Source of the DNA: Owenia fusiformis
Lineage: Eukaryota; Annelida; Polychaeta; Sabellida; Oweniidae
Length of the DNA: 64,000 nucleotides
Assembly (NCBI GenBank): GCA_903813345.2
Contig: CAIIXF020000006.1
Location: 24,747,936-24,811,935 of the forward strand
Reading direction: 5' to 3'
Part shown: positions 1 through 64,000 of the stretch, one piece after another
Numbering within the stretch: the first letter of the stretch is position 1
Layout: every line of letters begins with the position of its first letter
Position numbers and translations under genes: made by a program
The notes under the pieces: model-generated
What the model was told of the DNA's origin: nothing
The model's input: the letters and a program-made list of their open reading frames with translations, nothing else
The model's database searches: none

Positions 1-975
1 TGGTATCATATAGAGTATGAGACACTCTTTGTAAGACATCAATCTGGTGTTTCTTGGCTAGGTCTGTTATGGTCTGATCTCGCTGTTTGGCATATGGTTC
101 TGTATCAACTTCAAATGTAAGCTGTGTTATTTCCCATTTCTTGAATAGCTTGGGGAACACTTCATTTGGGTTGCCACGGATAACAAATAGTCTGAAAATT
201 TAATACAAGAACACAAATGACTGTTGTTTTATTGTACAGTAAAACTTGTCCTGGTGAACACCTCTCTATAGTGAACACTACATGTCACTAGTGGACACCA
301 TTCCTCTTCACAAACTCTTCTGACTTCTGTATAAATTACCCTCTCTGTTGGGTACACCTACCTGTCCCAGTATCTAAAATACAGTGTCAATAGGTAGCTG
401 ATCACTGATCAAGGTTATACATATATGCCTACCCAGTTACATAATATATGATATCTCCATGTTAGTCAATGGAGCATACCAAAGTAAATTCAATTATACA
501 CTTACTGTAACTGAACTAAATGACCCTAAATCTCAGCCGATGTTAGTCCAAACACTTAAATATTTCCCAAAGTATTATGTAACGCTGTAGTCTTCATTTT
601 ACACAAGTAAATAAATTTCAGTCTGACTTTGGGGGTATTTGTCCAATATTGCAGTCTGTCTTTTATTAAAAATTGTTTCATACTGTCTGAAATCGAAAAA
701 TGCGGAAATTAAGTGCTTGTGGATTTTAAGTGTTTTACAGTATATTAGATGATAAAGTACCTGGATCCAAGTTTATTAAGGCTATTATTGAGATCCTCAA
801 GACACTGCATAAGGAAACGCCAGCGATTAGGTCCAACTTTAGCATTCTGCACAAACCAAGGATCTAAGACAAACACTGCCCGCCATTCTGCACTGTTTCT
901 TATCCCTTCTAGAAGTGCTAGGTTGTCATGGAGACGCAAACCTTTCCTAAACCAGTGAATGGTGTTGTGTGACAT
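1..975 (-). CDS. Cryptochrome/(6-4) photolyase family protein, N-terminal exons (partial)
   Basis: Two coding exons of an animal-type cryptochrome/(6-4) photolyase, read right to left and running off the left edge. Exon 1 is 975-761; its ATG opens the family signature [13 protein letters not shown], followed by LDPWF and NRWRFL of the N-terminal alpha/beta (antenna) domain. Exon 2 is 191-1 and reads [23 protein letters not shown] and VSHTLYD. The donor after 761 (AG/GTAC) and the acceptor TTTTCAG before 191 restore the frame as LGSRLF. An acceptor-like TTTCAG about 25 bases before the ATG suggests an upstream 5' UTR intron. Known for the family: FAD flavoproteins that either repair UV (6-4) photoproducts or act as clock repressors or photoreceptors. 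The FAD-binding half lies outside the window, so the role is undecided; the DTEPY stretch looks slightly more like (6-4) photolyases. Confidence 0.9.
235..330. repeat. Dispersed ACAGTAAAAC / GAACACCTCT repeat fragment
   Basis: Lies in intron 1 of the photolyase gene. It begins TACAGTAAAACTT and carries GTGAACACCTCT-type words. Related pieces are at 29893-30122, 35685-35812, 55222-55311 and 61200-61342. No matching right terminus was found here, so it is probably a truncated copy. Confidence 0.4.
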
Positions 976-1858
976 GCTTATAAGATGTTAACAAAGGCTC
1001 CTGAAATTAATAATAACAATGGTTTCTGAAAAATTTAAAGGACATACAGTACATGAGTACATGTAATATTATTATGTAAGTTAAAAGACAGAAACAACTA
1101 GTCTCAGTTTGGAGAACAACATTCATCAGTCTACTGCACATTACGCCTGCTTTGGACAATTTTGATATTTTTACATATTGTAGATTTAAATGTCCTCTTT
1201 TGAATATCCATAATTTAATTTGGGTGTTATTTCTATATTTTTCATGAAAAATTATTAGAGCAGTACACTGATGAACTTCGTTCTCCAAATCCTTTATCAA
1301 GATATTTTAACCATTTTTGGGATCAAAGTTGTCAAAAATAATCCCCCCAGAATTTTTCAAAAAATGAACCCCTTGGCCCTGGCTATGGTGGCCATTTTGT
1401 AAATAGGCCAGCTTTTGAACCAGGAGTCATAGGGGAGTTTTCTGTATTGAAGTTGAACAGAAATAACTTAAAACAGGAATCACTCAACCACGATTACCTT
1501 CATGGACAACATTGCCTCCCTGTACTCTAATTTCTTAAAGGTTTGATCTAAAAATCAAGTTTGACTGATACACAAACCAATTGACTTGCACTAAGCCAAG
1601 AAATTCACCTCCTCCCCCATTCTACAGTGGGGAACATAAAGAATTACTATAGCTATGAAAAATACATGTAGTCGCACATGTAATAAATTCTTACCTCAGT
1701 GTATTCAGTGCTCTATTTTCTCCATTCTAGTAAGTCCAAATATAGTGGAATTTGTGTCTGTAATGACAAATAGGAACTTAAAAATTTGAAGTGGATATTC
1801 ACATGTTAATGTGTGTTAATGCCGACTCTTCAAATGATTTTGGAGCCCAATTACGCAG
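976..1858. other. No gene seen
   Basis: AT-rich sequence upstream of the photolyase start. It probably holds its promoter and a 5' UTR exon, but I see no TATA box, CpG cluster or coding exon that I can defend. Short open frames here lack codon bias or family motifs. Confidence 0.4.
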
Positions 1859-1988
1859 CAAGCGAGGATTGGCTCCCAGAATGCAACATGACACATGCAA
1901 GCTTTCAAAATTTGGTTCCGCCATTTTGAAATCTGTAACGAGTAAATAAGGTTCACTAATGTTGCATTCTGGGAGTCAATCCTCCTTG
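1859..1988. mobile_element. MITE with GAGGATTGGCTCCCAGA termini, short copy
   Basis: The left end CAAGCGAGGATTGGCTCCC is mirrored by GGGAGTCAATCCTCCTTG at the right, and the next bases (AGAATGCAACAT / ATGTTGCATTCT) also pair. The same termini bound the element at 23359-23663. No clear target duplication is visible at this copy, so the outer edges are approximate. Confidence 0.6.
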
Positions 1989-2377
1989 GATCACAAACGT
2001 GGCAATTCATCAAAACATTCGTTCGATTTGGTAGGAATTTATCCATTATTTGCAGGTATGAACATTTGGATTCATTTATTGTCTGCCCTGTCAACACTCA
2101 CGCATTAGGCATTGTCACGCATTTGCTGGAAAAATAGAAATCACGCATCAATTTAGCGTGTATGATCAAATATCACGCAAATCACACATTTTGTTGAAAT
2201 TTGTAAAAATCGTTTTTTGTAAAATGCCGATACGGGCAAATTACTGAATGGCGAAAAAAAGCGAACGCATTCTGTTCGGTCTTTGCACGCGATTGCCGTT
2301 TATGTCACGCATTTGGTACAAAATATGTATATATCACGCATTTGTTTCGAAAATATTCACACCTACCCCCCCCCCCA

Positions 2378-5207
2378 TTTGAATGATCTCTTTGCTCAGC
2401 TTGACCTTAAAGATTCCAACAAAATGTGGAAGATTGTAGCAAGGTATAATGGCCCAAAAACAAAATGTGTCATCCAGCCAATCATCAGGCAAGATGGCAC
2501 AATAGCTGTGACCGACAGAGAAATCACGGAAGCTTTTATGGTCAAATATGGAAATGAAATTATGTCTGTCCAATCTCATTCAATATGGTTCAATTACATT
2601 GAAAACACTGTTGAGAGATTTTGACAACACAAAGAGCTATTATTAATGAAACGAACTACAGTAAAACTTGTGAAATAGAGAACATTGATCTTAATGTATA
2701 TGAGATTGAGAATGCCATAAAATCATGTGTTAATTACTCATCACCGAGCCCTAGGGAAAAGATACATAACATCATGATAAAAAATGGGGGCATGCAGTGC
2801 TTTGTCAAAATCACTTCATAAGCTATTTCAAACCTGCTGGTCCAAAGGCATTTTGCCAGCAGAGTTTTGCATGGACCCCAAGTCCATGATTCCTAAGCCT
2901 GCCAGGGAATGTTATAATACTGATGGGAGCTACAGACCAATAACACTGGAATCGGTGGTGGGTAAAATAATGGAACGTGTCGTTGACACAAGACTACACT
3001 GGTCGGCGGAATGCTATAATCTGTATTCTCCTTTCCAGGACGCATATAGAAGTTTCCATGCTTGCACACACATCCTACTGAGAGTAGTGAATGCTGTTCA
3101 AACAGCCTGGAAAAGAGACGAGACTACAGTTGCCGTGACAATAGATTACGACAGCTGTTATGAGCGCATATGGAGAGGGGGCCTGATCTATAAACTGTAC
3201 AGAAATGGAATTCAGGGCAGACTTCTCTGTTTTATAGCTGACTATCTACAGAACAGGCAGTACTCCATAAGCACCAATAACTGCACTTCTCAGCTTAAGC
3301 AGTCTAAAGTTGGTATCCCTCAGGGAGCTGTGATCTCTCCTTCGCTCTGTAATATATACACAGCAGACTCTCTTGAGGGTGTGACCAGCTCTCATGGTGA
3401 ATATGCAGACGACATTATACTATGGTACAGCCATAAAGACTACAAAGTAATTGAAAATGTGATAAACAAGGATCTAGAGACACTGGCTACATGGTGCAGA
3501 TCCTGGAACATGGACATTAGTCTTAAGAAGACCAAAGTTATTGTCTTCAAGCCAGGAAAAACTGACAAACCTCCAATTAACATCAGGTGCAAGGGCGAAC
3601 AAGTTGAAGTCGTGACTCATAGAAAAATACTTGGTGTGATTCTGGATGAGAACTTAGACTTCAGCAAGCACATTCAAGAGAGACGAAACAGTGGGTTCAA
3701 GTCACTCCGATCAATCTCAGACTTCTCTAGCTCACCTAGTGGCTGTAAACAGGCAGTTTTGGTCAACTTATACAAGGCTTTAGTGCTACCACATCTTGAA
3801 TATGGAATAGAAGTTGCAGCTACAGCTACAAATGCTGCAGTGGAAGCATTTCAACCAGTACAACGACAAGCACTTTTAAAAGCTACAGGATGCCTGAAGT
3901 CTACTAGCACTGAAGCTTTAGAATCCCTTACAGGGTGCTTTCCCATCGACATAGAACTGAAAACAAGGCAAGCTCAAGCGGCCATCAGAATACTGAGAAA
4001 GAAAGACAGCTGTCCAATTAAAGCAGATTATAACAAACAAGAGAAGTTTTCTGGGAACAAGCATACCACTGTCTTTGAAACCTTAAAGTCCAGAGTGAGA
4101 GAGTTCTGCAGAAACTTCAAGATTAGTGGCTTGGAGGAAGAATACTGGCACTCAATTGCTGACTGCCCATTCTCAAGCTGCAACAATCTAGTAGGAGAAT
4201 CTGATTTTACAAACTCCAAAGCAGATCAGAGGAAGGTGATTCTAGCCGAACTCGACATACTCCCCAATGAGAATACAGTCATTTTCACTGACGGATCAAC
4301 CCTAGGCAATCCAGGCCCAACAGGGGCTTCAGCTATTATTTACCCCAAGGGTTTAAGTTGTGTACCCATATGTCTTAATAAACCAGTCAGCAAGTTTAGT
4401 AATAATTACACTGGTGAATTAGAGGCAATTCTCTTTGCAATAGAGTCTATTAAAACAATTGAGACAAGTTCAGAAATTCACATCTTCACGGATTGCCAAC
4501 CTGCAATCAATACTGCCTTTGTTACACAAATCCCTAAGTCACACACAAATACAGTTAAACGTATTAGACTCGTTTGCAGAGAATTGGCTGGTAAAGGGAA
4601 AATCATACACTATCATTGGGTGCCTGGGCATGTGAATATTCATGGCAATGAACTTGCTGATAAGCAAGCTAAATTGGCTGCACTAACTGCGAGCAAGCAA
4701 GCTGTGCTTGGAAATAAGTCTACTAAGAGTGAGATATATAAACTTATAAACAATTCAGCTGTTAATAAATGGCAACGTAGATACATGAATTCCTCAAAAG
4801 TAGACAGGATACAACAAATAATTCCAATAGTTGGAAAAAGAATTCTCGCAGGAATAGGAAATAGAAAGGTGAACTCTATAATCAACCAACTCATCACTGG
4901 GCACACCACCCTGAATAGCCATCAGTTAAAAATAAACCCAGACTGCAACACCAACCTGTGTGATCACTGTATGGTACCGGAATCAGTTGAACACTTTATT
5001 TTTCAGTGCAAGCGCTACAGTGACATCAGAGAGCAATTTCTTCACAAAGTGGACTGTATTTTATTAGGATCTGACAGTGGGGAACAGATACCTGCTGGAT
5101 ATGATCTTAGAACTCTAGCTGGAGAGAGAAAGGGATTAGGCACAGTTACAAATGCCAAGATCCTAAGAGAATTCCAGAAATACATAAGAGACTCTAAGAG
5201 ATTTTAG
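2378..5207 (+). pseudogene. Reverse transcriptase-RNase H polyprotein, truncated and frameshifted
   Basis: The long open part is 2784-5207. RT motifs in order: TIDYDSCYERIW (motif A), GIPQGAVISPSLCNIY (motif B) and YADDI (catalytic motif C, about residues 207-211 of the open part). The RNase H domain follows at about residues 500-640 with FTDGS, GELEAI, FTDCQ and WVPGHVNIHGNELAD, which carry the D-E-D-D/H metal ligands. A Cys/His cluster (CDHCMVPESVEHFIFQC) near the C-terminus matches the zinc knuckle seen at the end of many LINE polyproteins. Upstream, RT palm-proximal sequence continues in two other registers (about 2384-2620 and 2621-2790), so two frameshifts break the reading frame. The long intact 3' part suggests a fairly recent insertion. 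Confidence 0.85.
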
Positions 5208-5267
5208 GAGAATCGACAGTGTATAGTGTAAATAAACCAGTTGCTAAAAAAAAAAAAAAAAAAAAAA
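2378..5267 (+). mobile_element. 5'-truncated non-LTR retrotransposon with RT and RNase H
   Basis: A LINE-type insertion in the sense direction, nested in the MITE above. It starts at the MITE poly-C tract, encodes reverse transcriptase followed by RNase H, and ends with a run of about 22 A at 5246-5267, as expected of target-primed insertion. The upstream ORF1 and apurinic endonuclease are missing, so the copy is 5' truncated. RT plus C-terminal RNase H points to the I/Ingi/Loa/Tad group of LINEs. I found no clear target duplication. Confidence 0.85.
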
Positions 5268-5540
5268 TCAATTTTAGAAAATCTGAAATATAAACATTAA
5301 AATGCCAGCCACAATAAGCCACATTAAAGTAACAAGTGAAAAAGTAACGATGTGTCAGTAATTAGTGTAAAAAAAGTACATAGAGACTAATCAAGCAGCA
5401 TAAAAGTGCTTACTGGATAGAAAGAAAGAAAGTCACTCATGTTAGATGGTCCCAAGTTGACAGCCCTGTATTGTGCTACTTAAAGTGAATGGAGATTGTT
5501 TTTCTACCGCTTTGGTGAGACACGAAACTTAGAATTTAGC

Positions 5541-5771
5541 TCATTGTGACAACTTTTGATGGTTGAAGTTTATCAATGTCTCCCACTTTATTAGTTCAAC
5601 GTCGTTAAACTCAATAACGGCGTTCTTTATTATTAGGAATTTTCTTGGGGCCATTATTGAGTTTAACCTCCTTACTATTCTTTCCTTTGATGCAAGTTCT
5701 GAATCCATCAAACCATTTTTCCGCGATAACGTGCAACTGATACTTGACAATAATATAAAAACACATAACAT
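5541..5771 (-). CDS. Candidate short secreted peptide ORF (unsupported by homology)
   Basis: A 76-residue open frame from the ATG at 5771. The first about 17 residues (MLCVFILLSSISCTLS) form a hydrophobic core with small residues that looks like a signal peptide; the rest is mixed charged sequence (SRKNGLMDSELASKERIVRR) with no second membrane segment and only the signal-region cysteines. A palindrome AACACAATATTATTGTGTT lies just upstream (about 5782-5800). I recognise no family. It may be chance: the region is mobile-element rich and an inverted repeat (TTAAACTCAATAA / TTATTGAGTTTAA) lies inside it. Confidence 0.2.
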   Translation of the reverse strand: MLCVFILLSSISCTLSRKNGLMDSELASKERIVRRLNSIMAPRKFLIIKNAVIEFNDVELIKWETLINFNHQKLSQ

Positions 5772-5774
5772 CAA

Positions 5775-6273
5775 GCGATTTAACACAATATTATTGTGTT
5801 AAATGTTCATTTATACGAGTAAAATGAGGCTACACTTACCAATCTCTAAAGTGACATTTCCGCATGTCCGTCATAGTGTCTGTTCGTCTGAGTGTCCCGG
5901 ATCGTAAAATTAAACTACCAGCGAAACAAAATTGTTGTCAAATAGATTGATAATTATTATCGCGATTACTCGGGATAAAAAGATCAATTTTGAGGATAAC
6001 AGGTATCTTTGATTAATTTATATAGCGCGTATATACACGCAAAATAGTTATTAATTGCAAACCAACTGTTCGTTAATGCAGTGCCGTGATGACGGTTAAT
6101 TCCTGAAACGATTTGCAATTTCGATGTTACCGAAACTGACCGACATTTTCGTCATATTCCAAACCTGTCTCCAATATTTTCATAATTATGCATCAGTAGG
6201 GTCTAAGGGGGATACGGGACGGGGTGTATGTGTTTATAAGGTATGTATGCATGCTTGAATCACATTCTTTGTG
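5775..6273. other. No gene seen
   Basis: AT-rich spacer between the candidate peptide ORF and the MITE at 6274. I see no exon, RNA gene or clear repeat. Confidence 0.4.
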
Positions 6274-6547
6274 TAGGGCGAAGGGGTGTAACGTCGACAC
6301 CATTTTGGGGTAACTTCGACATGTGGGGTAACTTCGACACCTTGTTGTTTATTTGCTCTAATTTCCGATCTAGGGGGAAGCCATGTTTTTTTTCTCGCAT
6401 GGATCGAGATCTCGCGAGATTTTAATTTTTCCAGAAATCAAACATGGCGGAAAACGGAAATTCTACTTCTAATACGTAAGTGTCGAAGTTACCCTGTCTT
6501 TTATGTCGACATTACCCCACACGTCGACATTACACCCCTTTGCCCTA
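6274..6547. mobile_element. TA-flanked MITE with a GTCGAC ladder
   Basis: Terminal inverted repeats AGGGCGAAGGGGTGTAACG and the mirror of AGGGCAAAGGGGTGTAATG, each flanked by TA, about 274 bp. Inside each arm the words GGGTAACTTCGACA or GGGTAATGTCGAC recur several times. TA flanks and no coding capacity fit a non-autonomous Tc1/mariner-type element. Confidence 0.7.
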
Positions 6548-6588
6548 ATATTGCCATGTTTTCAGGGAGGGTTCAATTAGTTCCGCTT

Positions 6589-7171
6589 GTCGAAACTACC
6601 CCCATAAATGTGAGGTTATTTTGAGTTTTTTTTTATTATTTTTGATTTTTTTTCTCAAAATAACCTCACAAAGCTTACTATGTTGATTCTACGGGGATTT
6701 TTTCTTGAACGCCCATGGTAGAAGACATGCTAAATTTGTACTAAAATAATCAAATTTTATAAACTTTTTTATTATTTTCGTATCGACAAGACATTAATCA
6801 TCAACTTGCTACAAAAGATAGCCCTCGAAATAATCTATTAATTCTTTTAATGACGATCTAGTACGGATAACAGAAATTTCTCAAACATTTTCAATTTTGT
6901 ACTTTCCTTCCAATTTTGCAAATTACTCCCGTTATAAAGCATCGTTTCGACTGATAGATCGCTCATTACATTGGAAAAAGAATCATCTTTACAGAAGAGA
7001 AGAAAAAAGGTAAGGGAACTGCTGATATTGTTCGGACTTGAATGTTCAAATCATGTAAACAATTCCCCAAAGAATCAATATAGTAAACTTTGTGAGGTTA
7101 TTTTGAGAAAAAAAATTCAAAAATAATAAAAAACGTCAAAATAACCTCACATTTATGGGGGTAGTCGAAAC
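6589..7171. mobile_element. Long-TIR MITE with 8-bp target duplication
   Basis: The element (6597-7163, 567 bp) has about 98-bp inverted arms beginning TACCCCCATAAATGTGAGG. It is flanked by the direct 8-mer GTCGAAAC (6589-6596 and 7164-7171). Each arm is itself partly palindromic (TGTGAGGTTATTTTGA mirrored about 55 bp later), so each end can form its own hairpin. The core is AT-rich and noncoding. An 8-bp duplication fits hAT- or P-type transposition. Confidence 0.8.
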
Positions 7172-7218
7172 CTGCTGAACGATTAATTAACGCATCAAAG
7201 GCAAAATGGTCATGGAGG

Positions 7219-7644
7219 TTAGACCTAGCCGGGCCATAACACATGTCAGATAAGAAACGATAGACTATATCCTATTTAGTCTGAATTATATTCAGACTAT
7301 AAGGCACCTATGTTAAAGTTTGGTAGTATGAAATATTTGTTTACATAGGAAGTGCTATTCAAAATGGCCGATTGGTAAAATTAATTTGCACATTTGTTTT
7401 TCAACTAGCTTTATTTCCACTTGACAATATGCTGTTTTACTTTTTATTGCTTTCAATTGTACCTTACTATTTCATTGAAATTTTGTAATGTTTATATTAT
7501 TGAAGAAATGGTTCCTCTAATTGATAATTTTATGCAAAAAATTTCACTGCAATTTCCACAGGAAAGTAGTGCATCATAACAGACTGACTTCTAGTCAGTC
7601 TGTTGGATACATACTATAAGAAACGAGGCCCGGGCTAGGTCTAA
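7219..7644. mobile_element. MITE-like inverted-repeat element
   Basis: The left end TTAGACCTAGCCGGGCC is mirrored by GGCCCGGGCTAGGTCTAA; inward, AAGAAACGA on the left and the ATACTATAAGAAACGA region on the right add related words. The core holds TAGTCTGAATTATATTCAGAC, a small hairpin. No coding. TA is present at both edges, but the target duplication is not certain. Confidence 0.55.
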
Positions 7645-8790
7645 TGTTGTTGGACTACCACTTTATGTTCTGTCAATTTTATGTGTGAAATCATGGGCTT
7701 TCAACTAGAAGGGTATGCAACTCTATGTAATAACATGAGACCTTCAAAATGAGCAATGACATGCTTCCCTTTTATGGCAATATTTCAAAAAGTATTAGAT
7801 AAATGTATATGTTTTAGTATTAATTTGAATTAAAATCAATTTTTAATATGATTTAAGCATAAAATATATTCAATATCATATAAAAGTAAACAAAAGAGAC
7901 CAATAAGAATAAGAGTTATCAAGATGTTCTCTTTGAGTATTGCATTGTGGGTAATTATTCAAGAACACATTCCAATAAAAACATAATTTGTGGGAGAATG
8001 TTCACTTTCTGTATTGTCATAATTATGATGAATTCCAATTTTTATTAAATTATCAAGATGTATGTAGAGGATCATGTTTTTATTTTTGAGTTATTTCTTT
8101 TAATCATCAATAAAAAGTACAAAATAAGATTTTCTTGGAATGTGTACATTCTCCAATTTTGAAAACCCATGGCAATGTTTTTGTATGAAATATGGGAAGT
8201 TGCCTTAATTATTGACGATTTGAGGACATTACATATGTAGGGATTTGATTTCCATTCGACCTAAAAGATAAATTATATGTTATATTTAATGTTCCATTCC
8301 ATAGCTAAGGCAACAAGACATTTGAAAACCAGTTGAATGAAGAGAGAGATCTAAAATAATTTTGAAAACTTACGAAACACGCGCCACTTCCGGTTTGTCA
8401 TTTACCAAATTTGTACGTTTTGGTAATATAAATTACCCAAATAACCTGACTAATCCCTCCTGTAAGGTAATCATAGAATCTTGTTATAGACAATTTTATG
8501 TATTATGATCATCTACAAACAAAATATACTCAACAGTTTCATAAAACGCAAGTACCTTGGATACCAATATGGTATTGAAGCCTCATCCACATCCGGTCAA
8601 AAAAAGCCAAGGAAAAAAGGTTTGAAACGTTTTCAATGTTATTGCATCATTAATATCACTTTGGAACTGTCATGCCACGCTTCGTGGATTGGTATGGACC
8701 TCAAATAGTACAGTACTTTTATGAATAACGTTAATGAGATTTATATAAGATAAAAACACTGCAAAAATGAAACACACTCAGATTGACACA
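7645..8790. other. No gene seen
   Basis: Very AT-rich sequence with loosely repeated words (TTATCAAGATGT at about 7918 and 8055; ACATTCC / TGTACATTCTCC near 7965 and 8145) that may be an old inverted-repeat element. No exon or RNA gene could be supported. Confidence 0.35.
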
Positions 8791-9075
8791 GGAAGTTGTA
8801 TTTTGGCCACAGGCAATGGAACATAGAAATAATCCCCCCCACTCTCTATATATAAGTAAAATAAAAACAGGAACTTAACTTTATTTTACTTATATATAGA
8901 GAGTGGGGGGGATTATTTCTATGTTCCATTGCCTGTGATTTTGGCCCTAACGGAGCCTTCTGCCCTCCCCCAATCTCACGAAACAGATGAATTCATCTGT
9001 TGTGTGAGATTGGGGGAGGGCAAAAGGCTCTGTTAGGGCCCAAAAAGGACTTAATACAACTTCCTTTGCAGATTG
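8791..9075. repeat. Three-armed foldback: two long hairpins inside an outer inverted repeat
   Basis: Hairpin 1 has 57-bp arms (8808-8864 and 8881-8937) that I read as perfectly complementary around a 16-nt loop. Hairpin 2 (about 8942-9042) pairs GGCCCTAACGGAGCC with its near mirror around a GATGAATTCATC centre. An outer repeat, GGAAGTTGTATT at 8791 and AATACAACTTCC at 9052, encloses both. No coding sequence. Confidence 0.85.
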
Positions 9076-9488
9076 AAAAGCTGAAAATGGAAGCCTTTAC
9101 ACTTATCTTGCCTCAATAGTACCATCTCAGGTTCTGGTCTTGTGTGCATTCAATAGAGCCACACGTTATATTTCAAAAGTTGAAAAATATTGCACACATT
9201 TCTTACAGACCCCAATCGATTCTATAAACCAGTCAAACATTATCCTGCGTGTAGAATCTAGTATGTAAACTACCCTCTGCTTAGTATAGACTATATTATT
9301 ACAGTTTAGCAGCCCCGCCCCCACGACGGATGCCCATGACAGCTCGGGTCATAAATCATAAACTTTTTGTCAACCAATCAGTGAGTGAGTATCATCCAGT
9401 TTCTTCATACGGATGTAATCTCATTTTGGTAATGCTCGTACTCGTACTATACTCGGCTACTGTAGCAACAGAATGAAACCTCACTTCA
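9076..9488. other. No gene seen
   Basis: Mixed sequence with a short GC-richer patch near 9310-9350. The word ACCATCTCAGGTTCTGG at about 9120 recurs inverted at about 9977, on the far side of the hAT-like element, which hints at an older inverted repeat around it. No exon seen. Confidence 0.35.
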
Positions 9489-9964
9489 GTATAATGTCGG
9501 GCTGGTACGGAATGGAACTATTGTCCGAACCGTTCGATTTTGCCTTCGGAAACGATCTTTAGGACCTACCTTCTCATATTCTGCTAATTTACTGAATTTT
9601 TATTTTCTTTAAAGAACATTCACTTATCGTTATAGCGACACGCTAACTTGCTATAGCGAACTAGTACTATGAAACGAAATCAATAAATTTATATAATTAT
9701 TAAACATTTTCACTTGGTAAAGTTGTTTTATATGTAATAAATGATAGAAATAAATAAAGTATGATTGTTTTATATATATTCAGTACGTTTTAAGGTAGGA
9801 TATTGTAAAATTATTTTAAAAAGTTTAAAAAAAATTTTGTTTAGTATCAAAAATTAGAACTTAAGGGGAGAAGTAGTAACTATTTTAAATAAGGTCCGAA
9901 ATTTTGATATTTCCAAATTCCGAAGTCCGTTCCGATTCCGTTCCGTGCCAGCCCAAGTATAATG
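9489..9964. mobile_element. hAT-like MITE with 8-bp target duplication
   Basis: The element is 9497-9956 (460 bp). Termini TCGGGCTGGTACGGAA and the mirror of TTGGGCTGGCACGGAA form the TIRs; the direct 8-mer GTATAATG flanks it (9489-9496 and 9957-9964). An 8-bp duplication with a G-rich TIR is typical of hAT elements. The interior is AT-rich and noncoding. Confidence 0.8.
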
Positions 9965-10725
9965 CTCATTCGGTGGCCCAGAACCTGAGATGGTATTGGG
10001 ACAAGGTACACTGTAACTTAACGCTAAACTGTCTCCATTTACTGAACAAATGCCATTTCTGGTGTCATCATCCTAGTATCACCAATAGTCTTTTTACTGA
10101 CTTCATCTTGAACATTTTATTTTAATATTTAGATTATTCTAAGGCCTACTGTTATGTTATGAAATGCGCTAAAAATGCAAAATTCTGCAAGAAAAAATTC
10201 AAATTCTGCTAACTAAAATGTCAAATTCTACAAAAATTCTGCATTTTATCGCAGCATTTTTTAAAAATAAAACTGGAAATGATTTTGTCACGCATGTAGC
10301 AAATAATTTTTTACTGCTTGGTGAATGGTGAATGACAGTCACATAAGTTCTACAAGTATGAGAATAGCACATTCTGATATTTCAAGGTAATTTGTTTAAA
10401 AAATGATGGTGGTGATTGAAATTATGATGTAAAGATAAAACTGCAACGAAATATTTGTAGATTTTTTGAAAAACTAAACTAAAACTAAATAATTTGCTAC
10501 ATGGGTGACAAAAAGTTTCTAGTTTCCTGTTGAATGTTGAGTCTTGCATCATACAAATGTAATTTTAGCCGATCTGTCTGCATGGGGTGGTAGATTGGCC
10601 TACTTACAAAATGCATAAGGCTGAATGAAGATGATTGAATGATAGATGTAGCACAAGAAAAGAAACCTATTTTATTACCAGACCTCAGATTTAGATCTAG
10701 CAGTTGCAAATTTTTATAAACTACA
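9965..10725. other. No gene seen
   Basis: AT-rich sequence. Around 10160-10260 the word AAATTCTGC recurs several times, and a lone TCACGCATGTAGC at about 10287 resembles the internal repeat of the 2083/26990 MITE family. No exon or RNA gene seen. Confidence 0.35.
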
Positions 10726-11372
10726 TACCCTCTGTATCAAAAGTCTTTTTCTAATTAGGAAAACCTCAAATGATTTTTGTAAATGGCAAGTAAACTTAAT
10801 GAAACTTTTCACACATACATGTACTTTAAGGCATATAATACACACTATCCGGAAATTTTAAGACAATTGATAAATTTTTACACAAAATATTACATACAGA
10901 ACATAGCATATACCAAAAACACCGATGTGACTTTTTCCAAGTTTGTAACGTCAAACTTACTCAAGATTGCCAAACTGACCAAAGTCTGGCTGCTCTGTAA
11001 AACTAAGCGGACAAAGGTATTTATAATTTGTATATAAAATGCTAATTATGAGCAATCAGAATATGTTATAGACTTAAGAAATATAGATTGAAGAGCAGAG
11101 GTTATATTGTTGAATACACCCCGCAGGGCTAGGCACAAATGTTTTCTGTACCCAGAACGACCGAAGGGAGTGAGGGGTTCAAAAGCCTTTGTGCCTAAGG
11201 TCTATATTACGATTCGATATATGTCACGATATAGGGTAGAGATTTTTCGGTTTTTATTTTGTGCTACTTTTGGACTTAGAATAAAATCTAAAATGACCAG
11301 GCATCAGGGATCAGATTTAAAAAAATAAGAACAGGACTCGTCAAAAGACTGAGATAACGTATAGCATAAAAT

Positions 11373-13759
11373 GGACTCTTTCAAAACCAACACAAATGGC
11401 GCAAAGTAGCACTTTCCAGAAAATAAACAGAGTCCAGCCTCTCGATAGATTTTCATACCTGTTTTTTAAAACTAACACAAATGTCCAAAAGTAACACTTT
11501 TCCAGAAAAATAAACAGAGTCCAGCCTCTCGATAGATTTTCATACCTGTTTTTCAAAACTAACACAAATGGCCAAAAGTAACACTTTTCCAGAAAAATAA
11601 CATAATCCAGCCTAACGATAGATTTTCATACCTTTTTTGAAAACCAACACAAATGACCAAAAGTAACACTTTTCCAGACAAGAGTCCAGCCTATCGATAG
11701 ATTTTGATACCTTTTTTCAAAACCAACACAAATGGCGAAAAGTAACACTTTTTCAGAAAATAAATAGAGTTCAGCCTATCGATAGATTTTGATACCTTTT
11801 TTCAAAACCAACACAAATGGCTAAAAGTAACACTTTTTCAGAAAATAAACAGAGTCCAGCATACGATAGATTTTCATACCTTTTTCAAAACCAACACAAA
11901 TGGCTAAAAGTAACACTTTTTCAGAAAATAAATAGAGTCCAGGCGTATCGATAGATTTTCATACCTTTTTCAAAACCAACACAAATGGCGAAAAGTAACA
12001 CTTTTTCAGAAAATAAACAGAGTCCAGCATACGATAGATTTTCATACCTTTTTCAAAACCAACACAAATGGCCAAAAGTAAGACTTTTCCAGAAAATAAT
12101 CAGAGTTCAGCCCATCAATAGATTTTCATACCTTTTTTCAAAACCAACACAAATGGTTAAAAGTAACACTTTTCCAGAAAATAAACAAAGTTCAGCCAAT
12201 CGATAGATTTTGATACCTTTTTTCAAAACCAACACAAATGGCAAAAAGTAACACTTTTTCAGTAAATAAATAGAGTCCAGGCATATCGATAGATTTTCAT
12301 ACCTTTTTTGAAAACCAACACAAATGACCAAAAGTAACACTTTTCCAGACAATAAACAGAGTCCAGCCTATCGATAGATTTTGATACCTTTTTTCAAAAC
12401 CAACACAAATGGCCAAAAGTAACACTTTTCAGAAAATAAACAGAGTCCAGCCTATCGATAGATTTTGATACCTTTTTTCAAAACCAACACAAATGGCGAA
12501 AAGTAACACTTTTTCAGAAAATAAATAGAGTTCAGCCTATCGATAGATTTTGATACCTTTTTTCAAAACCAACACAAATGGCTAAAAGTAACACTTTTTC
12601 AGAAAATAAATAGAGTCCAGGCGTATCAATAGATTTTCATACCTTTTTTGAAAACCAACACAAATGACCAAAAGTAACACTTTTCCAGACAAGAGTCCAG
12701 CCTATCGATAGATTTTGATACCTTTTTTCAAAACCAACACAAATGGCGAAAAGTAACACTTTTTCAGAAAATAAACAGAGTCCAGCATACGATAGATTTT
12801 CATACCTTTTTCAAAACCAACACAAATGGCCAAAAGTAACACTTTTCCAGAAAATAATCAGAGTTCAGCCCATCGATAGATTTTCATACCTTTTTTCAAA
12901 ACCAACACAAATGGTTAAAAGTAACACTTTTCCAGAAAATAAACAAAGTTCAGCCAATCGATAGATTTTGATACCTTTTTTCAAAACCAACACAAATGGC
13001 AAAAAGTAACACTTTTTCAGTAAATAAATAGAGTCCAGGCGTATCGATAGATTTTCATACCTTTTTTGAAAACCAACACAAATGACCAAAAGTAACACTT
13101 TTCCAGACAAGAGTTCAGCCTATCGATAGATTTTGATACCTTTCGAGTCGAGGCGTATCGATAGATTTTTTGAAAACCAACACAAATGACCAAAAGTAAC
13201 ACTTTTCCAGACAAGAGTCCAGCCTATCGATAGATTTTCGTACCTTTTTTCAAAAGCAACACAAATGGCCAAAAGTAGCACATTTCCAGAAAATAAACAG
13301 AGTCCAACATACGATAGATTTTCATACCTTTTTTCAAAACCAACACAAATGGCGAAAAGTAACACTTTTCCAGAAAATAATCAGAGTCCAGCATATGATA
13401 GATTTTCATACCTTTTTTCAAAACCAACACAAATGGTGAAAAGTAACACTTTTCCAGAAAATAAACAGAGTCCAGCATATGATAGATTTTTATACCTTTT
13501 TTCAAAACCAAGACAAATGGCCAAAAGTAACACTTTTCCAGGAAATAATCAGAGTTCAGCCCATCGATAGATTTTCATACCTTTTTTTGAAAACCAACAC
13601 AAATGGCCAAAAGTAACACTTTTCAGAAAATAAACAGAGTCCTGTCTAGCGATAGATTTTATACCTTTTTTCAAAACCAACACAAATGACCAAAAGTAAC
13701 ACTTTTCCAGAAAATAAACAGAGACCAACCTATCGATAGATTTTTATACCTTTTTTTCA
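11373..13759. repeat. 83-bp tandem array, left arm
   Basis: About 28-29 head-to-tail copies of an 83-bp unit built of CAAAACCAACACAAATGG, CCAAAAGTAACACTTTTCC, AGAAAATAAACAGAGTCCAG and ATCGATAGATTTTCATACC. Some units are shortened. A 758-bp higher-order period is visible, since the block at about 11985-12352 recurs nearly unchanged at about 12743-13110. The open frames running through it are a by-product of the unit length, not genes. Confidence 0.95.
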
Positions 13760-13770
13760 AAAGGCCGTGG

Positions 13771-13930
13771 CTGGAGAGCCTTAAATTTTAAGGCTCTTTA
13801 GCATTTTGGTAACCAATTTGGCTAGAGAGCCTTAAATTTTAAGGTTCTTTAGCATTTCGGCTGAAAGAGCCTAAAATTTTAAGGCTCTTTAGCATTTTGA
13901 TAGCCAATTTCGCTAGAGAGCCTTAAAGGA
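13771..13930. repeat. Tandem palindromic units (AGAGCCTTAAATTTTAAGGCTCT)
   Basis: Four units of about 50 bp, each centred on the palindrome made of AGAGCCTTAAA and TTTAAGGCTCT and followed by TTAGCATTTTGG. The unit can form a perfect stem of about 11 bp. It directly abuts the left satellite array, and no mirror copy was found beside the right array. Confidence 0.85.
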
Positions 13931-14039
13931 ATTCTAGGTGACAGAAATGACAAAATATTGTTTCTGGGACGAGATCAAACGACTTTGACTATATTCTATA
14001 CCCAACCTATTTTGTAATTTAACAATCAGCACAAATATA

Positions 14040-15149
14040 CAGGGTGGGCCAAAAAATTTTGCAACTTTTTTAAAAGGCTAGAAAAGTATCATAACATGAA
14101 GGTATTGACATAAAAATTGATTTGCAGAAAGTTTAGGATAGGCATATTTTACAATTCAAATATCTAAGCTTATACTGACTACTAATTTTTTTGACAGTTC
14201 TTTGAATACCAATGGTAAATTGTTCATGTGTCCAAGATTTACTGTTTTTCCAAGAAAATGTGACTTTTTATGATTTTATGTGATCAACAATAACACATTC
14301 ATTATGTTCACTGAGTCTGCTACAATCTTGGATAACTGTTTATTCAATATCTAGGACAGTTTTATATTAATATCTACTCACAATACAATGGTATTATGTT
14401 ATACTGTATCTATAAAACTATTATTAATCATATGTTATTACATCCACCTTTCACCTTCACTATTGCTCCCAGCCATCGGGCAAGGGTTGCTTTGAAATAT
14501 CTGGAGGAAGATACCTCTAGATTTATTAGTCCTGATGAATTGCTGCCCAATACACCAGATGCCAACCCCTGTGACTATCACACATGGAGGCACCTGGAGC
14601 AGTTTATTGCAATTAATGGTAATCCACACACAAACTATTGATCAACTAAAAGAAGTTCTGCAGGAGAAATGGAAACTACCGCAAGAATCGCTGAATGGCG
14701 CCGTTGCAGTTCCGCCCTCGTGTCTGTGAGATAGTGAAGATGAAAGGCGGATGCATGGAACATTTTTAAATATATAATTAATAGATACAGTATAACATAA
14801 TACGTTAGTAAGTACATACTAATATAAAACTGTACTAGCCATTGGTTAAACAAATATCAAAGATTGTAGCAGATTTAGTGAACATAATGAATGTGTTGTT
14901 GTTGATCACATAATATCATGAAAAGTCACATTTTCTTGGGAAAACATTAAATCTCGGACACATGAACAATTTACCATTGATATTCAAAGAACTGTCAAAC
15001 AAATTAGAAGTCAGTATTAGCTTAGATATTTGAATGATAAAATATGCCTATCCTAAACTTTCTGTAAATCAATTTTTATGTCAATACCTTCATGTTATGA
15101 TACTTTTCTAGCCTTTTAAAAAAGTTGCAAAATTTTTTGGCCCACCCTG
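14040..15149. mobile_element. Decayed mariner-type transposon
   Basis: A 1.1-kb element flanked by TA (14038-14039 and 15150-15151). Its termini CAGGGTGGGCCAAAAAATT and mirror form unusually long inverted arms of about 300 bp. The middle keeps only a transposase C-terminal fragment. TA duplication and TIR style are those of Tc1/mariner elements. It occupies the centre of the 10726-18148 foldback. Confidence 0.85.
14396..14760 (+). pseudogene. Mariner transposase, C-terminal remnant
   Basis: Residual coding with APSHRARVALKYLEED, FISPDELLPNTPDANPCDYHTW and, after a frameshift near 14630, DQLKEVLQEKWKLPQESL. The PD-NPCDYHTW segment is the mariner-type motif that carries the third catalytic Asp; the HTH and the first two Asp residues are gone. 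It is a dead fragment inside the TA-flanked element. Confidence 0.75.
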
Positions 15150-15485
15150 TACATACCATATTAGCGGATATCGGACAAATTCATAAAAAATATTTTTTGA
15201 TCGATAAAATCGCTGATTATTAAACCGGAAGTGTCTTCTCTGAGGTCCGCGAAGAAGATGAAGAAGAAAACATATAAAGATTTCAGTCATTTCAAATTTG
15301 CAGTCGATTTGGTTTTAAATGGTTCTAAATTATCTTCGAATGCTTACTATGACTTCTATTAGTACTGTTTTGACTTCCCCACTTCATAAAAAGAAGATTA
15401 TCACCTTTTACTCGACTCATAAATTTACTTCCGGTCTACCGAGAAAAATAAAAGTTTGAACCTCAGTCAAGATTTGAAAAAAAAC
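15150..15485. other. Unique spacer inside the foldback
   Basis: Between the mariner remnant and the right array. It contains AACCGGAAGTG and GAAGAAGATGAAGAAGAA words but no exon with splice sites I could defend and no mirror partner in the left half. Confidence 0.35.
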
Positions 15486-16996
15486 TTTTTGTTTATTTTC
15501 TGGAAAAGTGTTACTTTTTGCCATTTATGTTGCCTTTTAAAAAAGGAAAGAAAATCGATATATACTGAAGGCTGGACTCTGTTTATTTTCTGGAAAAGTG
15601 TTACTTTTGGCAATTTGTGTTGGTTTTGAAAAAAGGTATGAAAATCTATCGATAGGCTGAACTCTGTTTAGTGTTACTTTTGGCCATTTGTGTTGTTTTT
15701 GAAAAAAGGTATGAAAATCTATCGTATGTTGGACTCTGTTTATTTTCTGGAAATGTGCTACTTTTGGCCATTTGTGTTGGTTTTGAAAAAAGGTACGAAA
15801 ATCTATCCTATGCTGGACTCTGTTTATTTTCTGAAAAGTGTTACTTTTTGCCATTTGTGTTGGTTTTGAAAAAAGGTATGAAAATCTATCGTATGCTGGA
15901 CTCTGATTATTTTCTGAAAAGTGTTACTTTTCGCCATTTGTGTTGGTTTTGAAAAAAGGTATGAAAATCTATCGTATGCTGGACTCTGTTTATTTTCTGA
16001 AAAGTGTTACTTTTCGCCATTTGTGTTGGTTTTGAAAAAAGGTATGAAAATCTATCGTATGCTGGACTCTGTTTATTTTCTGAAAAGTGTTACTTTTCGC
16101 CATTTGTGTTGGTTTTGAAAAAAGATATGAAAATCTATCGTATGCTGGAATCTGTTTATTTTCTGAAAAGTGTTACTTTTCGCCATTTGTGTTGGTTTTG
16201 AAAAAAGGTATGAAAATCTATCGTATGCTGGACTCTGTTTATTTTCTGAAAAGTGTTACTTTTCGCCATTTGTGTTGGTTTTGAAAAAAGGTATGAAAAT
16301 CTATTGTATGCTGGACTCTGTTTATTTTCTGAAACGTTTCTGAAAAGTGTTACTTTTTGCCATTTGTGTTGGTTTTGAAAAAAGGAATGAAAATCTATCG
16401 AATGCTGGACTCTGTTTATTTTCTGAAAAGTGTTACTTTTCGCCATTTGTGTTGGTTTTGAAAAAAGGTATCAAAATCTATCCTATGCTGGACTCTGTTT
16501 ATTTTCTGGAAAGTGCTACTTTTTGCCATTTGTGTTGGTTTTGAAAAAAGGTATCAAAATCTATCCTATGCTGGACTCTGTTTATTTTCTGGAAAGTGCT
16601 ACTTTTTGCCATTTGTGTTGGTTTTGAAAAAAGGTATGAAAATCTATCCTATGCTGGACTCTGTTTATTTTCTGAAAAGTGTTACTTTTCGCCATTTGTG
16701 TTGGTTTTGAAAAAAGGTATAAAAATCTATCGATAGACTTGACTCTGTTTATTTTCTGGAAAGTGCTACTTTTTGCCATTTGTGTTGGTTTTGAAAAAAG
16801 GTATGAAAATCTATCGTATGCTGGACTCTGTTTATTTTCTGGAAAAGTGATACTTTTGGCCATTTGTGTTGGTTTTGAAAAAAGGTATAAAAATCTATCG
16901 ATAGGCTGAACTCTGTTTATTTCCTTGAAAAGTGTTACTTTTGGCCATTTGTGTTGGTTTTGAAAAAAGGTATGAAAATCTATCGAAAGGCTGGAC
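15486..16996. repeat. 83-bp tandem array, right arm (inverted relative to the left array)
   Basis: About 18 copies of the same 83-bp unit in reverse-complement orientation (TTTATTTTCTGGAAAAGTG, TTACTTTTGGCCATTTGTG, TTGGTTTTGAAAAAAGGTA). Units at 15921, 16004 and 16087 lie exactly 83 bp apart. This array is more homogeneous than the left one, consistent with more recent expansion or conversion. Confidence 0.95.
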
Positions 16997-17821
16997 TGAA
17001 CTGTATGTTTAAATGCCTGGTCATTTTAAATTTTATTCTAAGTCCAAAAGTAGCACAAAATAAAAACCCAATAATCGCTACCCTATATTGTGACACTGAT
17101 GTACGATTCGAACATGAAAACTCACCAGAATGTTCTGAATATTCATTATGGTCCGCCATTACTACGACCTGCCGTTATGACGTCACACATTACACGTATT
17201 ACCAGGGGTATTCTTCGCGAATACACCCCGGTGAAATGTTGAATTTGTTTAAAGTTTATAGAAGGCGTGAATACAGTCATGTTCGAATCTATAATATAGA
17301 CTCGGCGTGTCCGTTGCCATGTTGTTGATGTTTATAGACCATTGATGTCACAAGTAAATCTCATCTTGCACGTGTGACTTTTTAGGATGAAAGATGGCAA
17401 TATCTTGCATGGGGTAAAGGTGGCTGTATCTTTGTTAGTCATATGAGAAAGCTGTATAATAACAATGCAAAAGTCCTTACACCTGTGTCTTATAACAGTG
17501 TTGCCTAAATGTTCATTGTTATACAGTATTCCCTTAATTCTTACCCCTTTCCTGCCCAATGACATCAATTAGTATTTTGTGACTAATGTGTCAATTTGAT
17601 TTTCTCTGGTTTATCTTCTAAATATTCTTGATGTAATTTTTGTATTTAATTCAAACGAATCTATCATATTTTCATTTTATTGCAATAATTCTGAATCATA
17701 ATGCATCGAACATTGACATATTAATGATAGCAGTGCTTATTTTTTGGCAGGAAAGGGTAAAGTGTAGTATAACATGGTCTTGGGCTGTTAATAAAATGTA
17801 TGGGGACATCCAGAGTAATAA
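16997..17821. other. Right-arm sequence of the foldback, no gene seen
   Basis: 17010-17110 mirrors about 11205-11305. Within it, TACGATTCGAACATG (about 17102) and CATGTTCGAATCTATA (about 17278) form a further inverted pair around about 180 bp, possibly a small nested MITE containing GCGAATACACCCC. 17300-17821 has no left-arm counterpart. No exon was supported. Confidence 0.45.
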
Positions 17822-18299
17822 TTAGCATTTTATATATAAAGACCTTTGTCTGTGTACTTTTACAGAGCAACCTGATTTAAAGTGATTTTGGTCAGTTGGC
17901 GATCCGAGGTAAGTTTGATGTCACAAAATTGGAAAAAGTCACATCGGTGTTCTAGGTATAAGCTATGTTCTAAACGTGATATTTTGAGAAAAAAATTAAT
18001 CAACTGTCTCCAAATTTCTCCAAATTTACACAGAAGGTGTATTATATGCCTTAAATTATGTGTGAAAAGTCTCATCACGTTAACTTGCCATTTACAAAAG
18101 TTATTTGAGGTTTTCCTAAATAGGAAAAGACTTTTGATACAGAGGGTACTTTGAATTTTGAAAAAAAGAATTGACATGATATTAATTGAGTATCTATTTA
18201 CCACTTAACAGTATGTGATATGTCCTCCAGCACCCTAGGTTACATTGTGAAACTCCACGACAGTGAACACACCAGTGTAGATCTTAGCAGCAATTTGGT

Positions 18300-18383
18300 G
18301 AAATTGAGTTCCTTCATTTTTCCAGTCACTTGTCTGATCACGCTTCTGTCTGATCATGTGACTCATTGACGTATTACTCAACC
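18300..18383 (+). promoter_or_regulatory. Putative proximal promoter / 5' UTR of the transposase-like gene
   Basis: Just upstream of the ATG there are paired TCTGATCA(T/C)G words and TGACGTATTACTCA, which resembles ATF/CREB and AP-1 sites. The start context AACCATGGCC is a good Kozak match. No TATA box is clear. The assignment is inference. Confidence 0.3.
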
Positions 18384-21300
18384 ATGGCCTCAACTAGGAC
18401 AGTTAATAAATTATTAGAAAATGTTTTGCGGACATTTGCTAATGAATATAAAAGAGGATATTCTGCGGTAAGGAGGTCAAACATTATAGGAAGGGCTGCT
18501 AAAGCCACTGGGTATTCAGGAGCAGCTTTCTACAAAATACTACGTGAAGATACAGGTAAACGTTATATCTTTCATTATCCCACCGACCGGAATTCGAGGG
18601 GTATATTGGAAAGCCGTCCGTCTGTCCATCCATCCATTTGTCCATGCCATAACTCAAATAGAGGTTGACGGATTTGAATCAAATTTTTAGGCTTATGCCT
18701 TATGGGGGAGAACCTATGCTCAAGAAGGAATTTTCAATGTTTATAATGGCCGCTTTTTTTCGTAAAAATGTAATCTATGATAATACTCAAATACCAGTAG
18801 CCAGATTTCGTTCATATTGTATATGCCTATTCCTAAGGACAAAGGAGCTTTGATCAAGAAGACTTTTCAAGATGGCTCCTGAATTTCAAAATGGCCGTGA
18901 TTTTAGTCGTTCAGATTTTATATGCTCAGCAGCTATGCCTTGGGACAAAGGAGTTTTGTTCAAGAAGACATTTTCAAAATGGCATCTCAATTTCCAAATG
19001 GCTGCTATTTTTCATAGCAAAACGTAATCTTTGATAACTGGAATACCAGTAGACAGACTTTGTTCAAATTTCATATGCTTATTTATACCTAGGGACAAGG
19101 GAGTTCTGCTCAAGAAGAGTTTTCAAGATGGCCGCTATTTATAAAAACATGCTTTGTTAGGTGGGATTTGTTACTCCTTGGAGTTGCTGTTTTCTAGTTG
19201 TGACTGTTCTGCAAAGAGAAATGACCGGATTCCTGGGGTGAAATACATGATATAAAAATTTGGTTGTATAATTGAACATAACGAGAGCAGGAGTATTGTG
19301 CAAAATATAAGTACAAGCAATTTACGAGACATTGAAGGTATTCAGACTGTAAATGCTTGTCGATACCTAATATGATAATTATATTACTATAGTAAATAAA
19401 CAATTTCATCTAGTGCCCTGTGAATTCTAAAATTCCTACAGGGAGTGTGCTGTAAATTTACATATCATGTCTTCTGATGACAATAGCATCTTGAATTGGT
19501 AACATTTACTTGCAAGATTATTGTTTTACCTCATCAGTTACATATACTATTTGCATGTAAATCTTAACAAACATATTATCAATGGTTTTAGAATTGAAAT
19601 CATTCCTCAATGAGGCAAAGGCAGTGGGAAATGAACGTGAAAAATTACAGGCCACTAAGCGTAGACGTCCATTTGGAAGCTCGGCACCAGTAGATGAACA
19701 TGGATTAGATGAAAAACCGCTGTGTTCATGGAGTGATCAAATTATAGTTGATGGCCCATTGTAAGTAACAAATCCCCCCAAAAAAACGAAGTCCCGAGGG
19801 ATATAAGGAACACCTCTGTCCGTTTACCCATCCGTCCATACATACGTACAGCTTTTTAACATTTTTTTTACTAAAACTCAAATAGTGGTGTTAATTTGTT
19901 TACATTTGGTATGTGAATACTACTGTACGCCCGGTATTATTCGCGTGCGATTTACTTTTGCGCTTTTCGCGAGGGTGTTATAATCGCGAAAAATTATCGT
20001 CGCGAAATTGCCAATTAAATCCCCGGGAATTTGTTTTTACCCGGGGCTCTGATGCATTTCGTTTTGCTATTGGCACGTTCGATAACCAATTTTATAAACT
20101 GACCTCATTTGCCATTGAAATGGATACTAGTACTGTATCCCAATGTTCGCTGTTGCTTTATGAGTTTTCTCTACTAGTTTGGATCGAGTTATAGTACTTC
20201 AATAGTACTGTGCAACTCCATGACTTTACTATGCGCATGCGCGGCAATGAAAGAGCATGTGCGCACGATTGTTCACGTGATCGTAGCCTGCAATTTGATT
20301 GGACATCATATACTGGGGAATCCCCGAATACGATAAAATACAGTATGAAGTACAGTAAAGTTATTATGGGAGCCACGCACTTTTGCTTTAATATTAAAAA
20401 TGACGATGCAATAGAGGTTGATATGCAGCTTGCCGATGATAAAGATCCCAGTTATTGTAAATCTCATCCAAATATGACATCAGGTAAGTGCAATTACTGT
20501 ACATCTAACTTAATTTACACACGAGTAGCTTGAAAATTCCTGGAATAGTAATGAATTTCAAACTTGTGAAATTCACGAAATTTAATAGCCACGAAATCGT
20601 GTTTTCGCAAAATTCTCAAAAATTAAATCTTGCGAATAATACCGGGCGTACAGTATAAGCATGACATAATGTCTCATGAGACTTTTGGTAGAAGGTGGCA
20701 ATTTTCGAAAATGGCCACCATTTTGAACTTTTTTATTATAACTGGAAAAGTAGTGGAGTGATTTTGTTGACATTTGGTATGTGAATACTATAAGCGCAGG
20801 CTCACTCTCTAATGACACTTTTGGTAGAAGGCGGCCATTTGACAAAGTGGCCACCATTTTAATGTTTACTTTTTAAAATGCCAGCCATGGCTGTTTGGTG
20901 AGATTTGCTTAGCTTTGGTGTTGCTGTTGTCTAGTTGCCATTCATTTTACATGCATGGGACTTGAAGAGGGATAAACTGCACCCCTTTTTTATGTCCCCA
21001 CCACATAGTGTGGGGCCATATTGTTGGCCTAGGCGCGTCCGACTGTCTGTCCGTCCGTCCGTCTGTCCGTCCGTCTGTCCGTCCGTCTGTCCGTCCGTCT
21101 AAAATTCTTAAACTAGTGCAATATACTAACAAAAGATACTGTGAGAAGATTAAGGATTATACAGGTGCCAATAGGATGTGGATCAGTGACAATAACCAAA
21201 ATATGTTAGATAACATTAAAAGTGTAAATTTAAGGAAAGGGGCAAGAAACATAGCCTCGTATGATTTCTCTACACTATACACAAAGATTAATCTAACTGA

Positions 21301-24300
21301 CATAAAGGAAAAACTGAAATGGGTGATAGATAAAGCGTTCAGAGGAGGAACTAACCAAAAGATAACAGTAGGTGGAGATGAAGCCAAATGGGGCGGAAAG
21401 GCGGATAATAAAAAGGCATATACCAAAGGAGAGTGCAATGATCTAGTGGATTTCATCGTGGATACAGCCTACTTTAAAGCAGGGAAATCAATTCTAAGAC
21501 AGAAAATTGGAATACCGATGGAAATCGATCCGGCGCCATATATGGCAAACCTGTACTTATACAGTTATGAATTTCAAGCCATTGAGAAAATGTATAGGGA
21601 AGACTACACCAAAGTACTAAAATATGCTAAAACTACAAGATTCATCGATGATTTATGTACTATAAACAACGACGGAGAAATGGAGACTGATATGAAGAAC
21701 ATCTATCCTGAAGAACTAGTGTTAAACAAGGAAAATGAGAAGGATACAGAAACAACTTTTCTGGACATACAAATGAAAATAGTAAATAAACAAATCACTA
21801 CAAAACTATACGACAAAAGGGAAAATTTCAATTTCCAAATAGTCTCATATCCTGATTTATCTGGAAATATTCCTAGAAACCAGTCTTATGGAATATTTAT
21901 ATCACAAATAATAAGGATTTCAAGAATCTGCAGTCAACTGGAAGATGCAACAAACAGAGTTACCAGCCTGGGAAATAAACTACAATGTCAAGGCTATAGG
22001 AGCAACATACTAAATTCATACACTAAGAAAGCTATAACAAGAAATAAATGGATATGTACTAAATACAATATGCAGGAGAATACCATCATGAAGCATTGGA
22101 AAATTAATGAGAGAAGAGAACATTAACAAATGAATATGAAACAGTATGTTCTCCGCAAAGAGGGTAAACTAAGAAGACAAATCAACATAAGACCAACAGT
22201 AAGGGGAAGGGGAGAGTTTTCCGGCCGGATCAAAACGTTTAACCCACCTATGCGCAGTCTCAAGTCTGTGGACCCTGAAGAAAGATAACTAACATCGCAA
22301 TCAAATCAAGACAAAGAAAGAAGAAAATGAATGAAGAAACCAATGCAGCAACAATCAATGATGTCCGTCCGTACGTCGGGGAGTTTTCTCCAAAACCGCT
22401 ACAGATATCACCTTCAAATTTTCAGGAGAGTGCAAACAGATGTGGATGAAAAAAAATTTACTCGATTCCTACTTCCTGTCGGCCATTTTGAAGTCAAATG
22501 CTAAAATCCTTGTCTGCAAACTTTAAGAAAAACGGCTTCACAGTTGCTTTTAAAACGTTAACATCTTGTTCAGCTCACTTCATTCTAGATCTGATTAGGT
22601 TTTGGACCTGTTAGCTCAGTCATGTCAGCCATTTTGAATGTTTTAAGAAAAGTTAGCGCACAATAATACTTTGTATCATATTGAATGGTGTTTTTCAGTT
22701 TTCATACTTTAACTATTTAGTAGCTTTATAAATAATTTCAGGTGTGCTTTGTTGTAAAAGCCTATGTTATTGTTAACAGTAGTTATATGTGATAATTTTG
22801 TACAAAGAAATCAGCAAAAACTCATAATCGCTTTTTTATTGTCGGCCATTTTGGATTTTTCCGTCCTAAAATCTTGTCTGTAAAGTCTTGTCTAAGCGTT
22901 TTCAGGTGAACCGTTTGGTAGATCAATTTCAAATTTTCAGGGATGATTCTTAATATGAAAGTCTAGATCTGATTAGTTTTTGGGCATTCTGGGTAAATGT
23001 CAAGGCAGCCATTTTGGATTTTCCATCCTAAAATCTTGTCTGTAAAGTCTTATCTACGCATTTTCAGGTGAACTGTTTGGTAGATCAATTTCAAATTTTC
23101 AGGGATGATTGTCAGTATGAAAATCTAGATCTGATTAGTTTTTGGGCATTCTGGGTAAATGTCAAGGCAGCCATTTTGGATTTTCCGTCTTAAAATCTTG
23201 CCTGTAAAGTCTTGTCTACGCGTTTTTAGGTGAACCATTTGGTAGATCAATTTGAAATTTTCAGGGATGATTCTCAGTATGAAAATCTAGATCTGATTAG
23301 TTGTTGGGCATTCTGGGTAAATGTCAAGGCAGCCATTTTGGATTTTCTGCCCTAAAATCAAGGAGGATTGGCTCCCAGAGTGCACCACCGATATTCTGTC
23401 CCATATATGGGTATGTCGTAATACAAAATTCGAATTCAAACAGCCGCCATTTTATTCACTTCAACATTTAAATCGTGAATTTTGGTCTTATTTCCAAACG
23501 AAAAATTCCAAAACTCACAAGAAACGATCGAGATATTGGTTCGAATCTTTTGAATTCTTTATTTTGAATTTATAGTCGGTTTTAATTTCAGAAAATAACG
23601 ACATTTCGACGTTTTCATTGTTGGAAAATATCGAGTTTCGATCCTGGGAGCCAATCCTCCTTGCCCTAAAATCTTGTCTGTAAAGTCTTGTCTACACATT
23701 TCCAGGTGAACTGTTTGGTAGATCAATTTCAAATTTTCAGGGATGATTCTTAGTATGAAAATCTAGATCTGATTAGTTTTTATGCATTCTGGATGAATGT
23801 CAAGGCAGCCATTTTGGATTTTCCATCTTAAAATCTTGCCCGTAAAGTCTTGTCTACTCGTTTTTTGGTGAACCGTTTGGTAGATCAATTTCAAATTTTC
23901 AGGAATGATTCTTAGTATGAAAATCTAAATCTGATTAGTTTTTGGGCATTCTGGGTAAATGTCAAGGCAGCCATTTTGGATTTTCTGTCCTAAAATCTTG
24001 TTTGTTAAGTCTTATCTACGCATTTCCAGGTGAACCGTTTGGTAGATCAATTTCAAATTTTCAGGGATGATTCTTAGTATGAAAATCTAGAACAAATTAG
24101 TTTTTTGGCATTCTGGATAAATGTCAAGGCAGCCATTTTGGATTTTCTGTCCTCATATCTTGTCTGTAAAGTCTTGTTTACATGTTTTCTGGTTAACTGT
24201 GTGACGGATCAATTTCAAATTTTCAGGGGTGGTTCTTAGTATGAAAATCTAGAACTGTTTAAATTTTTTGGCATTCTGGGTAAATTTTAAGGTGGCCAAT

Positions 24301-27300
24301 TTGTATTTTCCGTCCACAAATTGTGTCGGTAAAGTCTTGTCTACTCATTTTTAGGATAACCATTTGACGGGATCACCCAAAGGTGGGGACATTTTGTACA
24401 CATTTGTGTTCTTGTATATAAATGCCCATGGGCCTATTAGGGAGAAGCTAAAGTAGGAAATGTACTGAGAGGACTACCCTTTGATTGCCTTTAAGGACCA
24501 CTGTTGAGTTAACATGTATACCCATCTGATGATATATCTAACTTATAGATAAGCATATAAGGTCTTAGAGATAAATATTCTCCCTGCCCTAGCCTGTTGC
24601 AATTTTGCCGTACATCTCATATTATCCACATTTTTGTTTAACGAATCACTGTAACTGTGTATAATTTGCAGAACCTCAACTGAAAGCCATTTCAAGTCAG
24701 GGAATGTTACCATCCCAAGAAAAAAAAGAAAAAGAAGGAAGAAACTTCAATCTGACCCAACTGAAAGCCATCTCCAGACAGTGAATGAAATCATCCCAAA
24801 GAAAAGAAGGAAGATACTTCCACCTGGGCCAAGAGTACGCCCACCAAGTGAGAGAATCAAGGCCCGTAAAGCACAAGCAGAACCAGAAGTAAATGTACCT
24901 CCGCCACAAGATCAACATGTTGAAAAAGAGCCTCAATCTTTACCACCACAGGCTCAAAATCTTGAAGCAGAGCTGCAAGGTTTACCACCAGAGGCTCAAA
25001 ATGTTGAAATAGACCTTCAGGCATCACCACAGGTTCATGCAGGTCAACCTGAAGTCATAGATTGGTATACTGGAGCATCCGTCAGGAATGTGATCTTGGA
25101 AGGGTTCAAGGCAGGGACGTTTTTCACTGTCAAGACCCTCAACAAGGTAATTTATTTTAAAAGACATAGTGTCACGGAAATTGTGAATAAAACCATAAGT
25201 ACATGTTTGTATAAAATATTCACCATTGTAGTAGCCACTAAAACACAATGTCAATCAGTCCTTTCATCAAATCAGTTTCACTATTTTTCTGATATTATGA
25301 AGGTCTCAAAATTATCTAGAGATATTTTTTGCCATATATGCATTTACGGATTTACATCTATGTTCTTATTTCTTGAGGTTACAAAAGTTAAAATTTGTGA
25401 AACATAATTGGCAATGTTTAAGAATATGTGGGAAAGTTAATTTGATTGAGACCAGCCATCGCTTTCTCCTGATAACCATTGTGAAATATTAAGCAAATAC
25501 ATTCTCTACGATCACTTTGCATTTCAAAGAAATATAGAATATTTGTTTTAACCTGTGAACATTTATTCTAATTAATAAATATAAGATAAACCCATAAGTT
25601 CACAAAGTTACGTACATGTATCATTGTAAAGTACACTTTTATTTTCGTCCAGTGAAGTTGTCAGAATTCCTGGGTGGGCAATATGCCGAGCAATACATCT
25701 TTTATAATCTAAAAATTGAGGTAGTTGTGAAATACACTATGGTATTTTTGATGACATGGTATTGAAGAGCCAATCAAATCCCACGATTTCTAGCAATGAC
25801 ATGATGATGTGTTTTATGGATTAAGGCGATGGCTCTGGCTGGATCTTGACCCTTTGATTTGCTTATGGACTTCGAGATTGGATTTTGTCCGTCCCACATC
25901 ATTTGAGAGAATGCTCTATCTTGCATGAATACTACAGTATATCTAGTACCTATAACTACTTTTAATATCATTATTGTTGGGTATCAATTTTAAATTTATC
26001 CTTCACCGTTATATAGTAGATGTATTGTTATGATTTCTGTATGAATGTAATGTCCTTTGGTGCTATGGTCTCAGATTTTGATATTGGTACTTGAATGGCA
26101 GTGGAGGGGGATATAAGACACGGAATGTACTAAAAACCCTTCGACCCTATGACCTACGACTTACAGGGTGTCAAGAATTTTTGGAATATATTTTTATAAA
26201 AACCCTGTGACCTTCAATTTCTCAGTCCATATGAAGTTGCTGGAAATATTACTATGTTTATAGAACTTCAGAATCGGTCCCTGGGGAGTGTAAGATATTT
26301 GTTGTATTCAAGCACATAATTTTGAATATGAACGTTTCATACCTCCTCAGTGAATTCTTTTTTTAATTCTTTTAAAACATATATTTAACTTATACGCTAC
26401 CATATACGATAAAAGTTGGTCTCTCTTATGCAATATAAATAAATGTTCACTCATTACGATATACGATATCCCTATACATCCCCTTCATGAAAGCGAAAGT
26501 GCGTTTACAACCGGACACGAAAAGAAAATATAAATGCGACGCCTGCTGATAAGAACATTTAAGATATGCGTAAATATAACTTCAAAAAATACAGGATAAA
26601 GATATATAAAACATTAAAAACTTGGAATTAAGTGGAAATATGCGACAAATATACATTATGAAGTCATTACAGTAAAATTTTAAATGTTAGGAACTACTTT
26701 GAATTTAGAAAATAAGCAATCAAATGACTATATTGCAACAGTATATAAAAAATAGAAACATATGTATTTGTCCTAACTTTTGTATATTTCAGATAGTTAT
26801 GTATAATGTGCAGTAAAGGTGTGGCCTTTTGTAATTTAGGGAGTTTCAGCCATGTTAATTTTTCCGAAAATAACATGGCGGAGAAGCATCAAAATATAAG
26901 AGGGCACAGACAGGATAGCTAAACTACAAAACAAACTAAAATATACAAAAGTTAGGACATGTATAAATGTTTCTATTTTTACATATACTCAGGGCTGTCA
27001 ACTTGGGACCAACTAATATGAGTGACTTCAAAATGTTGGACACCTAAGTCCAAATCTGAACACTTTTGTCCAAATTTTGAACACCTTTGGCCAACTTTTA
27101 AACACCTTTGGCCAAAGTTTGAGCACCTTTGCCAAACTTTGAACACCTCAAATTTTTCGCGCTCGCTACGCTCGCGTTGTCGTCAACGGGGGGGGGGGGG
27201 GGGGGGGGGGGGGGTAGGTACGAAAAATTTCCAATGAACATGCGTGACACATACGGGATTAGCGTGACAAATCCGAACAAATTGCGTTCGTTTTTTTCCG

Positions 27301-29316
27301 GCGTTCGTATTTTTACCGTATCGTAAACATATTTCGAAAAAATTTCTACAGAAATATTTTTGCTTGACAATTACCAGGTAAAATGCGTATTTTGCGTGAC
27401 ATTTTCTGTCACGCAAAAAAACTGGCGTGACTTCAAATTCTTCAGCAAATGCGTGACAAATACGCAAATTGCGGGACAGTTGACAGGCCTGTATACTGCA
27501 TCAATATGGTCCTTTGATTGCTTATTTTTTAAATTCAAAGTAGTTACTAACATTTAAAATTTGACTGTAGTCAAGTTATTTCAGACGGGGGCCCTCAGAT
27601 TTCGAAACGGGATTTTTCTCACCGACGGTCTTCAATAACGCCATGAAATAGTAAGCATATTCGCAATCTGCGACCATTCATCCTGTAGTTGCTACTTTTT
27701 ATTTTATCTTCCTTTTAAATCAGATAAAACACACTGACAAGCGATAATCGTTGCACAGTAAATGATCAAACATTGGGCATTACTTCTGTTGTCTAACGCC
27801 ACCTAATATATATTCGACTTGTTTTACATACATGTTTCCGGGCCTCTGGGATCGATCATTCTGAACAGCGCGTTAGCGTGTAGCGCGTGTTTTCATTATA
27901 ACCATTTAAGCTTTTTAATGGTGTATAAAACTTAGTAATTGGTCTTATATTTCTAGAGATATTGTAATTTGAAAAGAGTGTTTTTCAGCGCGATTCTTAT
28001 ATTCCTTACGCAATTCAGCTGCACTATTCACACCTTTGATTGATAGGCTCACAGTAGATTATGAATTCTTTGAAGTGACAATGTTTTGACATGTACAAAC
28101 CTTCCTTATTCACAAATATTCATATCGTCATAGTAACATTTCCTTTTATGACCAGAGATTCTAGAGTTCTCACGATTTCGGCTAAGTCTAATAACCATCA
28201 TATTTGTAATGTGTGTGGGGTTGGTAACAAGAGGACTGGGTACCAACTATGTTTCCATTGAAAGAGTACGTACAAAACATTTTCCGATTAGGTAGATTAA
28301 ATCCTACGGGGAGCTCAAGTTGGAACTATACATAATCATTTAGAAAACTGGACTGGGAAATCAGAGGTCGAAGGGTTTTTCAGAAAAATATGTTCCAAAA
28401 ATTCTTGACACCCAGTAAGTCGTAGGGTCGAAGGGTCATAGGTCGAAGGGTTTTTAGTACATTCCATAAGACACTGTTTCTTTTCATGTTGGATTTAATG
28501 GATTATGATTCGGGAAAGTTTGGGTTTGTTCTGTTTTATGACTCTTGTACTTTTGGATGTTTTCTTTTTCTTTCTGTGTTTTGTATCCATTTTTGGGTAT
28601 TTTCCCTTTGGCACTTGCGCATACATATGAACAAAGAAAGATCTTATTCATTATTTCAGAAAAATTCTCATTACAGGAACTAAAAAGCCGTGGAATCTGC
28701 AATATTAGCCGGACAACACTTAGGGAAGCTTTAAAGGCTGATGATTTTAGGTAAAAGCATGTCAAAGAATGTCCAAGATTATAATCCCATTGAATGAAGT
28801 TCGTTAGGGATATAGTGAAACCCTCCATCTGTCAGTCAGTTTCAGTTGGAAATTGAATTTCTAACCAAACTAATGGGTATTACTGTTTGGTATGTTGGTA
28901 GTTTGTCCATGAAATATACCTACATTTGTATTTCACATATATTCTGATTGGTGCCTCAAAAATTCAAAATGGCTGCCTTAAATGGGAATTCACTATAAGT
29001 GGATTGGGATTTGCCACTCCATGGAGGTAGAGTTTTCTAGTTATGTCTGTTTTACCATTGACATTAAACAGTCCTGGACATTTTTATACACCACAATTTA
29101 CAACTTTTAATTTAAAGTCACATAAGATTCATAAAATAAACATACTATATCTAACAAAAAAAAACATTAAATAAATCTAAAGAAGGCTACAATAAAAAAA
29201 ACTCTTTGCACCTCTATAAATTTTTCAGGTTTAAGAGATGTGGAATGAACACATTTATACTACTAGACGAGTCACACATTGCAGCAGAAGCGTATCCTCC
29301 CCAATTGTTCCTGTAA
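18384..29316 (+). CDS. Transposase-derived-like protein, HTH N-terminal half (five exons, 325 aa)
   Basis: Exons 18384-18555, 19592-19760, 24672-25146, 28677-28750 and 29229-29316 join in frame (978 bases) with GT-AG borders. Exon 1 encodes a helix-turn-helix-like segment (NIIGRAAKATGYSGAAFYKI). Exon 2 has a basic KRRRPFGSS stretch. Exon 3 has an internal duplication (TESHFKSGNVTIPRKKRK / TESHLQTVNEIIPKKRRK, likely nuclear signals), then three PP-AQN-E-Q repeats. Exons 3-5 give VRNVILEGFKAGTFFTVKTL, ELKSRGICNISRTTLREAL and FRFKRCGMNTFILLDE, which has the layout of the second helical domain in orphan Tc1-like (DDE_3-type) proteins of invertebrates. I infer DNA binding in the nucleus. The catalytic DDE domain is absent: the last exon stops soon after. 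It may be domesticated, truncated, or spliced to further exons I missed. Similarity is by pattern only. Confidence 0.55.
18579..19200. repeat. Dispersed 'GAAGTTCGAGGGGGATA' family, copy 1
   Basis: In intron 1 of the transposase-like gene. It starts with GGAATTCGAGGGGTATATTGG, then a GTCCGTCTGTCCATCC simple repeat, then about three diverged units of about 180 bp (GGACAA-GGAG-TCAAGAAGA-TTTTCAAGATGGC), and ends GGTGGGATTTGTTACTCC...CTGTTTTCTAGTTG. Related copies are at 19786-20944, 28793-29050 and 30867-30960. The recurrent TCTAGTT end is the only hint of a fixed 3' terminus. Confidence 0.6.
19786..20944. repeat. Dispersed 'GAAGTTCGAGGGGGATA' family, copy 2 (interrupted)
   Basis: In intron 2. 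The head is ACGAAGTCCCGAGGGATATA with GTCCGTTTACCCATCCGTCC; internal units contain CATTTGGTATGTGAATACTA; the end is GGTGAGATTTGCTTAGC...TTGTCTAGTTG. It is split by the MITE at 19923-20653. Confidence 0.6.
19923..20653. mobile_element. TA-flanked MITE with CTGTACGCCCGGTATTATTCGC termini
   Basis: A 731-bp element with inverted ends CTGTACGCCCGGTATTATTC, flanked by TA at 19921-19922 and 20654-20655. A neighbouring unit of the host repeat (about 20778) reads GTGAATACTATAAGC, which is exactly the sequence expected without the insertion. The interior has open stretches but no transposase motif. Confidence 0.85.
21096..22362 (+). mobile_element. Penelope-like reverse transcriptase insertion in a TCCG simple repeat
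   Basis: The insert starts right after a GTCCGTCCGTCT run and is followed at about 22363 by GTCCGTCCGTACGTCGG, so it sits inside that simple repeat. It encodes the RT fragment described in the next entry. It is truncated: no N-terminal RT finger region and no GIY-YIG endonuclease were seen. Confidence 0.65.
21156..22126 (+). pseudogene. Reverse transcriptase fragment (Penelope-like)
   Basis: Open for about 320 residues in frame with the upstream simple repeat. Motifs: ARNIASYDFSTLYTKI (motif A, catalytic Asp), QKIGIPMEIDPAPYMANLYL (motif B), RFIDDLC (motif C, DD), LNKENEKDTETTFLDI (motif D/E region) and LYDKRENFNFQIVSYPDLSG...YGIFISQIIRISRIC. This arrangement is seen in RTs widespread in marine invertebrates that are usually placed with Penelope-like elements. 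Motif B reads GIPMEIDPAP instead of the usual GIPMG-PAP, a likely inactivating change. It lacks its own start and ends with TAA at 22126. Confidence 0.7.
22490..24370. repeat. 163-bp tandem repeat array
   Basis: About eight clear units starting near 22861, 23023, 23187, 23349, 23822, 23988, 24149 and 24310, with more diverged sequence before 22861. Core words: AAATCTTGTCTGTAAAGTC, GTTTGGTAGATCAATTTC, GATGATTCTTAGTATG, GGCATTCTGGGTAAATGTC and AAGGCAGCCATTTTGGA. The fourth unit is interrupted by the MITE at 23359-23663. Confidence 0.9.
23359..23663. mobile_element. MITE with CAAGGAGGATTGGC termini and 9-bp target duplication
   Basis: A 305-bp element with inverted ends CAAGGAGGATTGGCTCCCAG. 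It is flanked by the direct 9-mer CCCTAAAAT (23350-23358 and 23664-23672), present once in the other units of the surrounding tandem array. A 9-bp duplication fits Mutator- or Merlin-like transposition. Confidence 0.85.
25147..26104. other. Start of intron 3 of the transposase-like gene; nothing further seen
   Basis: AT-rich intronic sequence between exon 3 and the inverted-repeat unit at 26105. No repeat with both ends, exon or RNA gene was recognised. Confidence 0.4.
26678..27558. mobile_element. Inverted-repeat MITE split by another MITE
   Basis: The left arm (AAATGTTAG, AACTACTTTGAATTTAG, AAATAAGCAATCAAA, GTATATAAAAAATAGAAAC, TTTGTCCTAACTTTTGTAT) returns inverted on the right. The right arm is interrupted by 26990-27491; without that insert the arms are about 110 bp and the element about 375 bp. 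Confidence 0.8.
26990..27491. mobile_element. MITE with CAGGSCTGTCAAC termini, intact copy (6-bp duplication)
   Basis: Sister of the element at 2083-5468. Ends CAGGGCTGTCAAC and GTTGACAGGCCTG, flanked by TATACT on both sides (26984-26989 and 27492-27497). It contains repeated GAACACCTTTGGCCAA words, a long G tract (27187-27214) and repeated GCGTGAC words. The interior is noncoding. Confidence 0.85.
28793..29050. repeat. Dispersed 'GAAGTTCGAGGGGGATA' family, copy 3 (short)
   Basis: In intron 4. The head is TGAAGTTCGTTAGGGATATAG followed by CCATCTGTCAGTCAG; the end is GTGGATTGGGATTTGCCACTCC with TTTTCTAGTT. Much shorter than copies 1 and 2. Confidence 0.5.
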
Positions 29317-29892
29317 CCTCCTTCTTTTCTGGAAGGGCGAGCGGCTAGAAATAGTCAGACCTAATAAACCTCCCAAGGAATATGTACCAGACAGTTGTCG
29401 GAGGCTGGGTGTCGGATTATCTGACTCCCTCAATACCACTGCGTAACAGGTGAAATAACATGGCCGAGGTGTGACGGCTACTTGAATCTCATTGTCGCTT
29501 TCCACTGGGTCTGGAGAACCCATGGTATAAAAGGACAATTTGTTTCTCCATTCATATGTGGAGTTTCATGGCCCGGTGTTAAGTCCAGGGACCCAATCAG
29601 AACGCTCTGCTTCGTCACGTGGAACAAATATTGAAAATGTCAAAACGGACTGAATAAATATCACATCGTTGATTGGCTGATTGGTTTTGTGGCGTCACAC
29701 AAAACTCTGCGGGCAACTGCCAGGAGGAGGAATATTGAGAGTGAACTCAGCTGGGGTTTATTTACATAGTGGTCAGTTAAATCGGGCAGATTTATCAAAT
29801 AATTATTATCAAAGGCATGGCCTAGTTGTAGCTTGTAAAATTTAATAGAATATAATAGCAAAGAAATCCATGAGATGTTGTTACAATATAAA
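29317..29892. promoter_or_regulatory. CCAAT/E-box-rich patch, possible promoter (uncertain)
   Basis: After the stop of the transposase-like gene, 29580-29700 contains CCAATCA, two ATTGG words (GATTGGCTGATTGG), CACGTG in CGTCACGTGGAAC and GTGGCGTCACAC, in a stretch less AT-rich than its surroundings. These are common core-promoter boxes, but no exon downstream on either strand could be supported. Otherwise I see nothing in the interval. Confidence 0.25.
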
Positions 29893-30122
29893 TACAGTGA
29901 AACCTCTGAAGTGGAACACCTCTAGCAATGGAACACCTCTTAAGTGGAACACCTCTGTAAGTGGAACACCTCTAGAAGTGAAACACCTCTGTAAATGGAA
30001 CACTTTTCAGAGTCCCAAGACTTCATGTTTAATGAAACTCTAAAATAAAAGAGGAACAACTCACAAATTGAACACTTTTTAGAGGTACCAAAGGTGTTCC
30101 ACTTAGAGGTACTCCAGTAAAC
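29893..30122. repeat. AGTGGAACACCTCT tandem/MITE family copy
   Basis: Starts TACAGTGAAACCTCTGAAG, then five imperfect AGTGGAACACCTCT units, CAGAGTCCCAAGACTTC, GAGGTACCAAAGGTGTTCC, and ends near CCAGTAAAC. It is related in inverted orientation to 35685-35812 (AGAGTCCCAAGAC / GTCTTGGGACTCT). Confidence 0.65.
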
Positions 30123-30866
30123 AGCCTCTTCACTGTTGGGCGCCATTGCTCTTAGAACATGGAATATTTTCCAATTGGCCCTATACCAATGATTTTCCCA
30201 TTTACAATTACAGTGCCCTCTCAAATTTTAATGAAGGAAGATTTTCAATGTGAGGAATAATTAAATAAATACATGTTTAACTTGAACAACATTTTCATTT
30301 CTCCAAAATTAATCAGTTAAAAACCATTGAAAGTTCTGAGAATATTCTGGTCTAAGAGAGGATTCTTCTTTTTTTATTTATTTATATCTTTCAATATACA
30401 CAAGACAAGATACAAGTCATTTGCTATGAGCAGTTGTTACAAAGGAAATAGAAATACAAAGATGCAAATTCGACACACCAACCACACGGCATGCATTCAT
30501 ATCATGCATACCACACACATACACTTATCAAAAATATTTTCCAGTCTGAGACCTTCAGTCAGATAAGCTTGAAATCCAACACAAGTCATACTTAAAATGT
30601 TTCCTGGAATACATTTTTATTTGCCCATTTTACAAGATCTTTTTTGCATACTTTCATACAATTATCACTATTCTACCTGGTTGTCGCAATAAAAACATGA
30701 TAACTAGTATGTATAATTCGGTACCTGAAATCCAATTTGTCTGTTTCATTTATGTAGTCCGCTTCTTACTACTGCCTTCACTGTCTTGTTTGGCTAAGTT
30801 TCACAGTGTAACCTAGATCGCTGGAAGACATATCACATACTGGTAAGTAGATATGTGGTTATCCCA

Positions 30867-30960
30867 ACGAACAAAGTTCGAGGGGGATAATGGAGAAGGG
30901 GTCCATCCATTCATTTGTTCGTCTGTTGGGGCAATAACTCAAATGTGCAAGTTGAATGTA
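30867..30960. repeat. Dispersed 'GAAGTTCGAGGGGGATA' family, copy 4 (head only)
   Basis: AACAAAGTTCGAGGGGGATAA then GTCCATCCATTCATTTG; no tail was found. It lies just outside the right inverted repeat of the 18193-30851 unit. Confidence 0.5.
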
Positions 30961-31124
30961 TTTTTAGTATATTCCTAAAAGGCTGCACATTGGCACAAGG
31001 CATTTAATTCATCTAGGTGTCTGTGACATTTAATATAGTGCTGCCTTTGATACTCAGTTCTCTCAAACTCAGCTATCTAATCAGACTGTTTTGAGAGACT
31101 TCTTCATCAATTTACTGGCCAATT

Positions 31125-31500
31125 ATCACGCGGTCCTAACTTTGACCGTTAATTTGAATTTTTGACCTTCCAGGTGCTTGAAAATCAAAGGATTGCGAGT
31201 CCCATACTGCACCGTTTTTCTTCAAACTCATACCATTAAAAGCAGAACAAAATTGCCTTTCTGTCGGTGCATTACTTTATTGCAAAGAGTCCCTCTTTCT
31301 AGCAGCATTTTGGTCCACAGCTGTTAGAAGGCCTTCTTACAGCTGGGGACCAAAATGCCGCTGGAGGTAGGGACTCTGTTGAAGAGAATAATGTACCATC
31401 AGAAAGGGATTTGTGTTATGCTTTGAATGGAACAAGTTTGAAGAAAAACGGTGCAGTATGAGACTCGTAATCCTTGATTTTCAAGTTAGGACCGCATGAT
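31125..31500. repeat. Near-complete palindrome (375 bp) upstream of KYAT3
   Basis: The ends ATCACGCGGTCCTAACTT and AAGTTAGGACCGCATGAT mirror each other, and pairing continues through AAAATCAAAGGATT, CATACTGCACCGTTTTTCTTC and CATTTTGGTCC to a centre near 31330 (GAAGGCCTTC). It is probably a MITE without a spacer. It ends about 220 bp before the KYAT3 ATG. Confidence 0.8.
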
Positions 31501-31720
31501 TGTATGACTCAGTTTTTCAGTAGTCCACAATCATCTATAACTTCTAAAAAATAGTCTACTACACTAAATAGTAGTGATAGTTTATTTCACAGCACATATG
31601 CATTTCAAAAGTGGTTGATAATCAAGAATTACTATGTCTTTCAGATTGACATCAATAAAAGAAATGAGCTGTCATACACCTTTAAACTAGGGGCATCTTA
31701 AGTACTTTATTACTGATAGT

Positions 31721-34700
31721 ATGTTGACAGCTTTGTCACGTGCATTGGCCAAAGTTCACATTGAATATGCAGTGGCTGCATTGAATTGTCAGACTAGAAA
31801 CATGGTAAGAAAAATTACTTTTATCTTTATTAATGAACGGGTAAATATTTAAATCATATATCAGTTTAATATTTGATTAATTTGTGCCTTATTAACCTCA
31901 TTTGTTTAAATCTTGTTTGCGGTACGAGTATTATATTGCAATAGCGCTAGCAGTAAAATGTACTGTTCTACTATTTCTAGTACACTGTTCTTAACAACAT
32001 TTTGACTATGATCGGAATTTTAAGATCAATTTTTCAAAAAAATCCCTTTGAGAGAAAAATAAACAAGATTTGAATGAATAACCCTATTATTATATATACT
32101 ATAAACCATCAAATGGTAAATTATTAAACTGTGATGTACCCATGGTAATGTTTTGTGCACTTTACCTATATGGCAAAATGATCATTCGTAAAATGTGCCA
32201 TAAAGGTCTCATGACTGAGTATTATTGTCCCATGATCAAATCACATACGAAAATCATGGTGCAGTGTGTGCTTCATGTTAAAGTAATTGTGTCATCCTCA
32301 ACTATACAGGGTGTCTGGAAAGTAAAGATACAAATGCTCTTTTTTAAGAGATTTGGGTCTTTTGAAATGAAACTGCTACAGATTGTAGAGGAAGATTATT
32401 ACAATATATCTACCAACTTTCATCACATATAGTTTGAACGTGTTCAAGTTACGGTTGTTATGGTTACAGGTGTGATAGGTATGCGGAGCAGTTCCAGAAC
32501 ATCGCTAAAATGTAAAAAATTGCTAAAATACAACCATCTGAGACAGTGTTTTTTGTTGTATTTTCTATCAATGTTTTGCTTTGTTTGGTTTGTATTATTA
32601 CTGTCATAGTTTTTTCTTTTATATAATGATGTCATTGCTACATATCAGAACTATTTTGTGTCACTAACCAGTACAATCAAAGAAATACCATACAAGTGTT
32701 TAGAAAAAACAGTCTCTGGATTAGTTGGAAAGGCAATATTGCATCTCCATAATACACCAATTCTCAAAGCAAAGAAAACAATTCTTATAATGGATTGTTA
32801 CAATTTTCTATAAAATGCCCCATATTCACCTGATAGAGCCTTTTTTTACTTCTACCTAATGACCATCTGAAAGTAATATTTGTAGAAGGTCAACATACAA
32901 AATGAGTCTCAGCTGGAAGTCAATGCTATAAGCAATTTGAAAGACGGACAGCAATGATTTTGTCAAGTCTTTGAATCGGCGGTCAAGACGCACCAAAAAT
33001 GTTTAGATAATGGGGAAAATATTAAATATTCAATGATAGTAGTTAAATGAAGATATCAAATAATGTTACAGTCCTAATCCTTATGCTGTTGTAGTACATA
33101 ATTTGATGTAATATAGGAATAGATGGTAGAATGCCAAGATGTTATGAGCAGGAAAGAGATTTGTAAATAACATTTGTGACGTTGCTCCACATACCCTCGA
33201 CTACCGTTACCATAACGACCATAACTTTCTCATTTTAAAACTAAAAGTCATGACCGTGGCAGGATATATTGCTTTAATGTCCTTCTACATTCTGGAGCAA
33301 TTTCATCTCATAACAGGTAAATCTCTTAAAATGAGAGCATTTGTATCTTTACTTTCCGGACACCCTGTATGTACAAACTATAGTAAATGTGCTAAATTAT
33401 AGTTACTAGTAATTGATAGAATGGGTTATTTTTTATGTATATAATATATTTACATGTAATGTTGAAATGACTACTAGTACTTCGTCCATTTTTTACTTTT
33501 TCGTCAAAGTTTAGAAATACCTTTACTATGATATGACAGTCTCAGAAGTTTTAATATTACGGTAATTCCTTTCAGTCGACAGATGCATCATCAAAGTTTG
33601 CTCTTGCTGATAGGTTAAAAGGCTCTGGTGGGAATGTCTGGTAAGTTATTCAAGTAAAATGTGTTTCAGAACTTTTACAAAGTATGAGCTTTCAGAACTC
33701 GTATCTTACAAAATATGAGCTTTCAATACTCAGATTTTACAATTTAACATGAGCTTTCCGAGCTCATATCTTACAAAAACATGAGCTTTCAGAACTCATA
33801 CTTTACAAAACATGAGCTTTCAGAACTCATATTACTTTACAAAACATGAGCTTTCAGAACTCATACTTTACAAAACATGAGCTTTCAGAACTCATACTAC
33901 TTTACAAAACATGAGCTTTCAGAACTCATACTTTACAAAACATGAGCTTTCAGAACTCATACTACTTTACAAAACATGAGCTTTCAGAACTCATACTTTA
34001 CAAAACATGAGCTTTCAGAACTCATACTACTTTACAAAACATGAGCTTTCAGAACTCATACTTTACAAAACATGAGCTTTCAGAACTCATACTACTTTAC
34101 AAAACATGAGCTTTCAGAACTCATACTTTACAAAATATGAGCTTTCAGAACTCACATTTTATGTGTTTATGGAACTATCTGTAATTGTTGCTCAAGATAA
34201 ATGTTATATCATATGAAGCGTTAGTATGCACTTTAAGATGCAGCTTTATGTAATCGAGGTGTTACTTCTATATGTAATTGAGGTGTTAATCTGAGGCATA
34301 ACATACTAACTATACAGTATTGAAGTATAAATGTGTAAATGTTGTAGGGTTGAGTTTGGAAAACTAGCTACAGATTATAAGGCTACTAATCTTGGTCAGG
34401 GTTTCCCTGACTTTTCTGCTCCTGAATATGTGAAAGAAGCTCTCTGTGATGCTGTAAACAGCCCAAATGTTTTTATGAACCAGTACACTAGGAGCTATGT
34501 AAGTACTCATGACTCCCACACTCCTAGAACATACAATAAAATGCTTCATTTAAAATCTGTGATTAAAGTTAGTGATGTTGAAAACAGAATCCCAGTGATA
34601 TTTGCAAATGTTGTGTGTGCAGGAATCCTATCCAAAAAGCTAGATCATGTTGATTTATTTTGTCTTTTTACATAATGCACATGACTTGCGTAGACCTGCA

Positions 34701-37700
34701 ATATCCTCCCATAATGCAATGCTAAGAGCAGACGGACTCACCATACTGTACATTACTTGCATAGACCTGCAATATCCTCCCATAATGCAATGCTAAGAGC
34801 AGACGGACTCACCATACTGTACATGACTTGCAATTGACTTCAAATATCCTTCCATAATGCAACTGTATATGATTTGCATAGACCTCAAAATAATCATCCC
34901 ATATTGCAATGCTACATAGCAGATGGACTCACCTTCCATGCTTTCTGATTCTCAGGGACACCCAAGATTGGTGAATGCCCTGGCTAAGACCTTCTCTCCT
35001 ATGTATGGTAGAGAGATTGATCCAATGACGGAGACTTGTGTTACAGTTGGGGCATATGGCTCTTTGTATGCAGCAATACAGGGCCTGGTCAATCCTGGAG
35101 ATGAGGTTGGTACATGTATTTCCCTAATACTACTCCTATATCTACTCCCCCCCCCTCTTTATCTACTTCACCACTCATGAATATGATTTATACTTTTTCA
35201 AAAGCAGAGCATTTCTTTTGATAACATCTGTGAACAAACAAGCTTAGAGAAATTAAAGGGTTACTTTTCAAGAATATTTCATCATTTTCAATCTTTTTTA
35301 GGTGATAATTATCGAGCCATTTTTTGACTGCTATGAACCAATGGTAAGATGTGCTGGGGGAACTCCAGTCTTTGTACCACTGAAACCTGTAAGTACAGCA
35401 TTACATAATATAATATGATCAATTTAATTTTATATGATATGATATGATATATATGACATGATATAATAAAATGTTTTGTGTTAAGCTACAACATTTAATA
35501 TGCAAAGTATTTTTGCAACAATGTATTTATTTCTATTATAATGTAAATTGTTGTTATTTACCATATTTTATCAAAATTGTTTACTTGACGCAAAATGTTT
35601 AAAATATCAGCTCAGAAAAATCTATGAAGGGCTGAGGAATGTTTCGGCATCTCTTGTTCTTCTCTTATATAGTAACTCATGGCTAAGTGGAACACCTTTG
35701 GTACCAATAAAAAGTGTTCCACTTGGGAGGTGTTCCACTTCAGATTAAATCAGTCGGTCTTGGGACTCTGAAAAGGTGCTCCGCTTCATGAGGTGTTCCA
35801 CTTTACATGTATCACTAAATATAATTGCGACACCGTTCAATGAATCTTTATGTTACACATTGATTTCTAGTTCACATGTCCGTATGTTATTTTTGCAGAC
35901 CAAAACTGAAGGAACTGTTACTAGTGCTGACTGGAAATATGATCTTGAAGAACTTAGCAGTAAATTCAATGAAAAGACAAAGCTGATTATTCTCAACACC
36001 CCTCATAACCCAGTTGGCAAAGTAAGCTCTCTGATAATTTTTTTTCTCTTGATCTAATCAATCAATCAACAATTTAATTAATCAACCAACCAAGCAATCT
36101 TAACAATCAATCAACCAAACTATTTAATCAATCAGCCATACCAAGCAATTTTATCAATCAATCAACCAAGCAATTTAATCAATCAATCAACCAAGCAATT
36201 TAATCAATCAATCAACCAAGCAATTTAATCAATCAATCAACCGAGCAATTTAATCAGTCAATCAACTTGATTGGTTTAGTTGGTTGGATTGTAAATATTA
36301 ACTTCTTAAAATTAAAGCAATGATTCAATTTAGGGATAAGGGAAACCTATGTATTGTAAGTATTATCAAGAAACCATCTCTCACAGTCTGAGGGGAAGGA
36401 TGGACATTTATTTACCAAAAATAGAATGAAATAATTGCTGTATGCATTTACATGTAAAACTCAGTGCTTTATTTATTCCAGATATTCACTAGATCTGAAC
36501 TAGAAGAGATCTCAGCTCTATGCAAGAAACACAATGTGGTTGTCATATCAGATGAGGTATATGAATGGTTGGTGTACTCAGGGGCTGAGCATATCAAAAT
36601 AGGTGAGTCCGTCTGCTCTGTAGCATTGCATTATGGGAAGATAGCTGAGGGTCTTTTTCATAGTGATTGGTGAATGAGTTTATGAATGGTTGGTGTACTC
36701 GGGGGCTGAACATATCAAAATAGGTGAGTATGTCTGCTCTGTAGCATTGCATTATGGGAGGATATCTATTAATAGTCTATCAAAGTGATTGGTGAATGAG
36801 TTTATGAATGGTTGGTGTACTCATGGGCTGAACATATTAAAATTGGTGAGTCCGTCTGCTCTGTAGCATTGCATTATGGGAGGATATCTATAGTCTACAT
36901 CAAAGTGATTGGTGAATGAGTTTATGAATGGTTGGTGTACTCGGGGGCTGAACATATCAAAATAGGTGAGTCTGTCTGATCTGTAGCATTGCATTGTGGG
37001 AAGATAGCTGAGGGTCTTTTCCATAGTGATTGGTGAATGAGTTTAGGAATGGTTGGTGTACTCAGGGGCTGAGCATATCAAAATAGGTGAGTCCGTCTGC
37101 TCTGTAGCATTGCATAATGGGAGGATATATATATTCTATATCATAGTGATTTGTGAATGAGTTTATGAATGGTTGGTTGTACTCGGGGCTGAACATATCA
37201 AAATAGGTGAGTCTGTCTAAATGATATGTTTTCCTTTTAGGTCTAAGGATAATGAAATCATCAATCCAACTCTCCTGAAAATCCTACATCAAAACATTCA
37301 CCAAAATGCCAGATTTATGAGTGAGGATCTTCTTTAATATTAGAATTCATATTCTGAGGGAGACTTAATGAACAAATCCCCCTGTTCTTTCAGCAACTTT
37401 GCCTGGAATGTGGGAGAGAACAATAACTATTGGCAGTGCTGGAAAGACTTTTAATGTAACAGGGTGGAAACTTGGCTGGTCTATAGGCCCTAGCCATCTT
37501 ATACAATGTCTCACGACAGTACATCAGAATTGTAACTATACCTGCCCTACCCCCATACAGGTAAGTCTTTGATCCATATTGCATATTATTTTCTTGGTCA
37601 GCCTCTTTTGACTTTACTAAACTGCCCTCTTTGACTTTACTCAAATGGCCCCTTTTGACTTTACTCATTTGGCCTTTTTGCCTTTACTCAATTGGCCCCT

Positions 37701-40700
37701 TTGGACTTACTTCAAATGGACCATTTTGACTACTCAACTGGCCCCTTTTGACTTTAATCAACTGGCCCATTTTGATTTTACTCAGCCCATTTTGACTTTA
37801 CTCTATTGGCTCCTTTTAACTTCACTCAATTGGTCCTTTTTGACATTACTCAAATGGCCTCTTTTGACTTTACTCAATTTGCCTCTTTTGACTTCACTCA
37901 ATTAGCCCCTTTGTGACTTTGAACTTAAGCTTTTTCTACCATTATGGGCCATTTTGGGGAACCAGTATTTTTGGTGAAAAATACCCAGTTTATTTTTGTT
38001 ATTGGTAAACACTTCTGTAATTATTTCTGCTTGAACTTTCTGTCATCTGTGCCAATGATTTTATGGCTCTAAAAATGCATGCTCATTTCAGTCTCATTTT
38101 AAATGCTTTTAGGAGGCTGTAGCAGTGGGATTTGAGACAGAGTTACCAAGAATTAACACAAAGGAATGTTTCTACCATTCACTACCTGCTGAACTCCAAG
38201 TGAAGCGTGACAGACTGGCTGAACTTCTCAAATCAGTAGGGATGACACCAACAATACCAGAGGGTGGATATTTCATGATGGCAGATATAAGTCAACTAGG
38301 TAAAACTCAAAACATTGATAAGATGTTGTTACCATGTACATGTAGTATGTTATTTGATTATTATATCACCACCACAAGTGTTGACATTTTGTTATAGTGT
38401 CCAACTTTTCTGTGGATGGTGTTTGGTGGATGTACACTTTTAGGATCTTATCTGAGATTTTAATTATAACTTTGTGGTTACACATGTATTTCATTGGTGT
38501 ATGTTTTGCCAAAAATGATTCCAGTAAATAACTCCAGTAATTTGTAGCATGTTGAAAATTCAAAAAATGAGTTCAGAAAACTATTTTTCCCAGTTGAGAT
38601 AACGGGACTATTTTTCTTTTGATTGTGCTTCGATCTTTGCACACAATCAAAGTCTCTGTTGGTTAATACTTTTCACCATTGAAATTATAATCAGGAGTCA
38701 AATTTCAATTATATTATTTGACTCAACTGGACCAAACTGGGAGGCATATTTGTTCAACATTCATAAATTAATCCCTTTTACCATGACCCAGGTTTATTCT
38801 GAAAATATGCTCTAATTTGTTCACTTAGGAATTTTTCAATTATATTTTCATAGATTCATTCAAATGGGGATATGCAAGCTAAACAGAATGATTATTTTGT
38901 TCATTTCCAAATCTATTCCTTTCAGATTTCAAGGTAGATGAGTCAAATCCAGAACCTAAAGATTACCAATTCGTTAAATGGATGACACGAGAAAAGGTAA
39001 TAATGATCACATATGTATAAAGCAATAGCTCGAAATGAGTGGACCAAAAATTATTTTAAAATACTGTGAAACACAGAATCAGAGCTATAGGGTTGACAAA
39101 ATTGCAAGCAATGTGCACAATTGACCTACCAATCTATTCCTTACAATCCCAAATACAATATCTCCCAAAAATCAAGGATTGTTATAAATTGATGAGGGAT
39201 TCAACGTGTGAAAATGTGCAATTTCTCACAAATAATAAATGTGCTCATCACATAAATAGAGAATTACAATTAAACACATTTTTGTAAAAACCTTTAAGTT
39301 TCTTAAAATAAAGTATGCACCTTGGGTATTTTTAGAAAATAGATATGACAAGGAACAATATGAGCCAAAAGTATTTTAAACTTGAAAAAATGAAAGGTTG
39401 CTTCCTAGATCAGATACTCCTTTTGAAAGGGAACATTTAAGAGTAGAACCAGTTGAAAGGAAATAAACCCCAAACATTCCAAATATGATTAACATACAAA
39501 GAAATAGTACACGGAATTCATGTTTCTTATAATTTTTGATGGAACAAATCGTGAAACTTTGTGGGGTGGTTCTGTATGGTATTTCAAGCAATTTTAGTCG
39601 CCTGTACGAAGATGTACAAGCCTCATTTTGGAAAAATGTCATGTTATACCCCTCAGCCATTTTCGGGGAGGGGGTCAAAAATGAAAAAAATCATAGCTAT
39701 CCAAATTTTTAGATATCAGGCCATTTTATGATAAATTTGATGATTACAAAGAATATGTCACACTCAAAAAAATTATTTGAGCTGAATTTAACTTAAAAGT
39801 CTCTCTTTAACCCTTTGACAACCAATATTTTGAAATGTCTAATAGACAAACACTTTCTAAAAGGATCAACATTTTTTTAATTCCATGATATTTTTTACTG
39901 TAAAAAATCACAGATGATTTGGAGGCTATTCCTAATACCCATGCAAAACCATGATAAAAAATATTAAGTATGAATAGAATAAAAAATTCTTTAGCACACT
40001 GGTGCTTCTTCCAGGATTGAAGGGGTACCATTGAAAATTGATAAAATCTAGCAAGTCATATATCTAAGCATATCACAAAGATTCAAATTGACTTCAGATC
40101 CATGTAGGGTACCTCAAGACATGCAAAATTTGATTGTTGATATTTTATGAATCACTTTCAAAAGTGCTGATTCGGCACATTTTAACATTTCTGGGTCTGA
40201 GTTTGACATTATGTTGAGAACTGTTTAATGGTTCACTTGACAAAAGAGCAATAGTTCTAGCTTATACATCATATGACATTAGAAGAATTATTGACTAAAT
40301 ACTCAAGTTTCACTAAAATATTGTCATCCATATAAAAGAATATGCAATTGCATAGAGGAATTAGAAAAACACACGGAAAGTATCACAACAGGCTTCAGAC
40401 ATTCACATGTTGGATTTGGGCTATTTCTGAGGTTTTAAACAGGAGCATATGTTAGACCAATGCATTAACTCCAGGACAAGCACTCATAGAGATGATAAAA
40501 AGATTTGAACTTGAGACAGGGAAGGTGCAAACATCCCACCAACATGTTTTTTCAATGCTTGATGCATCATTTTACAGGGTGTCCCGAAAGTTTGCCCCCC
40601 CTAGGCAGACATATACCAGTGTCATCATAGTATGTGTCATATATCATTTTAAAGCTCATCCAAAGTTACATTGAATTGCCAAGAATCATGAATCAACTCT

Positions 40701-43700
40701 CAAATGGGAAAAAGTGACAGTCATTTTAAAATTAAGTGTTTGGCCAAAATAAAGTTCAATTTCACACCCCATTACAAGTCAATGAGTCCTCCCTTGGTCA
40801 TGTTATCAGCAGCAATTCTTTTCAGATAGGACCATAAAAGCTCTACGGGGTGTGGAATTTTGTAATCCTCTAAAAACCTTTCAAGGCACTTTTGAAGAGT
40901 TTCCTTGGAGTATCAACCCTCACTGTCTCTTTTTCCAACTCAATATCCATCCAACCCGAAAAGAATTGCTACTGTTAAGATGGCCCTGGAGGACACATTG
41001 ACAAGTGATTTGGTGTTAAATTGAATTTAATTTTGGCCAAACACTAAAAATTGAAATGCCTGTAATTTTTTCACATTTGGGGGTTGAACCATGATACTTG
41101 CCGAATCAATGTAACTTTGGATAAATGATATAATACATACTATGAAGACAATGGAATATGTCTGCCTAGGGGGGATACTTTTGGGACACCCTGTATGTTA
41201 TGTTTTGAGACAGAGTTAATTTTTAAAAGGAAAAATGCATTCCTTTTGGGATAAAGTGGAAAACAATATAACAATATTTCCCATGGCATTTTCCCATATC
41301 CCACAGGGAAAACTCATGCAATCCATTGTTTTCAGCTTAATTTTGGTCACCCACAATTGACATCTTTAAAACCCCTGATTGAATGCATTTTTTCTTTTAA
41401 GAGGATAACTGTGTCCCAAAACGCAACATATTGATGAAACAAACATTAAAAACAGGTGCGGAAACAGGTGCGGCCTGACTTTTTACTGATAATGGTGCTT
41501 AGGTCTAGGTTGTGTCCTGATTTTTGACTGCTACATAGGACTTCTTCAAATGACCAAATGGTATGAATGTGGGTCGTGTCACCCATGAAAATCTTCACAG
41601 AACCAATCAAAATATTTGTTTCACCGGGAGTCACACTTATAAATGTTAATTTTTGGTCCTCTATTAATAGAAGCTATTGATTTGATGTTTAGCTTGTATA
41701 ATCATACTGGGATTCATTGAAATTATCATTTAAATTTTGTTTTGTTTATTCAAGCAATAGGATTACATACTAGAATAGTCGAAAGAGGTAACACACCTTG
41801 GATGCAATAATGCTGGCTTTTCTCTCCTGTTACTATGTGCTGTGTCACCTGTGAATATCTTCACATCACTAGTCAAAAGTCTCCAAATATTTGTTAAATG
41901 AGCAGTCACATCTTTGAATGATAATTTTATGAATGATAATTTTACGACTGTCATTTTTTGGTCTCATATTTCTAATCAAGTTCTCCATTCTGTATAACCC
42001 TATAAAGTGACAAAGAGAAAGAACCAATTGTTCCAGAACCCAGCAGAAAAAAGAAGAAATCTAAGTATAGACCAGCCATAAGGAAAACAAACCCCAACTA
42101 TCCAATACCATAATCCAACGTGAATGGGAAACAATGTCTAGTGCCCCTCATCCCTACCATAAAAAATTTACAGTTCAGACTATTTAAAAGAGCATATTCT
42201 TTTTCATTGCCTATTATCACTAACTCTTTTTGAAGCACTTAGTATTCTTTTGGCAGGAATTCCATCTCAATCAGCTTGAACACTTATTGTTACTGTTATG
42301 ATTTTTGATTTCAAATGTTCAAGGATAAGCAACTAGATTGTTTAAATATCAGCAGAAGATGTTATTTGCTCATCTGAACCCCGTCACCTTTACTTATCTT
42401 ATAAAGAGCAAGTTAACCCTTAATTGGTCTTTTATTTTTACACCCTCTAAAGGTTTTTGGGGTATTTCGCAATAACTTTGCAACCAGAGAAGCTTTTTTC
42501 ATTCTGACTTCAGTTCTACATAGTTTAATCAATTACCTTTTAGAATATGTATGCATTATTTATCATGAATGCAAAAAAATATGTGAAAACCTTATCATAA
42601 GGGTTCAGGCGTTTTAGCATTTTGTATCATTTCGTAGCATATAATATATAACCCTGTATGAATTGAATGTCTTTTGGTGATAGTGATGTTCTGTGGTCTC
42701 AGGTAGCACAAAAGTCATCATGCGATTTACATCTGGTTTGTTTTATCTGAAAGGAATTGAATTAATTGAGGATGAGATGGAATTTCCTGTTGATAGAATG
42801 ATTATTTCTGATATAATTATTGCAAAGAATGAACTCTGGGGACCCCAAAAACCATTTAAGGGTTAATGGTGTGTAATGATAAAATCTACATATTATAATA
42901 CCATGTGTAGTTTGTAGGTGCTCTTCAAACAATTAACTATGTTGCCATGTAAAATGTCACTACCACTTGTGATGACATATTGTTAAAGTCTAATATTTTT
43001 GTGGGTGGTGTTCAGTGGTTGGTGTTTGACAGTTGTTAGTCTGGGGTCCCAGTAGGGCTCTAATCAATTATTCAAAAATACTTAACAAAGTTTGTTTAGA
43101 AATATATCTAATACATTCAATGTCACAAAGTGTTTATAGATGTGCTTTGTTATCAAATGTGCTTAATGGTTATACATTACTTGTTTGTAGCCACCACAAT
43201 AATTATAAATTATTACTGGGCCTCTAGGAAGACCAGTTTTGTACTGAAAGAGCTACTCAGAATAAATATAGTTTCCAAATCAATTCAAATCAAATAAGAT
43301 ACAGGGTAAGCATTTTAATAAAAGAAATGAAGCAAAATGTGAACTTTTTCTATCAATTACATTTTCTTGTATATGGATAAAGATATTTCATTGTGAGTTA
43401 AAGATCTGTTACATCTTTTTCCAGCAACATAAAATGTAAAAATCAAAATATTTGCTCAATCTACAATTGTGCTATTGAATAGTTTCTAACAAGATTTCGA
43501 ACTTTGACACTGATATAATAAAATATGCTGAATCAGCACTTTTGAGCCTGAACTGTCACCTGCAGGCAATAAAATACAATGCAACATACTGACATAGGAA
43601 TTTCATCAATGATACAACTAATGCACAAAATATAACTAGTATGACAGTATGCCTTAATTTGACATTTATGTCTACTTACCCCCCCCCCCCCCCTCCATAA

Positions 43701-45242
43701 CCACAGGCCAGATATTTTGTTATTTTTTTCTTATCTAGTAAATCCTGTATGAACTCAAACATGTTTACATGTATTGAAGCATAAATCAAATTTGTCCTTG
43801 ATTTTATTTCAGTTCTATAACCATCTTGGAAGAGAAGATACAATAAAATGTAATTAACATAGAACTTAAAGAATGTATATATTTGGACATCAAAGGGTTA
43901 AAACCATACTTTTCTTTAGGCAGACATCATTAAAATAACTTATAAGCCTAAAATATAACATATTTAGGTTGTGGCAACATAAGATTCCCCAGAATTAAGG
44001 AGGATTATTTTATTATAATTTTTTGAAATTTTACCCCTCTGAAAATTATGGGTAGGGGGTACAAAGTCAATTTTCTCCCCCAAAATAGCTCTAGAACTTT
44101 GCACATGCGGATAAAAATGTTTTAAACGGTTCACAGATCCACTAAAATAAAATTCACGATTTGTTCCATCCAAAATCGTAAGGGCCATTTTTTGTAATGA
44201 ATTCCGTGTACTAAATAGTGTCATTTATGATAATAATATGATAAACAAACAGTACAAAGGAATAGTGTCAGTTATGTAATTTTTAATATTACAGAAGCTG
44301 TCTGCTATTCCCCCTAGTGCATTCTACAGCCAGGGCCACAAGTTTCTAGCAGAGAATACTATACGATGGTGTTTCATAAAGGTAAGTGATCACATTTTAG
44401 ATTAAAACCCAATCAATCCATATAAATGTAACCCAAAAGTAAAATTTATGAACAGCAGTTGAAATTCAGGAGTTGTCATTTACTATATTTTAACGAACCA
44501 GCCCCTGGCTTTTTGGATCACTCGTCAAGCATTTGTTGAGTCCACTCATCTTCATTTCGGTTAATAATTTTTCAGCAAATGCTCATATTCATTGGTCCTC
44601 GCTCATACTTTTGTTATGTTTAAGAAAAATCAGCTTTTTGCCATCAAAATGCCATGTTAGCCCAACAAAATGGCGCCCTTTTATTAACTGTGACTTTTAC
44701 ATATATGATTACAACACTCTACTATACCTAACCCCTAGAAATGCATAAGATACTCTGTTTGTCCAATTGTATTGTTTAGTATATTTTTAAAAGTACCTTA
44801 TTAGCATCTAACGTCATCCGATAAACCATTAATAATGAACAGACAAATAAAAATAAATAACTTAATCATTACTAATAAGCCAAAAGGGTTGCTCATGAAC
44901 ACCCAATGCAAGGTATGATAGAGTGTACAATGCAAACTGATATTATATGTACTTTGAATCAATCTCTGACAGATCATCTCATCACCCAAGGCCTCAATTC
45001 CTCTGTGACAAGAATTCATAAGTTTTTCATAATTTGCATGGATTGAATTAAAATTGTCAAAGTTAGAGCAAATTTGTGAAAAATATTATCTCATCACTCA
45101 AGGTTTCATGGCCAATTCCTCTGTAACAAGAATTCCCAACACTTTTGATAGTCGAGAGGTTTAGAAAGATTTATATTTGTGATTGCAGAAAGACGAAACT
45201 CTGGACAAGGTGGAGGAAATATTCAAAGAATGGAACAAATAA
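31721..45242 (+). CDS. KYAT3: Kynurenine--oxoglutarate aminotransferase (KYAT3-like), complete, 12 exons, 448 aa
   Basis: Exons: 31721-31804, 33576-33640, 34348-34498, 34956-35105, 35302-35388, 35899-36021, 36482-36602, 37394-37560, 38113-38299, 38926-38996, 44295-44381, 45189-45242; all GT-AG, total 1347 bases in frame. A fold-type I PLP enzyme that transaminates kynurenine (giving kynurenic acid) and can act as a cysteine-conjugate beta-lyase. Visible family residues: [49 protein letters not shown] (PLP-binding Asp and Tyr), [12 protein letters not shown] (Schiff-base Lys, exon 8) and IRWCFIK (carboxylate-binding Arg). The EWLVYSG and KLGWSIGP wording favours KYAT3 over KYAT1. The first 27 residues ([20 protein letters not shown]) look like a mitochondrial presequence; a second Met ends exon 1 and could start a cytosolic form. 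Length is near the usual about 450. Exon 4 uses a weak donor (GTTGGT). Confidence 0.93.
32307..33367. mobile_element. TA-flanked Tc1/mariner-type element in KYAT3 intron 1
   Basis: The ends CAGGGTGTCTGGAAAGTAAAG and mirror CTTTACTTTCCGGACACCCTG extend about 35 bp and are flanked by TA. The interior (about 1 kb) has no recognisable transposase. Confidence 0.85.
33660..34155. repeat. 31/65-bp tandem array in KYAT3 intron 2
   Basis: About 15 copies of ACATGAGCTTTCAGAACTCAT followed alternately by ACTTTACAAA or ACTACTTTACAAA, giving a higher-order period of about 65 bp. Each unit contains the inverted pair ATGAG / CTCAT around CTTTCAGAA, so it can form small hairpins. Confidence 0.95.
34678..34935. 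repeat. Tandem antisense copies of the exon 7/intron 7 junction, in KYAT3 intron 3
   Basis: Three to four units of about 75 bp containing CCTCCCATAATGCAATGCTA then GAGCAGACGGACTCACC. The reverse complement, GGTGAGTCCGTCTGCTC and TAGCATTGCATTATGGGAGG, is the sequence that begins at the exon 7 donor (36603) and is repeated in intron 7. The last unit ends 20 bp before the exon 4 acceptor. Confidence 0.85.
35685..35812. repeat. GGAACACCTTTGGTACC family copy, in KYAT3 intron 5
   Basis: AAGTGGAACACCTTTGGTACC, then AAGTGTTCCACTTGGGAGG, GTCTTGGGACTCTG and GAGGTGTTCCACTT. It corresponds in inverted orientation to 29893-30122. Confidence 0.65.
36045..36290. repeat. 24-bp tandem array in KYAT3 intron 6
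   Basis: About eight copies of AATCAATCAACCAAGCAATTT with small variants, followed by an inverted trace (TTGATTGGTTTAGTTGGTTG). Confidence 0.9.
36558..37215 (+). repeat. Tandem array repeating the end of KYAT3 exon 7 plus its 5' splice site
   Basis: Six copies of an about 120-bp unit start near 36558, 36681, 36801, 36921, 37045 and 37165. Copy 1 is the true end of exon 7 (TATGAATGGTTGGTGTACTC to AAAATAG/GTGAGT). The five downstream copies keep ATGAATGGTTGGTGTACTC, GAACATATCAAAATAG and GTGAGT, but not the first half of the exon or a 3' splice site. They are decoy donors inside intron 7. Confidence 0.92.
37585..37915. repeat. About 22-bp tandem array in KYAT3 intron 8
   Basis: About 14 imperfect copies of CCCCTTTTGACTTTACTCAA(CT/TT)GG. 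Open frames through it are artefacts. Confidence 0.9.
40575..41193. mobile_element. TA-flanked Tc1/mariner-type MITE in KYAT3 intron 10
   Basis: The ends CAGGGTGTCCCGAAAGT and mirror ACTTTTGGGACACCCTG continue through TAGGCAGACATAT / ATATGTCTGCCTA, with TA on both sides. 619 bp, noncoding. Confidence 0.85.
41446..41960. repeat. Degenerate direct duplication in KYAT3 intron 10
   Basis: Two segments (about 41446-41650 and 41765-41960) share GTGTCACC-TGAA-ATCTTCACA, CCAAATATTTGTT-A and AGTCACA-T words in the same order. Reading the minus strand gives similar phrases ([20 protein letters not shown]), so this may be a decayed duplicated coding block of the surrounding element. Confidence 0.4.
42417..42862. 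mobile_element. piggyBac-type MITE (TTAA target) in KYAT3 intron 10
   Basis: TTAA at 42413-42416 and 42863-42866 flank a 446-bp element with ends CCCTTAATTGG and CCATTTAAGGG. A subterminal GGTTTTTGGGGT is mirrored by ACCCCAAAAACC. The TTAA target with CCCT ends is diagnostic of piggyBac. Confidence 0.8.
44715..44925. mobile_element. MITE with CACT(CT)ACTATACCT termini, copy A (KYAT3 intron 11)
   Basis: 211 bp with ends CACTCTACTATACCT and mirror AAGGTATGATAGAGTG, flanked by the 5-bp direct repeat TACAA (44710-44714 and 44926-44930). It is inverted relative to copy B at 46454. Confidence 0.8.
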
Positions 45243-46453
45243 ATACAATACTCACGACAGTAGCATATGTAATACATAAGTGTGACATCATATGAAAACT
45301 TCAAGTGTGACATCATAAATCTCTCAAGTGTGACATCATATTAAAACACTTACGGTGACATCATTATCATGTGTCAGACTGTTGCTGGAGAATGACACAA
45401 TTAAATCTTATTATGTAATAGGCTAGTATTCTGGTCTTCATTCAGTACATCTATTCTAATTTATTAAAAGTTTTTAATTATCAAACCAAGTAAAAACATC
45501 TGCTTTGGGGTTAATTTAATCTTTATTTGCTTGCCAAATTCATTGACATTTCCCAAAGCATTTATTGACATGATTGAGTCCGTGTAGAATATAGTTCCAC
45601 TTTGTGATTATAATCATATAGTAATAATAAAATAGAAATAATAAAATCTGTCTAATGTGGACACTTCTGGGATCAGCCAAAATAAGGAAAATGCAATTTA
45701 GGTTATTCATATTAAAAGATTTGATAACTGGTAAATGGTATCATTTGAACATTTAGACAAAGGGATAATGAATATTAGTAGTCTAAAAAGCATGCTCAAA
45801 TTTGAGATGTTCGTTTTAGAGCTCTTTGAAGATTTTAAAGTGTGATTTTATTCAACATATTTAAAAGAAATTCATCATTTTTCCTAGATATATTTCAAGT
45901 TCAGGTTTTAGTTTTCTGTAGTTCAAGTGCTTGGTTTGATTTCATCATTAGCAAATTGCTATTTGAACATAGCTCAATTACTAATTTTTGTGAAAAATAG
46001 CAAATATTTGCTCCTGATTAAAATAATTCAGGTCAGCTCCTACGCTGAGGGATCTAAGGACATTGTTCCCAATCTCTACTTTAACCCAAGTGAAATAGTT
46101 TATTTCGATGTGTAATATATAGTTAAGCACCTTTAAATATATATTAATAGATTTGAGTCTACACTCTGCTGTATCTGTTTAGTTTATAACCTGTCATATA
46201 CAGTGTACAGTACACATAACATCTTATATGATTTAAGTTATAACAAATACTTTTATTCATGAATCATCATACAATGTTATATAACATGCAAGTGTAATTG
46301 TAACATAATCCTTTAATAGAATCCATCAGTATATACAATTTTTTCAGTATATACAATGATAAATACATTCCAACTTCAATTGAGAGAACGAGTGGGTTTG
46401 CACGAAACCTCCTTTCTCATATATGAAATTGCTTCCTGAATCTTGGCAATTCA
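45243..46453. other. KYAT3 3' UTR region and intergenic sequence
   Basis: Three short repeats of AAGTGTGACATCATA lie just after the stop codon (about 45283-45335). AATAAA-like polyadenylation words occur at about 45626 and 45638. KYAT3 and ODAD3 converge here; no further gene was seen. Confidence 0.45.
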
Positions 46454-46661
46454 CACTACTATACCTTGCATTTGGTGTTCATGAGCAACCCATTTGGCTT
46501 ATTAGTAATGATTATGTATTTGTTTTTATTTGTCTGTTCCTTATGAATGGTTTATCGGTTGAAAATTAGATGCTAGTAGGGCACTTTCAAAAATATATTA
46601 AACAATTCAATTAGACAAACAAAGGTATCTTATGCATTTCTAGGTGTTAGGTATAGTAGTG
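46454..46661. mobile_element. MITE with CACTACTATACCT termini, copy B
   Basis: 208 bp with ends CACTACTATACCT and mirror AGGTATAGTAGTG. The body is the reverse complement of copy A (GGTGTTCATGAGCAACCC, TTGGCTTATTAGTAATGAT, TCTTATGCATTTCTAGG). The flanks ATTCA / TGAAT are mirror rather than direct repeats, so no target duplication can be claimed. Confidence 0.75.
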
Positions 46662-47139
46662 TGAATTACTTAGTTTAACTGCAATAACATCACATATGCC
46701 AAAAGAGGATATTAATAGAAACAGGATAATAAGAGTTAAATTCATTTTCCAAGCAGTGTCCTTAGCTTTGAAATGTTCAAAAAAGTAAAATAGCGATCTT
46801 TTGAATTGTTAAATGCTGCTTCATTAGCATACTGTCTCTATATCAATCACCTGGTCCATTTGTCTTCTGGTACATTTCTCTCACATGGTACAATTTTAGT
46901 TAAAGTAACACACTGTGTTGAACACAAGTCACTTGTATATTTCCATATCAAGAACCATTTTGAGAGTTTTCAGGCTCTAGCTGCGTGACTTGGTGAGGTT
47001 ATATGTTTATCAGTACAAAGAAGAGTGTGGAACTCAAACACTGAATCACTTATCCAAAGGGTTGAAGTGGAACGTGTCTTCTCATTATGCACTTCTTCCT
47101 CAGTCCATATAATCCAAACTCTGAGATCTGATTGGTGGT

Positions 47140-50100
47140 TTATTTTGTTTTCTTCTTACGTTTAACAATTTTTCGCTTATTTTTAGAGTCCACAAGTTGT
47201 TGGGCTTGACGTTTGATGTGGTTTCTTGATAGGACATCACCATCGTCATCTCCACTGTCATCTTCATCTGGAATAGACACAAAATAGAGGTGTTAAACAT
47301 TGTTTTCAAAGATAAGCTTCAAATATAGCCTTGGAATACAGGCTTCAAATATAGACCCATTAATATACAAAATACAAACACTACGTCGTATAATGTCCCA
47401 TTCATGTTCACATCAGTGTTCAGTTTAGACGTGTATATTTTTTAGGTTCTGTACCATTTACATGTATAGACAATCATTGATTTTTGGAATAGGTTTTGGC
47501 TTGCTTAATATCAAATCTTCAAGAACATTTAACTGCAATATGGAATATAACAGAAATATGGAATAATATAAATATTGGGAAATCTGCAAAATTATAGAAT
47601 ATGAGGGTTTGAAATAAGGGACAAAAACATGACAAGGCATTAACAAGCAAAATGTCACCACCTGCCATTTGTTACAGATGCCAAATCCATGACCATCCAC
47701 AAAATGTTGTAGACTATAACAATATGGCACCTCTTGTGGTGGGGACATAAAAAACCAACAACTTTGCCACACACCCTTTTAAATACACATTGATCTGATA
47801 GCAAAAGATGTATAAAGTGGCCAAAGTTGAATGATATTATCCTACCAGGGAATCCTATTTACCAGTAAGTTCATTGTGACTTTATGATCACACAAAATGG
47901 TCACAACTTGTGACTGTATCATTTGAATGAATTTACCTCCACCCCTATATGATTATACCGTGACTGGTTCACTTGTGCAATGGGTGCTGCTTCATTATTT
48001 TATCAAAATAAATATGGCACCATTTTGGTAGTCCAAGCGAATTTCACTTCATTTCACAAGCTCAGCAAAGCCCGATCTTGAGAGATGCATTTGGTAGGCT
48101 CATATGGTGATTCCTTAAACTTATATTTTTGTGATGTTTAGTTGACAAAAAAAGCTGAATTATTCTCCACAACTTGTGACTGAATCAACTGAATGAATTT
48201 TTTACCAGATGGACATTGAAATTACCCCCACCCCTATATATGATTATACCATGACTGGTTCACTTGTAGATCTTGAGAGATACATTTGGTAGGCTCAAAT
48301 TGTGATTCCTTAAACTAATATTTTTGTGATATTTAAATGCTGAATTCATTCTTCAAAATGAGGAAGAAGTGAGAGCTTGGTGTAAATTAACAGTATGGCC
48401 TCTCATAAAATGAATAGGAGCATTAAGTTCAGAAAAATGTCTGTTTTTATTTTAAGTTCACATTATGAGCCAAAATCTGTTATTCATTCATTTCAATACT
48501 CTAGTGCCTGCTCTCGTGGATGATAACAAAAACTTTAAAATGTGTCACACATGCTTAAATAATTCTGTTAATGTGCAAGATAATTCAAATAAATGAAAAC
48601 ATTGATTCAACTCCAGGGCTACAAAAAATATCTGAAATAAAAGAAATCTCAAGTGCATCATTATCATAAGTGGTGTAAATCAAAGGAGGTTCTACCCAGC
48701 ATTCACTGGGCATATATTATTGCCGTTTTGCAATATCAAACTGGAAAACCTCCTTCCATGGATGCTTATTAGATCATGCAAAATTCAATATTAGTTCACC
48801 AAACTCTCCACAGGTGGCTCTGACTTACCATACATCCTATCATCACCTAGAATACAAGGGGCACATAACGATTACTAACTATGTCTATTTTTATTACATG
48901 CATTTATCTTATTAAGGACTATGACAAATAATATAATACTACGTTGTAAATGACTTATTGGTTTTAAATCAGAATTTGATCATTTTTCAAAATTGATTGT
49001 CTACATTTTATATTCCCACAGTTCTCCAATCAATCCCAGAATTTTATACCATCACATCAATACCACTACCAGATTTACCTCATTTCTAGTTGACTAAATG
49101 CATGCATGAGGAAGCTAAACATTTTATTAGTTCTATGGGGTACAACGGTTATATCTGATCTAATATCTAAACAATAGAGCCCATATGTAGGCCTATACCA
49201 TATATCTTACCATATATTCTATCCCCGTCTTTAATGCGGATATGTGAAAGTACAATGCAAGATGTGAGGAAATGCTATTGGGGTGAATTCAGTTTATAGG
49301 GGTTTGAAATACTATCCAGGGTTCATTTATATTAATTAGCATGCAAAATGGCATCTATATTGGAAAAATGCTATTTTCAAGCTTTTTAGAAATCTTTATA
49401 ACGTGATTCATGCAAAGTCAATGTAAATACATTCATTTAATCTTATATTTTACTGTATCACCCTTGGTATTCTGGAGTTTGTAGAGTGATTAAATTCAAA
49501 ATTAACTGTTGTACCAAACCAGGCATTACAACAAGCTCCATATACCAAGGGATGTGTGAATGGATCATAGTAATATAACTCACCATCATAAACATTGTCT
49601 CTTTGAGATTGTGGTAACTTCACCCTTGTGTTGTACTGTGGCAGCTTACCCTCCATGTTTGCATGGAACTGAAATAACAAAAATATAGATAAAACAAATG
49701 TACATTACCCTTTTGCTTCTTAAAAAGACAACTTCATTGACACTCTTCGATTTGTGCATGTACTAATAAAGGTTTTGCAAAAATCAATTCATTTTAAAAT
49801 ACAAAAATTCAGAGTATGTGTAGCTGGGCAACAAGAGTGCGTTTCCATAGCAACCAATTATTAATTACCTCTTCCTCCTCCATCTGTTTAAGCACTTCAC
49901 TTAGATCTTTGCCGTCCAATTCTTCAAGTAATTTTAGTAATTTTTCCTCTGATACAGAAAGCAAATCAAGGACGTATTCATCTGACGTTGATGAAATTTG
50001 CGCTGTTGGAACATGGCCTTTGTTCTGGAAAAAACAATTCATGTTTTATACATTTGCATTTCTACATTTGTGGAATTCATTTATTAACGCATACATGAGA

Positions 50101-53100
50101 ATGAAATAGACAAATACTTTGCTTCAACTTTTCTAAACAAAATTGTATCACAACATTTAGCCCTTAATTGTATTTAATGTCTTGAATTTAATAATGCCTA
50201 ATAACTAGCTGAGAATAACACTTCAAAATTATATTAGTCTCAGCTTTATAGTTGAAGACTGAAATTGATGTCAAAAAAATATAATGGTTTGCTGAAATTT
50301 GAGCAAAGACTTTTTGGACAACCCTTGTATAATTAAAAACTCATATTCACTTACAGCTTTTAGATGTTGCAGCTTGTCAGCAAGGTGCTCCACTCCAGCC
50401 TTAACACTGATCAGGATCTTACTGGCTCTATCCAGTCTCTCAAGAGCCTCATCACGTCTCTTCTCTTCCTCTGCAAGATGGTTCTGGAACTCTTCTAGCA
50501 TTCGCTGACCACTGAAGTGAAAAATAAGATATTAGCAAAAATTCAGTACCTGGAAAATAAAACAACCGTTGCTGAAGTTGAATACAAAGCTTATAACAAT
50601 TTTGTATCTTTTATTAGATACAATTCAAATTAATTCAAGATTATCCATCTAAAGACCACCTTTCCAATTTACCATTACACAAACAAGAGTCTTTCACATG
50701 TTCAATAACCTAAGATCATACATGTAGTCTTGCACCAAGCCCCCTTCCCCCACATCCCCCCTCTATCAGGGGAGATAGAGTAAATAGGGTTATGATGATT
50801 GTCCATAGGCCCCGGGAATATGTTTAATAAAATCGAGTCAAGATCTGTATTTCAAACATATTTCTTGACTGAATTTTTTTTAATACATGTTCCCAGGGCC
50901 TATGTAATTGTCACTCTAATGAAAAATACCTTGACAATTTTGCCTCTCCAGAATATTTCATTTCTTCAAACTCCTGTTGTAGTCTTTCTTTCTCCTCCCT
51001 CAACCTGGAGATTTGTTTCTCTGAGTTCTTCTTCAGTTCTTCAAGATGCGCTTGGGTGTCTCCCTGGTTTTCAAACCTCTTCACAACCTCCTTGGTGTCT
51101 GACACCTGTAATAAAGGAAACCTTTAACAACCTTTTTTTTGTTAAACTGGAGATGCATTTAAGAATAAGAATTATTGTTAGACCTTATTAAAAATGAAAT
51201 AAGTAATCACAAATATTTTTGAAAAAATCTGAGACAACTACAAAATATTGCGACATGTATGAATTTGTATTCTTAAATAATTGCTCATCTCTCTCACTTT
51301 AACTTTCATAGTGTCTGGCATACATTACAAACAAGCATTGGTTGCTACTGATCAGTAAAATGTAACGTTACAATGAAACATTAGAATTAAAATTTCTAAC
51401 TTTACAGTCAAAGTCCTATGATTTATCAGAAAAAGGATGAGAGTAAACTCAAACAGCAAATCACTCTTGAAAAGAGAAGAACATGTCTCCTCATTTCACA
51501 CTTCCTTTTATGATTCCCTACCCCAGTTGCTTCCTTGATGCGCTTGAAAGCCTCTTCATATGTGCTGATCTTTTGCTGTTGGTCTTCTCCTGTGAGGGCA
51601 GCCTTCTCTGCTGGAGTCAGCTCATCCTGAGTGAGTGAGCCTCTCTGTGCCTGAAGTAAAGAGAAAGGGGGATAATTATGGTACAAACACACAATCAAAA
51701 ATTCTATATAATAGGCTATGTATAAATGTATATGATTTGCTTGATGTAAAGTCTTTCAAATGTAGTGACAATATGAAGTTGGTGTGGCTACTGTGTGAAC
51801 AGAAATAACTAGTACAACTTCACAGATCGGAAATATTTGTTGGTGTTGATCTTTTTAAATATATATTTTTGAGAATATTTCATGCATCATTCAATACAAT
51901 AACAACTACAGGTACTGGTGTCTTTAAATATTTTCATCAAAGATTCTCCACCCTTACAATGTGAACTTACAATTCTCTTTTCGATTCTTTCATGTTGCAT
52001 CTTCTTTTCATCCGCCTCTTTCTTCATCTTTTGCAGTTCAATTTCTCTCTTCTTTCTCTCTGCATATACAACTTCTTCATGTTTCCTTAGTTCTGCCTGA
52101 CCAGATTCCTTGGATATAGTAGCGTCATTTTGCATGGAGCGCATCTCTTTACACTCTGTACGCAATCTGCGGATTTCTTTTTCTACCTCTTCAAGATTAT
52201 TTTCAAATGTAAGATGCTCCTGAAAGAGAATCAGATTATTTAAAAATCTTTCATTTTCAAATCTTTTGACAAATTGCAAGCAAAATACTTTTACATCACT
52301 TCATATCAAAATAATCAATAAACTAGAAAAACAGCACGGAGTAGCAAATCCCACCGAACAAAACATATTATGCTTATTATAGCTAGTGTAAATGTTGAAA
52401 TGTTTGTGCACTTTGTGATAGAAGCATGACATTTGGCACAAAGTTAGTTTATACCATTATGAACTAGGCATCATCATATAAAATTTGAACCAAATCCGTT
52501 CACTGGTATATGAGTTATCAAAGATTACGTTTTTTACAAAATTGGCCGCCATCTTGAAATTCAGCCGCCATCTTGAAAATTATTTCTTGAACAGAGCTTC
52601 GTTCGGTGGGATAATAAGACACCGGGTATAACTGCTTGATTAAAAATATATAACATATCAAAATAAAAATACGAAAATAGAAATAAATGATATAAATCAA
52701 ACAATGAAATTAACTACCTCTTGGAGTTTCCCTCTGATCTGTTCATATGTTTTACGAATATGGTCTGCTTCATTGCACTTCAGTTTAGATTTATCAAGTC
52801 GATTTTCCAGATTCCTCAGCCTTTGAGCATCTGGTGATTCACCTGAGTCTGTCTCTATCGCATCAGAAGCATCTTTCACCATCTGGTTGTATTGTGTTTG
52901 GACCTCTTCAAGTTTCTTCTGCTTGTTGGCTGTTTGATGTTTGAGTGCATTCAGGCGTTTAATCGTGTCACACACTTTATAATCCATGGTCGTGATGGCT
53001 TCCTGATATGACAAAATAGAAAATCATTTTCAATAACTTCTACCACTTCATTATAATTGAGACAATAAAAAGGCTGACATTGTTATTAAATGTGTTAGAT

Positions 53101-54495
53101 CAGTTTGGGATATTGGGGTTTTTGTTCCTTTGACTGAAACGCTCTTATATCTTAAAATACTATTAAATGGACTTTTTCCATTTGGCCAAAGTGCTTGCAT
53201 GTATATGTATTTATCATTATAGCTAGCAGGGACAGAGATCCAACAAAATAAATACTGAGACTAAATTGTTCAGCAAAATTTACCGAACTTCAAAACTGGC
53301 AATGGTTACTTACCCTGCCTGTCTTGTTCTTCATGGAGGCTCTGTCCACCTTCTTCTGCTGGAAAGCTTTGTTGATGACATGTTCATCTGCCTGGAATAA
53401 AAGTTGAAGTTGAAGACAAATACTTTGCCTATAATTTTACTAAAATATATGAATTATTCATCTGGAAGGTAACCAAAATGTAAGTCTATTACAAGAAAAC
53501 ATATTGATGTCTACCAAGGGAACATATCAATATTTACGTATACATACATATACTTTAATCCTGACATTCATCCCAAAAACTCTTAATACTTACTGAAAGT
53601 TTGTCTGCTAATCGCTGTCTGACTTCTTTGTTGTCTTTTCTCAGCTGTTTAACCTTTTCTTGGTTCTTTTTCATCGTCCATTGTGCATTTTCAAAGTATG
53701 CTTTCCTGTCACCCTCTGCAAACAAGCAGCATGCAACAAATTTAGATGCAATCATTGTAAACATCTGCAGTGGCATTAACTTTATCATATTATTGATACA
53801 TGTATTACTGACTCACTTGGCTATTTTTAACTTTTTTTCTCACCAGATACATTGCATTTGTTTGTTCATGCATAGCAATGTCATTATTTTTATCTTTTAT
53901 TTAGGCTAAGGCTATTGAATTAATATCAATTTATAAGTTACCAACCATATCACTATATATTTTTCAAAATTGGCTGAAAATCATCTGTCCCAGCAGGTAC
54001 GGTCATGGGCGTAGCGCTATATTTCTAAGTAGTACGCCACCACAGGAACAATAGTTGAGAGAAGCAAAAAATGATCGTTAAGGGGGGGGTTTGGGGGTTC
54101 TCCCCCAGGAAAATTTTGAAATTTGGTTGTAATTAGAGCGAATTTGCAACCATCTGGTACGCCTGTGCATACCCAGCATACCGGGCGCTACGCCTATGAC
54201 AGTGTAGATCTACACTCTGGCATCTAAGAATGATCTGCAGTTTACACTGTCCAGACATTATGCAAGTGCTTGTCTATGTCTAGTCTATAATTAATCATGA
54301 TTTACTGATGGTACCAGTCTCACCCTGTAGAACTAGGCCAAGGCCTGATTTACAAAAATCTGAACTGAAAATTTCACTGAAAAATGGCAGAAAATCAAGA
54401 CCAAAATTCTTACCTAAAAGATTGATTTTGGATTTAAGCTCATCAATTTCCTCGGTAATTGGCCGACCAGTACTGCCTTGAGATCCCGCTGGCAT
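47140..54495 (-). CDS. ODAD3: Outer dynein arm docking complex subunit 3 (CCDC151), complete
   Basis: Exons: 54495-54414, 53715-53594, 53391-53314, 53002-52718, 52219-51971, 51650-51522, 51105-50930, 50511-50355, 50024-49869, 49668-49584, microexon 48846-48829, 47267-47140; GT-AG and phases consistent, 1665 bases (554 aa; 560 aa if microexon 49228-49211 is also used). The protein is almost wholly coiled coil. Family phrases: LLEGDRKAYFENAQW, MKKNQEKVKQLRKDNKEV, RNLENRLDKSKLKC, KRFENQGDTQAHLEELK, EEMKYSGEAKLS, ISVKAGVEHLADKL, VSEEKLLKLLEELDG and EGKLPQYNTRVKLP, then an acidic DEDDSGDDDGD and a basic KRKKKTK tail. Known role: the docking complex that anchors outer dynein arms to axonemal doublets of motile cilia; loss immobilises cilia. 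The start is the first ATG of exon 1 (MPAGSQGS); length is close to the vertebrate protein (about 595). Confidence 0.92.
47880..48345. repeat. Direct duplication in the last ODAD3 intron
   Basis: Two segments (about 47905-48140 and 48170-48345) share ACCCCTATATGATTATACC, TGACTGGTTCACTTGT, GATCTTGAGAGAT-CATTTGG and GTGATTCCTTAAACT in order. The rest of the intron shows no exon other than the microexons. Confidence 0.8.
48829..48846 (-). CDS. ODAD3: ODAD3 microexon a (18 nt)
   Basis: TTCTAG/GTGATGATAGGATGTATG/GTAAGT: exactly 18 nt, phase 1 on both sides, adding DDRMYG between the VYDG end of exon 10 and the acidic last exon. It fits the frame and the local acidic character; without expression data it is a prediction. 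Confidence 0.55.
49211..49228 (-). CDS. ODAD3: ODAD3 microexon b (18 nt), possible alternative to a
   Basis: TTAAAG/ACGGGGATAGAATATATG/GTAAGA: also 18 nt, also phase 1, encoding the similar peptide DGDRIYG across the joins. The acceptor is poorer in pyrimidines than that of microexon a. It looks like a duplicate of microexon a, used together with it or as an alternative. Confidence 0.45.
49841..49854. promoter_or_regulatory. X-box (RFX site) in ODAD3 intron 9
   Basis: GTTTCCATAGCAAC fits the ciliary RFX consensus RYYNYY-N(1-3)-RRNRAC with a 2-nt spacer. It lies 15 bases after exon 9 inside a ciliary gene. It could serve an internal promoter or be coincidental. Confidence 0.45.
50803..50906. 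repeat. Short hairpin repeat in ODAD3 intron 7
   Basis: CATAGGCCCCGGGAATATGTTT at the left pairs with AATACATGTTCCCAGGGCCTATG at the right around an A/T-rich middle that is itself paired (AAATCGAGTCAAG / CTTGACTGAATTT). It is probably a small MITE. Confidence 0.7.
54004..54198. mobile_element. MITE in ODAD3 intron 1
   Basis: The ends CATGGGCGTAGCGC and mirror GCGCTACGCCTATG enclose about 195 bp with a GGGGGTTCTCCCCC hairpin. No coding. The flanks ACGGT / ACAGT are only roughly alike. Confidence 0.65.
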
Positions 54496-54597
54496 TTTGG
54501 AATTATGATTTTAACCGCTATTCAACTAAATTTATTGTATATTGTCAAATTTCTTCACCTACGGGCACCTGCTCAATATTGAATATTTACAAATGTC

Positions 54598-54613
54598 GTT
54601 GTTAGGTAGCAAC
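54598..54613. promoter_or_regulatory. X-box-like RFX site upstream of ODAD3
   Basis: GTTGTTAGGTAGCAAC, about 103-118 bases before the ODAD3 ATG. Both half-sites fit RFX (RYYNYY and RRNRAC), but the spacer is 4 nt rather than 1-3. Position and strand-symmetric layout match X-boxes of motile-cilia genes; RFX control is inference. Confidence 0.5.
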
Positions 54614-55221
54614 CAGGAAAATACTAGTGCCAAAAAGTAAAACCTATAATATGAATGAATTATTCTTCTGAATGAAGTATATCTTCTTAAAATATTATTA
54701 CAAATATGCTTCGTACATTTATTTTATATGCATCTAATATTATAACTTGGACGATATTTTATGTTACTATCCTTACTCGTTTTGGTACTAGGCATTTCAT
54801 GATAATACTTTTATTCTGCCATCTATAAATCCAATAAGCAACTATACTTTTTAGTCCAGTGCAATCAATAGCTTTGATTTTCCCGGGAATGTTGAAAGAA
54901 TCAATGGACAATGGATAACTTTGTAAAATTGTTTCTGGTATTTTAAAAAGATATTCAATGCATGTAAAGTTCAATGAAAATAAACACAAAAGCATCAATT
55001 TATCAAATGAAGGTCCTTGATATTTTGTTGACGGATTGTGTCCGAAAACTTATCATGAAAGATTTGATATTTTTTGCAATTTTTCATTTTATTGTTAATA
55101 TTTTATTGTTAAAATTGTTCAGACACAATCACCATTTAAAATTTAAAATATTACATCCACACTACAACACTACACCAGATAACATGTTAAATATGGATAA
55201 ATGTGTTTAGCACTTGCAATA
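54614..55221. other. Intergenic, no gene seen
   Basis: AT-rich sequence between ODAD3 and the ZP-domain gene. Open frames on both strands lack family motifs or splice context. Confidence 0.35.
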
Positions 55222-55311
55222 TACAGTAAAATCTGATACGTGGAACACCTCATTAGGTGGAACACAATTTAGAGGCACCAAATGTGTTCCGCTTACACAG
55301 GTTATACTGTA
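55222..55311. mobile_element. 90-bp MITE, ACAGTAAAA family
   Basis: TACAGTAAAATCTGATACG at the left, TTATACTGTA at the right, TA at both edges. The core is two AGGTGGAACAC units and GAGGCACCAAATGTGTTCC. The shortest and most complete copy of the family seen at 235, 29893, 35685 and 61200. Confidence 0.6.
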
Positions 55312-56429
55312 ATTCCATGGACTTTAATAAATATGAGTAAAAGCACAAACATTAGAACTGCAGGGTTTGGGATCCATTAGATAGGTGATAAAACAACAAC
55401 CCCATTTCCAACCCCCAGGATTGTTATTTAATGAAGAAATTAATACAAAAAAGTAAAAATGAACACATTATTTTCCATTTTTTCAAACAGCTGTGATAAT
55501 TAAATCATACTTTTGTAGAGCAGCATTTCCTTCATCAAAATTGCTTCATTCAGTGGATAAATTAAATTGTTTTTTATTATGGGTGTGGATTAAAACATTT
55601 ATTTTATTGAATCCTGACATACCATTGCTTCCTAAACTTATTTACGCAAAAAATTATAGTAGTACACAAACCAAGGTTTTTTCATTTGTTAACTCATAAA
55701 TTCTTACTTAATTTTACTTCAGTGACAGATTCATTGAAGTTCATATTGCCTGGTTCATGAGATAAACATCTATAGCAATGAAATAGATAAGACATGGCCA
55801 CGATTGTGTTTTATGACCATTCTTAAAAACAAACAAGATTTTATGGGGATTTTACCATTTCATCGTCAACTGGAAAGCTGGAAGGCAGGTGAGTAAAACG
55901 TTTATACTTTTTCTTTCTAGTAGACAAAAACATCATTTAATTATTGAAGTTTCTAAGTGCAAACTCATATAAAATCAATTAGCATATTGAATTTGTTGAC
56001 AAGGGTCCTTAACCTGTCATGGATCTCTAAAAGAAATGAATTCATCTTGACATTTAAAGTACCGTTAAGCATATTGTTTGAATTTTTAATGTAAAGAAAA
56101 CCAAGAAGTAAAAAGATCAAGTTCAAATAAATGAAAAGGCAAAACAATTAAATAATTTTAATTTTGTAATTTCTGTATTCATCAAAAATAAGATATTTTG
56201 TTTTACAATTTCAAGATGCAAGGGTTAAATATCAAAGTTTTCACAGCGCTTCCAAATCAACAAATTGAATAGTAAATAATGTGAGGAATTTGAGTATAAA
56301 TGCACAGTACCATTCTGTATTTCAGACACAGTCCTGTACAACAAATGGTTATTGTTATACAACTCATCTGAGTTTACAATGAGTCCAGCATTTTACATGG
56401 TATGCCCCATTATTTCATTCAACTTCAAT
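55312..56429. other. No exon supported
   Basis: It should include the promoter and signal-peptide exon of the ZP gene. One candidate splice donor (AAGGCAG/GTGAGT, about 55889) follows an ATG at 55841, but its phase does not fit the next exon, so it is not called. Confidence 0.3.
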
Positions 56430-56771
56430 TATTACATTTTAAGGTAGGCACATTCAACTCCAGTTTTTACATTTTAAGGTAGGCACATCCAATGCCAGCA
56501 TTTTTAGGTAGACCCATGTGACTCCACATTTAAGGTAACTAATCAATTCGATTCCACTTATTACATCTGGAGGCAGGCCCATTCAATCCCAGCAATTAAA
56601 TGTTTAACAAGGCAAGCCCATTTGAGTCATTGACACTGATATTATAAAGGCAGGCCCATTCAAATCTACTTCTTGCATTTTCTAGTTATTTTATTGGAAC
56701 GTAGGCCCATTTGACCCCAATTTTACAGTTTAAGGCAAGTTAATTTAACTCCAATTTTTACAGTGTAAGGT
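56430..56771. repeat. AGGCCCATTCAA-type tandem repeat
   Basis: About ten irregular units of 30-45 bp built from TTTTAAGGTAGGC(A/C)CATTCAA-TCCAG. The array continues at 57657 (AAGGTAGGCCCATTCAATT), so it is interrupted by the palindrome at 56772-57656. Confidence 0.8.
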
Positions 56772-57656
56772 CACGGGGTACCATCGAATAATTTTGGCAA
56801 CGTACCGGAGAATGACATTTACTAAGAAATGGCAATAATTTAGCACAATATATTTTTTAACTAGAGTTCTACTTTGATTTTGACAAAAGTAAGTATTCAA
56901 TGCAATGGCTATTTCATTCATGAGTTTGTAGGAATTCTGTTGGAAAAAAGTACAGAATAGTCCTTATACTATTGAATAATTCTGTTATTTCTGATTCACA
57001 CGACTCTGATTTGTTTAATTAAATAAAAGTTTTAAAAATATTACTTAGGAACGTAACCGGAGCTGGGAACGTAACCGGAGCAGATCAGTTGAATTATATA
57101 ATTTAAAAAATAAAATATATGATTTAAAGCATATATATTAATAAATACGCATTCGAACAATCCCGTATGTTTTTAAATTAGTATATGTGCTTTAAATCAT
57201 TTTTTTTTTTTTGATTAAATAATTCAACTGATCTGCTCCGGTTACGTTCCAAACTCCGGTTACGTTCCTAAGTAATATTTTTAAAACTTTTTTTTTAATT
57301 AAACAAATCAGAGTCGTGTGAATCAGAAATAACAGAATTATTCAAAAGTATAAGGACTATTCTGTACTTTTTTCAAAAGTCTATACTTAAATGTTGTGAA
57401 AAGTTATAATCGAAAAACCATCTTTCGGAGTAAAGTCCGTCTGCGCCGATTTCAATAACTTCGTACTTGATCAGAACTGGGTTCCAACAGAATTCCTACA
57501 AACTCATGAATGAAATAGTTATTGCATGGAATACTTACTTTTGTCAAAATCAAAATAGAACTCTAGTTAAAAAATATATTGTGCTAAATTATTGCCATTT
57601 CTTAGTAAAATGTCGTTCTCCGGTACGTTGCCAAAATTATTCGATGGTACCCCGTG
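56772..57656. mobile_element. 885-bp near-perfect palindromic element with 5-bp duplication
   Basis: The ends CACGGGGTACCATCGAATAA and mirror continue as arms of about 400 bp around a centre near 57150, with very few differences. It is flanked by the direct repeat AAGGT (56767-56771 and 57657-57661), inserted into a tandem repeat. The right arm has an extra about 90 bp (57370-57460). The terminal CAC...GTG with a 5-bp duplication recalls Transib-type ends, but the rest of the TIR does not match that consensus clearly. Confidence 0.85.
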
Positions 57657-57661
57657 AAGGT

Positions 57662-58731
57662 AGGCCCATTCAATTAAAGTAAGGTAGGTTGTAGAAAGAT
57701 TAGTGTGTTTGATTAATGGGCCTTTAATATGCTGATTGCAAACACCTTTCACAAACAAGTAAGTTCCAAAGTTGTTCCAATCTGTATACCTTTAACATTT
57801 TAAATATTGTTAAACACAATCCCCTACAAAGAAAACCTTATTGATAAACCGCCTTTCCAAATTAAATTATCCTTCTCTTATTACTTCGACTTTTATTTGA
57901 AAAAGTTTAGATGAGGTTTATTGATGAAGCGGTAATTTCATGCCTCTGAAGAAGACATATGGTAAGATCCTTATGACCTCATCAAAGCAACTTTATATCA
58001 CATCTGATTATATAAAGTTTAAATGTAAAATGAATGCTGCCTATAATAGGTGAATAACAATTCAGCCAATCAAATTTGAAGAATTTTTTCTATGACACAA
58101 TTCTGCCGTCTTATTGGAAAGGAGTAGATCAAAGAATTATTTCATATTTAACTCTCCTTTAGATGTGAAATCACACTCTACAAATAAAGGGTATGTGATC
58201 TTGTAATACAATTAATTTATTCATACATATATATTATTTTTTATTATATTTAAGTAAATCTATAACTGTTAACACAGACTTCCAAATTATTTTCATTTTG
58301 AGAAAAATGTGCTCTATTTTAGACTTATTAAGGCAAATACCCCGCCAAAATATTACAGAAATATATTTATTCAAATATTTTAATTTGTTATTGAATTGTG
58401 AAAATTAAATCTTATTATATCATTCACATTGCCTATACCTCGATTTTGCCTCGTCTATTTAAATTCACCTCAACTACAATAAAATCCTGGCTCCCCTGTG
58501 TATAACTTTGAAGTAGCTTTAAATAAATTAAATTACATAAAATGTATATCCAAAAGGGAAGGTCGTAGAAGCATGTCATTCATGAAATTCTAATAAACTT
58601 GAAATTAAAATGCAATAAAAAATTTAATGGCAAAAATACAAGATATAACTATTTTTATGAATTTAAATGTCATTTAAATATTCTTTGAAATTTATTTTGT
58701 ATTTTAATAATGTTTTTATTTGAATGAGCAG
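57662..58731. other. No gene seen
   Basis: AT-rich sequence between the palindrome and the first ZP exon that I can support. No repeat with two ends and no exon was recognised. Confidence 0.35.
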
Positions 58732-61700
58732 GTTTTAATGGTTACTATGGTGATGTATGAGTCCCCTGCAACTGCAGTTGAAGTTACAGGTAAATAAATA
58801 TCAGTGCTAAATTTCAATAAAGAAATATTATAAAATGAAACTTGGGATTTTCAAATAAATCAGAGAATCTCTGTTTCATATGTCTCTCAATGAATTGTAC
58901 TGTGAACCAAGAATATTTTGCACAATGTTAAATGTCTTGCACCATAAATAGCCAGAAACTTTCACATTTTGTCAACTTTGAAAGTTTGGTTCCAGAATTG
59001 ATGAAAATGGATTGATCATTGTAAGTTCTATAGTTCATGTAATGAGCTCAATGAGCAAAACCATGAATATTCGGTTTGTTTAATGTCTATTCACAGCAAT
59101 GGTATCATGTGCGAATGACCGTTTCACTATCCGTGTGGACTCAGATAGTCTTAAAATTGGAAAAGTGTATGTGGAAGGACACGAAGATACCTGCAAGAAT
59201 GAGAATCCCCCAACTAACAATATTGGAATATTCATACTGATGCTAAGTGATAAAGGTTCGGATTGTGGAGTAAAAGTGAGTATTTTGATGTGATATCGGG
59301 AAATAAAAAGGTAGGTCATTCTTGTTTCCAGTCCTCTAAATAATCTATGCTCCAGCTTTCGCCAGAAACTTACTTGACGTCCGTAGGTGAAATGAGATAA
59401 TACTGTCACTTCATGCAATAGTTATAATTGAAAAAATGCCCCACCTAACTCACGCCTGGCTATGCACATGGACATGTTATATTTCATAAAATATCTTTGC
59501 AATATTTTATAACATATCAATTGGCTAATCAAATATCTATAAATGAAACATGAGTGACAATACAGGAAAACCACTAAAAACAACAAATACAATATATGGA
59601 GGTTATTAAATGGGAGGGATGGAATATTAATTTTATTCCGAGGGAAAATATGATATTGGCCAAGGAAAATATCAAATTGACCGAGGGTGATAGCAAATAT
59701 CAGTTCACCCAGTTATTCTATAATAATTTCTCAAACTAATTTATTTTTAATTTTGTATGTCATCACCCAATGATAGTGACATAAAATGATACAATTTATC
59801 ATTTAACATTTTCAACTTTTATTAACAAGTTTTAATCAAAAATATAAATGATTAATAACACTAGAGAAATTACTGGGAATAGTTCTAATACGGAATATTT
59901 GCTGATACGGGATCCAATACGGGATTTTGGCTGATATGGGATCTGATACAGGATTTTTTGAATATCAATTTCATTCCCTGTTATTTTCCCAGGGAAAACA
60001 TGTTATAGAATAATATAAGTTATTGAATGATTTGAAGTGCAACACAGAATATATTCTGCTAGAGAAATTCTGTATTGAAACGAGGCGAAGCATGATTGTA
60101 TGATCTTAGGTCAATACATTTTATCTAGGAGATAATCCCTAAGAAATGTTCTGTATTCTCTGTATTGCTACTGAGATTGTCCCCTCCTTACCAATATTTT
60201 CTATATTGCTCCGGAGATGATCAAATGGAACAATCTCAGTAGCAATACAGATTGGTACAGCACAAGAACTGACCAATCAGAGGGCTTCATTTTACAGATC
60301 ATACGATAATACATAATATTATTATAATATAGCTTATAGAATGAATTATCAAATAAGATTTTAATTAAGATAAATCAATGATTATATGTAGTTTTATCGA
60401 CTGGTCATTTGTGATATTACTTCATTACATTTATACCTCCAGGAAGACCCGAATACAGGCAAATATAAAGTGACGATCAGGAGTGAAAGTTACATGGAAG
60501 ACCCAAATGGACAACTTACATTCTTAAACCCACAAGTGGACAAAAGATGGACAATTGTTTGTGACTTTAAGGGTCTGAAAGATGGAGTTGTGAATGTGAT
60601 CTCTACAAACCAATTCAAAGTGTCTGGGTAAATATTGAATAAACTTGAGAACAATCTGTTATGTAAAACATACAGACAGACAGATCATCCCCTGGTTGTG
60701 ATTGTATATTGGATTTATCCTTCAGGATGATATGATATCTTCCCTTGGTCTCTAAAGAAGATATCATATTATCCTACACTAAATGTATAATAACATTAAA
60801 AAATAAATTTGGTATTTATTGGCAAAATGAATAACCGGAGGATATCGTTACGATATACTCCGGGCGGAGGATATCGTGACGATATACTCTGGAAAACCAA
60901 ATATGCGGAGGATATTGTGACGATTTACTCCGCTTGTTGATTTCCCGCCAAAATGACTATTTGGCATGAAATTCATTTTGCAATGATATTATACATTTAG
61001 TACACTCCCTGTAAGTGTAGGATAATAAGAACATCCTATGATTTTTTGCAGAATATCATTTTAATCTACTCGGTGATATTGATATATGCACTCGTTCGCT
61101 TTGCTCTCTCGTGCAGATATCAATTTCACCTCGTAGATAAAAATGATATTCCTCAAAATCATAGGATATCCTATAATTATCAGTCTCTTACCACTCTTAT
61201 GTTAACACCTCTAGTGTGAACACTTTTTCTCAGTCCCAAATATTTTACACTTACATGATTATAAAACATTGAAATGTGAACACCTGCTAATCTGAAACTT
61301 TTGGCAAGTCCAAGAGGCATACAGATTACAGGTTTTACTGTAGTCGTTTATTAGCCCATGTCCCTAGTAAAACCTCGTACATTTTGATAATATAGTAGTA
61401 TAATGACCCATATCCCTATCATAACCTAATATATATTAACAATATAGTACTACGTGTATATCAATCCATATCCCTTGTTTTATATTGTATTATATGAACA
61501 TATATTTCTCAAAGACCATTGCAATTCCATTGTGTTCCAGTGATATCATTATTGAAAATGATGAGATTGTTCAACCAAATGAGACTGTTGTACTAGAGGT
61601 CCTTAAGGAGGCAACAGGTGAAGTGACCACACAAGGAGAGACTCTAACCATAGGCACACCTGTCAAGCTGAGGATCACACTCACTCCTAGTGAAAGTAAG

Positions 61701-64000
61701 GAGGGGGGATCATGATGGTGTGTAAGAAGTAGGGGGGGGTTCACACTCACTCCTCGTGAAAATGTGAAGGGACGGGGGTCCAAAAATTTACATCAAACTC
61801 ACTCCTAGTAAAAGAAATAATGAAGGAGGAATCAAGATAAGATATTAGGGAAGGGGGTCCAAAAACAGAGGGATTTACATCACATTCACTCCTAGTGAAG
61901 ATGAGAACGGAGAGTCTATCATTCACTCATAGTGGAAATAGGGATGAGGCATAGACCTTTTTGAGAGGGGCAGAAGTCCAATATGCTGTTACATTATAAG
62001 GGGATGGTCAACTGCGATGTAATTTACGCAGTTTCGCGACAACAAAACATTCAAATACTTGGTCAATTCTTATATAAAATACACAAGTTTACATACCAAA
62101 ATATGAACAGAAAGTGTTTTTCTGTTTTAGCTGCCAAAGGAATTCAACCAAAAGCACGATGCCATATGACAGATGGAACTACAAATCAAAAATATATGCT
62201 CACAACTTCAGAAGGGTAAGATGAATATAGGGTCATTCAAAAAGTTTTGCACTAATTCCACACAAACGCACTACATTCTTCAATTTCTTTAACTGCTCGT
62301 TAAGCTTCAAAATAAGCTCTGGGTTTTTACACATCCACCCAATTATTGAAAGTACATGTAATCAGCCACATATAAAACTGAATGCATGAGATGACCCCTT
62401 AGATTGGCCTCAATATTAACAGTACGTCTGATTTACTAACTATGTGATCGCACCCCCCCATAACCAATTAGAATAGAACCATTGGATAGATGAAGCAAGG
62501 GAGCTTTAAAATGTTTTTTATTTGAAGCTTCTAGCTCAATTTTGAAGAAAGTTGCATCAATATTTGTAAAACAAAGTAACAAATCTGAGAAAATATTTTT
62601 TGCCTTGCTTATGCCATGATCTGACTGAAAGATGAAAAAAGATTTGGGCGATCGAACCCCCCCCCCCCCCCCCCCCCCGACAAAAAGCTTGCTATGCCCC
62701 TTTTATATATAATGTATTTGTATAGCTAGGTCATGCTATCACTTAGGATTCTTGTGATTATCTAAGATTTTACTGTATAGACTTGTCTTGTAAATAAAAA
62801 ATTGGAAAACCAAAATGCCCATGTATATTCTAAATCTCTGCAGGGTTTTCCCATAAGTAATGTTAAATTTTAGAGCATAATCATTATTACTATGGGACAC
62901 CCTGTACATAATGTTGTTTTCTCTGAATAGGTGTCCAGTTCCCAGCAATATGCTTTTCAAGGCTCCCTGGTCTATACACAATTACACAGCATTAACGTCT
63001 CCATCATTCCAATTACCAAAGTTTACATCAAGCGAAAACTTGGTGTTCATATGTCATGTTCAATACTGCCCTATGGCAGGTGAGGCAGAATGCCAGGTGA
63101 GTCAAAAGAAATATAGTTTTCAATGGTTTGATGGGGTTTATATGCAATACTTTACGTATCTCTGATAGTTTTTACTATTTTGCCATTATGTGTTTTTCAA
63201 ATGTTGCCTTATATGCATTAGTGGTATATATTATATAAAAGGGTTATGAACTGGGAAGTTTTGGATACAGGGTTTATCCCAAAGGAAATAATATGTGGAT
63301 CTCCTGAGGGACCGCAGGAATATACCTACTGAGGTTCTAGGTACATTATACCTCATAAAGTTTCAAAATTGAAAAATGTTCTTTGCAGTACACATTTTCT
63401 TAGTCTGAAAAAGTAGTTTTTAAATTGTGAAATTTTCACATTCATATATTGCTGGAGCAAATCAATGAATTGATATTAAAAGTCAAAATATACATCATAA
63501 GTTTGAAATGTAATTTCTTTTTGGTGGATTGAGTAAAACGTAAATTGAATTCGCTTTTTGGGAGCGGGACTGTGATGGATACAGCGTGTATCCATCCCAG
63601 TCCCGGACCTTGGCGATCACTCCCTGGATGCACTATATAATCCCACTCATTATGTGCCTGGAACCTCAGTAGGTATGGAATACAAACATTTATATACATG
63701 TTCTCTCAATCACTCTGTATTATAAACCTTCCCTTGGAAACAATCCAAACAAATTATTCCAACATTGGTTCCCTTAATATCAGACAAAAGTCTGTATGAG
63801 TACAAGACTCATCAAGTTTTCTATTAAAATTATATCATCCGGGACTTATGCTTTTTTCATAACGATGCCTTTTTGTTTGAAGAATTCTTCAGTTTGAAGA
63901 ATGTGGGTTATTCGTTACAGAATGCAGAAAATTGTGGGTTGCCGACGAGGAAACGAAGGGAGGCAAAAAACATTACAAAAACGCCAACCAAATCTGACAG
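58732..64000 (+). CDS. ZP (zona pellucida) domain-containing protein, partial
   Basis: Exons 58732-58789, 59097-59275, 60443-60627, 61541-61695, 62131-62215, 62931-63096 and 63921 to beyond the edge; all borders AG/GT with phases that join (for example VEVTA/MVSC and KVSG/DIIIE). The early exons match ZP-N with four Cys (MVSCANDRFTIRV, EDTCKNE, GSDCGVK, WTIVCDF); later ones match ZP-C (ARCHMTDG, EGCPVPSN, ENLVFICHVQYCPMAGEAEC). The last exon reads NAENCGLPTRKRREAKN: RKRR is a furin-type cleavage site, found just after ZP modules in many family members. Known role: ZP modules polymerise into extracellular filaments of egg coats, tectorial-like matrices or cuticle. The signal-peptide exon and the C-terminal membrane anchor or tail were not found. 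Specific function unknown. Confidence 0.82.
59590..60270. repeat. Inverted-repeat-rich patch in the ZP gene
   Basis: Contains related words GAATATTAATTTTATTCC / GAATATCAATTTCATTCC, repeated ATACGGGAT units (59880-59955) and the hairpin CTGTATTGCTACTGAGATTG mirrored about 60-70 bp later (60160-60250). It probably represents two or more old MITEs; edges not defined. Confidence 0.45.
60769..61025. mobile_element. MITE with TATCCTACACT termini and CGGAGGATAT repeats
   Basis: The left TTATCCTACACTAAATGTAT is mirrored by ATACATTTAGTACACT and AGTGTAGGATAA on the right. Between them lie three units of CGGAGGATAT(C/T)GT-ACGAT. No coding. It lies in the intron between ZP exons 3 and 4 of those listed. 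Confidence 0.6.
61200..61342. repeat. ACAGTAAAAC-family copy, right end intact
   Basis: AACACCTCTAGTGTGAACAC, CTCAGTCCCAAATATT and the terminal GGTTTTACTGTAG. The left terminus was not found. Confidence 0.45.
61680..61935 (+). repeat. Repeated copies of a ZP exon end with its splice-donor region
   Basis: The end of exon 61541-61695 (CACACTCACTCCTAGTGAAA then GTAAGG) is followed in the intron by at least four imperfect copies: about 61741 (ACTCACTCCTCGTGAAAATG), 61797 (ACTCACTCCTAGTAAAAG), 61888 (ATTCACTCCTAGTGAAGATG) and 61920 (ATTCACTCATAGTGG), with GGGGGTCCAAAAA in the spacers. Most copies have lost the GT donor. Confidence 0.75.
63323..63675. mobile_element. MITE in the last visible ZP intron
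   Basis: The ends TACCTACTGAGGTTCTAGG and mirror CCTGGAACCTCAGTAGGTA enclose 353 bp. Near the right end is a strong hairpin, GGGACTGTGATGGATACA with TGTATCCATCCCAGTCCC (about 63560-63605). Noncoding. Confidence 0.75.

Follow-up and report, generated by a model that had tools for sequence, protein, structure and literature searches.

Foldback transposons possess inverted arms that are built of tandem repeats and that bound a mobile unit with a target duplication. Introners form multi-copy families spread over many introns, their homology lying at the intron ends. In the formation of circular RNAs, complementarity above 30–40 nt may suffice for circularisation (PMC5814467). In humans, exon-flanking inverted Alus predict circles only modestly and the splice sites of probed HIPK3 RNA are not connected by any pairing (PMC12093144), while conserved intron pairings are described as depleted over active splice sites and as avoiding branch points (PMC8052449). 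In docking/selector systems, including those of Dscam, srp, and 14-3-3zeta, several copies of one arm, arranged in tandem, compete for those of the other, and tandem duplication of one arm has been proposed as the origin of such arms (PMC6071210). Introners, finally, can carry a single splice site, and their insertion in the opposite orientation is allowed for (PMC9860276).

The locus described here lies in a window of 64 kb (the whole stretch of DNA analysed), in a gene encoding an animal kynurenine aminotransferase of the KYAT3 type. The gene model, rebuilt with nine introns modelled, reproduces the start of exon 4 and the end of exon 7 as first claimed (Table 1) and has canonical sites at both (acceptor CTCAG/GGACAC, donor AATAG/GTGAGT); exons 4–7 total 481 nt, and the exon 7 donor lies ~1.65 kb downstream of the end of intron 3. 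A short segment starting at this donor appears to have been amplified twice within the one gene, in opposite orientations: once, in intron 7, as a 121-bp tandem array that includes the exon 7 tail, and once as 71-bp antisense repeats directly upstream of exon 4. The sense array holds six GTGAGT donors, and the six intron 7 copies of the first-pass annotation resolve into five full cores, the first of which is at the real donor, and a truncated sixth that retains only GGTGAGTCTGTCT of the core. Likewise, the antisense copies reported in intron 3 are present, and their number, given as three to four, becomes three full 42-nt copies (A1, A2, and A4) of the sequence from the exon 7 donor onward, together with a partial one (A3). 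The antisense unit, with its period of 71 bp, begins at the same point as the sense homology, the 5′ splice site, and 21 nt separate the end of the array (A4) from exon 4. Every 121-bp sense unit also repeats the last 43–51 nt of exon 7, a tail that is absent from the antisense units. Complementarity between A1, A2, and A4 and the five full sense copies is 83–98% over 41–44 nt, in agreement with the ~40–45 bases at high identity noted earlier, and with these corrected counts the overall observation of antisense and sense repeats holds.

Table 1. Positions in the window of the two arrays and of the exons between them
Feature	Position	Strand	Remarks
Antisense unit A1	34671..34742	-	core 34701-34742, reverse complement of GGTGAGTCC...GGATAT
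Antisense unit A2	34743..34813	-	core 34772-34813, shares the A1 core
Antisense unit A3, partial	34814..34862	-	matching part near 34844-34862; lacks donor-like half
Antisense unit A4	34863..34934	-	core 34893-34934
ACTCAC within A4	34927..34932	+	antisense of GTGAGT; holds yUnAy match CTCAC; putative branch point
KYAT3 exon 4	34956..35105	+	150 nt; gene model
KYAT3 exon 5	35302..35388	+	87 nt; gene model
KYAT3 exon 6	35899..36021	+	123 nt; gene model
KYAT3 exon 7	36482..36602	+	121 nt; donor GTGAGT at 36603; gene model
121-bp tandem array, 5.5 copies, units S1-S6	36552..37218	+	exon 7 tail, donor, core, and variable stretch
Sense core S1	36602..36644	+	at real donor
Sense core S2	36723..36765	+	pseudo-donor
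Sense core S3	36845..36887	+	pseudo-donor; one gap column from A1/A2
Sense core S4	36965..37007	+	pseudo-donor
Sense core S5	37086..37128	+	pseudo-donor
Truncated unit S6	37164..37218	+	exon 7 tail plus GGTGAGTCTGTCT; core remnant at 37206

The core common to both arrays begins at most 1 base from the exon 7/intron 7 junction. Its 17-mer GGTGAGTCCGTCTGCTC, at up to three mismatches, has eight matches in the 64 kb (three antisense, five sense), where shuffled sequences give a mean of 0.03 and a maximum of 1, and no further core copies were found in the 64 kb beyond introns 3 and 7 of KYAT3. Among the nine introns modelled, introns 3 and 7 give the sole strong complementary match between different introns (72.5 bits), the other such pairs listed at E up to 1 reaching no more than 24.7 bits. 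Whole-intron RNAduplex was tried for ranking intron pairs and dropped because its score grows with length (introns 1 × 7, −337.2; introns 3 × 7, −333.3); its place was taken by local alignment and by full folds run against controls. The position of the core bears on whether the arrays reflect a neutral local tandem and inverted duplication, such that intron 3 would be spliced before exon 7 is made, the duplex would be rare, and there would be no effect. This reading is a serious candidate, albeit a doubtful one. Inverted repeats are common in the window (20 merged block pairs including that of KYAT3, some sharing one structure), where a second, much longer inverted tandem-array pair occurs at 11379–13762/15490–16997, and the ~1.65 kb between the end of intron 3 and the exon 7 donor is also in its favour. 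However, a random breakpoint would, by our estimate, fall this close to the junction in only ~3 of 121 cases, and agreement between sense units is much higher in the core (93%) than in the 19-nt stretch next to it (56%), although the exon tail (94%) and the unit end (98%) are likewise preserved.

Because these inverted tandem repeats begin at a splice site, a fold-back of the unspliced RNA around four exons is predicted. In a thermodynamic fold of 2.9 kb, which ignores proteins and splicing kinetics, the MFE of 34499–37393 is −797.7 kcal/mol for the native sequence compared with −677.8 ± 4.6 when the antisense array is shuffled (n = 60); the gain from the array is ~120 kcal/mol over the 60 shuffles and 144 over the masked model. 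Flipping the antisense array gives an MFE of −693.9 and removes all cross pairs. For the two arrays by themselves, RNAduplex yields −274.3 versus −142.9 ± 6.7 for 200 shuffles. The pairing across exons 4–7, and the predicted duplex that loops them out, are thus strongly supported in silico by the MFE and by the shuffled and flipped controls, and in these models the pairing outcompetes local structure.

In the ensemble fold the exon 7 donor pairs with intron 3 at a probability of 1.00, the units being matched mainly as A4–S1, A3–S2, A2–S3, and A1–S5, with 173.7 expected cross pairs. Three other stretches give best folds that match the donor to 34932, and in those of five modelled nascent transcript lengths its partner again lies in intron 3; in the longest stretch (33641–38112) the register shifts to A1–S3 and A2–S2, with A3 divided between S1 and S2. 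The suggested cover of the exon 7 5′ splice site is therefore predicted but not obligatory: when A1–A3 are masked, A4 pairs with S5 and the real donor is unpaired, and the donor is also unpaired when A4 is masked. Duplex energy is favourable for every unit pair, and the choice of partner depends in silico on which units are present, A4 taking S1 or S5 and S1 taking A2 or A4. Against the intron 7 side, shuffled arrays still form a mean of 49.2 cross pairs (maximum 115), and they pair a mean of 5.7 of the 7 donor nucleotides somewhere; because they score on both, cross-pair count and donor pairing alone are weak measures, and donor pairing as the sole evidence was dropped.

Another reading is a switch among competing donors, whereby pairing with the antisense copies would select among six tandem donors in the manner of docking/selector sequences. 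Six GTGAGT donors face three to four antisense copies; in the ensemble fold S4 and S6 are barely paired with the antisense array (3.6 and 1.4 expected pairs); and duplication of one arm is said to create competition of this type (PMC6071210). However, all five downstream donors lead to one shared stop after 283 residues, and therefore no full-length alternative protein, only a poison product, would be possible; we consider such a switch improbable. KYAT3 resembles the docking/selector systems in that several tandem arms compete in silico for the same partner. In contrast to them, it duplicates an exon tail and donor and not complete alternative exons, and its alternative donors lead to an early stop.

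The partner of the donor, A4, contains the most probable branch site of intron 3. The reverse complement of GTRAGT, ACTYAC, conforms to the yUnAy branch consensus, and the candidate branch A of CTCAC at 34931 is 24 nt from the acceptor AG. Our preferred explanation, held tentatively and at somewhat less than an even chance, is that the doubly amplified donor segment sets up a duplex-driven kinetic competition that includes a low-level circle of exons 4–7. Should transcription reach the exon 7 donor while intron 3 is still unspliced, a long duplex (~170–190 pairs) would form with exons 4–7 looped out; it would usually hide the real donor and bring that donor together with the likely branch-site region of intron 3, the two sites whose reaction back-splicing would require. 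Quick excision of intron 3 would give normal mRNA, and slow excision would leave a duplex-bearing pre-mRNA for which we infer hindered use of the real donor and low-level back-splicing to a 481-nt exon 4–7 circle. The pairing is probably incidental to the duplication and not a device favoured by selection. The fold-back could make circular RNA or disturb splicing, but it may also be a harmless consequence of duplicated DNA. That an inverted copy of the 5′ splice site was recruited as an upstream branch-site region, donor–branch pairing then making exons 4–7 a self-aligning back-splice cassette with spare donors, is very unlikely.

The layout itself, with complementary segments of at least 30–40 nt in both flanking introns and inverted repeats of at least 40 nt just outside the exons, matches published layouts known to favour circularisation, as the first-pass annotation had proposed. 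KYAT3 shares with the human HIPK3 Alu pairs and similar cases complementary repeats of at least 40 nt in the introns on either side of a set of exons. Unlike those, its arms are tandem arrays that within the window are confined to this gene, and they begin at the donor and extend over the likely branch site; the probed HIPK3 RNA, in contrast, had no pairing between its splice sites (PMC12093144). The two human trends speak against circularisation or skipping here (PMC12093144, PMC8052449). Skipping from exon 3 to exon 8, and not circularisation, as the main product is highly improbable: looped-out exons do show lower inclusion in human data (PMC8052449), but the exon 3-to-8 join shifts the frame, with a stop after 110 residues, and so could only lower expression. 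If the duplex forms, this gene would be a compact natural test of whether pairing over reactive splice sites promotes or blocks back-splicing, because the paired arms are the donor and the probable branch site themselves. It would also illustrate how tandem and inverted duplication inside one gene can create competing pre-mRNA structures. Among the literature matches listed, going by title or the start of the abstract, none had the core piece as its subject, reported a KYAT3 or CCBL2 circle, or presented a case of antisense donor arrays, which leaves absence unproven in each instance.

How the arrays arose is a separate matter. An introner or mobile-element origin, in which the core would be the end of a short GTGAGT-carrying element inserted at the exon 7 junction and, inverted, in intron 3, is unlikely, and would be compatible with any reading of the effect. 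As in introners, intronic homology starts at a splice site (the start of intron 7), and this is also where the antisense 71-bp unit begins. However, no additional copy occurs in the 64 kb, the repeats are seen in only two introns of one gene, and the homology in intron 3 is not at the intron end. The start of the homology at the 5′ splice site also prompted consideration of an origin from a reverse-transcribed excised intron. The inverted arms of tandem repeats recall foldback transposons such as Tetris (PMC4079207), but here the arms are separated by host exons, one of the two arms includes exon sequence, and the arms share only part of the unit (the core, ~42 nt). Exact patterns had no match in viral or prokaryote contigs, which is expected and uninformative for an animal element.

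A role at the level of DNA, with the repeats serving as arrays of ZNF143/Staf-like binding sites and RNA pairing incidental, is suggested by sequence resemblance and appears most improbable. The published site YWCCCRNMATSCMYYRCR (PMC5006282) is matched with 2 mismatches by core copies, which make up 6 of the 16 matches in the window, for the whole of which 1.99 are expected. Against this, 2 of 18 positions mismatch, the core copies are not independent and sit inside introns, and 5 of the other 10 matches fall within an unrelated tandem array (22845–24366). The closer match of A1/A2 to S3 (one gap column) than to A4 (7 differences) raised the question of gene conversion between the arms, which is not claimed, as more private changes in A4 suffice. 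Inverted repeats internal to intron 1 (138 bits) and to intron 2 (50.9 bits) are also present.

The arrays in question lie in a + strand gene for kynurenine aminotransferase. Ten of its exons were modelled from splice signals and the open frame, the first being a putative start exon at 31721 and the tenth ending at 38996. Their open reading is 402 residues, and the gene has at least one additional exon near 44307. The best Pfam family for the product is Aminotran_1_2, and its top solved relatives are the chains named kynurenine aminotransferase 5veh and 1yiy (532.6 bits), which we take to be mosquito chains; among solved relatives, kynurenine--oxoglutarate transaminase 3 (511 bits) stands above transaminase 1 (421.2 bits). 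The rebuilt model agrees with the first-pass annotation on the start of exon 4 and the end of exon 7.

Coordinates of the gene features, repeat arrays and associated matches
Feature	Positions	Strand	Remarks
Exon 4	34956-35105	+	gene model
Exon 7	36482-36602	+	gene model
71-bp repeat	34671-34934		intron 3; opposite sense
121-bp tandem array	36552-37218		leads intron 7; 5.5 copies
ZNF143/Staf near matches	34706-34723, 34777-34794		intron 3 cores
ZNF143/Staf near matches	36622-36639, 36743-36760, 36865-36882, 36985-37002		intron 7 cores
Nested mirror structure, outer arms	10726-11049 / 17818-18148		77%
Nested mirror structure, inverted 83-168-bp tandem arrays	11379-13762 / 15490-16997		~88% over 1.5 kb
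Nested mirror structure, inner arms	14035-14475 / 14721-15154		88%

Each sense unit of the intron 7 array comprises a copy of the final 43-51 nt of exon 7, the donor GTGAGT, a core of about 42 nt that is also present in intron 3, a variable stretch and an end that is well conserved. For the five full units (S1, which holds the real donor, and S2-S5, with pseudo-donors), mean identity is 0.935 in the exon 7 copy, 0.932 in the core, 0.557 in the 19 nt after it and 0.978 in the unit end. The report of antisense copies of this donor region in intron 3 stands, with the copy counts there corrected to three full cores (A1, A2 and A4) and one partial core (A3). Relative to the core of S3, GGTGAGTCCGTCTGCTCTGTAGCATTGCATTATGGGAGGATAT, A1 and A2 are one gap column apart and A4 differs at six positions; likeness also continues past the core at lower identity, one alignment matching 34690-34724 with 36864-36898 (86% over 35 nt). 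Since a core 18-mer and a core 17-mer, at up to 3 mismatches, each occur eight times against 0.11 and 0.03 expected, chance can be excluded on these counts as the source of the likeness.

The sequence common to both arrays starts no more than one base from the exon 7/intron 7 junction, as judged from its flanks: exon 7 sequence directly precedes the sense cores (AAAATA/GGTGAGT, with AAAATT in S3), and the antisense cores are preceded by CAGTAT in A1 and A2 and by ATGGAA in A4. With a 121-nt unit and a breakpoint placed at random, we estimate that it would fall this close to the junction in about 3 of 121 cases. This edge could reflect coincidence, the arrival of a mobile or introner-like piece bringing the donor with it (introner features are treated in passages of PMC9860276), or a copy derived from an excised intron. 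The truncated last sense unit, S6, which departs from the core after 13 nt, does not settle the choice among these readings.

Pairing between the two arrays, previously proposed from base complementarity, is supported by computed energies. The stretch from intron 3 through intron 7 (34499-37393, 2895 nt) has a native fold of -797.7 kcal/mol, in which 190 pairs join the intron 3 array to the intron 7 side, mainly as A1-S5, A2-S3, A3-S2 and A4-S1. With the antisense array shuffled (n=60), the mean was -677.8 (sd 4.6, lowest -688.9), cross pairs averaged 49.2 (maximum 115), and the donor paired with the shuffled array in 0/60 cases; a mean of 5.7 of its 7 nucleotides were still paired somewhere. 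Flipping the antisense array gave -693.9 and zero cross pairs, and masking it, with the energy of its own fold added back, gave -653.8. The partition function over the same stretch yields 173.7 expected cross pairs and, for each of positions 36602-36608, a probability of 1.00 of being paired with intron 3. Best folds of three other stretches again join the donor to 34932; in 33641-38112, the longest of the three, this contact is kept and the remaining units change register. In all five modelled nascent transcripts the donor is paired with the intron 3 array, with A2 at transcript ends 36640, 36665 and 36780, and with A4 at 36900 and 37020. Masking A4 leaves the donor unpaired, as does masking A1-A3, which moves A4 to S5. 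Thus, in these models one copy can stand in for another in the pairing, and the complete set of units favours cover of the real donor without forcing it. The intron 3/intron 7 duplex itself is a prediction with good support.

The reverse complement of the donor, ACTCAC, holds a match to the yUnAy branch rule. In A4 this match is CTCAC; its A, at 34931, lies 24 nt away from the acceptor AG, and no other AG intervenes. Within the final 80 nt of intron 3 there is just one other yUnAy match, 7 nt from the AG, which under the branch-to-acceptor distance rule is too close and unlikely to act as a branch site. We infer that CTCAC in A4 is the likeliest candidate for the branch site of intron 3. Because A4 pairs with S1 in the best fold, the exon 7 donor would be paired with this site. 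These are the two reactants of back-splicing, yet both would lie buried.

A circle of exons 4-7 would measure 481 nt, which is not a multiple of three; skipping these exons would lead to a stop after 110 residues, and each of the five downstream donors to a stop after 283 residues (5/5). Because, by reading frame, none of these products would give a full-length alternative protein, any effect would be a circle or lowered expression. Passages of PMC5814467 state that circularisation may need no more than complementary patches of >30-40 nt and that back-splicing competes with linear splicing. The relevant parts of PMC12093144 describe inverted Alus as modest predictors only and, in probed HIPK3 RNA, splice sites joined by no pairing. 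In the sections of PMC8052449 concerned, conserved human pairings show enrichment outside circles, are scarcer over splice sites in active use and stay away from branch points, and an excerpt of PMC6071210 has competing structures arising from duplication of one stem arm. The predicted circularisation or skipping of exons 4-7 is plausible; the published tendency of pairings to stay clear of active splice sites and branch points makes a by-product that arose without selection no less likely. The rival readings are not mutually exclusive, origin and effect being separate questions.

Mirror-image repeats are in themselves ordinary in the window, as inverted hits form 20 merged block pairs (the intron 3/7 pair included, some being parts of one structure), among them two much larger tandem arrays in inverted orientation at 11-17 kb. 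The intron 3/7 arms are unusual in that they straddle coding exons and begin at a splice donor. A weaker inverted pair, 29976-30106 / 35683-35803 (133 nt, 75%), also straddles exons, its first arm lying upstream of the modelled start exon and its second in intron 5. The large nested mirror structure at 10726-18148 looks like a foldback-type composite element. Two terminal-inverted-repeat elements, at 32304-33370 in intron 1 and 40573-41195 in the intron after exon 10, both begin ACAGGGTGTC. An 808-codon open frame at 2781-5207, which encodes domains of reverse transcriptase and RNase H, is probably a non-LTR-like retroelement. Intron 2 carries a 65-bp tandem array (33674-34161), each unit of which, by eye, seems capable of a small hairpin (ATGAG...CTCAT). 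The repeat core shared by introns 3 and 7 contains a near match (16/18) to the ZNF143/Staf binding consensus, as given in part of PMC5006282, and five more near matches occur in an unrelated tandem array at 22845-24366. Finally, the inverted pair 56771-56945 / 57482-57657 (176 nt, 97%, separated by 537 nt) is probably a young element.
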